From positions 1-64,000 of the forward strand of contig CALXZK010000008.1 in the NCBI GenBank assembly GCA_944393225.1: a stretch of DNA of 64,000 nucleotides. The letters are read 5' to 3'. This DNA comes from an uncultured Alphaproteobacteria bacterium (lineage in GTDB: Bacteria; Pseudomonadota; Alphaproteobacteria; RF32; CAG-239). How positions within the stretch are numbered: position 1 is the stretch's first letter; every line of letters begins with the position of its first letter. A program made the translations under genes and the position numbers. Below the pieces are notes generated by a model. It worked only from the letters and a program-made list of their open reading frames with translations, did no database searches and was not told the DNA's origin. Below, one piece after another: positions 1 through 64,000 of this stretch.

Positions 1-316
1 ATAAAACCGTCTGCGTATCCTCTTAAATCTCTTATTCACTTTTTCTTTATAACCGCACCGCTCTTCATCAGTTTTTTTCAACCGTGCCTCATCGCGGCGA
101 CAAACCGGTTTATATCCTCACATCTTGCGAAAGTCAATAACTTTTTTTTATTTTTTTTGACTTTTTTTGCACTTTTTTCTTAATCGATTGTTTTCGTTTA
201 TAAAAAAAATTAGATTTTCTGCGCATTTTGGAAAATTTAAGACATTTTCTTTTTTTTAACTTCTATATGCTATTTTATTATCAAAATGCATTTTTTAATT
301 TATAGGACATATTAAT
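1..316. other. AT-rich non-coding lead-in
   Basis: No gene is supported here. ATG codons on either strand run into stops within a few codons (for example the minus-strand ATG near 68 ends after ten codons). The second half is dominated by A and T runs. It presumably carries the promoter of the lipoprotein gene at 317; a TATTAT hexamer near 276 could be a -10 box but has no convincing -35 partner. Confidence 0.6.
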
Positions 317-739
317 ATGTTGAAAAACAGTATATTAGTAATTGCTTTGCTTATTTTTACAGCATGCGCCTCGGAAAAACCGCGAATCACCGCTATTGAT
401 GGCTCTGCGATTCCGCCCGCGTTTGCTCAATTTCCGGATATTCCTTTTCCTCAAGAATCGTATGTTGACTTAGATGAAACAAAAGCTCTGGGCAGCGGAG
501 AAAACTGGATTGGCTCTCTTGCATTTGATACTCCTTATAATGCAAGCAGCGTTTTTGACTTTTATATGTCTGAAATGCCTAAACTTAATTGGATTGAAGT
601 TGCAACGGTGCGCGCAAAATATAGTCAAATGACTTACGGACGCAACAATCGCGTTGTACAGATTTTAATCGAATCAACAGGTTCCGATTCTGCAAAAGTT
701 ACAATAACCGCAATACCGAATCAGAATACATATAAATAG
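317..739 (+). CDS. small lipoprotein of unknown function
   Basis: A 140-residue protein with a short hydrophobic signal ending in a lipobox-like FTAC around residues 14-17, so it is probably lipidated at that Cys and held in the envelope. The mature part holds a compact domain with FPDIPFPQ, GSGENWIGSLAF and YMSEMPKLNW, then ends in alternating beta-strand-like segments. That pattern resembles a small alphaproteobacterial lipoprotein domain in which a short peptide is compared with a noisy hydrophobic pattern, but I cannot name the family. The ATG has only a weak upstream purine run. The next gene starts 14 bases downstream, so the two are probably co-transcribed. Function is unknown; proximity to the VirB6 genes makes an envelope accessory role possible but unproven. 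Confidence 0.7.
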   Translation: MLKNSILVIALLIFTACASEKPRITAIDGSAIPPAFAQFPDIPFPQESYVDLDETKALGSGENWIGSLAFDTPYNASSVFDFYMSEMPKLNWIEVATVRAKYSQMTYGRNNRVVQILIESTGSDSAKVTITAIPNQNTYK

Positions 740-752
740 CAGAGTTTAAATT

Positions 753-1604
753 ATGAGATTTGATTTTTTTACATTTGGCGGTTCGCAACTTTGGGAAGAC
801 ATTTTCTTTTATCAGAAATGGCGGATCCAACGTCATTTCGAATCCAAGAAATGCAGACTTCTTGATCCTTGGGATATTCAGCGCCACAGCGGGTCTTTTG
901 AAGAATGTTCCAAAGCATTTTATAAGTATATTGAAATATACGAACTTCCAAGACAAAAAGGTCATATGATTGTGATGATTCATGGTTTGTTCGATTCTAA
1001 AAATATTTTCAAACCTCTTTGGCGTGCCGCCCTTGCTAATAAATTCTGCGCGGCTGCCGTTAATTATCCATCATCACAAAAATCTTTAGATGCTCACGTA
1101 TCTCAATTTGAAACTTTTCTGAACAATTTGGTTGATATTAATGAAGTGTCTTTTGTCACTAAAGGAATCGGCGCATTAATTTTGCGCGAACTTCTTAATC
1201 GCCGTAATATGGAATGGCAGAAAAAAATTAAAGTAAACCGCATTGTAGAAATTGCGCCACCGAATCAAGGCTCACGACTTTTTGCCAAATTAAGTCGATT
1301 CAAATTGGCTAATTTGGTTTTGGGTCCAATGCTGAAAGATGCTACCCCGAAAAAAGTGGCTTATCTTCCTGATATCGATAAATCTATTGAAACAGGAATT
1401 ATCAGCTGCGGAACTCCTATTGTAAATTTGATAGAACTTTTGCCAAATGATTATAAAAATAAGCTGCATGCTGAAAACGAAGCTTATTTTGAAGATGCAA
1501 AAGATTTTATCAAAGTAAAAAATTGGCATTTTAATCCGCTAAAAAATAAGCAAATTGTCAAAGATACAATTTGTTTTATTAAAAACGGATGTTTTAAAAA
1601 ATAA
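753..1604 (+). CDS. alpha/beta-hydrolase-like protein lacking the nucleophile Ser
   Basis: A 283-residue protein with landmarks of the lipase/PGAP1-like alpha/beta hydrolases: an oxyanion-type IHGLFDS near residue 75, an APPNQGS segment after the sixth strand as in lipase-like members, and a late His (KNWHFNPL) where the catalytic His is expected. The nucleophile elbow, normally T-H-S-x-G-G, reads T-K-G-I-G-A, so Ser is replaced by Gly and the preceding His by Lys. The protein is therefore likely a non-catalytic binding protein or uses another mechanism. There is no signal peptide, so it is predicted cytoplasmic. It starts 14 bases after the lipoprotein gene with a weak ribosome site. The fold assignment rests on motifs only. 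Confidence 0.65.
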   Translation: MRFDFFTFGGSQLWEDIFFYQKWRIQRHFESKKCRLLDPWDIQRHSGSFEECSKAFYKYIEIYELPRQKGHMIVMIHGLFDSKNIFKPLWRAALANKFCAAAVNYPSSQKSLDAHVSQFETFLNNLVDINEVSFVTKGIGALILRELLNRRNMEWQKKIKVNRIVEIAPPNQGSRLFAKLSRFKLANLVLGPMLKDATPKKVAYLPDIDKSIETGIISCGTPIVNLIELLPNDYKNKLHAENEAYFEDAKDFIKVKNWHFNPLKNKQIVKDTICFIKNGCFKK

Positions 1605-1668
1605 AGAAACTGTAACACTGTTGGGAACATTTTTGTGATAATATAAAATCAGAATAAGAAGGACGGAG

Positions 1669-1863
1669 ATGAAAACATATTTAATTAATATATTTATTCT
1701 GCTGTTAATATTGGCGGCTTATTATATTAATTTTTTTGATTGGTTTACAGGAAATCTCGCGCTTTTGTTCGCCGTGCTTCTTGTTATTATAATGTTGGCA
1801 ATTGGTTGGAAGATTATTGGAAACCCCTTTGCAGAGGACAAACATCATGATGAAGATAAATAA
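1669..1863 (+). CDS. small two-helix membrane protein
   Basis: A 64-residue protein with two hydrophobic segments (about residues 4-23 and 28-48) and a charged His/Asp/Lys tail, consistent with a small inner-membrane hairpin protein. The ATG follows a good ribosome site (AAGGACGGAG). Its last 17 bases overlap the start of the first VirB6-like gene, which suggests translational coupling and a link to the secretion system. No family is recognised. Position and size could suit a small T4SS accessory, but this is inference. Confidence 0.6.
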   Translation: MKTYLINIFILLLILAAYYINFFDWFTGNLALLFAVLLVIIMLAIGWKIIGNPFAEDKHHDEDK

Positions 1864-4045
1864 TATAATTAGAACGGCTGCCTTTATCTTTGCCATTGCG
1901 GTCATCGGAATGCCTACGTTTGCTTCTGCTCAGACGGCTGCGCCCGGAACATCTGACTCTTCTTCAAAACCCGCCAACGCTCAAGACTATTTGAATCAAG
2001 CACAAAAAAATGAAGCAAACAGAATCGAATCTTCCAAAGGTCAGGATTCCGGAGATAATTATGGTTTGGGTAGCGCTATCGGAAGCGCTGTCGGCGATTC
2101 TATGAAAGACGTTGCCGATACAGCTTCTGACGCTTGGAATGAAGCTAAAAAGGGTAATATTTTAGGTGCTTTGTGGGGTGCCGTAAAAACCGGTGCCAGC
2201 CTTTCTTTGGCGGGAATTCGTGCCAGCATAAATCTGTTTGGTAATTTAGATATGCTCGGACAAGATGTTTATGTTTATACAGACCCGTATACCGGTAAAG
2301 AGAAAAAATATGTTAAAACTTTATTTGGCGGTGCTGCGGCTACAGAAGGAAACTTAAAAGGTTGCCCGCCAATTCCAATTGCCGTTGCAGATGCATCTAG
2401 TTGTACCTTCTGTCCGTTATTTGCCGTTATTTATGGTGCGGCTCAAGAAATGACCGAGCTTTCATTTGCAAAATTGGCCAAACCTATTGCCATGGCTTTG
2501 TTGGTTGGCTATGCTCTTTATATTGCTTTTAAGGTTTTAGCTCAAGTCAGCTCTTTTACACGACAAGATGCACCCTCATTTATTAATGAGTTATTGGTGC
2601 AAACTTTTAAAGTTCTGCTAGCCTTCTTATTCCTACTGAACCCCAATCAAATATATTACTACTTTATTTCTCCTGTTTTAGGGGCAGGTTTGGAATTTGG
2701 TACGGCGATGCTCTTCCAAGCCTCTGATATGGCAAAACAATGTTTAAGTTTAAGTGTGGCAAACGATACGGCTCTCCTACCCGTTACACTATACGCAAAG
2801 TTAGATTGTTATATTCGTTCAATTCAAAATGAAATTGCCGTCACTCAAGCCGTTGGCTCTTCTTTGATGTGTGCAGGGCGTCACGCCGCTGCCGGTAAAA
2901 TTGCCGGTTTCTGGGATTTTAACATGGTATTTCAAGGCTTATTTATTTGGGCTTTTGCAATTATGCTTTCTTTAGCCTTTGCCTTTTACTTGGTGGATTC
3001 AATCGTTACTTTAGGCTTGGTCGGTGCTTTAATGCCTTTCTTGATTGCTTGTTGGCCATTTAAAATTACCAATAAGTACTCAAAAACCGGTCTTGATATG
3101 TTTCTTAATGTGTTCTTCACTTTTGTATTTATGGGTATTGTTGTCAGTATTAATACGCAACTTATCGGTCAAGCCATGAATGGAGGAACCGGGGCAACGG
3201 CATCTAGCAGCACTACTAGCGGCTCATCATCGACAGGATCTCCATCATCCGGCTCAAGTACGGGAGGTTCTTCTACCAGCGTTCCTTCGTCATCAACATC
3301 AGGTGGATTAGGTGCTTTGGCTGAAGCTCTCAGCGGTGATGATATTGATACCGTAAAACAAATGACTGACCTTGGCTTTGGTGGTTTCTTAATTTTGGTT
3401 TTCTGTTGCATCTTCGGATTTAAATTTTCTAACCAATCTTCTACCTTGGCAAACAAAATGGCTGGTGGTGCCGGTTTGGGTATTGCTCCCAATATTGGTG
3501 GTATGGCTGCAAGAGGTGCGAAAGATTTGGGTGCTAAGGCAACACAACCTGCACGCAAAGCTGTTGCCAATAAAGCAAATGAACTAACCGGAAAAGCCGG
3601 AAATGCCGTTGCTGCTAAACTCGGATTAGGCAAATTTGGCGGCAAAACCGGCGCTAATAAGGCTTCTTCCAACTCCGGCGACGGCGGCAAAGGCGGAAAT
3701 GGTGGTGGAAACGGTAGCACTCAAAATCGTCAATCTCCGACAGGAGCCGGCAATAATAGAAATAATTTGCACGGAGAAAGAAACCCCGGAGGAGGAAACG
3801 ATAGCTCAGGAGCCAATGGTGGCGACAGTGGCAGCGGAGATACACAAACACAATCTTCCGGTCCGACCGGAGCCGGCGATAACGGAGGCGGCGCTGCAGA
3901 TAATGGTAGAAACGGCGGCGGCAATGGCGGCGATACCGGTGGTAATGGTAGAAACGACAGCGGCAATGGCAACGGTGCCGGTGGTAATGGTAGAAACGAC
4001 AGCGGCAATGGTAGCGGCGCCGGTGGTGCTGGCGGTAATAGTTAG
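1847..4045 (+). CDS. virB6: VirB6-like T4SS membrane protein, copy 1
   Basis: A 732-residue polytopic protein. An N-terminal signal peptide ending ASAQ is followed by a soluble stretch, then a CTFCPLF motif and a cluster of five or more membrane helices (about residues 180-450) containing FYLVDS and CWPFK. These landmarks recur in the next three genes, defining a paralogue family that matches VirB6/TrbL inner-membrane channel proteins in topology. After a Ser/Gly/Thr-rich loop and another helix comes a hydrophilic tail ending in roughly 100 residues of Gly/Asn/Ser repeats (GGNGRNDSGNG). I place the start at 1847, where GAGG precedes ATG ATG at correct spacing and opens the signal peptide; an upstream GTG would hide it. 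VirB6 forms part of the inner-membrane translocation platform. Confidence 0.72.
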   Translation: MMKINNIIRTAAFIFAIAVIGMPTFASAQTAAPGTSDSSSKPANAQDYLNQAQKNEANRIESSKGQDSGDNYGLGSAIGSAVGDSMKDVADTASDAWNEAKKGNILGALWGAVKTGASLSLAGIRASINLFGNLDMLGQDVYVYTDPYTGKEKKYVKTLFGGAAATEGNLKGCPPIPIAVADASSCTFCPLFAVIYGAAQEMTELSFAKLAKPIAMALLVGYALYIAFKVLAQVSSFTRQDAPSFINELLVQTFKVLLAFLFLLNPNQIYYYFISPVLGAGLEFGTAMLFQASDMAKQCLSLSVANDTALLPVTLYAKLDCYIRSIQNEIAVTQAVGSSLMCAGRHAAAGKIAGFWDFNMVFQGLFIWAFAIMLSLAFAFYLVDSIVTLGLVGALMPFLIACWPFKITNKYSKTGLDMFLNVFFTFVFMGIVVSINTQLIGQAMNGGTGATASSSTTSGSSSTGSPSSGSSTGGSSTSVPSSSTSGGLGALAEALSGDDIDTVKQMTDLGFGGFLILVFCCIFGFKFSNQSSTLANKMAGGAGLGIAPNIGGMAARGAKDLGAKATQPARKAVANKANELTGKAGNAVAAKLGLGKFGGKTGANKASSNSGDGGKGGNGGGNGSTQNRQSPTGAGNNRNNLHGERNPGGGNDSSGANGGDSGSGDTQTQSSGPTGAGDNGGGAADNGRNGGGNGGDTGGNGRNDSGNGNGAGGNGRNDSGNGSGAGGAGGNS

Positions 4046-4064
4046 GCTAAAATAGGTAAATAAA

Positions 4065-5441
4065 ATGGTTAAGAAGGTAAACATACTCAGATTTTTAGCA
4101 ATGCTGCTTCTTTTGGTTGCGGTAACGTTTACCTTGTCCGGTTGTTCAAAAGAAGGAACGAATCCTGAAGGCACGAATTCGGAACAAATTGCAAAAGAAC
4201 ACCGCGATTGTTGGCAAAAATCCATGCTTACCGTTTTGTATGATACCATGGGATCTGTTTCTATGGGAATGTACACCAAAATCACAAACGGGGCTTTAAC
4301 ATTAATGTTGGTGGCTTTTGCCGTTTGGTTTGCTTTCCGTCTTTTGAAATTTGTCAGCTCGTTTAAAGATGTTAGTGGTGAAAGTGCTCAAATGTGGAAC
4401 GAGGTTCTGCAAAAACTTCTTATATGTTTTATATGTGGTTGGCTTGCTTCTTCCGTTGATGGTTTGCTTTGGGTTCTTAATATGATTATCTTTCCGATTT
4501 ATAATGCTTTTCTTGAGTTTGGAAGCAAAGTTCTGGAAGCGACATCTTCAGCCGACTCTGCCGGAAACAATACCGTGACTGTTTTCGGAGAAACGATTAC
4601 TGCCGGATACAATGTTGTTTGTCGCGCTAATGGTACCATGCAAGCATCTTTATCCGGTTTTCCGACAGCTCCGCGAGAAATGATGGAATGTATGATTTGT
4701 TCCGTTAATGAAAGATTGACTTTGGGTAATGCTTTGGCTTTTGAAGTTATGAAAATGCCCGGTTTTATGGCAACCGTGGTCGGTCTGCTGATTTTGGTAT
4801 CTTTTACCGTAATTAAATTAGGCTTTGTATTTTACCTTGTTGATACGATTTTTAAATTTACACTCATGGTGGTTATGTTGCCTATTTTGGTTATGTCGTA
4901 TGCTTTTAAGCAAACAAAAGATTGGGCCGTGAAAGGTTTTAAATCAATTTTGAACTCGGCTGCTTTTATGATGATGATCGCAATTTTAATTTCCATGGCT
5001 TTGCTTGCCGTTATGCAAATTTTGCAAGATCACCCCGAGACATTTAATCCGCAAGGAAATCAGTTGGAAACATTTAAAGAATTAAATCCGGCTATTTTAT
5101 CTTTGCTCCTTATTGCTTTCTTGATTAAAAACACCCTCTCCGTTGCTCAAAAGATGGTTTCTTCCATTATCGGCGGTGAAGCGGTTAAAGCAAACTTCCA
5201 GAGAAAATTGGCTGCTCTGGTTAAAATGGTCGGCAAAGGAATTTTGGCTTGGTTAACGGCCGGTGCTTCTAAAGGTTTGGAAGCCGTTAAGAAAATTGAA
5301 AAAGTACAAAAGGGTATTGAGAAGGCTAAAAAGAGCCATGTTGGAAAAGCTGCTATTGCAGTACACAATAAGTATAAAAGCGCTAAAGATAAATATACCG
5401 AAATTCAGCGGAAGATTGATACTTTGGCAGGAAGACGTTAG
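4065..5441 (+). CDS. virB6: VirB6-like T4SS membrane protein, copy 2 (lipoprotein-type signal)
   Basis: A 458-residue, compact member of the same paralogue set. It begins with a hydrophobic segment and a lipobox LSGC, so the N-terminus may be lipidated, which is unusual for VirB6. It keeps the shared landmarks: an early Cys (HRDCWQ), a helix followed by LKFVSSF, a second Cys pair (CMICS), FYLVDT, and MLPILVMSYAFKQTK. The C-terminal third is a basic, Lys-rich, probably cytoplasmic helix (KKIEKVQKGIEKAKK). It lies 19 bases after copy 1 and 9 before copy 3, so it is one operon. It is the smallest copy and may be closest to the ancestral VirB6 size. Confidence 0.7.
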   Translation: MVKKVNILRFLAMLLLLVAVTFTLSGCSKEGTNPEGTNSEQIAKEHRDCWQKSMLTVLYDTMGSVSMGMYTKITNGALTLMLVAFAVWFAFRLLKFVSSFKDVSGESAQMWNEVLQKLLICFICGWLASSVDGLLWVLNMIIFPIYNAFLEFGSKVLEATSSADSAGNNTVTVFGETITAGYNVVCRANGTMQASLSGFPTAPREMMECMICSVNERLTLGNALAFEVMKMPGFMATVVGLLILVSFTVIKLGFVFYLVDTIFKFTLMVVMLPILVMSYAFKQTKDWAVKGFKSILNSAAFMMMIAILISMALLAVMQILQDHPETFNPQGNQLETFKELNPAILSLLLIAFLIKNTLSVAQKMVSSIIGGEAVKANFQRKLAALVKMVGKGILAWLTAGASKGLEAVKKIEKVQKGIEKAKKSHVGKAAIAVHNKYKSAKDKYTEIQRKIDTLAGRR

Positions 5442-5450
5442 GAATGTGTG

Positions 5451-8400
5451 ATGAGTAAAAAGTTTGACATAAAACTTTCTCTGTTTCCTCACCAATATTT
5501 AGGAATATTGGCGCTCTTGCTTTTGTTTGCCGTTGTTTTGTTCCCTTCTCTCTCATTTGCGCAAGAAGGATATAATGTTAGTAACGGTTACGCTTGCCCC
5601 GGAATGAACGTATTGAAAGAGCGTTATCAAGGAGATTGCTTCCCTTGCCAAATTGTTAATGTACTGCTGGCTTCATTCATGCGTGCCGCAAGCAAAGTTT
5701 ATGATGTTTCCAGAGAAGCCGGTAATAAATTGCTCTTTATCGGTAGTGCTATTTGGCTTGCTTTTTGGGCTCTTAGAAAACTCTCTTCTTTGGCAAGTGT
5801 TGAACCTTCTTCCATGACAAACGAGCTCATTATTTTCTTTGGCAAAGTTTTAGTAGCTTATTGCTTTATCAATGCCGGAATTGGAACATTGGTCAGTTAT
5901 GCCATTAATCCGATTTTGGGAGCCGGTGCCGAATTTGGTTCTGCTCTACTTCTTGAAACCGATGGAATCGATATAGCTTCAACACCTAAAGCCGAGAACC
6001 AATATAGCGGACCAACCGATATTGTTTCAAAATCCGTTATGGATAAAATATTAAAACTATCGGAAGGTGTTAGTAATGAAGTGGCAACCAACTTTGTTAT
6101 CGGTAGCGGATTGACCTGTTTCTCTATTCAAAATGGACTACATATTTATTTTCCGGCAGTTATTGATATTCATATTCCGGATATTTGGCTATGGTTGTGT
6201 GGTGCGGCCATTTGGTGTGTCGGATTTATGTTGGTACTTTCCGTTTGTTACTATTTGATTGATATTCCTTTCAAAATTGGTTTTGCAATTATTGCTTTAC
6301 CGGTGGTCATCGGTTTATGGCCCTTTAAGGTTACGGCAGGAAAGCTTAAATCTATTGTCGGCATTGCACTTAATGCTGCCTTTACCTTCCTATTTTTAGC
6401 CTTGTCATCATCCTATGCTATTCGTTTAATCAGCCAAGCTTTTTCTGCTGAAGGCAATTTGGAAATAGAAGGACAAACATATTCCGGAAAAGAAGCTTTA
6501 TTTAAGGCTTTTGAAGTTGATAACGTGGAGTTTGTTCAATCTCTGTTTGACTTTACAGGACCCGCATTTTTAATCATTTTGTTCTGTTATATTTACGCAA
6601 TTAAAATGATTTCAGAAATTACCAATGACTATCCGGGCAAGTTTGATACAGGTATGACCAGTGCGGCAGGCTCACCGATGCACCATATGGCTACGGCTGC
6701 CACCATGTGGGCTACCGGTAAAATTTCGGCTCCATTTAAAACCGGTGCAAGTATCATTGCTCACCAAGCCGGAAAAGCAGCAACAACCGTCACAAAAGCC
6801 GCTGCCAATGTTGGTATTGGCGCTGCCGGCGCTGCTCTGGGCGCTCATAATAAATTTGTCGGTAAAGCCATTAATAAAGCCACCTCCGGCTGGGTTAAAA
6901 AGCAACAAAACCTTAAAGCTGCCGCTGATAGTTTGGATAAATATAACTCTATGCATGCCGACACCGGTATCGGCACAAAACTTCAAGGAAAACTTGGAAA
7001 AGTCGGTGCAAATATCGGCTTAGGTTTGGCTAACACAGTTAATCGTCTTGGAAAATCTTTGGAAAACAGCTCCGATACACTTATGAATCCGGCTAAAAAT
7101 ACCATAGACAGAGTTACTTCTGCCACTGTATCGGGTTGGAGCGAAATTAAAGGTGCCGGTCAGGAATTGGGCGGTGCTTTGAAAGAAACGGTTGCCTCCG
7201 TAACTCCTAACAAATTAACAGAAAAAATGCAGCAATCAACCCGATTTGCTAAAATCGGAAATGCTTTAGCCGAAACAAAAAGCACAATGCAAGCCCAAGC
7301 TCACCAAGATTTTGATAACTCCATTAAAAAGTTCGGCGATGCTACCGGCACCGTCGGTCAAAGTATTTCTAATACCAAATCAAAATTGGTAACGGCTTAT
7401 TCTTCTCTGCGTAACGGTGTTTCCAGTGTTCGTTCGGGTGAAGTCGGCGATAGATTGCTCAATATGACCTCTAAGGGCATAAAATATGTAACAAGCGGGG
7501 AAATTTATACCGATGCCAAAGATGCTACAAAAGCATATTTTTCCGAGGTTCACAGAAAGACAGCTCAAGATATTCAGCGCAGTAAAGAAAACACCATGCA
7601 TTGGAGCGATGTCGGTCAAAACTTTAAGCAAAACATTCATATGGCCGGAGCTGATTTGAGTGAAGCAAAGCAAAGCTTTTTACACGGCAACATGAAAAGA
7701 AATTGGAATGCACTTAAAGAAGATATTTCTACATTTAAGGATAATGTATCAACAGATACCGGCATTCAAAATAAATATGGCGCAGCGGCTGTCACTTTAT
7801 CCGGAATCGGGCTTGGTATTGCTGCGGCACGCCACTTGGGCAATAGCTTAAAAGAAGGCGGAGATTATATTGCTGATGCTAAAGCTGATGATCTTATGAG
7901 CGCTGTCGGAAAAGGTGTTGTTCGTCCATCTATTGCTTTGGGTATGACACTTGTTGATACAACCAGAAATACAATCAACAGTGCATATAATCTAACCGAA
8001 GGAACGTTATTAACCGGTATTGGTGTAGCGCAAACCATTTTGGCTCCGGTCGGAAATCTCACTCGTTCTACTATGAATATCGGTGCTGCTATCGGAGATA
8101 CCGGACTTGCCTTCGCTGCCGCCGGAGGTAGTGTTGTCGGTATGGCGGTAACACGCTTAAATACAGGATACCAATACACAAAATATATCACACGACCTGT
8201 CGTCGATGCCGTCGGATTACCTTTCAGAGGTGCCGGCAAAGCTCTTGGATTTGCAGCTAAAACCGTTGATAACACACTGTATGGCGGATACAGAGCCGTG
8301 GCTTCCGTTGGCTTGGGTGTTGCTCAAGGCGCTAATGTCCTTGGTCAAGGGGCTAATGTTTTGTACCACGGGGTTAAAGACAGAACCATCGCCGGACAAG

Positions 8401-8864
8401 CTATTGCCAAAACTCTTAAATCCGGAAGTAAAACTCTTAAAGTTGCGGCTAAAACTCTTAAACTCGGCAGAAACATCATTTTGGCTGCTGCCGGTGAAGA
8501 TATTCGCGGTCCGAAGAAAGAAAATGAAGCCGAGCGCCGAGAAAAGAATAAACGGTATCTGGAGGAACGTAAGCGTCGCAAACAAGAAGAAGCTAGAAGA
8601 AAACAAGAAGAACAACGTCGCCGTGAAAGAGAAGAACGTCAACGCGAAGAAGAGGAGTTGTGGAGGCTTTATGAAGAAAGAAATCGCGCCGAAGAAAACC
8701 GCGAGCAAACACCTTTCAAACCGCACAAGCCAACAGATCCACGTCCTACAGACAGACCTGTTTCCGATACCAGAAAACCTCGTTCCGATTCCAGAGAGAA
8801 CCGAAATGACGATACCCGCAGAGACAGACAAAATAATAATCCTCCAGACGGGAATAAGAAATAA
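5451..8864 (+). CDS. virB6: VirB6-like T4SS membrane protein, copy 3, with long tail
   Basis: A 1137-residue protein. A signal/anchor segment ends SFAQ, then come GDCFPC, helices with LRKLSSL, GSGLTCFS, YYLIDIPFK and GLWPFKVT, the family pattern. After the last helix (near residue 390) lies a tail of about 740 residues that is Ala/Gly/Lys-rich with long amphipathic, repeat-like stretches. It finishes in a highly charged helix (about 1030-1080, KRRKQEEARRKQEEQRRRE) and a Pro/Arg/Asp-rich end. Extended VirB6 tails are known from Rickettsiales. I choose ATG 5451 (AGGA seven bases upstream) over the in-frame GTG at 5448. Tail function is unknown. Confidence 0.7.
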   Translation: MSKKFDIKLSLFPHQYLGILALLLLFAVVLFPSLSFAQEGYNVSNGYACPGMNVLKERYQGDCFPCQIVNVLLASFMRAASKVYDVSREAGNKLLFIGSAIWLAFWALRKLSSLASVEPSSMTNELIIFFGKVLVAYCFINAGIGTLVSYAINPILGAGAEFGSALLLETDGIDIASTPKAENQYSGPTDIVSKSVMDKILKLSEGVSNEVATNFVIGSGLTCFSIQNGLHIYFPAVIDIHIPDIWLWLCGAAIWCVGFMLVLSVCYYLIDIPFKIGFAIIALPVVIGLWPFKVTAGKLKSIVGIALNAAFTFLFLALSSSYAIRLISQAFSAEGNLEIEGQTYSGKEALFKAFEVDNVEFVQSLFDFTGPAFLIILFCYIYAIKMISEITNDYPGKFDTGMTSAAGSPMHHMATAATMWATGKISAPFKTGASIIAHQAGKAATTVTKAAANVGIGAAGAALGAHNKFVGKAINKATSGWVKKQQNLKAAADSLDKYNSMHADTGIGTKLQGKLGKVGANIGLGLANTVNRLGKSLENSSDTLMNPAKNTIDRVTSATVSGWSEIKGAGQELGGALKETVASVTPNKLTEKMQQSTRFAKIGNALAETKSTMQAQAHQDFDNSIKKFGDATGTVGQSISNTKSKLVTAYSSLRNGVSSVRSGEVGDRLLNMTSKGIKYVTSGEIYTDAKDATKAYFSEVHRKTAQDIQRSKENTMHWSDVGQNFKQNIHMAGADLSEAKQSFLHGNMKRNWNALKEDISTFKDNVSTDTGIQNKYGAAAVTLSGIGLGIAAARHLGNSLKEGGDYIADAKADDLMSAVGKGVVRPSIALGMTLVDTTRNTINSAYNLTEGTLLTGIGVAQTILAPVGNLTRSTMNIGAAIGDTGLAFAAAGGSVVGMAVTRLNTGYQYTKYITRPVVDAVGLPFRGAGKALGFAAKTVDNTLYGGYRAVASVGLGVAQGANVLGQGANVLYHGVKDRTIAGQAIAKTLKSGSKTLKVAAKTLKLGRNIILAAAGEDIRGPKKENEAERREKNKRYLEERKRRKQEEARRKQEEQRRREREERQREEEELWRLYEERNRAEENREQTPFKPHKPTDPRPTDRPVSDTRKPRSDSRENRNDDTRRDRQNNNPPDGNKK

Positions 8865-8918
8865 AAGGAATTAACCAATTTTTATAAAAACGATTTTATA
8901 AAAAAGGTGAGAAGAAAA

Positions 8919-11900
8919 ATGATAAAGGCAAAAAGTAAAACACAGTATACAACTAAGCTAGGTTTCCAAATTAAATGCGGAATCTGGACTTTGGCTTGTT
9001 GTCTTTTTGCTTTTTCCGCTCTGGCACAGAGTTTGCCGCAAAACGGAACCCAGACACCGACCACACCTCAAGGAAACACTGACACGGGCACCGGCACCAA
9101 TACGAGCACTACCGAAGAAGCTGATTCTTCTTCTGTCAGCGGAACTTTGGCATCCAGATGTTCGACCACCGGCTGTGCCAAGATGTACCCCGAAGATAAT
9201 ATCTCGCAATTGCACCACAAATATGAATCTGCCGGTAACCCTTGTGCTTTTAACAATTGCGTCAGCGGCGATGTGGGCGGTTGTAGCTATGGTTCAAGCC
9301 AGTTGGAATGTAATCGAGGCAGTTTTAAAACCTTTTTAACATATCTTAAAAGTTCAAATCCAACAATTTGGAATCAGCTCGGAGGCGGTTCTGTTGAAAG
9401 TATGAACTCTCGTGCCTGCAGTGCTCCGGCATCAAGTTTTGCTTCAACATGGAAGAGTATGTGTAGCAACCCTCAAACTGCTGCTTCTTTTGAAGCCGTT
9501 CAAGAAAAATATATGCAGAAAACATATTATGATTCTGCGGCTAATTCCATCAGAAAGAATTATGGTATTGATTTTGACAAGCTTTCTCCAGAATTACAAA
9601 TGTCTTTGTTTTCTGCAGCTGTCGCATTAGGTTCCCCCGGCGGTGTTAACAACCTGATGAAATCTATCAAAAACAATATCGGTGACCCGTCTAAAATGTC
9701 AGAAGAAGAACTTCTTGAAGCCATGTATGTTCGTCGTGACTATTTTTACGGAAGTTCTTCCGAATCCATTCGAAATTCCGTACAAAAACGTAATGCTCGT
9801 GAAGGTTCTGAAGCCATTGAATCTTTGAAAATTCGTAAGGCTTGGGAAGAAGAACAGAAAAAACCTGCCGACCAAAGAAAATCTTATGAAGAAGTGGTTA
9901 AAGAAGTTACCGGAAGAGATGCTTGTACGGGTAGTCAGTCTGCACGTGTAGACTGCGGTGCCAGCGGTGCCAGCGGTGGTCCGAATACAGGTGGCGGTAG
10001 CGGCAGTAGCGGCAGTAGCGGCGGTAGCGGAAGTGAAGCCTATAAAGATTATGGCGATAAAGATTGTTCTCCGAGCCAATATAAAGGAAGCTACGGAAAT
10101 TGTATGATGTGTCCGTTGTTTACCGTTATTTTTAATACGGCAAGCCAGATTGCTAAACTTACTTATGATAAAATGGCACTTCCCGTAGTAACCGTGGTTT
10201 TGGTGGCGTGGGCTCTCTGGATTGCTACGCAAGTTTTAAAATTTGTTTCTTCTTTCAAAACAAAAGATGCCCCGACTTTGATTAATGAATTGTTGCCGAA
10301 ATCTTTTGTCGTGCTGATTGTTGTTCTTTTCTTGCAGGCAGATTCCGGAACATTTTTTGCCATGCTCATGGAGCCTATTTTTAATACCGGTTTCAAATTA
10401 GCTCAAATGGCAGCATCTGACCAAGCTTGTTCCATTTCTCAATACGCTTTAATGCAAGACGGTGGCTTGCCCGTTTCGATGGGACAAAGTATTTTGTGTG
10501 CTTTGCAAGCTATTCAAAACCGACTGGTTGACACACTTGCACTTGGTGCTGCGACCATGTGCGTTGCCTTCTTTGTCAAAGGAACGTTGTTTATCTTTCC
10601 TTCTCTTCCGTATCTGTTCTCCGGATTGTTAATCTTTTGCGGGGCCGGTATTGTTATTATTGTTTTCCCATATTTATTGGTGGATTCAATATTCCAACTC
10701 ACCGTTGCCTGCGCTCTGCTTCCTGCCGCAATCGGAGCATATGCTTTCAAAAAGACACAAGGCTATGCTAAAAAAGTGTGGAGCATTTTTATGAATGCTA
10801 TATTCAACTTTGTTTTCATGAGCCTTGTTATCTACGTATTAACCGGTGCTATTGAAAATACTATTAACGAAGGCGGCGTCGGAAAACTTACGGATTCAAA
10901 CTTCCAAGAATCTATTCTTACAACGTTTGTTTGGGGCGGTGTTACACTTCTTAAAATCATTTTCATTTTGCTTTTGACATGGGTTACTTTGGATGAAGTG
11001 AATACCTTTGCCAGCCAATTTGCACCAAGTTCGGTTCCGGGCGGTTCAGCACGCGCCATCGGTGGTATGGCTGCCAAAGGAGCTAAAGATTTGGGCTTGA
11101 AAGCCGTTGGCGGTGCTAAAAAAGTGGGCGGCGCTCTGGCTGAAAACGCCAAAGAAAGATTTGGCGATATGCGCCGTAACGCCCAAGCGCGCAGTCTACA
11201 AAAACATGGCGTTGAAAAAGTTATTACCGATAAAGCCGGAAATATCATCGGCAGAACTTATACCGTTCAAGGAAAATCTTGGGCAAAAGGAAGAAACAAA
11301 ACAAAAACTTTGACCATTATGAACAATGGAACAAAGTTGATAGAAACCAGTAAAGACTATGGTAACGGTAAGATTGTCAAAACTCGTTCCGATGGTTACT
11401 TAAAGCAAGTTCAAACACTCAAACGTGACGAAAAAACCGGTGAAACATCTATCGTTTCCTCTAATCTTGAAATTGAGAGCGCCGGCTTAAAAGCTGCCCG
11501 AAACAGTGATGGTAGTTTGAATATGTCATCATTGAATGTGGCTCTGAAAGATTCTGCTTTTTCTGAAAAAATGGTTAAAGCTGCCGTATTGCAACAATAT
11601 GCAAAAGATTCCGGCATGAGTATTCCGGCAAATATTACCGAAGATACAATTAATATCACTCAGGACGAAGATGGTCGCGAAGTTGTTGAGATTGTTAATA
11701 AGGGTGAAGAAAAAGCCGCTCAAGCTTTGAGAATGCACATGCCTTTGGAAGAAGGCGGAAACCGCGTTTTGGTTGAATCTGCTTATATGGACAAAGATGG
11801 CAATGAAACTTCTTATGCTACCGATGGCATGATTAACCGTAAACGAGTTGCCGTTTTGAACCAACAAACCGGAAAATATGATACAAGCGAGCGTTATGGA

Positions 11901-12080
11901 CTATCGCAATATTATGCTCAAAGAACAGAATATGGTGTTGATGTCAACGGCGACTTGTCTAATGTTTTTGAAAAACACGGCGGTTTGGCATATAGCGCAA
12001 AAGAGCAAGAAAAAATCAAAAAAGTTTTGTTAAAACAAAGACAAAAATCCAAACCAGGACGCGTCGGCGAACTTCGTTAG
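8919..12080 (+). CDS. virB6: VirB6-like protein, copy 4, fused to a lysozyme-like domain
   Basis: A 1053-residue protein starting at ATG 8919 after AGGTGAG; an in-frame GTG at 8907 is less likely. A signal peptide ends ALAQ. Residues about 90-310 form a Cys-rich domain opening HHKYESAGNPCAF and SYGSSQLECNRG, then SPELQMSLFSAAVALGSPGG and YVRRDYFYGSS. This resembles the lysozyme-superfamily domain of phage and VgrG-linked cell-wall hydrolases, with the Glu of KYESAG as candidate acid. A Gly/Ser linker leads to the VirB6 part (CMMCPLF, LKFVSSFK, GQSILCAL, YLLVDSIFQ, AYAFKKTQ) and a tail of about 360 residues with repeated beta-rich segments. It closes the four-gene run and is followed by a non-coding gap. 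Confidence 0.72.
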   Translation: MIKAKSKTQYTTKLGFQIKCGIWTLACCLFAFSALAQSLPQNGTQTPTTPQGNTDTGTGTNTSTTEEADSSSVSGTLASRCSTTGCAKMYPEDNISQLHHKYESAGNPCAFNNCVSGDVGGCSYGSSQLECNRGSFKTFLTYLKSSNPTIWNQLGGGSVESMNSRACSAPASSFASTWKSMCSNPQTAASFEAVQEKYMQKTYYDSAANSIRKNYGIDFDKLSPELQMSLFSAAVALGSPGGVNNLMKSIKNNIGDPSKMSEEELLEAMYVRRDYFYGSSSESIRNSVQKRNAREGSEAIESLKIRKAWEEEQKKPADQRKSYEEVVKEVTGRDACTGSQSARVDCGASGASGGPNTGGGSGSSGSSGGSGSEAYKDYGDKDCSPSQYKGSYGNCMMCPLFTVIFNTASQIAKLTYDKMALPVVTVVLVAWALWIATQVLKFVSSFKTKDAPTLINELLPKSFVVLIVVLFLQADSGTFFAMLMEPIFNTGFKLAQMAASDQACSISQYALMQDGGLPVSMGQSILCALQAIQNRLVDTLALGAATMCVAFFVKGTLFIFPSLPYLFSGLLIFCGAGIVIIVFPYLLVDSIFQLTVACALLPAAIGAYAFKKTQGYAKKVWSIFMNAIFNFVFMSLVIYVLTGAIENTINEGGVGKLTDSNFQESILTTFVWGGVTLLKIIFILLLTWVTLDEVNTFASQFAPSSVPGGSARAIGGMAAKGAKDLGLKAVGGAKKVGGALAENAKERFGDMRRNAQARSLQKHGVEKVITDKAGNIIGRTYTVQGKSWAKGRNKTKTLTIMNNGTKLIETSKDYGNGKIVKTRSDGYLKQVQTLKRDEKTGETSIVSSNLEIESAGLKAARNSDGSLNMSSLNVALKDSAFSEKMVKAAVLQQYAKDSGMSIPANITEDTINITQDEDGREVVEIVNKGEEKAAQALRMHMPLEEGGNRVLVESAYMDKDGNETSYATDGMINRKRVAVLNQQTGKYDTSERYGLSQYYAQRTEYGVDVNGDLSNVFEKHGGLAYSAKEQEKIKKVLLKQRQKSKPGRVGELR

Positions 12081-12103
12081 TGAAAAAAATTGCGATAAAA
12101 ATA

Positions 12104-12135
12104 AATTTGTACACAAATTGTCTTTTTTTGTACTA
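12104..12135 (+). promoter_or_regulatory. candidate operator of the 12214 repressor
   Basis: A perfect inverted repeat AATTTGT-AC-ACAAATT (12104-12119) is followed by TTTGTACTA (12127-12135). The same TTTGTACTA word stands upstream of the 13338 gene. Likely promoter elements (TTGATT at 12141 and TAAGAT at 12163, 16 bases apart) lie just downstream, so a bound dimer could block polymerase. This would fit autoregulation by the HTH protein that follows. Confidence 0.5.
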
Positions 12136-12213
12136 TTTTCTTGATTAATTTTCGGCATATATTAAGATAACGCTTAGTTGAATCCGATATTAAAATTAAG
12201 AGGTAGTTGAAAA

Positions 12214-13185
12214 ATGGAAGAGATTATTTTCCCAAATCAAATCAGAATGTTCAGACGTTTACGCGGTCGTTCCATGCAGGAATTGGCTGACCATTTGTCT
12301 GTCAGCCTTTCGGCTATTTCTAAAATTGAGAAAGGGTATCGTCGTGTTGACCAAGAGCAATTGGTTCGCGTTGCCGAATTTTTAGACTGCCCTTTACAAG
12401 ATTTATTTGTCAATGAACAAAATTCTCAGCAAGAGATTGTTCAAGCTTGGAGAAGAGAACAAGAAAGACGCAATAAAATTAATGAAAAAACCGGTCTTAA
12501 AACTTTGGGTGCCGGCTTGCGTCAAATCAGAAATGAAAAGAATTTGACTCTTATCGAAGTTGCCGAAAGCGCCGATATGACTTTGTCTGTTTATCACCGC
12601 ATTGAGATGGGACAAAGAGAAGTTTCCGATAAAGAAATGAAAAATATTGCCAAAGCCTTAAACACCTCCGTAGATGAGTTGAAAAATGATATTAAAGCTT
12701 TGGAAGATAAGGGTATGTTGGAAGAAATTATCCAACGCAACGATGCCAAGTACAAATTGTTGTCTACTCCGCGCGGCGCAATTTCTACTTTTGGAAGCTC
12801 TAACCCCGATGGTTTGAAAATTTCCGTCTATGGAATCGCCGGTAAAGATGGTGATATTATTGTTGATTTTTCTCAAGAAACCAGAAAAATTCAACGTCCG
12901 TCAAATCTTTACGGCAAAAAAGATGCTTACGCCGTTAACTTGTGCACCAGAAGATTGGGTAGCTTGTTGCCGACACGCTCTATTTTGTTTGTTGATCCGC
13001 AAGAAATGGTTAGCGTTGGCGATATTGCCGTTTATTATACTTCTGAAAACGAAGCTAAAATTTTGAGCATTCGTGAAGATGAAAACGGCAAATTATACGG
13101 CATGAGATGGAATCCTGATGATCGTATCGAAATCGGCAATAACGATTTGAACAAAATTCACAAAGTTGTTGCTATTTATTTGTAA
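12214..13185 (+). CDS. two-HTH transcriptional regulator with S24-like C-terminal domain
   Basis: A 323-residue DNA-binding protein. Two Cro/C1-type helix-turn-helix domains lie at about residues 8-62 (MQELADHLSVSLSAISKIEKG) and 98-152 (TLIEVAESADMTLSVYHRIE). The last 120 residues match the beta-rich S24/LexA-like dimerisation domain of phage-type repressors (ISVYGIAGKDG, ILFVDP, SVGDIAVYY). The catalytic Ser region is degenerate (TRRLGSLLPT), so self-cleavage cannot be assumed. ATG is preceded by AAGAGG. It is a single-gene unit between the VirB6 run and the 13338 operon, ended by a strong terminator. The shared TTTGTACTA motif suggests it controls itself and the downstream operon. Double HTH domains in one chain are uncommon. 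Confidence 0.85.
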   Translation: MEEIIFPNQIRMFRRLRGRSMQELADHLSVSLSAISKIEKGYRRVDQEQLVRVAEFLDCPLQDLFVNEQNSQQEIVQAWRREQERRNKINEKTGLKTLGAGLRQIRNEKNLTLIEVAESADMTLSVYHRIEMGQREVSDKEMKNIAKALNTSVDELKNDIKALEDKGMLEEIIQRNDAKYKLLSTPRGAISTFGSSNPDGLKISVYGIAGKDGDIIVDFSQETRKIQRPSNLYGKKDAYAVNLCTRRLGSLLPTRSILFVDPQEMVSVGDIAVYYTSENEAKILSIREDENGKLYGMRWNPDDRIEIGNNDLNKIHKVVAIYL

Positions 13186-13206
13186 AAATTTTGCCGATAG
13201 AACATT

Positions 13207-13237
13207 AAAAAAACTCTGCTTCGGCAGAGTTTTTTTT
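13207..13237 (+). terminator. intrinsic terminator after the regulator
   Basis: Stem ACTCTGC / GCAGAGT closed by a TTCG tetraloop, flanked by an A run and eight T residues. This is a textbook rho-independent terminator that can work in both directions because of the A and T tracts. It isolates the regulator from the 13338 operon. Confidence 0.92.
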
Positions 13238-13274
13238 GTGTTTTTGTAAACTTATTAACCTGAAATTTACAAGA

Positions 13275-13295
13275 TTTGTACTAAACTTGGTACTA
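13275..13295 (+). promoter_or_regulatory. tandem TTTGTACTA / TTGGTACTA boxes before the 13338 operon
   Basis: Two copies of a nine-base word, TTTGTACTA at 13275 and TTGGTACTA at 13287, are repeated with a 12-base period about 45-60 bases before the GTG start at 13338. One copy also occurs upstream of the 12214 regulator. They are candidate binding sites for that regulator. Direct-repeat spacing near one helical turn would place two proteins on the same DNA face. Confidence 0.5.
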
Positions 13296-13337
13296 TGGAT
13301 AAAGTGTAAACAAAATTTTTGATAAGGACGTTGTTTC

Positions 13338-16300
13338 GTGAGCGAAGAAAATACATCTTCCATACGCAGAAATAAGAAAGTGGCCGGTGTCGAAGACCCG
13401 ATTGTCATTATACAACGTCTTTTAAATATTTTTCGCCAGCGCCACATTCTGGATGAAAAACAAAAAGCCGATTTTAATAATTTAATTTTGCAACAACCTC
13501 CTGAAATTAGGCATATGTGCAATGTTTTGCCTGGTGGTTCTTTGCTGCAAGAATATATTGACGAATTGGAAGAACAAAACGGCATTACTCCTAACCAAGA
13601 TTTGAATACGGCCGGAAATAATACCATTTTGGCTAATGCTCTTGCCGACAACAGTCAAAACGCCGCAGGAAACGAAAATACATCTGCTCAACCAGCGCAA
13701 AATTCGGCAATCAATGCACAAACATTAGAATTGCAAAAACAAATGCTGATGATGATGCAAAAGATGCAAAGCCAACCTGCTGCCGCAGCTCCGGTTGTAC
13801 AAAACGTGTCGGGAGCAGCAACCATCAAAGCAGATGCCTCTTTTGCAAAAGATATTGCCTCCGCAATTGCCGATGCCTTGGCTCAATCAGACGAAAAAAG
13901 ACGTCAGGAAGTTTATACTTTGGCACAATCTATGGCAAAGTCTCAGCAAGAAGCAACTTCTGCTCTTGTTAAAGAATTGAGCAAAAAAGAAGGTGAAACG
14001 CATATTGTTTCTTCGGGTTCGGAAGGTAATGTAAAAATTATTGATAACACAAAAGAAATCACCAAAGCGATTACAGAATCTCAACTGGAAATGGCTAAAA
14101 TGTTTTTGCAACAAAATGCCATTAATGCCAGCAACAATGCTAATAACGCCAACAACATTCAAATTAACAATGCTCCTTTTCCCAATACTCAGGATCTCAT
14201 TGGCGATATTATCAAGGCGCAATCTCAGCTTTTTAGAGAAATGGCTCGAGAACAAACCAAAGAAATATCTACCATTATTACCGGTGCTTTAAAAGAAAGC
14301 AGTCAACTTTCTAATCAATATTTGATTAAAGCATTGAGTGAGTTTCAAAAAGAAAATTTGAACTTTTTAAAACAACAACAGGCAACACACCAAACGGTTT
14401 ATTATCAACCTTTGCCCAATGTTGCCGGAAGCGATGTTGCGCCCAAAGACTATTCTCCCACAGTTTCTCCCGAAATTTTGGCACCTGCTCCCGAAAACAA
14501 AGATGAAAAGAAGTCTTCCGGACTGAAGCATGTTTTCAGCAACATGTTTAATTTGGGTGGACAAAACGAGAAAACGAATCCGTCCGATATAGAGCCGGCA
14601 GACAATGCCTTAATTGAAGAAAATATGCCTGCCGAAGATTTGCAACCTACGCAAACTTTTGAAGCTGATGATATTTTTTCTCAACCTACAGAAGATGTTG
14701 AACAAGACGTTACTTCCGAGGATGTGATTAACGAATCCGCCGCTAAAAAGAAGAAGAAAAAAAAGAAGAAAAAGAAAAAAAATAATGACGTATCAGAAAC
14801 CCAGCCGATGTCTCCTGCCGATTTGGAATTGAGAGATTTACTTGGCTTTGATTCCGATACTCCAACCAATTCTGATGAAGACGATGATGTTATACTTTCG
14901 CAGGATGAAGATATTCCGGTTTTAGATGATACATTTTCGGATATTCCCAACAGCGAAGATGTTCTTGATACTTCAAATCAAGAAACCAATGTTTCAGAAC
15001 CGGAGATTTCTTCCGATGCAAACGATTTTGAAGAAATTTCTTCTTTTGAATTGCCGGATACAGACACAAATATTTCTTTAGATAACGAACCTGTTTCTTC
15101 AGAATTTGAAGATATTTTTTCTGATAATACCAATTCTGATAAAGACACTGCTTTAGCTCAAGAAGAGCCGAAACAAAATGAAGCTGAAGCAGAAGAGCTT
15201 ATTCCTGCCGAAACGATAGAAGAACCCCAATCTGTTGAAACGCCCGTTGAAAAGAAGAAAAGCGTATTTAATAAATTTCTGAACAGTTTTGATACCGAAA
15301 ATGCTTTAGAAAAACTTATTTCTCCTTTTCAGAAAAACGAAGAAGATGCTTCAAACGCAGACATTGACTATAAACAAGAAACGTCTCCTTCTGAGCAATC
15401 TGCCGAAACATCAGATGATGACTATGAATGGGCATATGAAGAAGAACCGGCTGAAGGCGATAATTTAGATGCTGATACTCAATCGGAAGAGCAAGCCGCT
15501 TCTGCCGATGATAACGGTGATTGGGAGTGGGAATACGAAGAAGAGCCGACTGAAGGCGATAATTCCGAAGCTGACGCTCAATCGGAAGAGCAAGCCGCTT
15601 CTGCCGATGATAACGGTGATTGGGAGTGGGAATACGAAGAAGAGCCGACTGAAGGCGATAATTCCGAAGCTGACGCTCAATCGGAAGAGCAAGCCGCTTC
15701 TGCCGATGATAACGGCGATTGGGAGTGGGAATACGAAGAAGAGCCCGCTGATGGCGATAATTCCGAAGCTGATGCCCAACCAGAAGAGCAAGCTGCTTCT
15801 GCCGATGATAACGGTGATTGGGAGTGGGAATACGAAGAAGAGCCGACTGAAGGCGATAATTCCGAAGCTGACGCTCAATCGGAAGAGCAAGCCGCTTCTG
15901 CCGATGATAACGGCGATTGGGAGTGGGAATACGAAGAAGAGCCCGCTGATGGCGAGAATTCAGCAGCTGATGCCCAACCAGAAGAGCAAGCTGCTTCTAC
16001 CGATGATAACGGCGATTGGGAGTGGGAATATGAAGAAGAGCCAGCTGATGGTGATAATTCCGAAGCTGATACCCAACAGGAAGAACAAGTCGCTTCTGCC
16101 GATGATAACAATGACGAAAATGTTTCTGATGAAGAAAATACAACAGAGCTTGCAACAGATGAGGATAACAACGAAGCGGTTCAGAAAGAAAACCCGTCAG
16201 ATAAAAACGATGATCCTGACTTTTCCGCATTGTTTGATGATTTTATGGCCTCGTCAAATGACCCCTACTCTGATGAAAGACCCGCTGATGACGATTTAGA

Positions 16301-16478
16301 GGCCAATGGTTTAGGCGCCTCTAATATTTCGGCTCAACCGGATATTCTACCTAAATCAGAGGCAAAACAACCGCTGCAACCTATTCCGCCAAGCGATGAC
16401 GATTTCTTTTTGCCTGATTTTAATAATGATACGGATGAAAACGAACCCTATCATGCAAATAGTGATTTAAAACCTTAA
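13338..16478 (+). CDS. giant acidic repeat protein, cytoplasmic, unknown function
   Basis: A 1046-residue protein from a GTG start preceded by AAGGA at good spacing. There is no signal peptide or membrane helix. The N-terminal 75 residues look folded (IVIIQRLLNIFRQRH). Residues about 120-400 are Gln/Asn/Ala-rich with long helical stretches. A tract of 12 Lys stands near residue 470, and everything after is strongly acidic. Residues about 693-920 are tandem 33-residue units around DWEWEYEEEP. The overall look is an intrinsically disordered scaffold or exported cargo with a charge switch at the Lys tract. It heads an operon with the Pro/Gln-rich protein and the secretin-like lipoprotein. No homologous family is recognised. 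Confidence 0.7.
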   Translation: MSEENTSSIRRNKKVAGVEDPIVIIQRLLNIFRQRHILDEKQKADFNNLILQQPPEIRHMCNVLPGGSLLQEYIDELEEQNGITPNQDLNTAGNNTILANALADNSQNAAGNENTSAQPAQNSAINAQTLELQKQMLMMMQKMQSQPAAAAPVVQNVSGAATIKADASFAKDIASAIADALAQSDEKRRQEVYTLAQSMAKSQQEATSALVKELSKKEGETHIVSSGSEGNVKIIDNTKEITKAITESQLEMAKMFLQQNAINASNNANNANNIQINNAPFPNTQDLIGDIIKAQSQLFREMAREQTKEISTIITGALKESSQLSNQYLIKALSEFQKENLNFLKQQQATHQTVYYQPLPNVAGSDVAPKDYSPTVSPEILAPAPENKDEKKSSGLKHVFSNMFNLGGQNEKTNPSDIEPADNALIEENMPAEDLQPTQTFEADDIFSQPTEDVEQDVTSEDVINESAAKKKKKKKKKKKKNNDVSETQPMSPADLELRDLLGFDSDTPTNSDEDDDVILSQDEDIPVLDDTFSDIPNSEDVLDTSNQETNVSEPEISSDANDFEEISSFELPDTDTNISLDNEPVSSEFEDIFSDNTNSDKDTALAQEEPKQNEAEAEELIPAETIEEPQSVETPVEKKKSVFNKFLNSFDTENALEKLISPFQKNEEDASNADIDYKQETSPSEQSAETSDDDYEWAYEEEPAEGDNLDADTQSEEQAASADDNGDWEWEYEEEPTEGDNSEADAQSEEQAASADDNGDWEWEYEEEPTEGDNSEADAQSEEQAASADDNGDWEWEYEEEPADGDNSEADAQPEEQAASADDNGDWEWEYEEEPTEGDNSEADAQSEEQAASADDNGDWEWEYEEEPADGENSAADAQPEEQAASTDDNGDWEWEYEEEPADGDNSEADTQQEEQVASADDNNDENVSDEENTTELATDEDNNEAVQKENPSDKNDDPDFSALFDDFMASSNDPYSDERPADDDLEANGLGASNISAQPDILPKSEAKQPLQPIPPSDDDFFLPDFNNDTDENEPYHANSDLKP
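15414..16100 (+). repeat. 99-bp in-frame tandem repeat (minisatellite)
   Basis: Six units of 99 bases begin at 15507, 15606, 15705, 15804, 15903 and 16002. They encode DDNGDWEWEYEEEP followed by an Asp/Glu/Ala/Gln-rich half. A degenerate unit precedes them at 15414 (93 bases), and a decayed start of another follows at 16101. Adjacent units are nearly identical at the DNA level, with alternating variants (TEGDNSEADAQS and ADGDNSEADAQP), which indicates recent expansion by slippage or recombination in whole codons. Confidence 0.93.
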
Positions 16479-16538
16479 AATAATAATTTACAAAGCCGGT
16501 GAGCTACAGTAAATTAGTACTGATTAAAGGAGCCGATC

Positions 16539-17333
16539 ATGGATGAACAGCAAAATAATACAAATACCCTCCCGCAAGTTGATAAAGAAACTTTGTGGGT
16601 GTTGGATAATTATATCTTGCTGAAAGATTATTTGGACCGCACCGTTTCTCGAATTGCGGCTCGTTGCATTCGTAAAGGAAATATTGCAATTGAGGAATAT
16701 CCTTTTTACAGCTATATCTTGGATGTTCTGGAAGAAATAAGCGAAAGCGGTGATTTTATTTTGGCTCATCAGGAATTGTATCCTTACGTGGAAAAGAAAA
16801 TTGCCGGCGGAATGCAAGCTTTTAAAAAGAATCTGAACGATTATAAGATTGAGCTGCGTAGTAATTCTACTCCGGATATGATTAAACAAGATGCCGCTCA
16901 AGAACTTGAAAAGATGAAGGCAGCTCTTGGTTCCATTGAACAAGATAAAGCTCATGACCCAACCGTCGGTGCCGGTATGAGCATGGATGAAGTTATTGAA
17001 AAATTGATGGCTAAACAAAACTTGGAAGCAGAAGAAGGTAGCTCTTTAGCTTTGAGCCAAGAACAGTTGCAAGCAAATGCTCCTCGTCCGCAAGCTCAGC
17101 CACAACCGCAGCCGCAGTTAAGACCTCAGCCACAACCGCAGCCGCAGTTAAGACCTCAGCCACAACCTCAACCGCAGCCGCAGTTACGACCGCAGCCACA
17201 GCCACAGCCACAGCCGCAACCGCAACCCGTTGCTCAGCCTACTGCTCAACAAGTGCAGCCTCAAGCAGCAACCATTGTAAAACCGGCAACTCCGCAAAAT
17301 CCCCAAGTCATGCCGAATAAGGTAGAAGAATAA
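16539..17333 (+). CDS. Pro/Gln-rich cytoplasmic protein, unknown function
   Basis: A 264-residue protein with no signal peptide, starting after a strong AAGGAG. The first 150 residues are predicted helical and folded (DNYILLKDYLDRTVSRIAAR, YSYILDVLEEISESGDF), followed by a short amphipathic segment. The last 100 residues are built from PQPQPQ and QLRPQ repeats in a rod-like, proline-rich tail. Such tails often span a gap or bind partners; here that is inference. Its TAA stop overlaps the ATG of the secretin-like gene (TAATG), implying tight translational coupling. No family is recognised. Confidence 0.72.
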   Translation: MDEQQNNTNTLPQVDKETLWVLDNYILLKDYLDRTVSRIAARCIRKGNIAIEEYPFYSYILDVLEEISESGDFILAHQELYPYVEKKIAGGMQAFKKNLNDYKIELRSNSTPDMIKQDAAQELEKMKAALGSIEQDKAHDPTVGAGMSMDEVIEKLMAKQNLEAEEGSSLALSQEQLQANAPRPQAQPQPQPQLRPQPQPQPQLRPQPQPQPQPQLRPQPQPQPQPQPQPVAQPTAQQVQPQAATIVKPATPQNPQVMPNKVEE

Positions 17334-18592
17334 TGAAACTTTGTAAATTGACATATCTTATGCTGACTTTTTTGTTCTCCTTAAGCGCTTGTCAGCAACA
17401 CGAAGAAAACGCTCCAATTATCAATTTCAAAAAATCGGGTATTGAAGCTAAGATCAGCATGCCTCAAGATGCCAATATCATCAAAACTCCCAAAGGGGCT
17501 CAAGTTTTTGATTTGGAAACACCTTTGCGCTGTTCCGTAAACTGGCAAACACAACAAATGATTACCAGTATTCCTTACAACATCAAAGCTTTTAATTTAG
17601 TGCAAAACGGCAGTAATGACCTTATGCCGCGCTTTGAAGTAACCGGTTTTTCTTTTGAAACTATGCCGGCTGAAAAAGCTTTGCTCAAATTGACTAAAGA
17701 AGCCGGTATCAAACTCATTGCCAAAGATCCTCCGTATGCCAGCATCTCAGCTGAAAATTTGCGCGGAGAACTCTCTGAAGTGGTTAAAATGATTGCTGAT
17801 GCCGCTGAAATTTATTATTCATACGATGCGCATAACAAAACATTACGCATTAGCCGTAAAGCTAATTTCAGTCTTTATGTGCCAAAATCAAGACCGATTT
17901 TGTTGGCGTTGCTTGACGTTTTACGCGGCTCGGGAATCACCGATATTACTTCAGATTGGGATGATTATTCCATCACATTTGATGCTGATTTTGAGTTAAA
18001 AAACAAAATTTTAACCTTAATCGGATATTTTGAAGAAAATCCGCTGTTGATTGCTTTTGATGTCTATGTCGTTAAGGTTTATCCGACCAACCCGCAAAAA
18101 GATATTCAATGGCAAAGCTTGCTCAACACTTTTGACTATGGTACAATTAAATCGGCTAAAACAGGTGTTATCGGTCGTGTTTTAACAACATCTAACGATT
18201 TGAACATTGATGCTCTTAATATCTTTCTTTCCATGCAGGGAAAGGTGGTACCTGTGGCTCAAGGCAAATTTGTTGTGCCTAACCTATGGTATGCTCGTTT
18301 TGATGTTGGTAAATGCGGTCAAAGACAAGATATTGACGCCAACTTGTCTATCTTGGCAAAAGCATCTATTGAGCAAAACAATAAAATCTTTTCAAATATC
18401 ACTTTAGACTCTACCGAAGGTGAAGTAACTCAGTTTTCTATTCGTAGCCAAATAGGCGAAAACTTCTTAATCATCGGTATTCCGAACGAAATTTTCGGTT
18501 CTAAAGATAAAGATTCACAAACAATTGTCTTTATGGTTCCGCGCATTATTCGTACCATGAAAACAAATCAACATTTACAAAACAAAATTTAA
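17333..18592 (+). CDS. divergent secretin-like lipoprotein
   Basis: A 419-residue protein with a lipoprotein signal ending LSAC at residue 20. Residues about 105-185 have the pattern of a secretin N-domain (FSFETMPAEKALLKLTKEAG, IYYSYDAHNKTLRIS). A second N-domain-like part follows, then a region that can be aligned by eye with the C-terminal half of the PilN secretin at 50285 (amphipathic strands, FSIRSQIGENFLIIGIP, and a final TIVFMVPRII like LLVIILTPVV of PilN). The barrel region is shorter than usual, so it may form a reduced pore or cap another secretin. It is coupled to the preceding gene by TAATG. This is a second secretin-type subunit separate from the pilus operon. Confidence 0.62.
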   Translation: MKLCKLTYLMLTFLFSLSACQQHEENAPIINFKKSGIEAKISMPQDANIIKTPKGAQVFDLETPLRCSVNWQTQQMITSIPYNIKAFNLVQNGSNDLMPRFEVTGFSFETMPAEKALLKLTKEAGIKLIAKDPPYASISAENLRGELSEVVKMIADAAEIYYSYDAHNKTLRISRKANFSLYVPKSRPILLALLDVLRGSGITDITSDWDDYSITFDADFELKNKILTLIGYFEENPLLIAFDVYVVKVYPTNPQKDIQWQSLLNTFDYGTIKSAKTGVIGRVLTTSNDLNIDALNIFLSMQGKVVPVAQGKFVVPNLWYARFDVGKCGQRQDIDANLSILAKASIEQNNKIFSNITLDSTEGEVTQFSIRSQIGENFLIIGIPNEIFGSKDKDSQTIVFMVPRIIRTMKTNQHLQNKI

Positions 18593-18614
18593 TTCTGGAT
18601 AGAGGAATAATACT

Positions 18615-19325
18615 ATGAATGATACTCCAAATTTTCAAAATCCCATGAATCCGGATCCGACAAGACGCTTAAAAAAAGTTAAACGTCCGATTAAACGTAT
18701 TCCTCCTCAAGGTGGAAATATGCCTGCTGCGCCCAGACCACAGCAAGCCAATGCCCCGCGTATGGCTCCGTCTGCTCCGCAACAAGATAACACTGATGCT
18801 TTTAATCTTGATGACTATTTAGACGATACAAATTTGCCAACTATTGCTGATTCATCACAGATTGAAAACCAGCAGAATTATGCAAACAGTGATGCTCCTC
18901 ACTTCATTAATGAAGAAGAAATGATGTATGAGCAAAATCCCAATGCTTTTGCTTTCAACGGAGCTTTTGTTGCAAAAAAAATTGCTATTGCTATCGGCGT
19001 TGGAGCTTTTTTGGTCGGTGCATTGTTTACAAAATTTTTCTTTGGCGAGCAAAAGGTTGTTCGTGACGGATTGCAAGGCGTTGTTGTTAATTCAGAAGTT
19101 CCGAGAGGACGTGCTCGTTGCGGTGTTGCTGAAAAAACACAAGGTTGCGTTCTCTATATTATGAATCCGCAACGTCAAGAACTAAGCGCCAGCGATTTTT
19201 ATGATTTGGCTTCACAATTGACCGGTCGTCAACGCTTTATTATAGAAACCGGAAATATGCGCTATTCCAACAGAAAAATTAAACCCGGTGAAATTGCTCA
19301 ATTTAACATTCCACCATTACAATAG
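18615..19325 (+). CDS. single-pass membrane protein with Pro-rich cytoplasmic part
   Basis: A 236-residue protein. Residues 1-120 are basic then Pro/Gln/Ala-rich and unstructured, without a signal peptide. One membrane helix lies around residues 122-146 (KKIAIAIGVGAFLVGALF). The remaining 90 residues should be periplasmic and contain two Cys (RARCGVAEKTQGCVLY), well placed for a disulfide. The last 70 residues are likely a small folded domain. This bitopic layout is common for inner-membrane linkers of secretion and pilus machines. It follows the secretin-like gene by 22 bases after GAGGAAT and ends at a strong terminator, so it closes the operon. No family is recognised. Confidence 0.68.
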   Translation: MNDTPNFQNPMNPDPTRRLKKVKRPIKRIPPQGGNMPAAPRPQQANAPRMAPSAPQQDNTDAFNLDDYLDDTNLPTIADSSQIENQQNYANSDAPHFINEEEMMYEQNPNAFAFNGAFVAKKIAIAIGVGAFLVGALFTKFFFGEQKVVRDGLQGVVVNSEVPRGRARCGVAEKTQGCVLYIMNPQRQELSASDFYDLASQLTGRQRFIIETGNMRYSNRKIKPGEIAQFNIPPLQ

Positions 19326-19330
19326 ATAAA

Positions 19331-19360
19331 AAAAAATCCCGATAAAATCGGGATTTTTTT
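19331..19360. terminator. bidirectional terminator between convergent operons
   Basis: Stem ATCCCGAT / ATCGGGAT with an AAA loop, flanked by an A run on one side and eight T residues on the other. It lies exactly between the convergent ends of the 18615 gene (+) and the VirB11 gene (-), so it can stop transcription from both sides. Confidence 0.93.
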
Positions 19361-19362
19361 TG

Positions 19363-20331
19363 CTATGTAACTTCTGTAACCGCACGTAAGTTGCCATCAC
19401 GATTGATTTGAACGACACGCAGCTTTTTCTTCATTTCTTGTATGGTCTTATTACGATCAATGGTCGGAGATGCGTGCATAATACGATCTACAAAGGCATT
19501 ATATGCCGCTTCGGAACTTTCAGCGTGAATTGTTGCCAAACAGTTATCGTGACCAGATCCCATCAACTCCCATATTGCTGCTGCGTTACTGGTTGAAATC
19601 TCACCGCCGATAATAGCATCAGGAGTAAAACGTACGACCAAGTCGATAACTTTGGCATATGTTAAATCGTTGGTTTGTTCCGTACGGGACAAGGTGATGT
19701 GTACTCTGTTGGGATGAGGAACAATTAATTCTCGCGTATCTTCAATGGTTAAAATACGTTTATGAATGTCCAAAATCTTCAACAAGTTGTTCAAAAATGT
19801 TGTCTTACCGGTTGCTGTTGCACCTGAAACCAAAATATGGTCACCACGCTTGATACTCAACAACAATTTTTCATAAGGATCTTCCGGATCTTTAATTTGC
19901 TTCAACACATTAATTTGATGCAGTTTTGCACCTTGTGACAAACCATAATCGCCTAAACCGAAAGCCACATCATCACTATGAATACGGATTGTTAAAGCAA
20001 CACCGCCGGTTAGGTCATCTTGGTCGTACATGACGTTTTTGCCGGCAATTGCTGAAAAACGGTGCTCTCCGGGAATGGTGGCATAAACTACCGGGCTTCC
20101 GGCGACCGGATCAAACGGCAATTCATAAGTGTTGGCGATGATGTACAACAAATCAATCAAATAGTCTTTGGTTAATTTTTCATCTTTATACATCACCCAC
20201 GGATAGGCTCTTTTGCCACGCAGACGCAACCATATTTGTCCCGAACGGTTGATGGCAACCTCTTCAATATTGTCCTGATTGTACCAATAAGACAATGGAC
20301 GAAGAACTGATTCTAATACGGCAAATGTCAT
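19363..20331 (-). CDS. virB11: VirB11-type T4SS traffic ATPase
   Basis: A 322-residue hexameric-type ATPase that would power the secretion channel from the cytoplasmic face. It shows Walker A GATATGKTT at residues 170-178, an Asp box LTIEDTREL (194-202), HPNRVHI typical of VirB11, and a His box GHDNCLATIHAE (260-271). The N-terminal 120 residues are the usual VirB11 N-domain. The start is the ATG at 20331, with AAAGGAG eight bases upstream; a longer reading would add a low-complexity basic extension that overlaps the VirB10 gene in another frame. It is the last gene of the long T4SS operon, ending at the shared terminator. Confidence 0.93.
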   Translation of the reverse strand: MTFAVLESVLRPLSYWYNQDNIEEVAINRSGQIWLRLRGKRAYPWVMYKDEKLTKDYLIDLLYIIANTYELPFDPVAGSPVVYATIPGEHRFSAIAGKNVMYDQDDLTGGVALTIRIHSDDVAFGLGDYGLSQGAKLHQINVLKQIKDPEDPYEKLLLSIKRGDHILVSGATATGKTTFLNNLLKILDIHKRILTIEDTRELIVPHPNRVHITLSRTEQTNDLTYAKVIDLVVRFTPDAIIGGEISTSNAAAIWELMGSGHDNCLATIHAESSEAAYNAFVDRIMHASPTIDRNKTIQEMKKKLRVVQINRDGNLRAVTEVT

Positions 20332-20344
20332 AGATTTTACTCCT

Positions 20345-23300
20345 TTAGAATAGCTGCGGAACCGAGGGGTTTGAGTTGCTCTTATTATTGTTAGATGAAG
20401 TACCGCTGCCAGCCCCTGCCGTATTCTTTGAAGTATTCGACGTTGATGGGGTTGACGTTGATGACGATGATGATGGCGGCGGTGGCGGAACAACAACTTG
20501 TTGTTTGCCTCCGTGCTTTTTATATCTATCGCCGGCAATCAACGGTACGGACTGTGAACCTTCGGTGTTTTCTTGATAGCTTACTTGACCATTATCTGAA
20601 GTACCACCACTTACGTTAGTTGTACCGGTATTGTTAACAGGTCTGCCTCTATCTTGAAGTCTAGCTTCATCATTAATCAAGACGTCTGCATCACCTTTAT
20701 ATTGTTCATCTGTATCATTTTCAACGGTTCTTAACCACAAATCAACTTTCGGGAACACGATAATACGAGTTCCGGCAGGAACATAGGACATAGCCTGAAT
20801 GCTTGACTTATCTTGCAGGATTTGTTCAAACATTTGGTTCATTTGATCCAAAAAGTTTTGACGTGCATCGTTAGCAGCTTCTTGTTTTGAACTTTCGGTT
20901 TCACCGTTTCCATCATCATCAGTTGCCATCATATAAGCCATTGTGCTGGTTAAAACAGTTGTCATTACCGGCATGGTATAGCGCTTGAACAATTGTTTAT
21001 CCATATAACCTAAAGCACCACCACGACCTTGAGCATCACCGGTCAAACCATCAAACTTGAACATGGAACCATCAGGACGAATCAATCTTTGCCATGTGAT
21101 TTGAACTTTGGCAGATTCAGAAGAAGCTTCCGATGTCGGAGATAAACCGCCTAACTCACCAATGAAACGGCTACCTGCCGGAATCAAAACATTTCGTCCT
21201 TCTTCGGCATAGACGTTTCTTTCTACAAAAGCCGTTACCGGTGTTGGGTTGTTAGAGTCAATTGAACGAGCCAAAACAGCCGGAATCGGTTTATCAGCCA
21301 ATATCATTTGGCTCATATCAACACGCCATGAAGAAATGGCTTTTTCAATGCCTTGTTCACTCCAGTCTTTTTGCATACCGTCAAAGGCTTCTTTACGAAC
21401 ATTGGTGCTGATTTTGCCAACTTGCATATTTTGACGTCTTTGTCCTTGAGCAACCGCCAAAGCCGCACTTCTTTGCGGATTGTATCTCTCGCCAGGACCA
21501 TAACCGCCTCCGGGACCCAAGTTATCTCCGGGACCAACGCCGACACCATAGGCAGAACCTTGACCAAAGCTTCCTGCCGGCACAAAAATTTCACCTTCTT
21601 TAGGCTTTTGAATCTCTTCAATTCCGATTAAGGTACCATCTTTATCAACAATCAAACCATCGGGCATTTTTTGACCAACGACACGACCTTTTTTATCTAT
21701 CACCGTACCGTCTTCCATAATTTCACCCAAATAGCCGCCATCCGGTGTTAAAGCAATATTCAATGATTTACGATAACGACCATCTAAATTTTGTGATTTG
21801 CCGCCATCGCCTAAAGTACCGATAATCGGGGTTGTATCATCTTTTTTCTTTGAAACCGGGGTTTTTACTTTTTCATACCAGCGACTGCCCATTCCGCCAA
21901 TAATGTTATTGTTAGCATCCAAAGCATTACCGTTTTCATCAACTCTACCGATAACTTTTCCGTTTAGATCTTTAATTGTGCCATCGGCTTGTAAGTTTCC
22001 GACCAAATTGCCTTTTTCATCAAAGATTCGACCATCGGCAAAAACTTTGCCCAATATATTACCCATGCTATCGACTATACGACCAGCGGCATCTTTCAAG
22101 CCAACGATTTTGCCTTTAAAGTCAACAACTTTATTATCCGGTTGGACGTGAGCAATAATCTTTCCGGTATTATCACGAACAGCATTGCTATCATCTAAAA
22201 TTCCAACAATATTTCCGTTTTTATCAACAATGTTATTGTTGGCATCTTTCTCACCGATGACTTGACCTTTTTCATTAATCACCGTGCCGTTTTCTTGCAA
22301 ACGACCAACAATTTGTCCATCTTCGTTAACCACATTATTACTATCGGCAACATAACCAACAACTTCATTTTTGCTGTTTTTCATAAATCCCGAAGCATCT
22401 ATTTTACCGATTTCAACACCATTACTATCTAAAACGCGTCCATCTTCGGTTTTGCGTCCGATAATATTGCCGTTTTTATCTAAAACGTTATCCGGATTGA
22501 TAACACGACCAATAACATCGCCGGCGGCATTTTTAATAAAACCTTTTTTATCAACGGATTGTCCGGAAATTTTATTTCCGTCTTTATCAACCAAATTGCC
22601 TTTTTCATCAAAGATTCGACCATCGGCAAAAACTTTGCCCAATATATTACCCATGCTATCGACTATACGACCAGCGGCATCTTTCAAGCCAACGATTTTG
22701 CCTTTAAAGTCAACAACTTTATTATCCGGTTGGACGTGAGCAATAATCTTTCCGGTATTATCACGAACAGCATTGCTATCATCTAAAATTCCAACAATAT
22801 TTCCGTTTTTATCAACAATGTTATTGTTGGCATCTTTCTCACCGATGACTTGACCTTTTTCATTAATCACCGTGCCGTTTTCTTGCAAACGACCAACAAT
22901 TTGTCCATCTTCGTTAACCACATTATTACTATCGGCAACATAACCAACAACTTCATTTTTGCTGTTTTTCATAAATCCCGAAGCATCTATTTTACCGATT
23001 TCAACACCATTACTATCTAAAACGCGTCCATCTTCGGTTTTGCGTCCGATAATATTGCCGTTTTTATCTAAAACGTTATCCGGATTGATAACACGACCAA
23101 TAACATCGCCGGCGGCATTTTTAATAAAACCTTTTTTATCAACGGATTGTCCGGAAATTTTATTTCCGTCTTTATCAACCCAATTGCCTTTTTCATCAAC
23201 ATAGCCAATGATATTGCCATCTGCACCGATAGCTATGTTTTTGCTCTTTGTTTCTACGATATTAATTCGGCTATAATATTGCAAAGGACGGGCTTGAGCT

Positions 23301-26005
23301 ATTTTTTCACCTCTGCTGTTGACAATACTACCAGAAGCGCCGAGTTTGCCAATGACCTGATTGCTATTATCAATAACATCGCCATTCAACTGCAACTCGC
23401 CGATAACTTCTTGTTTGTCGTTGCGAATATAAAAATCGCGGTTACCTCTGGCAATAACTTGATCGTCAGAGCTCAACACAAAACCACGTTTCAAGTTACC
23501 GATGGTGCGGTTGTTTAAGCTTTTTACAATACCATCTTTACCGATGATACCGATTACATTGAAATTGTTATCATAGGCATAAAAATCATACAAAGCAAAG
23601 CCAAGATAATTTGTTTCACGCATAACGCTACCATCAAACATGACATTGCCGATTATGTTATTTTTGTTATCATAAACCTTGCCATCTTCGGCAACACGAC
23701 CTAAATAGCGTCCGTTATCTTCAAAGGCGACCGTATATTTGAAAACATTTCCGAGAGACTTTCCGCTTCTCTCCTGAACATTACCATTGGGCTGTACGTT
23801 GCCGAGAGTTTTACTGTCTGTTCCAATAACAGAACCATCAACAGATGTTCTGCCGATAATTTCATTGTCCAAGCTCATTACCGTACCGGCAGAGATAACT
23901 CCGGCGAATATTTTACCGTCATTATTTTTTACGGTTCCGCGACCATCTGCGCAACCTAAAACTTTTCCGGCATTGTCCATGGCTTGACCGACACCGTTTA
24001 AGCTACCGATTACTTTTCCATTTTCATCAGCAACCATACCGAAAGCGACCGTATGACCAATAACGGCACCTGTTTCGTTAACAACTTGTCCGTTATTTAA
24101 TACGTTTCCTAAATAGATATCCTTAAAATTACGAACATCTCCGCGCGGAGTAACAAAGCCGATTAAACTACATTCTTTATCGACGACGCTCGCGGTCGGC
24201 ATAACATAACCGTTCAAAATATTATTGTTATCAAGAACATAATTATTGGCTGCAACGCGTCCGATTTTGTTATATCCGAAGTCAAAAACACTTCCGGTTT
24301 CATTTGCATAACCTAAAAGAGATCCATCGAATCCAAATGCCAAGAAAGATGAAACGGCTCTGCCGGTTTGCGGCATGATGTCGGAAGACGTTTCTTTATC
24401 TGACTTGATGACGAAACCTTCTGGAACAATTTTGCCCTGAATTTTTTTGTTTTTATCAATTACCAAGTTGGTTTGGCTCAGTGCGCCTAGCAGACTTGCT
24501 TTGCCATCTACGGCAAAATTAGCATTGGAAATTTTTCCTAAAAACTCATTTTGTTCATTCAGTAAAATACCAGATTGCATTATTTTGCCATCAACATCTT
24601 TTCCGGCTGAAACAGGTTTACCATTTATACTGAGTTCGGCTACCAAAGCACCGATTTTATTATAAATGGCTTGAGGCTTCAAATTCATTCCGGCAAACAA
24701 GCCATCTGAAGACAAAGCTTGTCCAAAAGGAGTAACCTTTATTTGGCTATCTTGAGCTCCTACTTTACCGGCAACACCGCTCATGCCAATAAATCTATTG
24801 TTATTATCATACACCAAAGACGGTTCCATAACCGCACCGATAACTCGACCTTGCATATTATAGGCATGACTTTTTTGCATTTTGCCGATATTGCTGCCGC
24901 CTAAAGAAATAACTTGTCCGTTACTTAAAGCATGACCAACAATACTTGACTTATAATCAAAAATCGGACCGGTTTTGACTAAGTTACCAATTTGAGTACC
25001 ATCTTGATTTATGACGCTGCGGCGCGCAGAAATGCTTCCGGTTTCTTCTTTTGACATGGCAATTTTGCCTTCCGGAATGATGCGTCCGATATATTTTCCT
25101 TGAAAATCAGTTGCGGTTGCAGACAAACCCACCGAGGTACCAATAACTTCTTTTTTATCATTAATTATGGCACCATCAGCTCTTTGCCATGCAACGGTTT
25201 TTCCCTCATTTAAAACTTCGCCGTTATAACCGATATAGCCCAAATAGCGTCCGTAGTTATCAAAGGCATAGCCTGATTTTACCATACCGCCGATAATTTC
25301 GTTTTTGTCATTATAAACATAGCCATTTGCTTTGATTTTACCGATGATATTTCCATCAAAATCGGAGACATCACCACCCGGAGCGATGCTGCCTAGAAAG
25401 TCGCCATTCATGGAAACAACCATTTTGCTTGAAATGAGCAAACCATCTAAAACAAAATCATCTCCCACACGGCGATAAGCATAGCCATCGGGAGTGATAT
25501 AGCCGATTTTTTGTCCTTTCAAATCAGAATATTGTCCATCACCGGTCAAACGTCCTACTGTTTTTCCTTCATCACTATAAACCAAGCCGGGGAACAAAAC
25601 CGCGCCCAAAATTTCATAATAGTCATTAACGACCAAGCCGCTCGGTAAAGCTTTTCCCAAAACTTTTCCTGACGGAGAACGAACCGTGCCATCCGTGCTT
25701 ACTTTACCTAAAAAGCTGGTATCATTGGCAATTGCAATTCCTTGTGGGACAACTCCACCTATTAATTTGCCATCAAAATTGATAATCATACTATCAGCAT
25801 TGATATTTCCGATTAAGCGATTATCAAAGCCCACAACATTACCATCAGGAATGACTTTACCCAAGACCTCACCGTTAAAGTCTATTGCCGTAATTTCTTG
25901 AGCATAAACATCCAGAGCTCCCATACATAAACCGCAAAAAGCAAAAGTCGAAACTTTTGCTGCTTGCTTAACTTGCTTTATCCATTTTTTAAGCTCAAAC
26001 TTCAA
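20345..26005 (-). CDS. virB10: giant VirB10-type core protein with repeat array (VirB10-C)
   Basis: An 1886-residue protein. It starts at TTG 26005 with GGAGG nine bases upstream and opens with a signal peptide (ending VYAQE). Residues 40-1470 are an array of about 17-residue units of the form NGxxIGxVxxDGxVxD, probably a long beta-solenoid-like rod. The C-terminal part (about 1560-1780) is a TrbI/VirB10 domain: GRNVLIPAGSRFIGEL, IRPDGSMFKFDG, a hydrophobic antenna segment (KRYTMPVMTTVLTSTMAYMM) and VPAGTRIIVFPKVDLWL. A Pro/Ser tail ends the protein. VirB10 normally spans both membranes, but here the N-terminal anchor is encoded by the gene just upstream. It contains an exact 588-bp internal duplication. 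Confidence 0.85.
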   Translation of the reverse strand: MKFELKKWIKQVKQAAKVSTFAFCGLCMGALDVYAQEITAIDFNGEVLGKVIPDGNVVGFDNRLIGNINADSMIINFDGKLIGGVVPQGIAIANDTSFLGKVSTDGTVRSPSGKVLGKALPSGLVVNDYYEILGAVLFPGLVYSDEGKTVGRLTGDGQYSDLKGQKIGYITPDGYAYRRVGDDFVLDGLLISSKMVVSMNGDFLGSIAPGGDVSDFDGNIIGKIKANGYVYNDKNEIIGGMVKSGYAFDNYGRYLGYIGYNGEVLNEGKTVAWQRADGAIINDKKEVIGTSVGLSATATDFQGKYIGRIIPEGKIAMSKEETGSISARRSVINQDGTQIGNLVKTGPIFDYKSSIVGHALSNGQVISLGGSNIGKMQKSHAYNMQGRVIGAVMEPSLVYDNNNRFIGMSGVAGKVGAQDSQIKVTPFGQALSSDGLFAGMNLKPQAIYNKIGALVAELSINGKPVSAGKDVDGKIMQSGILLNEQNEFLGKISNANFAVDGKASLLGALSQTNLVIDKNKKIQGKIVPEGFVIKSDKETSSDIMPQTGRAVSSFLAFGFDGSLLGYANETGSVFDFGYNKIGRVAANNYVLDNNNILNGYVMPTASVVDKECSLIGFVTPRGDVRNFKDIYLGNVLNNGQVVNETGAVIGHTVAFGMVADENGKVIGSLNGVGQAMDNAGKVLGCADGRGTVKNNDGKIFAGVISAGTVMSLDNEIIGRTSVDGSVIGTDSKTLGNVQPNGNVQERSGKSLGNVFKYTVAFEDNGRYLGRVAEDGKVYDNKNNIIGNVMFDGSVMRETNYLGFALYDFYAYDNNFNVIGIIGKDGIVKSLNNRTIGNLKRGFVLSSDDQVIARGNRDFYIRNDKQEVIGELQLNGDVIDNSNQVIGKLGASGSIVNSRGEKIAQARPLQYYSRINIVETKSKNIAIGADGNIIGYVDEKGNWVDKDGNKISGQSVDKKGFIKNAAGDVIGRVINPDNVLDKNGNIIGRKTEDGRVLDSNGVEIGKIDASGFMKNSKNEVVGYVADSNNVVNEDGQIVGRLQENGTVINEKGQVIGEKDANNNIVDKNGNIVGILDDSNAVRDNTGKIIAHVQPDNKVVDFKGKIVGLKDAAGRIVDSMGNILGKVFADGRIFDEKGNLVDKDGNKISGQSVDKKGFIKNAAGDVIGRVINPDNVLDKNGNIIGRKTEDGRVLDSNGVEIGKIDASGFMKNSKNEVVGYVADSNNVVNEDGQIVGRLQENGTVINEKGQVIGEKDANNNIVDKNGNIVGILDDSNAVRDNTGKIIAHVQPDNKVVDFKGKIVGLKDAAGRIVDSMGNILGKVFADGRIFDEKGNLVGNLQADGTIKDLNGKVIGRVDENGNALDANNNIIGGMGSRWYEKVKTPVSKKKDDTTPIIGTLGDGGKSQNLDGRYRKSLNIALTPDGGYLGEIMEDGTVIDKKGRVVGQKMPDGLIVDKDGTLIGIEEIQKPKEGEIFVPAGSFGQGSAYGVGVGPGDNLGPGGGYGPGERYNPQRSAALAVAQGQRRQNMQVGKISTNVRKEAFDGMQKDWSEQGIEKAISSWRVDMSQMILADKPIPAVLARSIDSNNPTPVTAFVERNVYAEEGRNVLIPAGSRFIGELGGLSPTSEASSESAKVQITWQRLIRPDGSMFKFDGLTGDAQGRGGALGYMDKQLFKRYTMPVMTTVLTSTMAYMMATDDDGNGETESSKQEAANDARQNFLDQMNQMFEQILQDKSSIQAMSYVPAGTRIIVFPKVDLWLRTVENDTDEQYKGDADVLINDEARLQDRGRPVNNTGTTNVSGGTSDNGQVSYQENTEGSQSVPLIAGDRYKKHGGKQQVVVPPPPPSSSSSTSTPSTSNTSKNTAGAGSGTSSNNNKSNSNPSVPQLF
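22003..23178 (-). repeat. exact 588-bp tandem duplication inside the VirB10 repeat array
   Basis: Bases 22003-22590 and 22591-23178 appear identical. Each encodes 196 residues, about twelve of the 17-residue units, and the reading frame is kept. The next copy breaks off after some 20 bases with one mismatch. Identity at synonymous sites points to a very recent event, or to an assembly artefact of a repetitive gene. Confidence 0.88.
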
Positions 26006-26008
26006 TGT

Positions 26009-29000
26009 TTAATTCCTCCGGTTTTTTGCAACTTCTAATAAAACATATCCCGATACATTTTTATCTAAATCTATATAAGAACCATTGTTCTTAATGTAAC
26101 CGATTGTTTCTCCGCCGGCATTTAAGACCTTGCCTCCCGCAGACATACGCCCCGCATACTTACCATCATTTCTCAGTACCGTTGCGCCAATCTTAAATAT
26201 TCTACCCAAGATATTGCCTTCATTATCAGTTGCCAAATCTTTAGATAATGTTCTGCCGATGATGTTACCATCTTTTGCACGAATTGTACCATCAATATTT
26301 ACATAACCCACAACTTTATCATTATTTCCGATAATGATATCGCCATTCAAGACATCTCCGTACAATTTTCCGGCATCACTGATAACACTGCCATCAGGCA
26401 AAGCCCTGCCGATTTTGCTGTTATATATGTCTATAACCGAACCATCAGGTAATACGGCACCGCTGATTTCTCCCGAAAAATCTATAACTGTACCGCTTTT
26501 CAAAATACTATAATTCTTATCTGATGAACCACCGGGCAGGATGATGCCGATTGCTTCATTCTTCATATCCAAAATATCACCCACACCATTGACAATGCCG
26601 CGATAATGTCCCCAAGTGTCTATAACAATATCTTCCGGAACAACCTCTCCGATAACATCGCCTTTGGCATTAATCACCTTGCCGTCAGATGATACTTTAC
26701 CATTATCTTTTCCATCAAAATCTATCACTCTGGCATTGTTCATCACATATCCCAAATAAGAGCCGTCATAACCTATAGCTGCACCTTTTTTGAGTAAAGC
26801 TCCTTGATATTCTCCCTTATTGTTGAAGAATGTACCTTTAGCATCAATTTGTCCTAAAACCTCGCCAAATTTATTAATAACTTTCCCATCGGGTAGGCTT
26901 TGTCCAACAATATCGCCATTAAAGTCGACAATATTTCCTTGAGGAATTGCTCTTCCGAATGTTTTTCCATAAAAGCTATTTGCGCTTTTTAATTTGCCAA
27001 TATTTATTCCTTTATTGTTATACACTTTTCCATCAAAGAAAGGTCTTCCGATGACATTTCCTTTGGCATCTAAAATAGATACTTTGTCATCCAAAGCAAC
27101 ACCGATAACTTGATTTTTAGAATCCAAGATCAAATTGTTGACGGACAATTTTCCTTGTCCTTCTGCACGTTCTACAATACCCGCATCATCAACAACATCT
27201 AAAAAGTTTCCTTCCAAATCAAAGGCATATTTTTTACCGGTAAGCTTTCCGGCATAACCACCTTTTTTGTTTAAAACTTCTCCGTTGATATTCATGCAAC
27301 CAATGGCTTCTTTACGCGAATTGAAAACAAGATTGTTATTGCCTACCATACCGAGATAGTTATTATTGTAATCGACAACCATGCCTTTACGTGCAACTCG
27401 TCCGATAACCACACCTTTTTCATCTAATACGGTTCCATCGGGATTTAAGCAGCCTGCATATTTTCCATCAGGACCATAAACCAATCCATCTACTCTTGCA
27501 TCTCCGATGTGACGACAGTTGTTATCATATACTTTACCTGTGGTAACAACTTCGCCCAGATAATTTCCCGAAGCATCGACCACTGTTCCGTCAAAATTGA
27601 TTTTAGCTTTGGTATCCTCATTATTCTTTTTAATTTTTCCGTCTTTATCCAAAACGCCGATTTGCTTACAACCATAGCCAATAACCAAACCACCGCGCAG
27701 CATTTGAGCTACAACCTCTGAACCTGAAACGTCTTTTACCAATCCGTTTGATAGTACTCGACCGATGATTTCTTGTTGTGTGTTATATACGCTTCCGTCA
27801 TTACCAACGCGTCCCAAAACGACACCTCGCGGTGTTATCGGCAGCATTGTTGTTTCCACCAAAGCACCAACAATCTCCGGCATATTACTAATGATACGAC
27901 CGTTTTCATTTACCTTACCGACTATATTTCCGGAGAAATCTTTAGCATTACCATTTTTATCAATATAGCCGATAATATTGCCGTCGTTATCCAAAGCAAG
28001 ATTCATTGAACTCTCAACTTTACCGACGACTTGCAAATCTTTGGTATAGACTTCACCATCTTCGTTGACTTCGCCCAAACTTTTACCCGTACTATCAAAG
28101 GCTTCATCACCTTCGGCATAGCCAACTACTTTTCCTTGGTCATCATAAAGCATATTGACGCTTTTACCAACTTTACCGATAACTTTGCCATCTTTATCAA
28201 TAATTTGACCGTTTTCATCAACCTTACCCAGAATATTGCCATCAAAATCAACAACCGTTCCGTCATCTTGAACATAACCAATCAAATTACCATCTGCGTC
28301 ATAAGCTAATTGGCGCTCATCGCCAACAACACCTATTTTCTTGTGTTGCAGAACATTACCATTGGCATCGACTTGTCCGGTTACATTACCATTTTCATCA
28401 ACCACTTGATTTTTATCATTAACATAACCGATAACTCGACCATCTTCTCTAACCGCCAATTTGCCACGATTTCCGGTCATGCCGATTGTTTTCTCACGAA
28501 CAACATTTCCGTTTTCATCAATATGCCCGATAACTCTGCCCGCAGCATTTACCACAGAACCGTTTGGCATGACAACACCAAGCTTGTTACCATTTTTATC
28601 AACAGCGACACGTCCTTGTTTGGAAACCGTTCCTAATATATTGCCTTTTAAGTCGACAACTTCTCCTCGTCCGTTAACTCGTCCGATAATATTGCCGTTT
28701 TTATCGACGACACTTCCATCCGGCATCACTTTGCCAATAACGTTACCGTTTTCATCATAGACATAGCCGGTTTCAATAGCTCGTCCAATTACATTTCCGT
28801 CTTTATCGACAACACTACCGTCCGGCAAAACTCGACCGATAACGTTACCATTTTTATCAACGACAGAGCCATCCGCACTTACATAGCCGATAACATTGCC
28901 GTTTTCATCTAAAACGACCCTCTGGTTGTCTGCAATACCGATAATATTTCCGTTATCATCAATAATCAGTCCATTACTGTTGGTTCTACCGATAATTTTC

Positions 29001-29746
29001 TGAGAAGCATCTCTAACCAAGCCGTCTTTATCAATGGTACCGATAACTTGTCCGTCGATACCAATAGCCTGTTTAACAGCCTCCGCATCGCTCGTCGGAG
29101 ATGTAGATGTTCCGAGAGGAAGCTCGCACGAGGTGCAATCTTCTTTATTAACGGCACTACCGATGACCGGAACTTTTTCTGATTTGGCATTTTGCGCTGA
29201 AACATTGGTTTCATGCCAAGATACAATAAAATTATTTTGAACATTTCCGGCAACAACCGGTACCCAAGTCATGGTAATGTGACAAGTATCTTTACCGACC
29301 AAAGTTTTGCCGCTACAACCATCTTCAAAATTAAAACCTTCTGCCGGTGGTTCAGCCAACAAAACAGACGTAATTTTAATTGAAGCCTTTCCTGTTGTTC
29401 CTATGGTTAAAACATTTTTGGCATCCGTTCCCAAAACCACTTGTCCCAGAGGAACCGGATTTGGCGTTGTTGTAATGGGAATTCCAATATCTTCAATGGT
29501 TTGAAACTCAATACTATTATCTAAAAGCGGACTTTCTGCACCGATGTTAATGGCATCATCATTATCGGTAAAAGACGGCTCTTCATATTCGTAAGTATTA
29601 TTATCTTCCGATATCAACAGCATGACACCCAACAAAAAGATGATAAGCGAAGATATACCAACAATTAAAATAATTCGGTTGGTTTTTCTGACATAGCTTT
29701 CCGAATGGGTTAACGGAGCTTGCTGTTCTTTGTCATTTTTCATCAT
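26009..29746 (-). CDS. membrane-anchored repeat protein, N-terminal half of a split VirB10/DotG
   Basis: A 1245-residue protein. A cytoplasmic N-terminus is followed by one membrane helix (about 26-48, RIILIVGISSLIIFLLGVML), the usual VirB10/DotG start. Residues 95-200 form an immunoglobulin-like domain of the ASH type (PVPLGQVVLGTDAKNVLTIG, CHITMTWVPVVAGNVQ) with Cys residues. From about residue 230 to the end it is the same IG-x-V-x-x-DG-x-V-x-D repeat array as the next gene, and there is no TrbI domain. It overlaps the VirB9 stop by four bases (ATGA) and ends three bases before the VirB10-C start. Together the two proteins have every part of one extended VirB10. Confidence 0.75.
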   Translation of the reverse strand: MMKNDKEQQAPLTHSESYVRKTNRIILIVGISSLIIFLLGVMLLISEDNNTYEYEEPSFTDNDDAINIGAESPLLDNSIEFQTIEDIGIPITTTPNPVPLGQVVLGTDAKNVLTIGTTGKASIKITSVLLAEPPAEGFNFEDGCSGKTLVGKDTCHITMTWVPVVAGNVQNNFIVSWHETNVSAQNAKSEKVPVIGSAVNKEDCTSCELPLGTSTSPTSDAEAVKQAIGIDGQVIGTIDKDGLVRDASQKIIGRTNSNGLIIDDNGNIIGIADNQRVVLDENGNVIGYVSADGSVVDKNGNVIGRVLPDGSVVDKDGNVIGRAIETGYVYDENGNVIGKVMPDGSVVDKNGNIIGRVNGRGEVVDLKGNILGTVSKQGRVAVDKNGNKLGVVMPNGSVVNAAGRVIGHIDENGNVVREKTIGMTGNRGKLAVREDGRVIGYVNDKNQVVDENGNVTGQVDANGNVLQHKKIGVVGDERQLAYDADGNLIGYVQDDGTVVDFDGNILGKVDENGQIIDKDGKVIGKVGKSVNMLYDDQGKVVGYAEGDEAFDSTGKSLGEVNEDGEVYTKDLQVVGKVESSMNLALDNDGNIIGYIDKNGNAKDFSGNIVGKVNENGRIISNMPEIVGALVETTMLPITPRGVVLGRVGNDGSVYNTQQEIIGRVLSNGLVKDVSGSEVVAQMLRGGLVIGYGCKQIGVLDKDGKIKKNNEDTKAKINFDGTVVDASGNYLGEVVTTGKVYDNNCRHIGDARVDGLVYGPDGKYAGCLNPDGTVLDEKGVVIGRVARKGMVVDYNNNYLGMVGNNNLVFNSRKEAIGCMNINGEVLNKKGGYAGKLTGKKYAFDLEGNFLDVVDDAGIVERAEGQGKLSVNNLILDSKNQVIGVALDDKVSILDAKGNVIGRPFFDGKVYNNKGINIGKLKSANSFYGKTFGRAIPQGNIVDFNGDIVGQSLPDGKVINKFGEVLGQIDAKGTFFNNKGEYQGALLKKGAAIGYDGSYLGYVMNNARVIDFDGKDNGKVSSDGKVINAKGDVIGEVVPEDIVIDTWGHYRGIVNGVGDILDMKNEAIGIILPGGSSDKNYSILKSGTVIDFSGEISGAVLPDGSVIDIYNSKIGRALPDGSVISDAGKLYGDVLNGDIIIGNNDKVVGYVNIDGTIRAKDGNIIGRTLSKDLATDNEGNILGRIFKIGATVLRNDGKYAGRMSAGGKVLNAGGETIGYIKNNGSYIDLDKNVSGYVLLEVAKNRRN

Positions 29747-31515
29747 TGAGTTCTGACTACGCTACAAAATATACCATTACGACCGAGTTTAGAACAAACG
29801 GCATCGCCCTCTTCCAAACTTTTAACCGGACCAACTCTTAAGTGGAACAACTCTTTTCCTTGTCCGTCAGCAGGAGTATCAACCGAATAAAATGGTTCAT
29901 ATCCGGCTAAATCAGACTTATATTTTCGGCTTAAATTATTCCACAAAGATTCCAATTTGCTAACATCGGCATCTGTACCTAACTCAATAGAAATATTGGT
30001 ATTAGCATCGAATCCGCTACCATAGCCAAACTGTTGTAAATATTTGCTATTACCGTTGCTTTGGTTGGCTGCCGTTTGATTGGGCAATCTTTGCATTTTG
30101 GAATAATCATAAGCACCGGTAACGGCTCCTTGGTGTTGGGACATGCCTATATTTCCGCCCATCATACCAGAACCATTCATTCCGCCGAAACCATTTACAC
30201 CGCCGGCGGCATAAGCTCCATTCATTCCCATATTATTTGCAGCTCCGCCCATATTCATTCCATTTGCGCCCATACCGGCTTGCATATTTCCATATTGAGG
30301 ATATATGTATTGACCATTGGCGCCCATGCCTTGAGCATTCTGTCCACCCATAGCTCCTGCTGCAGAAGAACCTACGTTAGGGTAATTTTGTGAAGCATTC
30401 GGATCAAATGCTGCTGACAAGTCACCGTTTTTAAGCGGAGGCGGGACATCCCAACCCGGTTTGGCATCATCTGCATATACTCCATATTCCAAGCCAGCTG
30501 AATCAGAACGGCGCAATTTCAAACAAACAATTCTTTTTCCATTTCTTAAAACCAAATCACCAACAGCCTCGACAACTATCAGACGATTATTCGGTCCTTT
30601 GGAACGAAAGCCTACAGGAGTTTCCACTTTTTCATTAATCAATGTAACAATCGGACGCTGGGTCATGTTAATGGCTTTGTTTCCCAAATCGATATAAGTG
30701 AAAATATCGTCACGCCATACGCGTTCGGGCGCAATTACGACGTCTTCCGGATTTGGAACATAAACCTCAATATCAAAACGGAATTTTTCCGGATCTACCG
30801 GAATGGATTTCAACCAATCTTCTTTTTGATTGCGGCGCGTATATGTTGAAGCGACAGACTTTGGATTGCCGTTACCATAAGCTGAAGCACCTTTTCCACC
30901 GTTTGTAACACCACCACCGCCACTACCAAAAGAACCTATTGAAGAGCCACTATCTCCCTCTGCTCCAATAACCTCAATATCGATAATTGAGTTTGTTAAG
31001 CGCTCGGTATTGACACCTTCGCTTCGAACATAAAAGACATAGCGATTTCCTGAACGACCAAAAATAATTACGTTGGTATCAACGCCGACATTGGCTCCTT
31101 TTTTAGGATACAATAAAACAGTGTTAGGTCCCGAGATTTGTCCGTCAAAAGTTGAATTATCACCGATATAAACATCTTCAATCATTTCCCAATCAGGAAA
31201 ATTAATCATTGTTATCATACCTTCACGCAAGCGTATCGGCAAAACCAAATCTGACGACCAATAATATTTTGAGTAAGCCGGCTTTGTTTGACCCTCACCC
31301 AAATTTTGCAAAGGATCCAACCATGCGCTTTGCATCATACCGATTGAGCCAAACCCAGCATAGCTCATATCCATAGAACGGTACTGACCTTGATCCTGAT
31401 CTGCGCTTTGATCCAAGCTGTTTTCCTGAGCGACGGCTACTCCGCTGCCCATTGGGAAAGCCATTGCACATAAGGAAAATATTTTTATTATTTGTTGTTT
31501 CATTTTTAATACCAT
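29743..31515 (-). CDS. virB9: VirB9 core protein with C-terminal SPOR domain
   Basis: A 590-residue exported protein. Signal peptide, then a VirB9 N-domain (about 85-175: VLPIRLREGMITMINFPDW, NTVLLYPKKG, YVFYVRS), a Gly-rich spacer, and a VirB9 C-domain (about 235-340: VWRDDIFTYIDLG, NNRLIVVEAVGDLVLRNG). A Gly/Met/Asn/Ala-rich linker of about 120 residues follows. The last 90 residues fit a SPOR peptidoglycan-binding domain (ISIELGTDADVSKLESLW, LFHLRVGPVKSLEEG, CSKLGRNGIFCSVV). VirB9 makes the outer-membrane core with VirB7 and VirB10; the SPOR domain would tie it to denuded septal-type glycan. It lies nine bases after the VirB8 gene. Confidence 0.85.
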   Translation of the reverse strand: MVLKMKQQIIKIFSLCAMAFPMGSGVAVAQENSLDQSADQDQGQYRSMDMSYAGFGSIGMMQSAWLDPLQNLGEGQTKPAYSKYYWSSDLVLPIRLREGMITMINFPDWEMIEDVYIGDNSTFDGQISGPNTVLLYPKKGANVGVDTNVIIFGRSGNRYVFYVRSEGVNTERLTNSIIDIEVIGAEGDSGSSIGSFGSGGGGVTNGGKGASAYGNGNPKSVASTYTRRNQKEDWLKSIPVDPEKFRFDIEVYVPNPEDVVIAPERVWRDDIFTYIDLGNKAINMTQRPIVTLINEKVETPVGFRSKGPNNRLIVVEAVGDLVLRNGKRIVCLKLRRSDSAGLEYGVYADDAKPGWDVPPPLKNGDLSAAFDPNASQNYPNVGSSAAGAMGGQNAQGMGANGQYIYPQYGNMQAGMGANGMNMGGAANNMGMNGAYAAGGVNGFGGMNGSGMMGGNIGMSQHQGAVTGAYDYSKMQRLPNQTAANQSNGNSKYLQQFGYGSGFDANTNISIELGTDADVSKLESLWNNLSRKYKSDLAGYEPFYSVDTPADGQGKELFHLRVGPVKSLEEGDAVCSKLGRNGIFCSVVRTQ

Positions 31516-31523
31516 TCTACTTT

Positions 31524-32261
31524 TTACTGAACTTTATTATATGTTAATGAATATCTATCTACCGTAAAGCCAACCGGATTTTTCAGTCTTTCGCCGGATT
31601 TCACGGTTTTTCCGCGATACGTTATACGCAGCGATGCCGTCCAATAGTTCACTTGTGGCTTGCTGGAATCCGGATACATATCTCTGGTTTCATATTCAAC
31701 TTGCCACAAACCACGTGTCAACTCATTCACAGAGATAATTTTTACCGAACGTGTTAATCCCTTACTGCGAATGATGCTCAGAGCCTTCAAAGCCGTTCTT
31801 TTCTGAAAATCTTCATAGACGGCAGGAGAAGACATTTCCTGAATCGGACCGCCGGGCATCCAGCGCGCTTCCATCTCCGGAATATTAGAGGTGAAAGAGC
31901 TGCGCAAAAGCACATATTGACGAACAAAAACTTCCGTTACCGCTTTTTCATCTTCCAAATTGCGCAACGGAGCGATGTTGAAAACCTGTTCATCTTTATC
32001 TTGAAAAGACAACAAGAAAGGTTCAACCCGGAACAACGGCATAACTTGAAAAATTGCCAATATCAAAACGATATTACAACAAATGCTGATTGCTGTTACG
32101 ATAGCAAAAGCACGAGCCGTCCACAGATATCTCTTTTCGGCAATATTGGCAACGAAAACATTTTCTGCTCTGGGACGTTGCTGCTGAGGTGCTGCTCGGC
32201 GCGGTTGTCCGCTGCCAATCAGCCTTTGTTCCGTATTATTTCCTTGTAGGCTTTCAACCAT
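31524..32261 (-). CDS. virB8: VirB8-like inner-membrane protein, copy 1
   Basis: A 245-residue bitopic protein. A basic cytoplasmic N-terminus is followed by one membrane helix (about 50-77) and a periplasmic NTF2-like domain. Landmarks are MPLFRVEPFLL just after the helix, MEARWMPGG, NYWTASLRITY, and the terminal NPVGFTVDRYSL that typifies VirB8. VirB8 is an assembly factor that links the inner-membrane platform to the core. It sits between the VirB7-like and VirB9 genes, the canonical order. A second VirB8 lies upstream at 33359. Duplicated VirB8 occurs in rickettsial T4SS, and DotI/DotJ are the paired equivalents in Dot/Icm systems. Confidence 0.88.
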   Translation of the reverse strand: MVESLQGNNTEQRLIGSGQPRRAAPQQQRPRAENVFVANIAEKRYLWTARAFAIVTAISICCNIVLILAIFQVMPLFRVEPFLLSFQDKDEQVFNIAPLRNLEDEKAVTEVFVRQYVLLRSSFTSNIPEMEARWMPGGPIQEMSSPAVYEDFQKRTALKALSIIRSKGLTRSVKIISVNELTRGLWQVEYETRDMYPDSSKPQVNYWTASLRITYRGKTVKSGERLKNPVGFTVDRYSLTYNKVQ

Positions 32262-32277
32262 TGATTTTGCTCACAGA

Positions 32278-32469
32278 TTAAATTGTTTCGATATACCAAT
32301 CAGGCAAATTTTTAGGAAGATCAATATGCATGCATGCACAAGGAGACAATTTGAGCTCGTTTACACCTTTACCAACACCGACCGGCTCCGGCTCATAATA
32401 TGAACCAAAGCAACCAGTTAACAAGAACAATGTTGCCAAAGCTAAGATTTTGCAAGAAATTTTCATCAT
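32278..32469 (-). CDS. virB7: VirB7-like small lipoprotein
   Basis: A 63-residue lipoprotein. The signal ends LTGC at residue 20, followed by a short Pro-rich mature part with two close Cys residues (SPCACMH) near the middle. Size, lipidation and position next to VirB8 and VirB9 fit VirB7, which anchors the outer-membrane core and can form disulfides with VirB9. VirB7 sequences are too short for firm homology, so the call rests on context. There are two possible starts (ATG ATG); AGGCC lies upstream. Confidence 0.7.
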   Translation of the reverse strand: MMKISCKILALATLFLLTGCFGSYYEPEPVGVGKGVNELKLSPCACMHIDLPKNLPDWYIETI

Positions 32470-32600
32470 TAAGGCCTTTCTCTGATTTAAATATTCTTTA
32501 TGTTATTTTAACAATTAAACTCTTTTAACATAAATGTCTAATATCAAGCAGATAAAATCCCCAACTTATCAACAAATAATCTTTTATTTATGATTTTCTT

Positions 32601-33359
32601 TTAGAAAATTTCTACTTCAGACTGAGAATATCTGGTTACGGTAAAACCAATTGGATTGATTAAACGACGTCCCATAAAGATGCGTTCAGGATAAAATCTG
32701 GCTGTTACAGAAGCTGTCCAATATCTTTCTTTCATTATTAAAGCTCCTCCGGTACTTGAATTTCCGGGACGCAATTCATAAGTTTTGAAGTCGACCTTCC
32801 AAACTTCACTTCGTTTCCCGCCTTGCCGACCAATAGATATGATTTCAACTTCTCGCACAAAATTGTAATAATCTTTTTTCTCCATCATGGACTTTGTGCT
32901 ATCGCGAAACTGATAAAATACCGGCCAAGATGACAAAAAGTTTATCATTCCGCCCGGAAGCCAACGGCTACTCATTTCTACTTCATCACTAATGACCGTA
33001 TTGCGCAATATAACATATTGCTTGATAAATGTTTCCAGCAATAAATCTTTTGATGCCATATTTTGAGATATTGGCTCAGATCGAACCATGTTTTCCGAAT
33101 TATCTTGCCGAATGATTAAAAACGGCTCAACTTCAACCAACGGAGCTAAATGAAACAAAGCCAAACTTGCACTCAAAAAGACAAGCAAAGATATTGTGGC
33201 AAAGAAAATGAATAAACGCGATAGCCACATATAGTAAACCATTTTCAGAGAAGATGTTTCTTTTTCTTCTTGGCTGATAAAATTGGTATGTGCGTGCCTA
33301 TTCTTATCTGCAATAGATAAGATTTGCGCTCCTTGCCCCAAAGAATTTACTTCGTTCAT
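32601..33359 (-). CDS. virB8: VirB8-like inner-membrane protein, copy 2
   Basis: A 252-residue bitopic protein parallel to the 31524 gene: N-terminal cytoplasmic stretch, helix at about 47-73, then LAPLVEVEPFLII, MSSRWLPGGM, RYWTASVTARFY and the closing NPIGFTVTRYSQ. The two copies share layout and motifs but differ across most positions, so the duplication is old and the copies have probably specialised, perhaps as a hetero-oligomer. It is separated from the VirB7-like gene by a 131-base gap without visible genes and lies 21 bases after the large coiled-coil gene. Confidence 0.87.
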   Translation of the reverse strand: MNEVNSLGQGAQILSIADKNRHAHTNFISQEEKETSSLKMVYYMWLSRLFIFFATISLLVFLSASLALFHLAPLVEVEPFLIIRQDNSENMVRSEPISQNMASKDLLLETFIKQYVILRNTVISDEVEMSSRWLPGGMINFLSSWPVFYQFRDSTKSMMEKKDYYNFVREVEIISIGRQGGKRSEVWKVDFKTYELRPGNSSTGGALIMKERYWTASVTARFYPERIFMGRRLINPIGFTVTRYSQSEVEIF

Positions 33360-33380
33360 TTATTTATGCTCTTCTTTTCC

Positions 33381-36300
33381 TTAATATGCCGCACAATATG
33401 CCGGTTTTAATGCTTTCAATGTTTCTTCAAAATCTTCATCGCCGTTTTTCTCATATGTGTCATCTACCGCGGTGTTAGTTGTGGCTGTTTTAATTTGTTC
33501 TGAAAAGTCAGATAAATTGTCAACATCCATCGTCATTGATACCACAGCTTCACTATCCAGCATCAAACCTTGATAAACTCTATTGTAAGAAGCTTGACTG
33601 TCTGACAAAACCTCGGAATCTCCCGGTTCAATACTATCTATTCCGCCTTTGGCTTTAGACATATAATTTTCTTTTGCCTTTTTAAGTTGTTTTACAGCTA
33701 AGTCAAAATCTTCTTCTTTAGAAATATCAAAATCTTCGCTCGGTTCAAAGCCAAATTCTCGTAAACTTGTATAAAGTTCATCTTTGGTTTCTTTTACCTG
33801 CTCTTCGAGCTCATCCAAAGCCTGCTGATATTTCTGTTCAATTTCAACATGATCCAAGAAATCACCTACTTGGTTATTGTTATATTGAGCTCTGACATAG
33901 ATGTCATCATTTTGTTGTTCGGCTGCATTCAATTCTTGAGCATCCTCTTGGTTAGCCCTTTCTTCCATACGAATGCCATAGTTAACAACTGATTGCATAT
34001 ACGGGCTATATCCAAACGCTCTTTGTACGAAACTTCCGTCAGAAAGCATCTTACCGCTATAGACATTGATAATGCTTCCCAACTCACTTGCCTCGCCTTC
34101 GGTTACAAAAGATGTTGAGGTGTTGCCACTTTCATCGTCTTTGTTCAGCAATGTTAAGTATGGTCTGGAAACGGCTCCGATACCATTTTCGGCGCGTCCG
34201 ATGGTTGTCTTACATTTTGCTGAAACTTCTTGGCATACCGGCAAACCTTGAGATAGCAAAGCTGTTCTTCTTTCACCGGTAACAAAGCTCAAGCCCATGA
34301 AGTATTCATCAGCGTTGGTTGAGCCCTTATCTATTATTGCCGTATCAACCACGCCCGTACCATTATCAATAATGCCTGATGCATTACATGTACCTTTGTC
34401 GCTCTTTACGTCTTTCAAGACACACGGATAAATACCTCCGCGATAAAGAGTTGACATTTCAGCACCGAGTTGTAACGGATTATATTCAGGCGGAGTGGTT
34501 CCGTCAGGTTCCGTATCCATATCGGCTGTCAGATAAAACTCACTATCCACAAAAGCTTTATCTTTTAACATCAACTTCCATATTTCAGGTATTCTACCAC
34601 CATAGGATAAGAACTTTTCTTTGTCGATGATTGATATCGGAAAACTTTCAGTCTTTGTCCAAATCTGTTTAACACCACCAATCGGAAGCTTAATGCTTTT
34701 ATATTGTCCGACTTCCATTTTTGGTGTGTCTTTACCTATGTTTTGTAGGTCGATATAATCTAATCTTACATATTCTCTCAAAGGCGGAAGATTATAGTCC
34801 GGCATCGCTTTTGGAGCGGAGAAGTCTTCTTTCTTCGGCTGAGAACCTACAAAATATTGGCTATCAACTCCGGTATAAACACCTTCTAACATTTTATCAA
34901 ATAACGGAATTGATAATAAGACAGTGGTATTTTTAACAGAATCTCGATAATTGCTTAAATACAACTCTCTCATTTGTTCATCCATGAAAGAACTGATTAC
35001 AATATCAATATTATAGTTGGTTAAATCGTGAACTTTAGCTACAGCTGCATCTAAAGTAACACCAGCTATTTGTGCTTCTTTTCCGTTCAAACTGTCAATC
35101 AAAGCCTGATGATATGAGGCAATTGTATCTTGAACCTGTCCACGATACAAATCATCTCCCAAAGCTTTTAAGGCTGACAATGTTTTATCAATATTTTCAT
35201 ACGCAACCTCTTTTGCATCTTCAATAATCAAATCGGTTTGACCGACAATTTGTTGTGCCGTAACCATAGATTTGCTTCCAATAGCTGCTTTGGCTGCAAT
35301 TTCGGCCGCATCAATTTTTTCATTTTTCTCTTTTAATTCTTTTTCAATCTCTTTTACTTTTTCATTATATTTATCTAATGCAACTTGACGCTCTCTGGCT
35401 GCTTTATCATTAGCTTGAGCGATTTTAGTTTGAATCTCACTCTCAAATTGGATTTTTTCTTGTTTTTTACGATTTACAATATCAGTTTGTTCATCATACA
35501 AATTTTGAATATTGTTTCTTTCAGCAATTTGATCGTTGATTTTCTTTTCAATACTGCTTATTTCCGTTTGTATTTGAGATTTCAGATTATTATATTCCGT
35601 ACGTTGTTCTTCCGTAATTCCGGAACCAGCCAACAATGTATCATAATTGCTGATTTCTTGGCGCAATTCATTGATTTCTTGTGACAAGTTACTGTTTTCA
35701 GTATTAATATCGCTGATTTGCGTCATATACTGATCTCTTTTGCGGTTAGCCTCATCGATTTCTCGATTAAACTGTGCAACTTTTTCATCACGCTCTTTGT
35801 TTAATGCGGCAACGGTTGTTGATCTTTCATTTTCTATTCGAGCCAACTCTGCCTCATATTCTTGGCGAGCTGTTTCCAAATCTTTTTCATATATGCCTCT
35901 TGCCGTTAAACGTGCATCTACGGCAGCTTGTGTTATTTGCTTTTCTGCCTCATTCATATACTCTTCTTGACGTTCGAATACTTTGTCGGCAATTCTTTGA
36001 CGAACATCTTCCGGAATAGAATAGTTCTTAATATAATTTTTGATATGTTTATATTTTCTTTGTAAATATTGACCATAAAATGTTTTTTGATCTGTCCATA
36101 CCGGAAAACGTTTTTTTACGCCGCCTAAGTTTGATGAGCTCCAATCCGGTCCCGAAGAAGTGCTATAACCGGCCAAATAATCAGCCATCCAAACGGCAAC
36201 TTCCGAACCAATGTCTTTACTCATTAAGTCGGTTTTTCTGTCTTCGGCTTCCAATTCTTCTTGACGACTTGGTTCCTTAAAGTAGGTGCCTCCTGTTTGT

Positions 36301-37055
36301 TTATCCAAAGCATCGACCTCGCTGGAACTTTCTTCATGCAAGGTTTCAATGTTGGTTACATCTCCATCCGTTTTAACATTAACTCCGACTGTACTCGTTG
36401 TACTGTTAATAGAAGAATCTACGTCTAAAATATTACCCGAATCATCTGTGGTTTCTTGCGTTTGCAAATCTACACTGACCACATCACTAATATCAATCGG
36501 AGAAACTTCCGCTGATTTTGCGGTTTCAAACATGGCAATAGCCCAGGCAGAAAGCCCCTGTCGCAAATCATGATTTTGCGGCGCAGACATCATATCTTTG
36601 CCGGACCAAACTTTAACCGGATCATTAAAATAACGTCCCATATAATCTATGGTACATTGTTCAGAATCTTTTAACAACTCAACCGAACGGTCATGCAATT
36701 TTACGGCGTTGTTATATTGCTTCTGAATATTTTTATAGTTTCTTAAACGGTTTATCAAATTATGAGCATCTACGGCAGCTTTCAAATTATTTGTAATCGG
36801 CTCTAGCTTTTCCAATTCATCCATTTGTTTTTCTGAACCGGTAAAAGGATGTGTTTCGTCTGATGATGCCGCTGTATCTATGCTCAAGACGCTACTTACC
36901 CCTGTGCTCTTTGAGGTTTGGGAGGTTTTCGAGGTTGATGTCTGTGTCCCCGTATAAAAAGGAGAATATGTCTCCGCGGCACTTGCTGCTTGAATTATCA
37001 ATGAAAATGATAATACTTCCGCAGTCAACAATAATGCTATATGTTTATATTTCAT
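33381..37055 (-). CDS. large exported coiled-coil protein at the VirB5 position
   Basis: A 1224-residue protein with a signal peptide ending ASA. Ser/Thr-rich residues follow, then a helical domain with one Cys (EQCTIDYMGRYF) and WAIAMFETAKSA. A long coiled coil spans about 350-600, with many Glu/Lys/Gln/Arg heptads. A mixed domain (about 640-1000) contains several Cys (GIYPCVLKDVKSDKGTC, LPVCQEVSAKCKTTIG) likely disulfide-bonded in the periplasm or outside. A second helical part follows, and the chain ends PAYCAAY. The start is supported by GGGAG. It is the sixth and largest exported protein between VirB4 and VirB8. No family is recognised; a surface stalk or VirB5-like tip role is inferred only from position and signal. 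Confidence 0.68.
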   Translation of the reverse strand: MKYKHIALLLTAEVLSFSLIIQAASAAETYSPFYTGTQTSTSKTSQTSKSTGVSSVLSIDTAASSDETHPFTGSEKQMDELEKLEPITNNLKAAVDAHNLINRLRNYKNIQKQYNNAVKLHDRSVELLKDSEQCTIDYMGRYFNDPVKVWSGKDMMSAPQNHDLRQGLSAWAIAMFETAKSAEVSPIDISDVVSVDLQTQETTDDSGNILDVDSSINSTTSTVGVNVKTDGDVTNIETLHEESSSEVDALDKQTGGTYFKEPSRQEELEAEDRKTDLMSKDIGSEVAVWMADYLAGYSTSSGPDWSSSNLGGVKKRFPVWTDQKTFYGQYLQRKYKHIKNYIKNYSIPEDVRQRIADKVFERQEEYMNEAEKQITQAAVDARLTARGIYEKDLETARQEYEAELARIENERSTTVAALNKERDEKVAQFNREIDEANRKRDQYMTQISDINTENSNLSQEINELRQEISNYDTLLAGSGITEEQRTEYNNLKSQIQTEISSIEKKINDQIAERNNIQNLYDEQTDIVNRKKQEKIQFESEIQTKIAQANDKAARERQVALDKYNEKVKEIEKELKEKNEKIDAAEIAAKAAIGSKSMVTAQQIVGQTDLIIEDAKEVAYENIDKTLSALKALGDDLYRGQVQDTIASYHQALIDSLNGKEAQIAGVTLDAAVAKVHDLTNYNIDIVISSFMDEQMRELYLSNYRDSVKNTTVLLSIPLFDKMLEGVYTGVDSQYFVGSQPKKEDFSAPKAMPDYNLPPLREYVRLDYIDLQNIGKDTPKMEVGQYKSIKLPIGGVKQIWTKTESFPISIIDKEKFLSYGGRIPEIWKLMLKDKAFVDSEFYLTADMDTEPDGTTPPEYNPLQLGAEMSTLYRGGIYPCVLKDVKSDKGTCNASGIIDNGTGVVDTAIIDKGSTNADEYFMGLSFVTGERRTALLSQGLPVCQEVSAKCKTTIGRAENGIGAVSRPYLTLLNKDDESGNTSTSFVTEGEASELGSIINVYSGKMLSDGSFVQRAFGYSPYMQSVVNYGIRMEERANQEDAQELNAAEQQNDDIYVRAQYNNNQVGDFLDHVEIEQKYQQALDELEEQVKETKDELYTSLREFGFEPSEDFDISKEEDFDLAVKQLKKAKENYMSKAKGGIDSIEPGDSEVLSDSQASYNRVYQGLMLDSEAVVSMTMDVDNLSDFSEQIKTATTNTAVDDTYEKNGDEDFEETLKALKPAYCAAY

Positions 37056-37075
37056 GACCGTTCTCCCAAATAATA

Positions 37076-37747
37076 TTACTCTTCTGCCTTCATATAAAGA
37101 GGATCAACCTCTCCGTGAACAGCATAAGCAGCCGTCATTTGTGACTTGATGGCAACCAACTCCTGAATCACTATCAAAATTTGATCCGTAGTTGCCGAAA
37201 TCATATACTTATTATACAAACCGCCATTTAAATCATCCGCTTTGGTATATTCTTTTTCTGCAGTTACGATTTGTGTATCAAGTTCAATCATTTTTTTCTC
37301 TAATTCTCTGACTGCCGTGAAGGCTTCTATCATCGTATCTTCAAAAAATTCTTGACCTTCCCTCTCATACATTAACTGCTCATCGGGATTTTCCGAAGGA
37401 TAGCGGAAAAATAGTTCCGGAAAGATTTCTCGTATTGCCTCTTCATCAGAAACATCAACAACCTTACTTTCTTTAATGACTTTGGTACCAGGAATCTTAG
37501 TTTTCTTGCGGCTGAAGAGGTTTTTAAAGAAATCTTCAATTGATTTATATACTTGCAACGTTGCTTTTATGGCCTTGTTTGCATAAGTAGTTACTTTATT
37601 GGCAACAGATGCAACCGTATTAGGAACCTGCGTTGTCAAGCTTCCCGGATCAAAAAAGGCCATAGCATCGTTTTTTAACGGCAAAAACGTTAAACTAATT
37701 ACCATACAAGTGAAGATAAACAATTTAAGACATAATTTATTCATCAT
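37076..37747 (-). CDS. exported helical protein in the VirB5-position cluster
   Basis: A 223-residue protein with a signal/anchor segment (residues 6-30) followed by predominantly helical sequence. SVANKVTTYANKAIKATLQV and a basic FSRKKTK lie in the first half. The second half has an acidic stretch and helices ending AIKSQMTAAYAVHGEVDPLY. Helical, Gln/Ala-rich exported proteins just after VirB4 fit the VirB5 family, which decorates the pilus tip. Sequence similarity is too low to name it. It starts inside the stop of the upstream gene (TAATG), so the two are translationally coupled. Confidence 0.62.
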   Translation of the reverse strand: MMNKLCLKLFIFTCMVISLTFLPLKNDAMAFFDPGSLTTQVPNTVASVANKVTTYANKAIKATLQVYKSIEDFFKNLFSRKKTKIPGTKVIKESKVVDVSDEEAIREIFPELFFRYPSENPDEQLMYEREGQEFFEDTMIEAFTAVRELEKKMIELDTQIVTAEKEYTKADDLNGGLYNKYMISATTDQILIVIQELVAIKSQMTAAYAVHGEVDPLYMKAEE

Positions 37748-38916
37748 TATTTATCTCCCTTCTTTTTGTAGACGTAATCGTCCATATTAAATTCTGCTAT
37801 ATTTTTTTGTTCTTTTTGCAGTTTATAAAATGTTAAGTTTGACATCTCAACTGCTGTTTGACGCTTTAAGTCTTTTATCAATAAGTGTGCATATGTACTC
37901 AATGCTTTGAGGTTATCAATCTGCAATTGAGCTGCCGCACCCCATGCTCCGGCTGAAGTATCAAAAGTTGATGCATTATAGCCTAAATCTTCCGTCTCAT
38001 TGTCTTTGGTCACTAACTTCGGAATTTCTGACAAAGATTCACTATATGCAGATATGATGCTGTCGCGACGCTCTTTCAGACGGTTGTATCGAATGGCATC
38101 TTGACGTTTGGGGTTTAATTCCTCATCAAATTGCAAGAAATATAAGTTTGCCGTATTCAACAAAGCATCTTCATCACTGATTTCTTCATCTGAAAAACCG
38201 GCAAGTTTACTTAAATCTGCTTTCAATTGGTTGATTTGAGATTTCAGATTTGACAATTCATTTTTATAAGTACCAACCATAGAATCCAATTCTTGTTGAG
38301 CGACTTTATCCAAATCATCAATTTGGGCAACCAATTCTTTTTGCTTTTCATTCCATTGATTATATTCAGCTTCGTACGCTTCCTTGTTCGTAGAATCTTC
38401 TTTCATCAACTGTTTTAAGTTAGACATGTTTTCATTACATGCATCTATTTGCCCTGATATTGCGGATTTTTGCGCAGCGACCTGCGATTTGAAACTTGTT
38501 TCAACTTCTTGGATTTTTAATTCTATTTCTTGGCGTGAATTTTCCAGCGTTTTAATATCATCCATAATCTTGGTATAATCACCTAAGGTTTGATCATAGA
38601 TTTTTTTGCTGTCTTCATACATTTTTTTATAAGCATCAATGTCACCTTGAACTTCATCGGCAAAGGATTTAAGCTTGCTGACATTACTATCAATCCAATC
38701 TCTTGCCTCCGTAAAACCTTTACCAATGGTTTTAACAATGGTTAAGTTACCGGCTTTATCCAATAAGTTTTGCGCTTTTTTTCCGACTTTGGTTGCGGCT
38801 GTTGTTACATCCTCCGCCATATTTGATAATTTCATCAACAACCATGCCGAAGCCGTTGATGTCAGACCGACAACAATAAACAAACTTAATATACATGAAT
38901 ATATTATTTTTTTCAT
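37747..38916 (-). CDS. exported coiled-coil protein, VirB5-like candidate
   Basis: A 389-residue protein with signal peptide (ending ASAW). A central coiled coil (about 85-240) is rich in Lys/Glu/Gln with one Cys (QIDACNENM). The C-terminal part includes GAWGAAAQLQIDNLKALSTY followed by a helix (LKRQTAVEMSNLTFYKLQ). That ending resembles the C-terminal helix of VirB5/TrbJ proteins, making this one of the better VirB5 candidates in the cluster. It overlaps the upstream gene by four bases (ATGA) and the downstream one by one base. Confidence 0.63.
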   Translation of the reverse strand: MKKIIYSCILSLFIVVGLTSTASAWLLMKLSNMAEDVTTAATKVGKKAQNLLDKAGNLTIVKTIGKGFTEARDWIDSNVSKLKSFADEVQGDIDAYKKMYEDSKKIYDQTLGDYTKIMDDIKTLENSRQEIELKIQEVETSFKSQVAAQKSAISGQIDACNENMSNLKQLMKEDSTNKEAYEAEYNQWNEKQKELVAQIDDLDKVAQQELDSMVGTYKNELSNLKSQINQLKADLSKLAGFSDEEISDEDALLNTANLYFLQFDEELNPKRQDAIRYNRLKERRDSIISAYSESLSEIPKLVTKDNETEDLGYNASTFDTSAGAWGAAAQLQIDNLKALSTYAHLLIKDLKRQTAVEMSNLTFYKLQKEQKNIAEFNMDDYVYKKKGDK

Positions 38917-39638
38917 TTGTTGTCTCCCTGTGAAGTTGTTTGGCTTCTGGCTGCCGTTTTTTCAGAATCCAAAGTTACGCTTGTCAGCACTTGTGTTGAC
39001 TTATATTCGGCGATTTGAGCTTCCATAAATAAAATATCGCTCCAGCGTTTAACTATCTTTTCAGCCATGGCGCGATTGCCCTGAAGTATCTCTCTGGTAT
39101 TTTTACTATCCAAAGTGGTTTCGGGCAAATCTCTTTCTTTTGCCAAATTAACTCTTGTTGCAAGCGCATGCGCATACATGGAAGAAATGTTCATTTGCAA
39201 TAATTCCGTTTGCTTTTGACGATTTTTCTTCGCCTGCTCCATGTGATTACCTACTTTAGAATAGGTATTGATGTACAAATTTCCGATGGTTTCTGACGCT
39301 TTATCAGCATCATTGACATTTGCCGCAACACCTGACGGAAGTTTGATTGACGGAATTAAACGTGAAAATTCTATTTTTTTCAATGTTTCGGTATAACTTT
39401 TAATCGCATCAAAGCCAAAGCTTCCCGATTTTACCTCTTCTACGGTTTTTTGAATGGTGGCTTGAACTTGTTCGGCTTGCTCTCCAATAGCATTGATATT
39501 TTCACCCAAATCGGCGGCATTATTAGCAATATCGTTTCCAATTAACGGAACCGGAAACGGGAAAAATGCCTGTGCCGGAAAAGCGGATAAACTTCCGATA
39601 ATCAAGCTTAGTATCATTATGTAGCAGGAGTTTTTCAT
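38913..39638 (-). CDS. exported helical protein, VirB5-like candidate
   Basis: A 241-residue protein with a signal peptide ending AQA, then FFPFPVPLIGNDIANN, a motif-like start seen in VirB5/TrbJ-type proteins where a short Pro/Gly segment precedes the first helix. The rest is helical (INAIGEQAEQVQATIQKTVE; MYAHALATRVNLAKERDLP; AQIAEYKSTQVL). Size and architecture are those of a classical VirB5 of about 220-240 residues. A clear AAGGAG precedes the ATG. No Cys in the mature part. It overlaps the next gene by four bases. Of the six, this and the 40704 gene look most like VirB5. Confidence 0.63.
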   Translation of the reverse strand: MKNSCYIMILSLIIGSLSAFPAQAFFPFPVPLIGNDIANNAADLGENINAIGEQAEQVQATIQKTVEEVKSGSFGFDAIKSYTETLKKIEFSRLIPSIKLPSGVAANVNDADKASETIGNLYINTYSKVGNHMEQAKKNRQKQTELLQMNISSMYAHALATRVNLAKERDLPETTLDSKNTREILQGNRAMAEKIVKRWSDILFMEAQIAEYKSTQVLTSVTLDSEKTAARSQTTSQGDNK

Positions 39639-39666
39639 ATTTTTCTCCTTTGTTTATCCTCTTTGG

Positions 39667-40689
39667 TTACTTCTCTGTTGTCTCATCAATATTTGTTAAA
39701 TCTCGATTATTAACTTCAAAGGTGCCAAAATCTTTGAAAGCATCAAGCCCTAACTGATTGGAATATACTTGTATTAATTTATTTTTGAGTTTCAATGCTT
39801 CCATTTCAGTTAAAGTCAAAACTTCAATATCTCCTCGTTCATCCGTTGCTTTTGAAGATTTTTCTTGCAGCGGAATTAAAACATTCTTTTCATAGCCGGA
39901 GGTATCATTCTTAAAACGCGCAGCATCGGCAACTGCATGCGATGTGGTATCAATTAATGATTCTTGATACAATTCATTAATTTGTTCTTTCATGCTTTGT
40001 GATGTACCTGAACGCTCTTTAATTAATTTATTCAGGCATTCACTCATTTTATCCAAACTTTTAGTATCAATTTGGCAATAGTTTGCCAAGTTATCGGAGA
40101 AGACAAAAACATTTTCTTCTGTAGTTCCTGTATAAGCTTGAGCTGCCTCCTCTTTTGCAAAAGACAATTCTACGCTATTTTGACGGCTGGCAAAATATAG
40201 CTCTTCTTGGCCATATTCATTGCTGCTGCGTGTAAATGGTCTTCTGCCGCGACTATTGCTCTTTGATTTGGGAGCAACATAACGCGGATTTCTTTCCAAA
40301 GGATAAGATATTGTCTTCTTTTTAGCTGCTTCTTCTTTAGTTTGAGTTGATTTTGCCTTTTCTACCGGCTTTTCTTTTGTTTCAACTTTCTCTTCTTTGT
40401 TTTTTTGTTTTTTAGCTTTTGCTGCGGCAATTTTAGAATCATAAGAGGCTACGCCATCAGGTTCTGCCAAAGAAAGTTCCTTTTGATATTTGTTTTCAAT
40501 ATCAGACATCTTTTGAGAAATTTCTTTTTGGCGTTCCGTTGTCTTACTTATATCTGCCTCAACTTGATTTGCCTTGGCTAAAACTTCTTCCAAAGTTGCT
40601 GCTTGCGCCATACCCACAGTCAGCGAAGCAAGTAAAACACCATGAGCACTTCCTTTTAGAATATTATGCAAAATTTCTGCTTTTTTCAT
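39667..40689 (-). CDS. exported coiled-coil protein with basic middle section
   Basis: A 340-residue protein with a signal peptide ending AQA. A short coiled coil (about 32-72) is followed by a Lys/Glu-rich stretch (KQKNKEEKVETKEKPVEKAK) and an Arg/Ser-rich piece (SNSRGRRPFTRSS), then a folded helical C-terminal domain with two Cys (NYCQIDTKSLDKMSECL) that could pair. The ATG has GAGGAG upstream. It belongs to the run of exported proteins between VirB4 and VirB8. No known family is recognised, and its charge pattern differs from the neighbours. Confidence 0.62.
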   Translation of the reverse strand: MKKAEILHNILKGSAHGVLLASLTVGMAQAATLEEVLAKANQVEADISKTTERQKEISQKMSDIENKYQKELSLAEPDGVASYDSKIAAAKAKKQKNKEEKVETKEKPVEKAKSTQTKEEAAKKKTISYPLERNPRYVAPKSKSNSRGRRPFTRSSNEYGQEELYFASRQNSVELSFAKEEAAQAYTGTTEENVFVFSDNLANYCQIDTKSLDKMSECLNKLIKERSGTSQSMKEQINELYQESLIDTTSHAVADAARFKNDTSGYEKNVLIPLQEKSSKATDERGDIEVLTLTEMEALKLKNKLIQVYSNQLGLDAFKDFGTFEVNNRDLTNIDETTEK

Positions 40690-40703
40690 TTTACTCCTCC
40701 GCT

Positions 40704-41633
40704 CTATGAAAGAAAGTCACCAACATTGTTCATATAGTCTTTACCTTTTTTCATCAAGTCTTCCGCCTGACTATAAAGGCTTTCAGCTCTTTTCTTATAT
40801 TCATCGCCTTTGTTAATTAACTTATTAGCATCATCAGTCAATTGTTTTACTTGGCTGTTTAAATTCTCAGCTTGTTGCGATAATTTTTTAGAATCATCTA
40901 TCCATTGTTGACCTTGGCTCATTAAGTCTTCTGCTTCTTTTTTCTTTGCTTCTGCCTGTTGCAACAACTTATCGGCCTCATCTCCGCTTTTTGTTTTTGC
41001 AACTTCTTTACTTTGAGCTATCAAGTCGTCAGCTTCGGCTAACAAATCTTTACCTTGTTGTAACAATTTCGGACCTTCTTCGGCATATTTTTTAGCATTT
41101 GAAACAAGGTTCTCGGCATTTTTCTTAATATTTTGAGCCTCCTTTAGCATATTTTTACCTTCATTTACCGAATTTTCCGCATCGGAAATCAATTGGTCTC
41201 CTTGCTTTTTCAGGTTGTTTGCCTCATCTATCAATGCCTTACCTTCTTTTGCGAGTTTTGCACCTTCTTTTACCTTATCTACGGCAGCTTTTCCTTTTTG
41301 AACCCATTTGTTGTTCTTGGCATTTTCAAGTTTCTTCTCATATTTTTCTTTGGCTTCTTTCAATTTTTCTACACGGTCAAGAATATTCTTTTTAATAAAG
41401 CCGTTCATGGCTTCATTAAATTTTCCAAGCGCACCTTGAATATTTTTGGCGGTCTTGGTTGCCCATGCTAATTGAGTGGAATTTTGAACATCGGTTACGG
41501 CACGCTTTACGGCTTGAACCAAACCTTGAATATCGATGGAGGGAATGCCAAATCCATAACTTGGCTGTGGTGAAACAGATAATATAAAAGCACCTATGAA
41601 CAGCGCTGAAATAAATTTGCGAAATGTACTCAT
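40704..41633 (-). CDS. exported long-helix protein, VirB5-like start
   Basis: A 309-residue protein with a signal peptide, then FGIPSIDIQGLVQAVKRA, close in pattern to the first mature residues of VirB5/TrbJ (G-I-P-V-x-D). From residue 90 to the end the sequence is a series of quasi-repeats such as AEEGPKLLQQGKDLLAEADD with Leu/Ala at regular intervals, predicting one very long coiled coil. The ATG has a perfect GGAGGTGG upstream. It is the first exported gene after VirB4, the exact VirB5 position. It could form a fibre or tip extension. Confidence 0.65.
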   Translation of the reverse strand: MSTFRKFISALFIGAFILSVSPQPSYGFGIPSIDIQGLVQAVKRAVTDVQNSTQLAWATKTAKNIQGALGKFNEAMNGFIKKNILDRVEKLKEAKEKYEKKLENAKNNKWVQKGKAAVDKVKEGAKLAKEGKALIDEANNLKKQGDQLISDAENSVNEGKNMLKEAQNIKKNAENLVSNAKKYAEEGPKLLQQGKDLLAEADDLIAQSKEVAKTKSGDEADKLLQQAEAKKKEAEDLMSQGQQWIDDSKKLSQQAENLNSQVKQLTDDANKLINKGDEYKKRAESLYSQAEDLMKKGKDYMNNVGDFLS

Positions 41634-41711
41634 GTTCCACCTCCGATTAATAATTTGATATAATTTCAGTATATCAAAAAAATCAATTTAATTAAATCTA
41701 AATTATTGCTC

Positions 41712-44144
41712 TTACGCAATATTTAAATATTTTGTAACAAAGTTGTCTTCACCGTATTCTTTGATCAGTTCTTCAACCAACAAAACGTTCTTTCTTCCGG
41801 AGTTGTACAGTTTTAAGTAAACTCCCAAACCGCTCAAATCCACATCCAAAATGACAGATTCACCTGTTGCTGGACGTGAAAGCAAAATGGCGTACGGAAA
41901 ATCACGATAACTACGTCCAAAAATGAAATCCAACTCACTTTGAGTTAAGTTCCAGTTTGCATAATCTTCCAATTGCGCTTGCGGGTTGCGGAAGAATAAA
42001 ACCGTTTGGCACTGACCACGAATAACTTCACCCACGCCCAATTTATCAATAATGCTCGGCTGTTGGAATGCACAAAGATATGCTTGGCGTTTTTTACGTC
42101 CTTCTTGCAAACCGATAATGAAATAGTCTCTAAACATCGGGTGTTTAAGCATCGGCGCCGTTTCATCAATCATAATCAGCGCCGGAATACCGGCATCACC
42201 GGTTTCTGACATAATTCGGTGCATGATGTAGCTGATGACTGCAGGAGCCAAAGTTTCATCTTCAAAAATGTGTGTAAAGTCAAATGCCATAAAGCGTTTG
42301 CTTTTCAAATCCAAACTATCCGTATCAGCATTAAAAATATTGCCATATTGGTCCGGATTGACCCATTTAAACAATTCGCGACGCATATTTCCGGTCGGAG
42401 AGAAGCAGCTTTTATACAAGTTTTTCATAATTCTCTCTTCGGGGCGCAAATAGTCAAAAGCTGTTGTTACGGCGCGAGCAATTTCTTTTTCCGACAAAGC
42501 ATCATCAACCATGGTAATAGCTTTTAACCAACGACGTAAAAAGGCTCTGTTATTGGGAATATTTTCACAGTCAAACGGGTTTAAGGATACATTTTTCTCA
42601 TCGCCATCAAAACCGATATAAGCTCCGCCGATTGAACGTGTGAAAATTTCGGCACCACGGTGACGATCAAAGAAGAAGACTTTCAAATCGTGGTGGCGCA
42701 TAGCTTGTCCAGCCAAGAATGTAAGCAAGGTTGTTTTACCTTGACCGGTCGGACCGATAATACAACAGTGCGCAACGGCAGCTTCTTCCGAAGATACGTG
42801 GAATTGGAATCTGTACGGTGAGCCGGAGGTCGTACGGAAGATGCTGATCGCACCCTTACCCCAGTCTGATTTACTGAAACCTTCAGAAGGTTTATCAAAA
42901 CAAATTGCCGTTGCTACTACTCTTGACAAATAACGATACGTCCGCGGATATGTATCATATGTCGGGAATTGATTAAAGAACGTAGCTTCGCAAACCCAAC
43001 CTTCTCGAACCGGCGTTACACTGAACAAACGGCAAATTCTTTGAACTTCACTTTCGCCAAATTCAACCTCTTCCAAACTTTGTCCGCGAATAATTACGGA
43101 CATTGAATATTCGGTTAAGGCTTGATAGTTGGCATCACTATCTTCAATGGAAGAAAGGGCCACGCTGTATTGATCAACGACCTCGGGTGAAAAGCTCGTA
43201 ATGCCCGCCATTTTTTGTTGTTGCATTAACAATGCGCGCGCATGAGCTCTGAATATGGGTTTAATATTGTGAACTAACGTCAATTCGCAGTCAATTGCAA
43301 GCAGAGAGGCTATCATAGCTTCATCCATATAGTCACCGGACGTGCGAATTCCCATAGTTATTTCAAAACATTCTTTATCACCGGAGAAGAATCTGATAAT
43401 GCCGTTTTCACCGGTAAAATGTATATGATCCGCAGTCAACAATTGGTTGAGCATAGATCCTTCGGAATTTCTGATTTTAGGCTCAGGCTTAGAAATTGGG
43501 CTGCAAATACGCGAAAAAACATACAACGGACTATCTGTTGCAGGACTATCCGGTGTTTCATACATAGTCTTAACGCCATAATCGTTTAATGTTGCAAGCA
43601 AAGCCTGTGATGCGTAGTTCAAATCTTTCAAAGCATCCGGTCTATCAGGAACTGATAAAATGATATAGTGCGTATTTGAAAAAACACGATCTATATTATG
43701 TGACCATACTTGTGAAACTTGTTCCAACAACTGGTTACCAAAATCGCCGGCATCTTCTTCAAGGGGTATTCTTTCACGCAGGGTTATAACACGACAGATA
43801 ACCTGCATATCGGACATTCCGTCAATCCACGATTTTCGAGCTTCCAGCATAGACATGACTTTTTCTTCATTTGCAAAAGCCAAATCGATACCTTCAACTT
43901 TAAAAACACGAACGAGGGAGTTGTTATAGCATTTTATCGTAATGCCATCCGATAACATTTTGTTAAACGGCAAAAAATCTGATACTCTTGATTCTCGAGG
44001 TTGAGGCAAAACAAAGTGACCGAATTTTGTAGCCCAAAATCCGGCAAAAGATGCTGCCGAAATAAATCCGATGAGAGCAACAACGACCTCTACATTGGAT
44101 AAACCCTGAACAAATATATCAAAAAAATCACTACTAGGGTGCAA
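41712..44144 (-). CDS. virB4: VirB4-type T4SS ATPase
   Basis: An 810-residue ATPase, the main motor of the inner-membrane complex. An N-terminal hydrophobic segment lies at about 17-38. The N-domain follows to about residue 440, then FQFHVSSEEAAVAHCCIIG, Walker A GPTGQGKTT (about 463-471), FFFDRHRG, SLNPFDCEN and Walker B ALIMIDETAPML (about 653-664), in VirB4 order. Length is normal for the family. The start is TTG at 44144 with AAAGGGG upstream; it overlaps the VirB3 end by 11 bases, so expression is coupled. A single VirB4 is present, unlike the two of rickettsial rvh. Confidence 0.93.
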   Translation of the reverse strand: MHPSSDFFDIFVQGLSNVEVVVALIGFISAASFAGFWATKFGHFVLPQPRESRVSDFLPFNKMLSDGITIKCYNNSLVRVFKVEGIDLAFANEEKVMSMLEARKSWIDGMSDMQVICRVITLRERIPLEEDAGDFGNQLLEQVSQVWSHNIDRVFSNTHYIILSVPDRPDALKDLNYASQALLATLNDYGVKTMYETPDSPATDSPLYVFSRICSPISKPEPKIRNSEGSMLNQLLTADHIHFTGENGIIRFFSGDKECFEITMGIRTSGDYMDEAMIASLLAIDCELTLVHNIKPIFRAHARALLMQQQKMAGITSFSPEVVDQYSVALSSIEDSDANYQALTEYSMSVIIRGQSLEEVEFGESEVQRICRLFSVTPVREGWVCEATFFNQFPTYDTYPRTYRYLSRVVATAICFDKPSEGFSKSDWGKGAISIFRTTSGSPYRFQFHVSSEEAAVAHCCIIGPTGQGKTTLLTFLAGQAMRHHDLKVFFFDRHRGAEIFTRSIGGAYIGFDGDEKNVSLNPFDCENIPNNRAFLRRWLKAITMVDDALSEKEIARAVTTAFDYLRPEERIMKNLYKSCFSPTGNMRRELFKWVNPDQYGNIFNADTDSLDLKSKRFMAFDFTHIFEDETLAPAVISYIMHRIMSETGDAGIPALIMIDETAPMLKHPMFRDYFIIGLQEGRKKRQAYLCAFQQPSIIDKLGVGEVIRGQCQTVLFFRNPQAQLEDYANWNLTQSELDFIFGRSYRDFPYAILLSRPATGESVILDVDLSGLGVYLKLYNSGRKNVLLVEELIKEYGEDNFVTKYLNIA

Positions 44145-44424
44145 ATTTCATCCCCTTTGATTTATATAAGTTAGTTGTTGGTTTATAGGTCTGCCCATAA
44201 GCCTGAAGCATGGTTGAGAGATGTGGCTCTTTCAACCCCAGAGAAATGATTACAAGATGTACAATCAAAATACTAATCAGAAAGAACAAAGGGTTCAAAT
44301 CCATAACACCGATTGCCATAAACATAATAGGGAACTGCAGACCGATATTAAGCAATACCGGCAAAAACGGCCCCCATAAAATCTTGGGAGGATTTGCAAC
44401 TGCCTTAAGAATCATTTCTCTCAT
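44134..44424 (-). CDS. virB3: VirB3-like inner-membrane protein
   Basis: A 96-residue protein with two membrane helices (about 20-38 and 46-63), preceded by a short amphipathic N-terminus with VANPPKILWGPF. DLNPLFFLISILIVHLVIIS and KEPHLSTML follow. Size, topology and overlap with VirB4 match VirB3, which binds VirB4 to the membrane. GAGGAT stands eight bases before ATG. It is the first gene of the T4SS core operon, preceded by a promoter candidate and, further up, by the terminator of the VirB2 unit. Confidence 0.88.
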   Translation of the reverse strand: MREMILKAVANPPKILWGPFLPVLLNIGLQFPIMFMAIGVMDLNPLFFLISILIVHLVIISLGLKEPHLSTMLQAYGQTYKPTTNLYKSKGMKFAP

Positions 44425-44457
44425 TGTTATAAATCCTCAACATTTCTCTATTTGTTT

Positions 44458-44486
44458 ATGTTATCTTTTTGGCTCGACTTTGGCAA
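44458..44486 (-). promoter_or_regulatory. candidate promoter of the virB3-virB11 operon
   Basis: On the minus strand TTGCCA (44486-44481) and TAACAT (44463-44458) are separated by exactly 17 bases, giving 5/6 and 4/6 matches to the sigma-70 consensus, about 35 bases before the VirB3 ATG. It lies downstream of the VirB2-unit terminator, as needed for separate transcription. Confidence 0.55.
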
Positions 44487-44520
44487 TAAAAACATAATTT
44501 TTTATCACAAACAAAGCGAA

Positions 44521-44553
44521 TCAAAAAAGGTACACTCTTATTAAAAGTGTACC
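44521..44553 (-). terminator. intrinsic terminator between virB2 unit and virB3
   Basis: On the minus strand GGTACACT, a nine-base loop and AGTGTACC form a perfect 8-bp stem followed by six T residues. It should stop transcription coming from the extended VirB2 gene, so pilin dosage can be set independently of the core operon. Confidence 0.88.
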
Positions 44554-44605
44554 CTTCTTTTATGAATAATATGTTAATTTAAGTCGCTAATCTAAATTTT
44601 CTTAA

Positions 44606-46615
44606 TTAAGGCAAGATACACTCCCCGTTTACCCATTTGCCGCCTTTTTTATTGCAGCCGTAGAAACTTACACCCATATCTTCCGGTGTATCTTCCTCAT
44701 CAACCATACTCGGTGTATCATCCTCCTCATCATCTCCCGATGAAACCGGAGCTTTTACACCTTTACATGAACCGGTTGAAGCATCCCACGTGCCGCCCAT
44801 CTTATTGCAGCCATATTGACTAATACCACTACCTTCATCTTCTTCCGTCTTTTCTGACGGCACAGTTTGACTAACTGTACTACTATTTGATGCTGCAGAC
44901 TGTTGTGTCGTTTTATTTGCTTCCATCTGCTCCTTTGAGCCGCTTAGCACTTCATCTATGGCAGCTCCGACATTGCCACCGTTAGAGTTTGCAACATCCG
45001 TAAAGATGTATCCTGCTCTTGCTGCTTGTTCTTCAGTCATACGACCGGCAGCAATTTCTTCACGCAAGAGCTGGTTCATGTTTATTTTGCCGGTAGATTT
45101 ATATTGTTCTTGCGCTTTTTGAGCCAAAGCATTCATTTGTTCATCCGAAGGCATATCAGATGTATTTTGATTTGTACTCGGTATGCTAATCGGTGAATTT
45201 AAGGCATCATACTCGCAAGACAATTTAGATGAATTCCATTTACCACCTTTAAGCGTACAGCTTTGTTTTTCTTTACTGTAGTCTTTGCCGGTTACAACGA
45301 CTTCACCCAACTGTCCACCATCTACATCATAGACATTTTCATATCCGGTTCCAGGAAGCGGAGCTTCATCCGGAGTTTCTTCATTGATGATATCCATGCA
45401 ACGGTTGTTAGACCAATAGCCGCCTTTAGCCTTGCAGGCTGCTGCCTCATTTTCGAAGCCTGTACCAGGAAGAGCTTCTTCATCAGGATCCTCTTCATTG
45501 ATAATTTCCATACAACGGTTATTAGACCAATAACCTCCTTTGGCTTTACAATACTCGGCCTCTCTCTCAGCCGTGGCTTTATCTTCTTCTATCTGTTTTT
45601 TGGAGCTGTCTAAAACATCATTGATCGCATCGCCAACATTACCGCCTTTTGAGTTTGCAGCTTGTGTAAAGATGTATCCGGCCTGTGCAGCCTCTTCTTC
45701 CGTCATACGACCGGCAGCAATCTCATCACGTAACAGCTGGTTCATATCTATTTTACCGGTAGAATTATATTGTTCTTGTGCTTTTTGCGCCAAACTGTTC
45801 AATTGCTCGCCGGATGGTATACCATTATTATTCGTATTTTCAAAACCCGTGCCCGGAAGTGCTTCTTCATCAGGATCTTCTTCATTGATTATTTGATCAT
45901 AAATATTTCCAATGCCTCCGGCTGCAGAAGCCATATCTAATCCGGATGTTGTTTCATTTCCCGTTGTTTGAGAAGAACCATTTTTGCCCATAGCGGCAGC
46001 AATTTCGTCCGCGCTCATTTCAGGTGCGTTTTCCAATTCATCAGGCAAACCGGAACCATCTCCTCCGGTCTTATCAGCTCCGCCGGTTGTTTCGCTTCCG
46101 TTTTCTTTACCTGTTCCCGTTCCACATCCCGTACCTGTTCCGGGGACGCAACCGTTATTTAAATCTTCACTACTATTATTATCTGTTTTGCCATCATTAG
46201 CTCCATTCGGGGTATTTTGAGATTGAGGATTTCCATTTGACCCTTCCGTTGGCGTATAAGCCCCCGAGGAATCCAAATATTTACCATAGCCTAAATCTCT
46301 GGCATATTGCCCTGAGGCACCTGATTTTGTGGCAAAATAGTCAATAAACAAACCAACGTTTGCAACCAAGAACAATCCTATTGCAATGTTTGCAAACCAT
46401 TTCCAGCTAATTTTACCAAAAATAGCTCCAAAGGCAAAACCGATTAAACCAAAACCGGCTAAGACAAAAATCAGAGGTCGTAAATCATGAATAAATTTTG
46501 CAGCTTTATTTCTAACCGTTTGCAAAACATCATCAGCGTATGCATCTCCGGTCAAAAGCAACAGAGTAAAACAACAAAACAATGTTAAAAAGAATATTTG
46601 ACTGCTACGTTTCAT
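44606..46615 (-). CDS. virB2: VirB2-like protein with a 560-residue repeat tail
   Basis: A 669-residue protein. The first 105 residues are a VirB2-like pilin: signal peptide ending AYAD, then two membrane segments with AGFGLIGFAFGAIFGKISWKW, clearly related to the two genes upstream. The rest is a polar, Asn/Gly/Glu-rich tail with internal repeats: two copies of an 80-residue helical unit (LAQKAQEQY, EIAAGRMTEE, AGYIFT), three of INEEDPDEEALPGTGFEN, and five Cys modules C-x3-GG-x-W-x(4-6)-C (CKAKGGYWSNNRC). Normal VirB2 is about 120 residues, so this is a fusion or a specialised surface subunit. It follows a good AAGGAG and is the last gene before a terminator. Confidence 0.78.
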   Translation of the reverse strand: MKRSSQIFFLTLFCCFTLLLLTGDAYADDVLQTVRNKAAKFIHDLRPLIFVLAGFGLIGFAFGAIFGKISWKWFANIAIGLFLVANVGLFIDYFATKSGASGQYARDLGYGKYLDSSGAYTPTEGSNGNPQSQNTPNGANDGKTDNNSSEDLNNGCVPGTGTGCGTGTGKENGSETTGGADKTGGDGSGLPDELENAPEMSADEIAAAMGKNGSSQTTGNETTSGLDMASAAGGIGNIYDQIINEEDPDEEALPGTGFENTNNNGIPSGEQLNSLAQKAQEQYNSTGKIDMNQLLRDEIAAGRMTEEEAAQAGYIFTQAANSKGGNVGDAINDVLDSSKKQIEEDKATAEREAEYCKAKGGYWSNNRCMEIINEEDPDEEALPGTGFENEAAACKAKGGYWSNNRCMDIINEETPDEAPLPGTGYENVYDVDGGQLGEVVVTGKDYSKEKQSCTLKGGKWNSSKLSCEYDALNSPISIPSTNQNTSDMPSDEQMNALAQKAQEQYKSTGKINMNQLLREEIAAGRMTEEQAARAGYIFTDVANSNGGNVGAAIDEVLSGSKEQMEANKTTQQSAASNSSTVSQTVPSEKTEEDEGSGISQYGCNKMGGTWDASTGSCKGVKAPVSSGDDEEDDTPSMVDEEDTPEDMGVSFYGCNKKGGKWVNGECILP

Positions 46616-46636
46616 CGTTTTTCTCCTTTACAAATC

Positions 46637-47083
46637 TTATTTTAGAGTGTCTTCAATTGCAGGAGCATCTCCGCCGCCAATGTAAGTCAAAATTCCGCCC
46701 GTTAAACCAATAACCATCAGGCCAATAACAATAGCTCCAAGCCATTTCCAGTTAATATTTCCAAAGAAGCCACCGATTGCAACAGCAATGATACCAAAAC
46801 CGGCAACAACATAAATAATATCTCTCATGCCTTCAAATATTTGTATGCCTTTGGAAATCAAATCAGCAAACAAATTTCCACTGCCACCAGTTGTCGGTGT
46901 GCTTGCAGCGTCTGCTGCCAGCGTTGGCGCAATACATAAGACTGAAGAAAACAAAATTGCAAGCAACACAACCATACTTATTTTCTTTACTCTTATATAC
47001 AACATCTCTTTTTGTCCCAATCTAATTTGTAATAAATAAGCAAAAAGGAGGCTGCAAATCAAAACTAAAGATAAATTTGTCAT
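46637..47083 (-). CDS. virB2: VirB2-like pilin, copy 2
   Basis: A 148-residue protein from the ATG at 47083, which has a perfect AAGGAGG six bases upstream. A first hydrophobic segment (about 5-18) is followed by a second that ends PTLAADA and looks like a signal peptide. Two pilin helices follow, with YVVAGFGIIAVAIGGFFGNINWKW. If translation began at the later ATG at 47005 the protein would be 122 residues, the usual VirB2 size; that start lacks a good ribosome site. The N-terminal extension is therefore either real or a leader. It partly overlaps (32 bases in sequence context) the spacer after copy 1. VirB2 builds the extracellular T4SS pilus. Confidence 0.8.
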   Translation of the reverse strand: MTNLSLVLICSLLFAYLLQIRLGQKEMLYIRVKKISMVVLLAILFSSVLCIAPTLAADAASTPTTGGSGNLFADLISKGIQIFEGMRDIIYVVAGFGIIAVAIGGFFGNINWKWLGAIVIGLMVIGLTGGILTYIGGGDAPAIEDTLK

Positions 47084-47114
47084 CGCAAGCCTCCTTAAAC
47101 TTACATTTGATAAA

Positions 47115-47459
47115 TTATTGTGCAGATTGACTGAATGTATCACCCAATTGAGCACCTTCGCTATCACCGGTAGCGTAGTCAACGATTGAACCGGCAGCAG
47201 CCAAAATAGCCAAACCTACAGCTAACATTGAGAATTTTTTCCAATCCAATTTTCCAAAGATAGCCATAAATGCCAAAACAACCAAACCAAAACCACCAAC
47301 GATGAAGATGATACTTTTTACAGCTTTAAATACGGCAACAGCTTTGCCTTGTGCTGTATCTACCAAATCCACAGCAGCGAATGCAGCATCTGTTGTTCCG
47401 AGAACAACAAACAATGCCAAGCACAAAATAGTGCAAAGATTTTTCTTAATAAAACGCAT
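47115..47459 (-). CDS. virB2: VirB2-like pilin, copy 1
   Basis: A 114-residue protein with the classical VirB2 form: signal peptide ending AFAAV, a short polar stretch, then two hydrophobic helices joined by a small loop (IFIVGGFGLVVLAFMAIFGK, LDWKKFSMLAVGLAIL), and a short polar end. AAAAAAGGAG precedes the ATG. It is the first gene of the three-pilin unit and the best candidate for the main pilus subunit. The conserved G-F-G-L and FGKxxWK motifs tie the three copies together. Confidence 0.87.
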   Translation of the reverse strand: MRFIKKNLCTILCLALFVVLGTTDAAFAAVDLVDTAQGKAVAVFKAVKSIIFIVGGFGLVVLAFMAIFGKLDWKKFSMLAVGLAILAAAGSIVDYATGDSEGAQLGDTFSQSAQ

Positions 47460-47761
47460 AACTTTTCTCCTTTTTTAATCCAGTAGTTCCATCCTAATTT
47501 ATAGAATAACCAAATTTTTCTTTTTTTTCCAGCATTTTTGTTATTACAACAAAAGAGTTAACATATTGTTTACGTGCAAAAAATTTTCTCGTAACAAAAA
47601 ATTCACAGTTTAATTTTTTGTTTTTGTTGTTTTTTTTGCTCAACAAATCATCTCCCAACCAACAAACTTTCTTAAAAAAAATCCACAACTTTGCAGGTAT
47701 TTTTTTTAACTTCTTGCCAAGAGTCGCAATTTGATTTATCTAGTTTTTTGAGGGGTTCACA
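47460..47761. other. divergent non-coding region between virB2 and OmpA-like genes
   Basis: About 300 bases, very AT-rich, between the divergently transcribed T4SS pilin unit (-) and the OmpA-like/thin-pilus region (+). It must hold promoters for both. A TTGCCA at 47714, the same -35 word as at the virB3 promoter, may serve the rightward gene, but its -10 is poor. A minus-strand reading of 64 codons (47494-47688) looks like chance sequence. No RNA gene is seen. Confidence 0.55.
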
Positions 47762-49552
47762 ATGAAAAAAACAGCTTTTAAGACTTTTGTTTGCAGCTTT
47801 GTTTTTTCTCTGTTTGCAATTTTACTTACAAACAGAGCGTATTTGCGTACCCCGAAAGCAGATAATAATGACATTAAAATATCTGGAAAAAACATCACAT
47901 TATTCTTAAAAAATGATGAACTTGCCCCTATTAGTTTAGCATCTATGCCGACTAAAAAAATTGTATTATCAACGGTTGCCGATATTTCAAAAAAAGAGGA
48001 CGTTCACGTTGATAACATTGAGCCGTTGTCTCAAGATAATGCTTCTGAAAATGTTGCTGAAAATCATTTTGAAAACTCTGATAAAGCAGCGCTGCCCGTT
48101 CAAGTGTTGAAAAAAGAAGAAATTCCGGCTCAACCAGAAACAAAGGTTTTAGCTGATACAGACACTCTCCCTTCCGATAAACAAGCTGACACCCAACAAA
48201 CTATTGCCCTCAACCAACCGCTCGTTCAGGATACCATGCCTCGCACCGAGGATATTTCTGATGAAGAAAATACTTTAATTGATATTAAAATACCATTAGA
48301 GCAAAGTAATACCAAAAAAATTGCAACATCAGAACCCAAAGCCATTCCGGCGTCTACCGAGAGCATAGCTAAAGAAGTTAACAAAGAAGCAGATAAACCT
48401 GCCGAAGAAATTAAAACTGCTCAAGCAGACATATCACCAGTCGTACAAGAAGAAAAAGAACCGCAAATTCTTATTCCTCTTGAAAATTCACAAAAGAAAC
48501 TTTGGGCAAAAGCAGAAATCAAAACTGCTGCCGAAGCAAACAAAAATCAAGTTGCTTTAAATAGCAAGAACATTCCCATCAGCAGTATGGATGCAAAAAA
48601 ACACGATCTTTCAGCGCCTGCTTCCAAAACAAACGACAAAGCATGGAAAAGCATGAAAGAAAAGTACGGCTCTCAAAAAGCAGATGATCCATGGGTTGTT
48701 GCCAAAGGAAAGAAATTTCCTGACAATCAATTGTTGCTTGATGAAAAAAAATACAAAATAAGCGACGAAGAAGTTCAAAAGATTTTTGAAGCAAATAAAG
48801 CATTATCTTCAAATAACGAAGAAGAAAATATTCAGCTTGCCTCCAAAACCGTTAAAAACCTCCTCATTCCAATTCCGGAGGATATCTTAAACGATGAAAA
48901 TCTTACCCCTCAATTGATTTCATCACCAAAGAATCAAGAAATAAAAGAAGAATTGGAAGCCAAAGGTTTAATAAGGAAAGAAGAAGCTGAAGAGGAATCC
49001 AAAGAAGATAAAGAAGTAACATCTACTTCTGCATCCACACAAACACCTTCCGCAGATACAACCACTAAAGACGGAAGTATTCTGGATAGCCTCACTTCGC
49101 TTTTTACCGGAAACAAAACCACGACACCAGAAATCGGCGTCAATGAAGATGATGAAGAAGACACAAACACTTTGTTTTCTGCATTCACCAGAAAACAAAA
49201 CAGATTAATGTCTAAAATATTGCCGACAGAAATCAGACTTTCATTTCAGCCAAATCGCGCTGAAATTTCCGGTCAGACATTAAAATGGATTAAAGCTTTT
49301 GCACAGAAAACCGCAGAAGAACCATCTACCGGATTGGAGATAAGAATTGATGGAACAAGTTCGCCCTTGCTGCAAAGAAGACGCTTAAACCTTTTGCAAA
49401 ATATTTTGTTAAATGAAGGCGCTGAGCCCGAAAAGATTAACACTGTCTTTACAGCAAGAGAACCGAATTCGTTTATTTTAAGAACAGTAAGAATTAATAA
49501 AGAAAGAATAAATACACCGGCAAAAAACAATAACCGCTATATGCAATGGTAA
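47762..49552 (+). CDS. anchored OmpA-like peptidoglycan-binding protein
   Basis: A 596-residue protein. An N-terminal hydrophobic segment (about 8-27) acts as signal or anchor. A long acidic, disordered region with many Gln/Pro/Ala (to about residue 470) follows. The last 110 residues fit an OmpA/MotB-like C-domain: IRLSFQPNRAEISGQTLKWI, LEIRIDGTSSPLLQRRRLNL and EKINTVFTARE, the places where peptidoglycan contacts are made in the family. It could be a tether between membrane and cell wall for the neighbouring T4SS or thin pilus. The ATG follows GAGGGG. It stands between the two systems and could serve either; T4BSS loci include comparable OmpA-type proteins (DotK/IcmN). Confidence 0.7.
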   Translation: MKKTAFKTFVCSFVFSLFAILLTNRAYLRTPKADNNDIKISGKNITLFLKNDELAPISLASMPTKKIVLSTVADISKKEDVHVDNIEPLSQDNASENVAENHFENSDKAALPVQVLKKEEIPAQPETKVLADTDTLPSDKQADTQQTIALNQPLVQDTMPRTEDISDEENTLIDIKIPLEQSNTKKIATSEPKAIPASTESIAKEVNKEADKPAEEIKTAQADISPVVQEEKEPQILIPLENSQKKLWAKAEIKTAAEANKNQVALNSKNIPISSMDAKKHDLSAPASKTNDKAWKSMKEKYGSQKADDPWVVAKGKKFPDNQLLLDEKKYKISDEEVQKIFEANKALSSNNEEENIQLASKTVKNLLIPIPEDILNDENLTPQLISSPKNQEIKEELEAKGLIRKEEAEEESKEDKEVTSTSASTQTPSADTTTKDGSILDSLTSLFTGNKTTTPEIGVNEDDEEDTNTLFSAFTRKQNRLMSKILPTEIRLSFQPNRAEISGQTLKWIKAFAQKTAEEPSTGLEIRIDGTSSPLLQRRRLNLLQNILLNEGAEPEKINTVFTAREPNSFILRTVRINKERINTPAKNNNRYMQW

Positions 49553-49641
49553 TAAGTTGTTGCTTGCGCTTGATTATTTATTTTTCAGTATGTATGATAG
49601 GTAAAAAAATTATGACAAAATATTGCTTAGGGACCGCAAAA

Positions 49642-50298
49642 ATGAACAAAAAACAACGTTTAATTATGTTTTTATCCTGCACTGTTATGTTGTCCGGATG
49701 TTCTGCCTTTTATCCGGCAGCTCAACCCTCCTCAGCACCTGTAGCTCCTCGCCAAACAGAAGTAAACTCTTCTCAAGAGGCCATCAAAAACATACCTCCT
49801 GCAAGCAATGATTTTGTTCAGCACACAGATGTAGCTGCTGATTATAAAGAATACGGCGAAAGAACACCTCGTGACCAATTGATCGTTCAAGGCGGTGCCG
49901 GAAGCAATTTATCATCTTCAATTCCACCAACAATTGAAGATGAAGTTGTTGACTATGAAGAAAGCGTACAAATCAGCGAAGCAGAAGAGGTTTCTGACAA
50001 TCAAGGCTCAAACAACATTAATGAAGACCCGGTTGAAGATTGGTTGGCTGAAGAAGGAAAAAGCTTAAAAACTTTGCTGACCGAATGGAGTGACCGTGCC
50101 GGCTGGAGATTGATTTGGAACACTAACAGAAACTATACATTAACTGCCGGAGCAATGTTCAGAGGTCGCTTTGCCGATGTAAGCTCTGCTTTAATCCGTG
50201 CTTTTGCAAGAGCAAAACCTGCTCCCATCGCAACATTTTATAAAGGAAACCGCGTCTTGGTTGTAGAGACTTTGGAGGATGAAAATGCATATGAATAA
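49642..50298 (+). CDS. pilL: PilL-type lipoprotein with TcpQ domain
   Basis: A 218-residue lipoprotein with lipobox LSGC near residue 18. A Ser/Pro/Glu-rich linker leads to a C-terminal TcpQ/PilL domain (about 125-212): SLKTLLTEWSDRAGWRLIW, a beta pattern with LTAGAMFRGRF and FYKGNRVLVVE. In R64-type thin pili this domain helps the secretin PilN assemble in the outer membrane. I start at the ATG at 49642, which places the lipobox at the normal distance and has AGGGA upstream; longer readings add an unlikely N-terminus. It overlaps the PilN start by 14 bases, with GGAGG inside its own end. It is the first gene of the thin-pilus operon. Confidence 0.78.
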   Translation: MNKKQRLIMFLSCTVMLSGCSAFYPAAQPSSAPVAPRQTEVNSSQEAIKNIPPASNDFVQHTDVAADYKEYGERTPRDQLIVQGGAGSNLSSSIPPTIEDEVVDYEESVQISEAEEVSDNQGSNNINEDPVEDWLAEEGKSLKTLLTEWSDRAGWRLIWNTNRNYTLTAGAMFRGRFADVSSALIRAFARAKPAPIATFYKGNRVLVVETLEDENAYE

Positions 50299-51904
50299 TT
50301 ATCTTAAAACTGCCTTTGGTATTTCCATCACGGCAATTGTTGCCGCATGCTCCATGTCTACTCAGCTGGATGCAGAAATTGAACACGAAGTAAAAACAGC
50401 TACAGAATTAAAAGAACAATCTAAAGTTCCGACCAAAGTAGCTCCCGAAGATGTTGTTCGTGTTAAAAACGATATTTGGCTCGGTGATAAGTCTGAAATT
50501 GAATATAATGGTCAGCCTTTGCCTTCTTATTTGGAAAGTAAAGACGGTATCACTTTAGTCAGCAATCGTCCGATTACTTTATTTGAAGTCGGCGACATGA
50601 TTAACAAATTGACTTCAATCCAAGTACGTTTTGCTAACCATTTGGAAGAAAATGTTTTGAACGTGGCTAAAGAAAATAAGCCCGATCCGAACACAATTAA
50701 TGCCGATTGGACAGAACCTGACAAGATGTTGCTTTCCTATAAAGGACCTTTAAGTGGTTTGTTAAACGAGGTTGCTTCTCGTTTTGGTATTTGGTGGAAA
50801 TATGAAAAAAATCAAATTTTCTTCTACAAATATGAAACCAGAACCTTTACCGTTTATAGCTTGCCGACAAAGCCTTCTTTGCAAGTTAACATGGGTGGAG
50901 AATCCTCCGGTGACAGCGGTAATGCCTCTGCAACTTTGACATCCGGTGCAGAATTGGAACTCTGGTCTAATATTGAAAAAGCAATTCAATCCATGATTGG
51001 TCAAGATTCCAAACTCAGCGTTGATTCAGTTAACGGAACAGTTACTTTAACCGGAACACCTATTGAGATTAAGAAAGTGGCAGCATATATCAACGAGCAA
51101 AACAATCGTTTGTCCAGACAAGTTGCAATCAGTGTTAAAGTATTGCAAGTTACCCTTTCTGACTCAGATCAGTATGGCTTGGATTTATCCGGCGGTTTTG
51201 ATGATGGTAAGACCAAATTGAGTATTGCCAGCCCGTCAGGTTTGTCTGAAGAAATTAAAAAGAATATTAATATGACAATTGCTCCCGGAAACTGGAATGT
51301 AAGCACATTTATTCAAGCTTTATCCGAGAAGAATAATACATCTTTAGTTACCAGCGGTACGGTTACAACCCTTAATAACAAACCTGCTCCTATTCAGGTA
51401 ACACGTAAAGAAAACTACATTTCAGAAATTACCAAAACAAACTCTGGTAGCTCTGATACAGGTTCCGACTATGATATTTCTACCGAAACGGAAGAAATTG
51501 AAACCGGTTTCACATTAAACGTTTTGCCCAGAATTATGGAACATGGTCGTTTGTTGATGATGTTTAACTTGACTTTGTCTGACTTAATTTCATTGGAAAA
51601 AGTTTATTTGCAAACCAATGAAGACCCGTCACAACCGGCTTCCGGTGAATATATTCAAAACCCGATTATTGAAACTCGCGGTTTCACTCAAGAAGTGGCT
51701 TTGAAATCCGGCGAATCCTTGATTTTGAGCGGTTATGAACGTGTAGAAAGCGAAGCTAAAAAATCTGGTGTCGGCTCTGCCGATAACTCATTACTCGGCG
51801 GTACAGCCGTTGCTACAAAAGACCGTAGCTTGTTAGTGATTATTTTAACACCGGTTGTTTTGGAATCTCCGCTTACTCCGGAATCTAGAATGAAAACTTA
51901 TTAA
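50285..51904 (+). CDS. pilN: PilN outer-membrane secretin of the thin pilus
   Basis: A 539-residue lipoprotein secretin, near the 560 residues of R64 PilN. Lipobox VAAC lies at residue 18. N-domains lie at about 75-270 (VSNRPITLFEVGDMINKL, VDSVNGTVTLTGTPIEIKKV), then a secretin barrel region (QALSEKNNTSLVTSGTVTTL, FTLNVLPRIMEHGRLLM, FTQEVALKSGESLILSGYE) closed by LLVIILTPVVLE. It forms the outer-membrane gate through which the type IVb pilus passes. Start chosen at 50285, six bases after GGAGG. It sits between PilL and PilO as in R64. Confidence 0.92.
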   Translation: MHMNNYLKTAFGISITAIVAACSMSTQLDAEIEHEVKTATELKEQSKVPTKVAPEDVVRVKNDIWLGDKSEIEYNGQPLPSYLESKDGITLVSNRPITLFEVGDMINKLTSIQVRFANHLEENVLNVAKENKPDPNTINADWTEPDKMLLSYKGPLSGLLNEVASRFGIWWKYEKNQIFFYKYETRTFTVYSLPTKPSLQVNMGGESSGDSGNASATLTSGAELELWSNIEKAIQSMIGQDSKLSVDSVNGTVTLTGTPIEIKKVAAYINEQNNRLSRQVAISVKVLQVTLSDSDQYGLDLSGGFDDGKTKLSIASPSGLSEEIKKNINMTIAPGNWNVSTFIQALSEKNNTSLVTSGTVTTLNNKPAPIQVTRKENYISEITKTNSGSSDTGSDYDISTETEEIETGFTLNVLPRIMEHGRLLMMFNLTLSDLISLEKVYLQTNEDPSQPASGEYIQNPIIETRGFTQEVALKSGESLILSGYERVESEAKKSGVGSADNSLLGGTAVATKDRSLLVIILTPVVLESPLTPESRMKTY

Positions 51905-51917
51905 AAGGTAGAAAAAA

Positions 51918-53201
51918 GTGCTTGATGACGCAAATTTTGTAGAAGGGGAAGGAGAAGCTGAAGGTGCTGCTCGTACTTGGGGGACAAGTATAACCGTTGA
52001 CGGTCAGACTTATGCCACCAGCTTGTTCTGGCAGCCTTTACAGAATCAAGAAGAACCCCTGACTGAAGTAACAGAAGCTTCTGAAGGTATTTTGGAAGGT
52101 GCGGATTTATTTTGTATTAAACCCGGAAAAGCGCCTCAGTTCGGTATTTGCGTTTCTCACGAAGGATATAAAAGCGGACAAGTTGTTGCTGCCGTTGCAT
52201 TATCTACCGCATTAGCCGATCGTTCTTCTTTCATTGCCGTATTTAAGGTTGATGAAGGATGGTGGTATACTTGCGTCAGAAACGATATTATTCTTTCTGA
52301 TGGTGATATGCTCTTCTTAAATGAAGAAGATGCCAGAAACCAATTTACCTCTATGTTAGCCGTTCCTGATTGGGGACGAAAAATTGCGCCTGAGGAATGG
52401 AATATTGAAGATGCCGAAAATATTCGTCTTGAGCATTTGCTACAAAGAGGAACAACCGCTAAACTGCAAAAAATTAAAGGCTTGCGCGGCGCGAAGCTTT
52501 TGATGGTTGTCGGCGTTTCGGTTGTTGTCGGTTTATGGTTGTTATCAAGCTTGATTGATGCTTTGCTTTTTTCACCAGTGAAACGCCCTGTTGTTGTTCC
52601 GGTTCAGCCTAAGGTCGTAAAAAAAGTAGAAAGACCTCCGGTTATCAAGCCTTGGGAAACTTTAAAAAATCCATCACAGATTATGCAGGGATGTGTTGCC
52701 AATATTAAAAAATTGCAACGGATTTTGCCTCCGGGATGGGAAATCGGCAGTTTTAATTGCACTCAATCCGGAGTTTCGACATCTTGGAAAAGAACGGTTG
52801 GTCGTATGTCTTGGATGAGAAAAGCATTAGATGAATCCGGTGTCAATTTCTCTTACCGTAATTTTTCTGATGACGGAAACAGCTTAGCTGCCGGAATTAA
52901 TTATCCTCAAGTAGAGACGATTTCATCTCCTCCGATGATGAGTTTGCCGACTTTGAGAGAGGTAATGAATAATACTTTTCAAAGTATTAATCAGAAGGTT
53001 GAGTTGAATAATGGTACTTTTACTCAGACAATTACTGAAAAAGAGCGCTATACATACAGATATCTTGGTTTTCGCTTTTCTTCAGATTACAACCCGTTAA
53101 CATGGGAAAACTTATTAACAAAATTTTCAGGACTTGATATTAAGGTAATTAAGTATGATGGAAGCACTTGGAGTTATGAGGGAGCAATTTATGCATTATA
53201 A
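51918..53201 (+). CDS. pilO: PilO-type inner-membrane pilus assembly protein
   Basis: A 427-residue protein, close to the 431 residues of R64 PilO. The cytoplasmic N-terminal 190 residues include SITVDGQTYATSLFWQPL and PQFGICVSHEGYKSGQVVAA, one membrane helix lies at about 193-214, and the periplasmic part contains KPWETLKNPSQIMQGC and WEIGSFNCTQSGVSTSW, with two Cys likely disulfide-linked. It would connect the cytoplasmic ATPase platform with the periplasmic secretin. GTG start with AAAGGTAG upstream. Its end overlaps the PilP gene by 11 bases. Confidence 0.85.
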   Translation: MLDDANFVEGEGEAEGAARTWGTSITVDGQTYATSLFWQPLQNQEEPLTEVTEASEGILEGADLFCIKPGKAPQFGICVSHEGYKSGQVVAAVALSTALADRSSFIAVFKVDEGWWYTCVRNDIILSDGDMLFLNEEDARNQFTSMLAVPDWGRKIAPEEWNIEDAENIRLEHLLQRGTTAKLQKIKGLRGAKLLMVVGVSVVVGLWLLSSLIDALLFSPVKRPVVVPVQPKVVKKVERPPVIKPWETLKNPSQIMQGCVANIKKLQRILPPGWEIGSFNCTQSGVSTSWKRTVGRMSWMRKALDESGVNFSYRNFSDDGNSLAAGINYPQVETISSPPMMSLPTLREVMNNTFQSINQKVELNNGTFTQTITEKERYTYRYLGFRFSSDYNPLTWENLLTKFSGLDIKVIKYDGSTWSYEGAIYAL

Positions 53202-54690
53202 TATAAAGAAAATATTAAGCACATCAGCCTTGGCTTTGGTTTTGAGCTTTGGGTATGCTAATTTGTGCTCTGCTCAAGGTATTGTCAGCTTAAGCGACAG
53301 TGCTAAGACAAATAATTCAGCCGATGAAATTCCTGATGAAATTTCTTTGTTTGGCGATGATAGTGCTGAAGTTAAAGTTATTACTCCGGCAAAGTCAACC
53401 TCAGGTGTGAAATCTGCTGCAGCTTTGTTAAACAATAAAAACGATGCCGCAAAAAATGCCAAAGGTAATGTTAAATCGGCAAAAGACTTATTAGCGGCTT
53501 CTCAACCGCAAAATGCAGGAGGAAAAGTTCAATCTGCAGCTGCTTTGTTGGGCGGTCAAAATAATGCTGCCAACAACAAGGCTGGTGTAAAAAATGCTGC
53601 TCCGAATGCGGTAAAAGGTAACGCAGCAGCTTTATTACAACAGGCTTCTGCCGCTCAAGCAACAAAAACAGCTTCTCCGCAAGCAAAAGAAACTCCGACT
53701 GCTCAAAAACAGGTTCAAAAAACAGGAAATATTGATATTAAAGTTGTTAAAGACGTAGAAGATTCAGTTTTTGACCAAATGTCTGATTTGGAAAAGCAAA
53801 CAGCTATTTTGAACTTGGAATTGAAAAAAGAAAAAGTCAGAAGCGATATCGAATCTTTGAAAGCGGTTCAAGCAAAAGCTCGTGAAGAAGAAAAAGCCCG
53901 TCAAGAAGCTGAAAAGAGAAAAATTCAAGAATGGGAAAATGAAGAGAAAAGAAAAATTTTGCAAGAACAACAAAAGTTAAAAGAATTAGAAATTGCTTAC
54001 GAAAAAGCTCGTCAAGAAAAGCTTTTGAATAGCTATAAAACAAAAATGCTCGAAGAATCTCAGAAATTTATTACATCAAGAGGTGAAACATATAAAGAGA
54101 TTGCCGATTTAAGAGCTGAGCGTCAAAGCATTATCAGCGACTTTAAAGCACGCTTCTTACAGTTGACCGAATTGGCTGATAAAGCAACCAGTGAAGTTAT
54201 TCGAGTTCGTGATGACTATGCTAAAACAATTTCTGATTTACAAACTCAGATTTCTATTTTGAAGGCACGTCTTGAGGCCAGTGAGCAACAAAATCCTTTT
54301 GCCGGTGACGGACAAGGTGCCGGTCAGGCTGAAACTCAAGAAGTAAAATTAAGTGATTTATACGCCGTTATGGAAATCCGCGGACAAGGAAATGTTTTAA
54401 CTGCAAAATTGATTAATGAAAGCGGTATTCCTTTCTTAGTTAAAGTTGGTACGGCTTTACAAAGCGGTCACGTTATTGATGAAATTACACCGACTTATGT
54501 TCGTGCCGAAAAAGAAGGTGTTAAAGATTATTTATATTTTTCTGCCGGCGGTATTTTAGATAAAGAACCTGCTCAAAATGAAGATTTGAAGATTAAAGTC
54601 TCCGAAGATGACAAAGGTCCTAAAAAAGAGCCTCCTGCAGTTATGATGCAGGGTATTCCCGGTGTTGCCGCAGAAATGACTGTTCGTTAG
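53191..54690 (+). CDS. pilP: extended PilP-like pilus protein with coiled coil
   Basis: A 499-residue exported protein. A signal peptide ends CSAQ. Residues 85-200 carry repeats of KSAAALL-type segments (VKSAAALLNN, VQSAAALLGG, VKSAKDLLAA) in an Ala/Asn/Lys-rich region, and a coiled coil runs about 205-375 (LKKEKVRSDIESLKAVQAK). The last 110 residues match the PilP core (YAVMEIRGQGNVLTAKLINE, VKVGTALQSGHVIDEI, YVRAEKEGVKDYLYFS). R64 PilP is only about 150 residues, so this version adds about 350. PilP joins inner-membrane parts to the secretin; the added coiled coil could bridge a wider envelope. Start at 53191 after GAGGGAG. Confidence 0.82.
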   Translation: MHYNIKKILSTSALALVLSFGYANLCSAQGIVSLSDSAKTNNSADEIPDEISLFGDDSAEVKVITPAKSTSGVKSAAALLNNKNDAAKNAKGNVKSAKDLLAASQPQNAGGKVQSAAALLGGQNNAANNKAGVKNAAPNAVKGNAAALLQQASAAQATKTASPQAKETPTAQKQVQKTGNIDIKVVKDVEDSVFDQMSDLEKQTAILNLELKKEKVRSDIESLKAVQAKAREEEKARQEAEKRKIQEWENEEKRKILQEQQKLKELEIAYEKARQEKLLNSYKTKMLEESQKFITSRGETYKEIADLRAERQSIISDFKARFLQLTELADKATSEVIRVRDDYAKTISDLQTQISILKARLEASEQQNPFAGDGQGAGQAETQEVKLSDLYAVMEIRGQGNVLTAKLINESGIPFLVKVGTALQSGHVIDEITPTYVRAEKEGVKDYLYFSAGGILDKEPAQNEDLKIKVSEDDKGPKKEPPAVMMQGIPGVAAEMTVR

Positions 54691-54699
54691 GCAAAAAAA

Positions 54700-56376
54700 A
54701 TGGCTCCAGATGAAGAAAATCAAGAGATGACTCAAGAAGCACCGGCGGAAAATTCACCTTCCGCCGAAGCTTCATCTGCTGCTGCACCCGTTTCTGAAGA
54801 AATCACCCATTCGCTCGGAAGTTTGGAAGAATATTTCAAAAACGGGCGAAAATTGTTAACTCTTCCCGGTGGAAGTTTAAGTATTAATGATGACACACGC
54901 CGTCTTTTGGCATTGTTTTCCGATGGTAGCTTTTTGGTTTCGGAAACACACAAGTTTGATGGACGTGTTTTGAGCTTTGAGGTTTTGGCTCGTAAGAAAA
55001 AACTTATGATTTCAAAGCCGGTTTACGTAAGCCAAAATGAACTTAATGCTATTTATAATTATGGTGAACGCAATTCTGTTGATATTGAAGCTGATGAAGA
55101 TCTTGCCTCTTTGCAAATGCAAAAAGACTTTATCAGTGTAATTGTGCGTGCTGCTGAAAAGAAAGTTTCCGATATTCACGTTGTGGTTGCCGATAGCACC
55201 CAAATTATGTTCCGTATTAATGGTATGATGTCTATTGAAATGGAATATAACAAAGATTGGGGTGAATCTTTTGTGCGTGCAGCCTTTGCTTCTGCCGATA
55301 TTTCAGATTCAAACTATGCACAAAACGAATTTCAGGCGGCGCAAAAACTTGGTTCCACTCCGTTGCGTGGCTCTAAAGGTAAATTGATGCTTCCGCACAA
55401 TGTGTTGGCTATTCGTCTTCAATTTAACCCAATTGCTTTCGGTTCTCAATATTTGGTTATGCGCTTGCTTTATGCTGATGAGAATCCTAACGGAACCGGC
55501 GATTTGTCTTCTTTGGGTTTGACCGAATATGAAGAAAATTTATTCTTTAGATTACGTTCCGTACCAACGGGAGTAAGCATTGTTTCAGGACCGACCGGAA
55601 GTGGTAAAAGTACGACCTTGCAAAGAAACATGATTAAGCTTTTGCAAGAAAAAAATTACGAGATTAACCTCATTACCGTGGAAGATCCTCCGGAGTATCC
55701 TATTCCCGGTGCGCGCCAAATGCCGGTGACAAATGCTAATACCGAAGAAGAAAAAGATGAGCAATTTACTAAAGCATTGTCGGCGGCGCTGCGTTCTGAC
55801 CCTGATGTTATGATGGTGGGTGAGGTTCGTTCGCTTTCTGCGGCACAATTGACATTTAAAGGAGCTTTGTCCGGACACGGTATGTGGACGACCCTGCACG
55901 CAAACTCTGCGCCGGCAATTATCCCGCGTCTGCGTGATATGGGTGTAGAAACATTTAAATTGGGTGATCCGGAATTGGTTAAAGGACTTATCGGTCAACG
56001 TTTGTTCAGAAAGCTTTGTCCGCATTGTCGCGTTTCCGTCAAAGATCAGCTCAATTTGCCTTCTGTTCAACGCTTGAGAACGGCTTTGGGCGACTTTGGT
56101 GTTGAAAACACATATATTCGCGGTCCGGGATGTAAATTCTGTGACGGAAGCGGTATTAAAGGAAGAATGAGTATTCAAGAAATTATTTTGCCTGATGCAA
56201 CTTTCTTGGAACTCATTATCAAGGGAGAAACCCGTAAAGCTATTGACTATTGGACCAGTGATTTGGGCGGTAGAACAATGAAAGATGCCGCAATTGAACG
56301 TATGGTCAAGGGATATATTGACTTAGATGAAGTTGAGCGTTGGTGCGGATTGATGGATCAACGTCCGGTTTATTAG
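54700..56376 (+). CDS. pilQ: PilQ thin-pilus assembly ATPase
   Basis: A 558-residue GspE/PilB-type ATPase (R64 PilQ is 522). A Glu/Ala/Ser-rich leader is followed by an N-domain, then the motor: VSGPTGSGKSTT Walker A (about 297-305), TVEDPPEYPI Asp box, DVMMVGEVRS Walker B, and GHGMWTTLHANS His box. A zinc-type tetracysteine comes near the end (CPHCRVSV, then CKFCDGSG), as in extension ATPases. It would drive pilin polymerisation at the inner membrane. Overall order N-domain, ATPase, zinc module is intact and looks functional. It lies nine bases after PilP. Confidence 0.93.
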   Translation: MAPDEENQEMTQEAPAENSPSAEASSAAAPVSEEITHSLGSLEEYFKNGRKLLTLPGGSLSINDDTRRLLALFSDGSFLVSETHKFDGRVLSFEVLARKKKLMISKPVYVSQNELNAIYNYGERNSVDIEADEDLASLQMQKDFISVIVRAAEKKVSDIHVVVADSTQIMFRINGMMSIEMEYNKDWGESFVRAAFASADISDSNYAQNEFQAAQKLGSTPLRGSKGKLMLPHNVLAIRLQFNPIAFGSQYLVMRLLYADENPNGTGDLSSLGLTEYEENLFFRLRSVPTGVSIVSGPTGSGKSTTLQRNMIKLLQEKNYEINLITVEDPPEYPIPGARQMPVTNANTEEEKDEQFTKALSAALRSDPDVMMVGEVRSLSAAQLTFKGALSGHGMWTTLHANSAPAIIPRLRDMGVETFKLGDPELVKGLIGQRLFRKLCPHCRVSVKDQLNLPSVQRLRTALGDFGVENTYIRGPGCKFCDGSGIKGRMSIQEIILPDATFLELIIKGETRKAIDYWTSDLGGRTMKDAAIERMVKGYIDLDEVERWCGLMDQRPVY

Positions 56377-56404
56377 GCTAAAAATTTTTTAAGTGAGGAA
56401 AAAG

Positions 56405-57535
56405 ATGGCAGAAGCAAACGAAAAGAAAAGTTCGTCAAATTCGATTCATAAGGCTATGCGACAACTGAACGTTGTTGAGGAATATTATGCTAAAATGATT
56501 TGTAATTTTTCTAACGATGCCAGATTAAAGTTATATCGCAAAATTGCTTCTTTGATGAAAAACCGTTTCTCATTAATGAGCGCTTTGGATATGTTGCATG
56601 ATAGTGCCAGCGACGGCGGTAAAAGCCCTGGGGAACCTATGGCTATTGCGATTGCTTGTTGGGCTCGTGCTTTGAACAACGGTTTGACGTTTTCTGATGC
56701 TTTGAAAGGTTGGGCTCCGGACCGTGAACGTTTGATGCTTTCCGTAGGTGACGTTTCTGACCTTGAAAGCGCCTTACTTAACCTTATTCGCGTGACCGAA
56801 GGTTCTACCAAAATGATACGCCCGATTATCAGTGCGATTGCCTATCCGGCATTTTTGTTCATGATGGCCGTACTCATTATTTATGGTATTGGTGTTTATA
56901 TGGTACCGCCTATGCTTGATGCTGCACCGGGAACGCGCTGGACCGGAATGGCTCGCGATTTGGTGGACCTTTCGGCATGGATTAAAGATTATTGGCTGGT
57001 TGCATTTAGTGCGCTTCCTGCCGTTATGATTATTATCTACTCCACCATCAGCATTTGGACGGGAAGAATCCGCGCTATCGTTGATAATATTCCGCCCTAT
57101 TCACTTTACAAAGTGTTTGTCGGTATCAGCTGGTTGTTGGCTTTGTCTGCTTTGGTCAAAGGCGGAACCCCTGTTTCTACAGCGATGCGTGCTCTACGCC
57201 GTGATGCCAGCCGTTATTTGAAAGAAAGAATCGATAAAGCACTCGTCTTTATTAATAACGGTGATAACTTGGGTGTCGCTCTGCAAAAAACAAAACTAAA
57301 CTTTCCGGATAAAGAAGTTGTTGCCGATTTGAAAATTTATTCCGAATTGGATAACTTTGAAGAAGCTTTGGAAGCTTTGGCCAACGAATGGTTGGAAGAA
57401 TCCGTTTATTTGATTGAGCAAAAAGCTGCTTTATTGAACATGGCGGCAATTTTGACCGTTGCCGGCGTTATTGCTTGGGCTGTTATGGGTACATTTGCCA
57501 TGCAAGATCAAATTACCAGCCAAATGGGAGCATAA
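56405..57535 (+). CDS. pilR: PilR inner-membrane platform protein (GspF/PilC family)
   Basis: A 376-residue polytopic protein. Two cytoplasmic helical domains have the GspF pattern (SLMKNRFSLMSALDML with AIACWARALNNGLTFSDAL; KGGTPVSTAMRALRRDASRY with NNGDNLGVAL). Membrane helices lie at about 140-165, 195-217 and 345-368. It is the platform that couples the ATPase to pilin insertion. ATG 56405 follows GAGG; an in-frame GTG at 56393 would come before that site. It ends one base before the next gene. Confidence 0.9.
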   Translation: MAEANEKKSSSNSIHKAMRQLNVVEEYYAKMICNFSNDARLKLYRKIASLMKNRFSLMSALDMLHDSASDGGKSPGEPMAIAIACWARALNNGLTFSDALKGWAPDRERLMLSVGDVSDLESALLNLIRVTEGSTKMIRPIISAIAYPAFLFMMAVLIIYGIGVYMVPPMLDAAPGTRWTGMARDLVDLSAWIKDYWLVAFSALPAVMIIIYSTISIWTGRIRAIVDNIPPYSLYKVFVGISWLLALSALVKGGTPVSTAMRALRRDASRYLKERIDKALVFINNGDNLGVALQKTKLNFPDKEVVADLKIYSELDNFEEALEALANEWLEESVYLIEQKAALLNMAAILTVAGVIAWAVMGTFAMQDQITSQMGA

Positions 57536-57536
57536 G

Positions 57537-58100
57537 ATGAATATAAAAGAAAAAATGCAAACTTTAACACCTTTGCAAAAGCAAGGATTGGTTATAGGTT
57601 TTGTTATACTTGTTATATTGCTCGGTATTTGGTTGTTTTCAAAACCGGATGCAAAAATGCAAACTGCCGGAGAGCAGATTACTCTTTTGACAGACAGTGT
57701 GCGCAGTTTTTACCAAAAAAAACCTAATGCTTGGGGGTTGAATACCTATTCTGCCATACAAAACAAAATTATACCGCAATCTATGTTAAACGGAAGACAA
57801 GTGAAAAACAGCCTGAATAAAGATGTGTTGTTGGGAGCTGATGTCCTTGGAAATACCGTTATGCCGGGGAGCCGAACTTTTGCAATTGTTTACAAAAACT
57901 TGAGCAAAGAAGAATGCAAAGCTCTGGCAACATATTCTTTTGATGAAAAAACAATGATTGCAATCGACGCTATTAACATCATCAATGACAAGACATATTC
58001 TTTTAGTTGGGGAAGCGACGAAGGCTTGCCGATTAAAGCAGAAGCAGCTGAAAAAGCGTGTCAGCAAGTTAATGATATTTTATGGAGCATATATTTATAG
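57537..58100 (+). CDS. pilin-like protein without a prepilin cleavage site
   Basis: A 187-residue protein with one membrane helix (about 19-36, VIGFVILVILLGIWLFS) near the N-terminus and a globular part. The globular part parallels the two PilS prepilins: similar length, YSAIQNKIIPQSML in the place of TAIQLNIVPSDML, TFAIVYKNLSKEECKALATY in the place of the TEACTSLAS segment, and a final Cys (EKACQQVND). It lacks the G-x-x-x-x-E leader that a prepilin peptidase needs, so it probably stays as an inner-membrane pilin-like subunit or primes assembly. GGGAG before ATG. Placed between PilR and the PilS genes. Confidence 0.72.
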   Translation: MNIKEKMQTLTPLQKQGLVIGFVILVILLGIWLFSKPDAKMQTAGEQITLLTDSVRSFYQKKPNAWGLNTYSAIQNKIIPQSMLNGRQVKNSLNKDVLLGADVLGNTVMPGSRTFAIVYKNLSKEECKALATYSFDEKTMIAIDAINIINDKTYSFSWGSDEGLPIKAEAAEKACQQVNDILWSIYL

Positions 58101-58128
58101 AACGAAAGTTATATATCTATTGCTATTC

Positions 58129-58157
58129 TTGTTTAGATTTTGTTAATTTTGTATAAT
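58129..58157 (+). promoter_or_regulatory. strong promoter of the pilS genes
   Basis: TTGTTT (58129-58134) and a perfect TATAAT (58152-58157) are separated by 17 bases and lie 38 bases before the first prepilin start. It gives the major pilin genes an internal promoter in the pil operon, as expected for subunits needed in large amounts. Confidence 0.72.
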
Positions 58158-58194
58158 TATACTATAAAGCATATAAAAAATTTTGGAGGGAAAA

Positions 58195-58746
58195 ATGAAA
58201 ATATTAAATAAGATTGAACAATCCGGACGTTCTATGGTGGAAATGCTCGGTGTATTGGCCATTATCGGTGTATTGTCAGTAGGTGGTATTTCCGGTTATT
58301 CTAAAGCTATGGCTAAATTTAAATTGACTAAAGCTCAAGACCAATTGTCTATGCTTTTGATTAACATTCGTACCGCTTTTTCAGGTTCTTCAAGCTATAC
58401 CGGTTTGAGCAATGCAACAGCTATTCAGTTGAACATTGTTCCTTCTGATATGTTGCCGGATGGTTTGGGTGTAACTAACGGTGATATTATCAACGCTTTT
58501 ACCGGTGAAGTTACAATTGCTGAAGATGCTGCAAACGCTCAACACTTTACAATTGCTTTTGGCGGTTTGGGTACTGAAGCTTGCACAAGTTTGGCTTCTT
58601 CCGACTGGGGTACTGAAGGTTTGGTTCAAATTGATGTAAATGGTCAAGCTTATGCTCTACAAGACTTACCGCTTGATGCTATTACTGCTGTGGCCGATTG
58701 TGATCAGCCGAACTCTGCAAACATTGTTACTTGGACTTACTACTAA
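58195..58746 (+). CDS. pilS: PilS-type type IVb major prepilin, copy 1
   Basis: A 183-residue prepilin. The leader KILNKIEQSG is cut after Gly, giving mature RSMVEMLGVLAIIGVLSVGG with Glu at +5 and a hydrophobic helix. The globular part contains VPSDMLPDGLG, a Cys pair (EACTSLAS and AVADCDQP) for the usual type IVb disulfide loop, and a beta-rich end. The start ATG at 58195 follows GGAGGG. A strong promoter sits just upstream. It would polymerise into the thin pilus. Confidence 0.92.
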   Translation: MKILNKIEQSGRSMVEMLGVLAIIGVLSVGGISGYSKAMAKFKLTKAQDQLSMLLINIRTAFSGSSSYTGLSNATAIQLNIVPSDMLPDGLGVTNGDIINAFTGEVTIAEDAANAQHFTIAFGGLGTEACTSLASSDWGTEGLVQIDVNGQAYALQDLPLDAITAVADCDQPNSANIVTWTYY

Positions 58747-58780
58747 TACATTTAAGTTAGTAGCTTAAAAGGAAAAGGCT

Positions 58781-59329
58781 GTGAAATTCGGTCTAAAAGA
58801 ACAGACAGGACGCTCGATGGTGGAAATGCTCGGAGTATTAGCCATTATCGGCGTCCTTTCCGTTGGTGGAATAACGGGGTATTCCAAAGCTATGGCTAAA
58901 TTTAAATTAAACCGAGCTTTGGATCAGCTCTCTATTTTGATAATCAATATTCGTTCTGCTTTCACCGGTTCTCAAAGTTTTACCGGATTGTCAAATCAAA
59001 CGGCTATCAGCATGACGGTTGTTCCTTCAGATATGTTACCCGATGGTTTGGGAAACTCGAACGGTGTGATTGCACATGCTTTGGCCGGAACGGTTAATAT
59101 AGGTAATACCAACGGCGGTTTGCATTTTACCATTCGTTTTGATGGTTTGAGCTCGGAAGCTTGCACCAGTTTGGCCTCATCTAATTTTACCGATGAAAGC
59201 TTAGAATCAATGCAAATCAATGATGCAACGGCTCATCAGCAGGTGGATTTGCCCTTAAGTGCAATTGAAGCCGTGGCTGAATGTAACAAGCCAAATCAAA
59301 CAAATGAAATTTTGTGGGAATATTATTAA
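58781..59329 (+). CDS. pilS: PilS-type type IVb prepilin, copy 2
   Basis: A 182-residue prepilin from a GTG start (AAAAGGAAAAG upstream). The leader KFGLKEQTG is followed by the same RSMVEMLGVLAIIGVLSVGG as copy 1. VPSDMLPDGLG, EACTSLASS and the final Cys (AVAECNKP) are also kept. The N-terminal halves are nearly identical while the middle and surface parts differ, so copy 2 may be a variant subunit for switching or a mixed fibre. It sits 34 bases after copy 1 and ends before a strong terminator. Confidence 0.92.
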   Translation: MKFGLKEQTGRSMVEMLGVLAIIGVLSVGGITGYSKAMAKFKLNRALDQLSILIINIRSAFTGSQSFTGLSNQTAISMTVVPSDMLPDGLGNSNGVIAHALAGTVNIGNTNGGLHFTIRFDGLSSEACTSLASSNFTDESLESMQINDATAHQQVDLPLSAIEAVAECNKPNQTNEILWEYY

Positions 59330-59350
59330 ATTCCATAAAAAAATATTTTC

Positions 59351-59380
59351 AAAAGCTCTGTTATTTTTGCAGAGCTTTTT
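59351..59380 (+). terminator. intrinsic terminator after the prepilin genes
   Basis: AAAAGCTCTG and CAGAGCTTTT form a perfect 10-bp stem around a nine-base loop, followed by a T run. It separates the prepilins from the PilT-like ATPase gene, which must then have its own promoter. Confidence 0.92.
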
Positions 59381-59457
59381 TGTTTTGATTTACTCTTTTT
59401 TTACGGAAAAAATTTATTATTGATTTAATAAAATTTTATATCCGCGGAATTGTAACT

Positions 59458-60423
59458 ATGGTTAAACTTAATTCTATTCGTTTTTCAGATCTTTATATTA
59501 CACCGGAAAAAACATTTTTTGTTCCGGACGGACGCACCGAAAATGGTTTGGCTATCATCAAACCGGAAGATATGGATGTGTTTTACACTCTGTTGGAAGA
59601 AACTTGGGACGGTGATAATCCGAGTTATTCCGTATTATATGAAAATATCTTTTATCGTATCGAACGCTCGGTTACCATTTACGGCGTACAATATTGTTGC
59701 CGTAAAATGCCGGAAAAAGTGCCTCCGATTGCTGCTTTGAATTTTCCGCGTGAATTGACCAGACATTTGCTTTCTTTGAGTAATGCTTGCGGTTTGATTT
59801 TGTGGTCCGGTCCGACCGGTGCCGGTAAAACAACGGCTATTTCTTCTTTGCTTAAAGAATATATGACCATGGAAGGCGGTTTTGCCTACACAATTGAAGA
59901 CCCGTCAGAAATGCCTTTGGACGGTGTCTATAAATCTATGAAAGGCGGCTTGGGCTTGTGCAAACAAACACAACCGATTAACGATAATTGGGGAGATTCA
60001 TTAAAATCTGCTCTGCGTTCTAAACCGCGTTTCATTCTTGTTGGTGAGATTAGAACACCGGAAACCGCTAGTCAGGTTTTACGTGCGGCTACTTCCGGTC
60101 ACCTTGTATTATCAAGTATTCACGCTAATAATATTACCGATGCCATCAACTCGGTCATTAAATACGCTTCTTCTACCACCATGAGTGAAGACTTGGCTTA
60201 TGATCTTTTCTCTCGTGGTATGCTAGGCGTTTTGCACCAAACCTTGGTCGGCGTGGAAGAGAAAAAACCTTTATTATCATATTTGTTTGCCAATCCGGAT
60301 ACGACAAAAGGTGACCAAGTACGTGGTATTATCAAAACCGGAAATCTTAATTTGGGTACTTCTATCGAAACACAAATGACTCGTATGCGCAAAGGCATGA
60401 GCCTATTTCCGGATTTATCATAG
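59458..60423 (+). CDS. PilT/DotB-like ATPase
   Basis: A 321-residue ATPase of the PilT/DotB type. A short N-domain with the motif SDLYITPEKTFFV (like the SDLHI start of PilT) precedes Walker A GPTGAGKTT (118-126), Asp box YTIEDPSEMPL, Walker B RFILVGEIRTPE and a His box SGHLVLSSIHANN. There is no tetracysteine, unlike PilQ. PilT members retract pili; DotB and TraJ relatives act in T4BSS. It could serve the thin pilus as retraction motor or act in secretion. It has its own transcription unit between two terminators. Start is an ATG after GGAAT. Confidence 0.87.
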   Translation: MVKLNSIRFSDLYITPEKTFFVPDGRTENGLAIIKPEDMDVFYTLLEETWDGDNPSYSVLYENIFYRIERSVTIYGVQYCCRKMPEKVPPIAALNFPRELTRHLLSLSNACGLILWSGPTGAGKTTAISSLLKEYMTMEGGFAYTIEDPSEMPLDGVYKSMKGGLGLCKQTQPINDNWGDSLKSALRSKPRFILVGEIRTPETASQVLRAATSGHLVLSSIHANNITDAINSVIKYASSTTMSEDLAYDLFSRGMLGVLHQTLVGVEEKKPLLSYLFANPDTTKGDQVRGIIKTGNLNLGTSIETQMTRMRKGMSLFPDLS

Positions 60424-60440
60424 TTCAAGGCACAATAACA

Positions 60441-60473
60441 AAAAAAGAGCTTCTTTTCAGAAGCTCTTTTTTT
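60441..60473. terminator. bidirectional terminator between convergent genes
   Basis: AAAAAAGAGCTTC and GAAGCTCTTTTTT form a 13-bp stem around TTTTCA. It sits between the PilT-like gene (+) and the phosphoribosyltransferase gene (-), with A and T tracts suitable for both directions. Confidence 0.92.
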
Positions 60474-60477
60474 ATAC

Positions 60478-60909
60478 TTAAATATCCCAAGGAAAAACTA
60501 TCCATTCATCTGGCTTATCTTCGGCATAAACATCAACCTGAGATGCACCTTTTTCTTTGGCATAAACTGTGACAAAAGTGGCTTTGGGATAATATTTGCG
60601 CAAAACCTCAAAGGTTCTGCCCGAATCTGCCAAATCATCAACGACCAGCGTGTTTTCATCTACATTTCCGACATGAGCCTCAAACTCAATGTCTTCGGTT
60701 TTTCTTTTTTCATCATTATCATAGCTGGAAAAGTTGATGGCTTCATTGTTACGAATATCAAGCTCGTAAGCAATAATACCGGCAGGAATCAACCCACCTC
60801 GGCTGACGGCGATGATTTTGTTATATTTTCCGTGCGCTTTCAGCTTTTGAGATAATTCTTTAGCGTGTTGGTGAAAGTCTTCCCAACTGATATAAATTTT
60901 CTTTGTCAT
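60478..60909 (-). CDS. gpt: xanthine(-guanine) phosphoribosyltransferase
   Basis: A 143-residue type I phosphoribosyltransferase. The sequence matches Gpt: ISWEDFHQHAKELSQKL at the start, IIAVSRGGLIPAGIIAYEL, the PRPP loop LVVDDLADSGRT, YPKATFVTVYAK, and the C-terminal DEWIVFPWDI typical of XGPRT. It joins xanthine or guanine with PRPP in purine salvage in the cytoplasm. Slightly shorter than E. coli Gpt (152). It lies four bases after the thioredoxin-like gene on the minus strand, so they share a transcript. This is ordinary housekeeping at the edge of the secretion region. Confidence 0.92.
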   Translation of the reverse strand: MTKKIYISWEDFHQHAKELSQKLKAHGKYNKIIAVSRGGLIPAGIIAYELDIRNNEAINFSSYDNDEKRKTEDIEFEAHVGNVDENTLVVDDLADSGRTFEVLRKYYPKATFVTVYAKEKGASQVDVYAEDKPDEWIVFPWDI

Positions 60910-60913
60910 GTTT

Positions 60914-61441
60914 TTATCCGTGTTGTTCTTTTAGATTTCTAATATATTTAATGACCTTGTCGTCATCCCATTCGGCAGCACCGCGAATCCGACCGATTTC
61001 TTGCCCTTTGGTATTTATTAAAACCGTGTGCGGAGATGTAAAAATCCCTAAATCTTCGGCTAATTTGCCATCAACATCGGTATATAAATCCAAGTCTGGT
61101 GCTTTGAATTTGGTTACAAAATTGCGTTGCTCTTCCGCCGTTGTCCACTCCGTATTCGGAGAAAGCATAATGACTTTGATGTTGTCATCTTTTATCTTAT
61201 TTACAAAGCTGTTGATGTTATCCAGCTCTTTGATGCAGGGAACACAGTTTCTTGACCAAACCATAAGCAAAACAAAGTTGCCTTTGAATGAACTCAGTTT
61301 TACTTTTTGTCCCCATTCATTGATAATTTCGCGCTTGGGCATATCTCTCGGAACGGCATAAATGTTAACCGCCTCTTCACGCGCCAAAGTTGAAAAGCTG
61401 AATAAAACAAACGATAAAAAAGTTAAAATATATTTTTTCAT
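60914..61441 (-). CDS. TlpA/ResA-like periplasmic thioredoxin
   Basis: A 175-residue exported protein. A signal peptide (ending TLAR) is followed by a thioredoxin fold of the TlpA/AhpC-TSA class: LSSFKGNFVLLMVWSRNCVPC with the redox pair C66-x-x-C69, VIMLSPNTEWT, and a cis-Pro segment FTSPHTVLINTKGQEIGR. It would reduce or exchange disulfides in the periplasm. Neighbouring T4SS and pilus proteins are Cys-rich, so it could support their folding, but pairing with gpt does not show that. One TlpA-class enzyme is usual in such genomes. Confidence 0.88.
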   Translation of the reverse strand: MKKYILTFLSFVLFSFSTLAREEAVNIYAVPRDMPKREIINEWGQKVKLSSFKGNFVLLMVWSRNCVPCIKELDNINSFVNKIKDDNIKVIMLSPNTEWTTAEEQRNFVTKFKAPDLDLYTDVDGKLAEDLGIFTSPHTVLINTKGQEIGRIRGAAEWDDDKVIKYIRNLKEQHG

Positions 61442-61529
61442 TAATAACTTCTTTTTTGCTTTTGATTAAATTCTATTTAAGAGTATATGTTTAATATATA
61501 AATAAAAGATAAAAATATTAAGGTGAAAT

Positions 61530-61664
61530 ATGAAATTTTTTGCAAAATTGATTTGGATTGTTTGTCTGACCTCGGTCGTGCTCGGAATTTCCGCTTGTGG
61601 AAAAGTTTCTTCTCCCACGCCAATAGAAGGAAGCGGTTATCCTCATACTTACCCTCGTCGTTAA
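61530..61664 (+). CDS. lptM: LptM-like small lipoprotein
   Basis: A 44-residue lipoprotein, easily missed because of its size. The signal ends ISAC at residue 23 and is followed directly by GKVSSPTPIEG and an ending SGYPHTYPRR. Small lipoproteins with ACGKKGP-like starts and YPRxYP ends are the LptM/YifL family, which helps LptD fold in the outer membrane. AGGTGA lies just upstream. It is 15 bases before the vWA gene. Homology at this length is only suggestive, but the ending is characteristic in Alphaproteobacteria. Confidence 0.75.
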   Translation: MKFFAKLIWIVCLTSVVLGISACGKVSSPTPIEGSGYPHTYPRR

Positions 61665-61679
61665 TCTTAGGAGGTTATT

Positions 61680-62372
61680 ATGGTTGCCGATAATGATTTT
61701 ATTGATGAAATGATTCCTTATGTGGAGTTTGCCGATAATGCAAACGAGCGCACACCTTGCGTTTTGGTTTTGGATTGTTCCGGGTCCATGCGCGGTGAGC
61801 CGATTAAACAGCTCAATGCCGGCTTGAAAGCTTTGGAAAAAGAGCTCAAAGAAGACATTGATGCCAGCTCCCGTGTGCAGCTCTTGATTATCAAAGCTTT
61901 CGGCAAAGATGAAGCGATTGTTTCTTCTGACTGGACCGATGCCATGAACTTTACCGCACCAACTATGGAAGCCGGCGGTTTGACACCCCTCGGCAAAGCC
62001 ATGGAATTAGCCTTACAAAAAATTGAAGAACAAAAATGTTTGTATGACAACTGCGGTATTACATCCAAACGTCCGTGGATTTTCCTTATCAGCGATGGCG
62101 AACCAACCGATTATGACTGGGAAATCGTGGCTGAAAAATGCCGCTATGCGCAACAAAACAAAAAAGTTGTTATTCATGCCGTGGGAACTCAAGATGCCAA
62201 CTTGGAAAAATTGGCAAAATTCTCAATTATGGCTCCCAAGCGCTTGACCGGTTTGAAATTTACCGAATTTTTCTTGTGGCTCAGCCGTTCCGTTTCCTGC
62301 ATTTCCAAAGCCGCGCCCAATGTACCCGACTTATTGGAAGACACCGGAGATTGGGATGAAGAAGACGAATAA
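61680..62372 (+). CDS. TerY-like von Willebrand A domain protein
   Basis: A 230-residue cytoplasmic protein that is essentially one vWA domain. The metal site is intact: LVLDCSGSM (DxSxS), Thr in GGLTPLGKAM, and Asp in LISDGEPTDYD. The closing segment LTGLKFTEFFLWLSRSVS is typical of TerY. TerY proteins are known partners of a PP2C phosphatase and a kinase, found here in the next two genes. The ATG follows a perfect AGGAGG. It overlaps the phosphatase by 17 bases, so the two are coupled. Confidence 0.9.
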   Translation: MVADNDFIDEMIPYVEFADNANERTPCVLVLDCSGSMRGEPIKQLNAGLKALEKELKEDIDASSRVQLLIIKAFGKDEAIVSSDWTDAMNFTAPTMEAGGLTPLGKAMELALQKIEEQKCLYDNCGITSKRPWIFLISDGEPTDYDWEIVAEKCRYAQQNKKVVIHAVGTQDANLEKLAKFSIMAPKRLTGLKFTEFFLWLSRSVSCISKAAPNVPDLLEDTGDWDEEDE

Positions 62373-63102
62373 CATTAAGGTTATATCTGCCACTATCCAA
62401 GGTCCTTTGCACAGCAACAAAAATTTGCCGTGTCAGGATTATTGCCGTCATGCCACTGCCGGAAAAAACTTTGTGGCTGTGGTTTCTGATGGCGCCGGCT
62501 CGGCAAAATTCGGCAAAATCGGTGCAAGAATCGCCTGCGATACCTTAATTGATTTGTTAAAAAATTGCGCCTTCAATGATGTTAAAGAAGCAGTGCGTCA
62601 CGCCATTGAAATTGCTCGCGCAAAAGTTTTACGTCATAGATTGAACAAAACCCATTGCGCCAAAGGAATGATGGATTTTTCCGCAACAATTGTCGGCGTG
62701 GTTTGTTTTCAAGGTAAAGGCATTTTCTTTCACATCGGTGACGGGGCTGCTTTGGCCATTTGTGAAGCTGATATTAACAACTTTATTGTTTCACCGCCTT
62801 CAAACGGCAATTTTTCTTGCGAAACCTTTTTTTATACGCAAGACAATTGGCTTGAGAACTTGCGTTTTACGGCTTTTGAAAATGCAGATGCCGTCTTTTT
62901 GATGAGCGACGGCTTGACTAATTTTTCTTTTTCTGCTGACTTTAGAAATATAGAAAAGCAATTTATTTTGCCGATTCATAACTTCTTTACGCAAGAGAAA
63001 AGCAAAGTTAAGGCTCGGCGCGCTCTGGCTAATACACTCAATGATGCTAAAGCCAGACGCCTTAATTCCGATGATAAAACTCTTTTGTGGGCAAGGTTGT
63101 AG
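62356..63102 (+). CDS. PP2C-type Ser/Thr phosphatase of the TerY triad
   Basis: A 248-residue phosphatase with PP2C metal-binding landmarks in order: VVSDGAGSAKFGKIGA, FHIGDGAALAI, FLMSDGLTNFSF and NSDDKTLLWARL, each supplying an Asp. NLPCQDYCRH near the start corresponds to the conserved Q-D. It should remove phosphate from Ser/Thr of proteins, most likely targets of the adjoining kinase. Start ATG at 62356, six bases after GGAG, inside the vWA gene's end. It ends three bases before the kinase ATG. Confidence 0.9.
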   Translation: MKKTNNIKVISATIQGPLHSNKNLPCQDYCRHATAGKNFVAVVSDGAGSAKFGKIGARIACDTLIDLLKNCAFNDVKEAVRHAIEIARAKVLRHRLNKTHCAKGMMDFSATIVGVVCFQGKGIFFHIGDGAALAICEADINNFIVSPPSNGNFSCETFFYTQDNWLENLRFTAFENADAVFLMSDGLTNFSFSADFRNIEKQFILPIHNFFTQEKSKVKARRALANTLNDAKARRLNSDDKTLLWARL

Positions 63103-63105
63103 TTG

Positions 63106-64000
63106 ATGGAAAATATGGTGCAGACAGATAGTGTAACCGAATTTAATGCCGTTTACGGAGACGGACATTTTGCAAAAGTTCGTCTTGGTGAGCTGATTCA
63201 TAAGGGCGGTGCTGCCGGAAAAATCTATCTGAATGCCGATAATCCCAATCAAGTGGTTAAAATTTTTCACTCCAAAAGCAAAAGCAGTACCAATCGTCAA
63301 AAATTGGAAGCCATGCTCTTAAACCGTCCGCATTTTCCCGATGCCGTGATTGATGGCGTCAATTATGTGCAAATTGCCTGGCCCGAAGCCCTCTTGGAAG
63401 ATGAAAACGGCTTTTGTGTCGGTTATCTGATGCCTTTTATCAAAATGAGCGATGCCGTTTCTCTCGACCATTTGATGCAAAAAGCCATTCGCAAAAAACT
63501 CAACCTGCCGGAAAGCTACGCTTATCGTATTTTTGCCGCTTATAATCTGGCTTCCATGGTCACAGCTCTGCATAAATGCGAACACTATATTGTCGATTTG
63601 AAGCCATCTAACGTTTCCGTTTATAAAAACAATATGATGGTTGCCATGGTTGACTGCGACGGCTTTTCCATTAAAGGGGAATTCGGGCGTTATCCGGCTG
63701 AATTTGTCAGCGAAGAATATATCTACCCCGAAGGTATGGAACAAAACTGTGCCGATATGGGCGAAGAACAAGATAAATTTGCTCTGGCGGTTATCATCTT
63801 TCGTTTGCTCAATAACGGAATTCACCCATTCTCCGGCACACCGCGCAAAGCCGATAGCGAAATGCTGACCATTCAAGACCGAATCGAGCAATATCATTAT
63901 GCTTACGGCTTGTGGCCCGATGCCTACCAAGCCCCTCACCCGTACAGTATCCACGAGTATTTTGACAAAGCAACTTTAGAGCTTTTTGAACGTGCCTTCA
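63106..64000 (+). CDS. protein kinase-like protein, runs off the window
   Basis: Open from the ATG at 63106 to the last base (298 codons seen, C-terminus missing). It has a Ser/Thr-kinase-like core: a glycine-rich start (GELIHKGGAAGKIY), a beta-3 Lys in QVVKIF (K52), an alphaC region, a catalytic loop YIVDLKPSNVSV (Asp about 164, where HRD has become IVD), and DCDGF (about 183-187) in place of DFG. The later part includes EEYIYPEG, an APE-like position. The same degenerate loop is known in kinases linked to TerY and PP2C proteins. It completes a vWA/phosphatase/kinase triad. Start assignment is good but the ribosome site is weak. Confidence 0.85.
   Translation, partial: MENMVQTDSVTEFNAVYGDGHFAKVRLGELIHKGGAAGKIYLNADNPNQVVKIFHSKSKSSTNRQKLEAMLLNRPHFPDAVIDGVNYVQIAWPEALLEDENGFCVGYLMPFIKMSDAVSLDHLMQKAIRKKLNLPESYAYRIFAAYNLASMVTALHKCEHYIVDLKPSNVSVYKNNMMVAMVDCDGFSIKGEFGRYPAEFVSEEYIYPEGMEQNCADMGEEQDKFALAVIIFRLLNNGIHPFSGTPRKADSEMLTIQDRIEQYHYAYGLWPDAYQAPHPYSIHEYFDKATLELFERAF

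Follow-up and report, generated by a model that had tools for sequence, protein, structure and literature searches.

A candidate two-piece VirB10 encoded by adjacent genes in uncultured Alphaproteobacteria

The locus and its operon

The window that we analyzed, a 64,000-nucleotide stretch of DNA from an uncultured alphaproteobacterium, carries two adjacent genes on its minus strand, designated here A and B. A first-pass annotation had described them as encoding proteins of 1245 and 1886 residues, and both open reading frames (ORFs) are exactly as it stated. The pair lies between virB9 and virB11, at the place of virB10 in a virB8-virB9-virB10-virB11 neighborhood. The genes of the locus and the ribosome-binding site at the A/B junction are as follows.

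26009..29746, minus strand: gene A, 1245 aa, ATG start; proposed inner-membrane-anchored N-terminal half of VirB10 (ORF, one transmembrane [TM] segment, homology to fused single-chain relatives over their N-terminal part)
20345..26005, minus strand: gene B, 1886 aa, TTG start; proposed exported C-terminal half of VirB10 (ORF, TrbI domain)
26015..26019, minus strand: GGAGG, the ribosome-binding site of gene B, formed within the two arginine (RR) codons of gene A and 9 nt ahead of the TTG
29743..31515, minus strand: VirB9/CagX with a SPOR domain at the C terminus; its stop and the start of A overlap
31524..32261, minus strand: VirB8 (profile match)
32601..33359, minus strand: second VirB8-like protein (profile match)
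19363..20331, minus strand: VirB11 ATPase; its ATG, at 20331, lies 14 nt past the stop of B
41712..44144, minus strand: VirB4 ATPase (profile match)
1802..4045 and 4065..5441, plus strand: two TrbL/VirB6-like proteins, the second just under the Pfam cut-off

VirB2-like proteins are also encoded, bringing the set to VirB2, B4, B6, B8, B9, and B11, and a member of the coupling-protein family PF02534 is encoded at another site in the genome. Judged by this gene content, the A/B locus is a VirB-type (P-type) type IV secretion system (T4SS) operon. A tblastn search of PLSDB found no relatives of A on plasmids. The first-pass annotation had also offered the label DotG. NCBIfam and Pfam searches of the locus gave no match to the DotG model and no Dot/Icm partners, DotB appearing only as a distant ATPase match, and the TrbI domain of B matched VirB10/ComB10 models. 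Since the VirB2/4/6/8/9/11 partners are of the VirB/P type and there is no DotG match, a Dot/Icm identity is ruled out and the name DotG is to be dropped.

Read from the end of A into the start of B, the junction sequence is AAC CGG AGG AAT TAA ACA TTG, so that three bases lie between the TAA stop codon of A and the TTG start codon of B, and the two genes share a frame in the window. The GGAGG (26019-26015), which the first-pass annotation had assigned to B as its own, occurs at 62 of the 73 A/B junctions read in relatives.

Anchor, repeat arrays, and TrbI domain

Within the two proteins, we distinguished the following features, all on the minus strand.

29612..29674, minus strand: TM segment, A residues 25-45 (sequence and hydropathy; Kyte-Doolittle 2.98 over residues 25-43)
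29147..29473, minus strand: ASH / choice-of-anchor-D-like domain, A residues 92-200 (Pfam ASH, NCBIfam choice_anch_D); kept in fused relatives
28010..29101, minus strand: variable array, A residues 216-579; near-ideal 17-aa beta-hairpin repeats (Pfam Bflower_2/Bflower/DUF3659)
26012..28009, minus strand: A core, residues 580-1245; fixed-length degenerate repeats up to the cut, near gap-free in 56 species
26012..26047, minus strand: A C-terminal tail motif [YF]xL[PQ]EVA[KRQ]NRRN; predicted disordered in A alone
25898..26005, minus strand: predicted Sec signal peptide (...ALDVYA/QE), B residues 1-36; leader at 73/73 junctions, no TM-grade segment
23276..25897, minus strand: B core, residues 37-910; fixed-length degenerate repeats from the cut on, near gap-free in 63 species
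21566..23275, minus strand: variable array, B residues 911-1480; length-variable repeats
20732..21304, minus strand: VirB10/TrbI C-domain, B residues 1568-1758 (Pfam PF03743)

Hydropathy gave a single strong TM segment in A and no second one, and the basic residues before it and acidic residues after it predict an N-in/C-out orientation by the positive-inside rule. The N-terminal bitopic inner-membrane anchor that is characteristic of VirB10/TrbI proteins is thus found in A only and is absent from B, in which hydropathy detected no TM-grade segment and the only hydrophobic stretch is the h-region of the signal peptide. The ASH call on A is weak but consistent, both matches being below cut-off (Pfam ASH, E 0.007; NCBIfam choice-of-anchor D, E 1e-5), in keeping with the earlier description of A as a membrane-anchored protein with an ASH-like domain. 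The other characteristic part of VirB10/TrbI proteins, the C-terminal TrbI/VirB10 beta-barrel domain, is found in B, where an HMM search of the C-domain matched PF03743 with an E-value of 2.4e-35 (122 bits against a cut-off of 35); its matches in the PDB are ComB10 (2bhv), TraF (3jqo), and TrwE (7o3j).

Between these ends lie arrays of a 17-residue beta-hairpin unit (autocorrelation peaks at 17, 34, 51, and so on), of which there are ~60 in A and ~85 in B. The profile of the repeat unit of beta-flower proteins (Pfam PF21784/PF21785, Tubby clan) matched both arrays, with Pfam E-values of 1e-75 for A and 1e-87 for B and PF21785 scores of 249 and 287 bits against a cut-off of 38. All 26 beta-flower matches in the genome fall within A and B, and none elsewhere. 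The array at A residues 216-579 differs in length between species, complete A genes ranging from 1044 to 2734 aa, and the variable array of B contains an exact 591-bp tandem duplication (22002-22592 and 22590-23180).

AlphaFold2 predicted both cores, each modeled singly, to be all-beta, with high confidence. The A core (pLDDT 88.9, pTM 0.84) was ordered up to ~residue 1235, with the last residues disordered, and the B core (pLDDT 93.5, pTM 0.91) was ordered from the first mature residue. We found no solved structure related by sequence to the A core. Foldseek returned strong-looking E-values for the arrays to RHS and similar beta-rich chains, but with TM-scores of 0.03-0.16, and a VIA-align comparison with the PDB gave no Z of 5 or more; for these reasons we assign no fold, and we do not take the lack of a match as evidence of a new one.

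The lengths that flank the cut are fixed (the last 666 residues of A and the first 874 of B), and length is free farther away. Within the A core, conservation peaks in the last 34 residues (top 0.16% of A-core windows), and without the last 4 or 8 residues the A end still ranks in the top 1-1.4% of windows; the first 34 residues of the B core are in the top 1% of B-core windows. The tail motif is the C-terminal end of A in nearly all species. Its last codons are also constrained as the ribosome-binding site of B; at one locus (L032, genome G032), the arginine codons are without GGAGG, a separate Shine-Dalgarno site follows the stop codon, and NRRN is still kept. The conserved array ends could also be capping repeats.

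Distribution and history of the split

We surveyed relatives across the order, which we take to be RF32, with the window in family CAG-239 (GTDB names); every genome in the group was assembled from a metagenome. Whole-genome searches found a VirB10 domain in 72 of 129 relatives. Among the loci read, A and B are apart in every genome of the window's family that has both genes in view and in the one genome of its sister family. A scan of named genomes with A, most of them gut and rumen metagenome-assembled genomes and including Azospirillum sp. CAG:239, gave 80 loci, none fused; A and B are separate ORFs in 67, and in the remaining 13 the sequence stops before the TrbI domain. Within the order, 102 of 125 genomes gave a match to the B head, among them members of all 16 genera represented. 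The split is thus seen in every genus surveyed, and also in a sister family and in a further, more distant one. In a genome of another family (G121), the genes are split with a leader, the A end and the B start lying on two contigs; in G121 the reading frame of B is also broken in the assembly.

The possibility that the split is an artefact (a sequencing error breaking one gene, or else readthrough of the stop codon or frameshifting to give one protein) could draw on the shared frame of A and B in the window (TAA ACA TTG). Across the 73 junctions, however, all three frame relations of B to A occur (0/1/2, 16/30/27), as do all three stop codons of A (TAA/TAG/TGA, 33/25/15), and B starts with TTG, ATG, or GTG (29/24/20). 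The leader of B is present at every junction (25-36 aa, with a basic N-region and an AxA-like end), which supports the earlier claim that B is exported separately and starts behind a ribosome-binding site of its own. The same cut recurs in independent assemblies from many studies and is conserved across genera, and the fused protein of G093 has no hydrophobic segment at the place of the B leader. Because frame, stop codon, and start codon vary while the leader is constant, readthrough, frameshifting, and assembly error cannot explain the split, and we consider an artefact exceedingly improbable. Across the order, in place of the one continuous inner-to-outer-membrane chain expected of a VirB10, there are two ORFs, the second with a separate start, Shine-Dalgarno site, and leader.

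Single-chain relatives do exist outside the order. In seven genomes from four other families of the class, the TM segment, ASH domain, same repeats, and TrbI domain are encoded in one ORF (G074, 1273 aa; G093, 2831 aa; G260, 2521 aa; G144, 2348 aa; G354, 2149 aa; G362, 2216 aa; G439, 2193 aa). These proteins have the same domains, domain order, and operon position as A plus B, but each is one chain from one gene, without a signal peptide in the array, whereas A and B are two genes. In family f23, the A core is followed by the B core, colinear and in one uninterrupted chain (a single HMM domain of 364 bits over 832 positions). Another genome, G271, has a 4-nt overlap without a leader and looks like a broken single gene. 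The single-chain relatives, in which the domains and their order match, support the earlier proposal that a single VirB10 chain was cut within its array of repeats. That proposal was to fall if related genomes showed a fused gene together with a frameshift at the cut: the fused relatives were found and the frameshift was not, the split having instead the marks of an old fission with a gained signal peptide.

In a tree of TrbI, VirB11, VirB9, and VirB8, the split genomes formed one clade (UFBoot 98), as they did in the same-marker tree with G121 completed (SH-aLRT 100/UFBoot 97). This monophyly, with the single-chain relatives outside, points to an old, clade-wide gene fission with a gained signal peptide. 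The reverse history, in which two separate genes are the ancestral state and were later fused in the single-chain relatives, would fit the unrooted tree, which places the split and fused groups on two sides of one branch, and the root sits on a long outgroup branch. When the tree is rooted with that outgroup, however, the fused lineages come out as paraphyletic with respect to the split clade (support of 85 and 67-68%), and in the outgroup, too, VirB10 is a single chain carrying ASH and TrbI. Since fused forms surround the split clade in the rooted tree, fission is the simpler history, and we regard an ancestral split as quite unlikely. Present-day function would be the same either way.

The A tail (core 509-645) resembles the B head (residues 39-174; 94 bits), and a single copy fits the f23 chains better than two copies do (364 versus 230 bits; 296 versus 216 bits). 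In G093, moving the join point by 17-34 residues gives similar scores, and families f91 and f74 do not decide the matter, so that we keep a duplication at the cut only as a lead.

A proposed two-piece bridge and known VirB10 systems

We propose that A and B are probably a two-piece VirB10 derived from one cut chain, the halves of which would dock noncovalently in the periplasm. The ancestor would have been a single chain made of a membrane anchor, an ASH domain, a beta-hairpin array, and a TrbI domain. The gene would have been cut inside the array in the ancestor of the order and one more distant family, with the downstream half then acquiring its own Shine-Dalgarno site and signal peptide. 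In present-day cells, A would be held in the inner membrane, its array lying in the periplasm, and B, as its predicted leader suggests, would be exported by Sec, its TrbI domain entering the VirB9 outer-membrane core. The conserved tail and last hairpins of A would dock on the first hairpins of B, making the link between inner and outer membranes a noncovalent joint of two fixed-length array bodies, while the length-variable repeats beside the anchor and beside the TrbI domain may adjust the span. The single-chain homologues, the colinear f23 chain, the monophyly of the split genomes, the kept cut, the fixed lengths, and the conserved facing ends are all consistent with this proposal, as is the retention of NRRN with other codons where the Shine-Dalgarno site moved.

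The main alternative is that B alone serves as a shortened, outer-membrane-side VirB10 and that A is a separate inner-membrane periplasmic component with no direct bridge between them. The two would still share an operon and an ancestor, and coupling would run through the two VirB8s, the SPOR-bearing VirB9, or coiled-coil proteins, or would have been given up. The best support for this alternative comes from predicted VirB10-like lipoproteins in four distant families of the class, which have ASH and TrbI without an inner-membrane anchor; these suggest that a covalent bridge may not be required in the wider group and that B might work without A. It also agrees with the absence of a TM-grade segment from B and with the presence in A of a separate ASH domain and of most of the variation in repeat length. 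Yet no genome that we inspected kept B while losing A, and both parts stand in one chain in the fused relatives. In both arrays, moreover, conservation is highest at the end facing the cut, a pattern for which unrelated parts would have no need. On balance, we consider the alternative unlikely.

VirB10 is the only known subunit that physically bridges both membrane complexes (review, PMC12857230). For a VirB10 made as two separate halves, the membrane link has to be a protein-protein contact, and an order of gut-dwelling Alphaproteobacteria would have retained it as a two-piece bridge while diverging into at least 16 genera. It is evenly balanced, in our judgment, whether the only covalent membrane-to-membrane T4SS link has been replaced in this clade by a docking joint of the A tail on the B head, with signal relay, assembly order, or gating acting through a separable contact. 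If it has, type IV secretion can do without a continuous VirB10 chain. Provided that the system works, its relay must pass through a protein-protein joint that, unlike a single chain, genetics can break and mend, and the split is a natural place for labeling in the periplasmic middle of VirB10.

A/B would also be the first machine context for beta-flower repeats. The hallmark of beta-flowers is a closed symmetric barrel of 4-6 petals, and those described are small, 8-12-stranded barrels, whereas here ~60 plus ~85 hairpins occur in a secretion-system subunit. The arrays match beta-flowers in their hairpin tip motif, [DNEQ]xxG (PMC10584680).

The first-pass annotation knew of no described VirB10 like A/B, and we likewise found no split VirB10, no VirB10 gene fission, and no T4SS of CAG-239 bacteria described in the literature searched, which took in few subscription papers. 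Giant and repeat-bearing VirB10s are known; what is new, as far as that search reached, is the two separately made halves. CagY of Helicobacter pylori has alpha-helical A/B repeat modules and two transmembrane regions; the gene pair has neither, with all-beta predictions, one TM segment in A, and none in B. This giant VirB10 of the Cag T4SS (1927 residues) has a long periplasmic repeat region and a VirB10-like C terminus (PMC10706595), as A plus B do, but it is a single chain with unrelated repeats, which one report describes as alpha-helical (PMC2581425). DotG/IcmE of the Dot/Icm T4BSS also combines a VirB10-like C-domain with repeats, placed in the stalk (PMC7511231); it is a single chain with pentapeptide repeats and Dot/Icm partners, none of which occur at the A/B locus. 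The P-type VirB10/TrbI proteins (TrwE of R388, TraF of pKM101, and ComB10) share the TrbI C-domain, the N-terminal bitopic anchor (in A), and the virB9-virB11 position. Each of them is one polypeptide, whereas here there are two, with ~2,500 residues of beta-hairpin repeats, an ASH-like domain, and a half that is predicted to be exported separately.

Repeats in the split VirB10

Gene B, which encodes the exported C-terminal half of the split VirB10, contains an exact 591-bp tandem repeat (22002-22592 and 22590-23180, spacing 588) within a length-variable block, pointing to a recent gain of ~196 residues in that block. In addition, the last ~136 residues of A, the inner-membrane-anchored N-terminal half, ahead of its tail (26012-26416) resemble the first ~136 of mature B (25484-25891). 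The fission may have been accompanied by a duplicated overlap, for which support comes from a single family, f23, in which the A and B cores are colinear in one uninterrupted chain.

Neighboring genes

8907-12080, 1057-aa protein whose C-terminal domain is VgrG3-like (cell-wall hydrolase type)
13338-16478, large protein with an acidic repeat in tandem (DDNGDWEWEYEEEPTEGDNSEADAQSEEQAAS)
17333-18592, 419-aa lipoprotein
29743-31515, VirB9/CagX with a SPOR (peptidoglycan-binding) domain at its C-terminal end
31524-33359, two side-by-side VirB8-family genes of differing sequence
44606-46615, 669-aa protein with a TrbC/VirB2 pilin domain at its start
47762-57535, locus resembling that of a type IVb pilus, adjoining the T4SS and encoding TcpQ, secretin, PilO, T2SSE, and T2SSF

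The VirB8-family pair is kept in relatives, and the TrbC/VirB2-domain protein is well beyond pilin size. The VgrG3-like-domain protein, whose gene adjoins the VirB6 genes, is possibly a substrate or an envelope-remodeling enzyme. Neither the acidic-repeat protein nor the lipoprotein matched a known family. By eye, the latter resembles a lipoprotein encoded between VirB9 and VirB10 at a relative's locus, L054 (11655-12903).

Predicted lipoprotein VirB10-like proteins

Four distant families have VirB10-like proteins of 505 to 607 aa, at loci L052 (genome G091), L053 (G104), L054 (G082), and L183 (G190). Each has an N-terminal lipobox leader (LTAC, LTGC, LASC, and LTAC, respectively) followed by an ASH-like domain and then TrbI, and all four are predicted to be lipoprotein VirB10s without an inner-membrane anchor.
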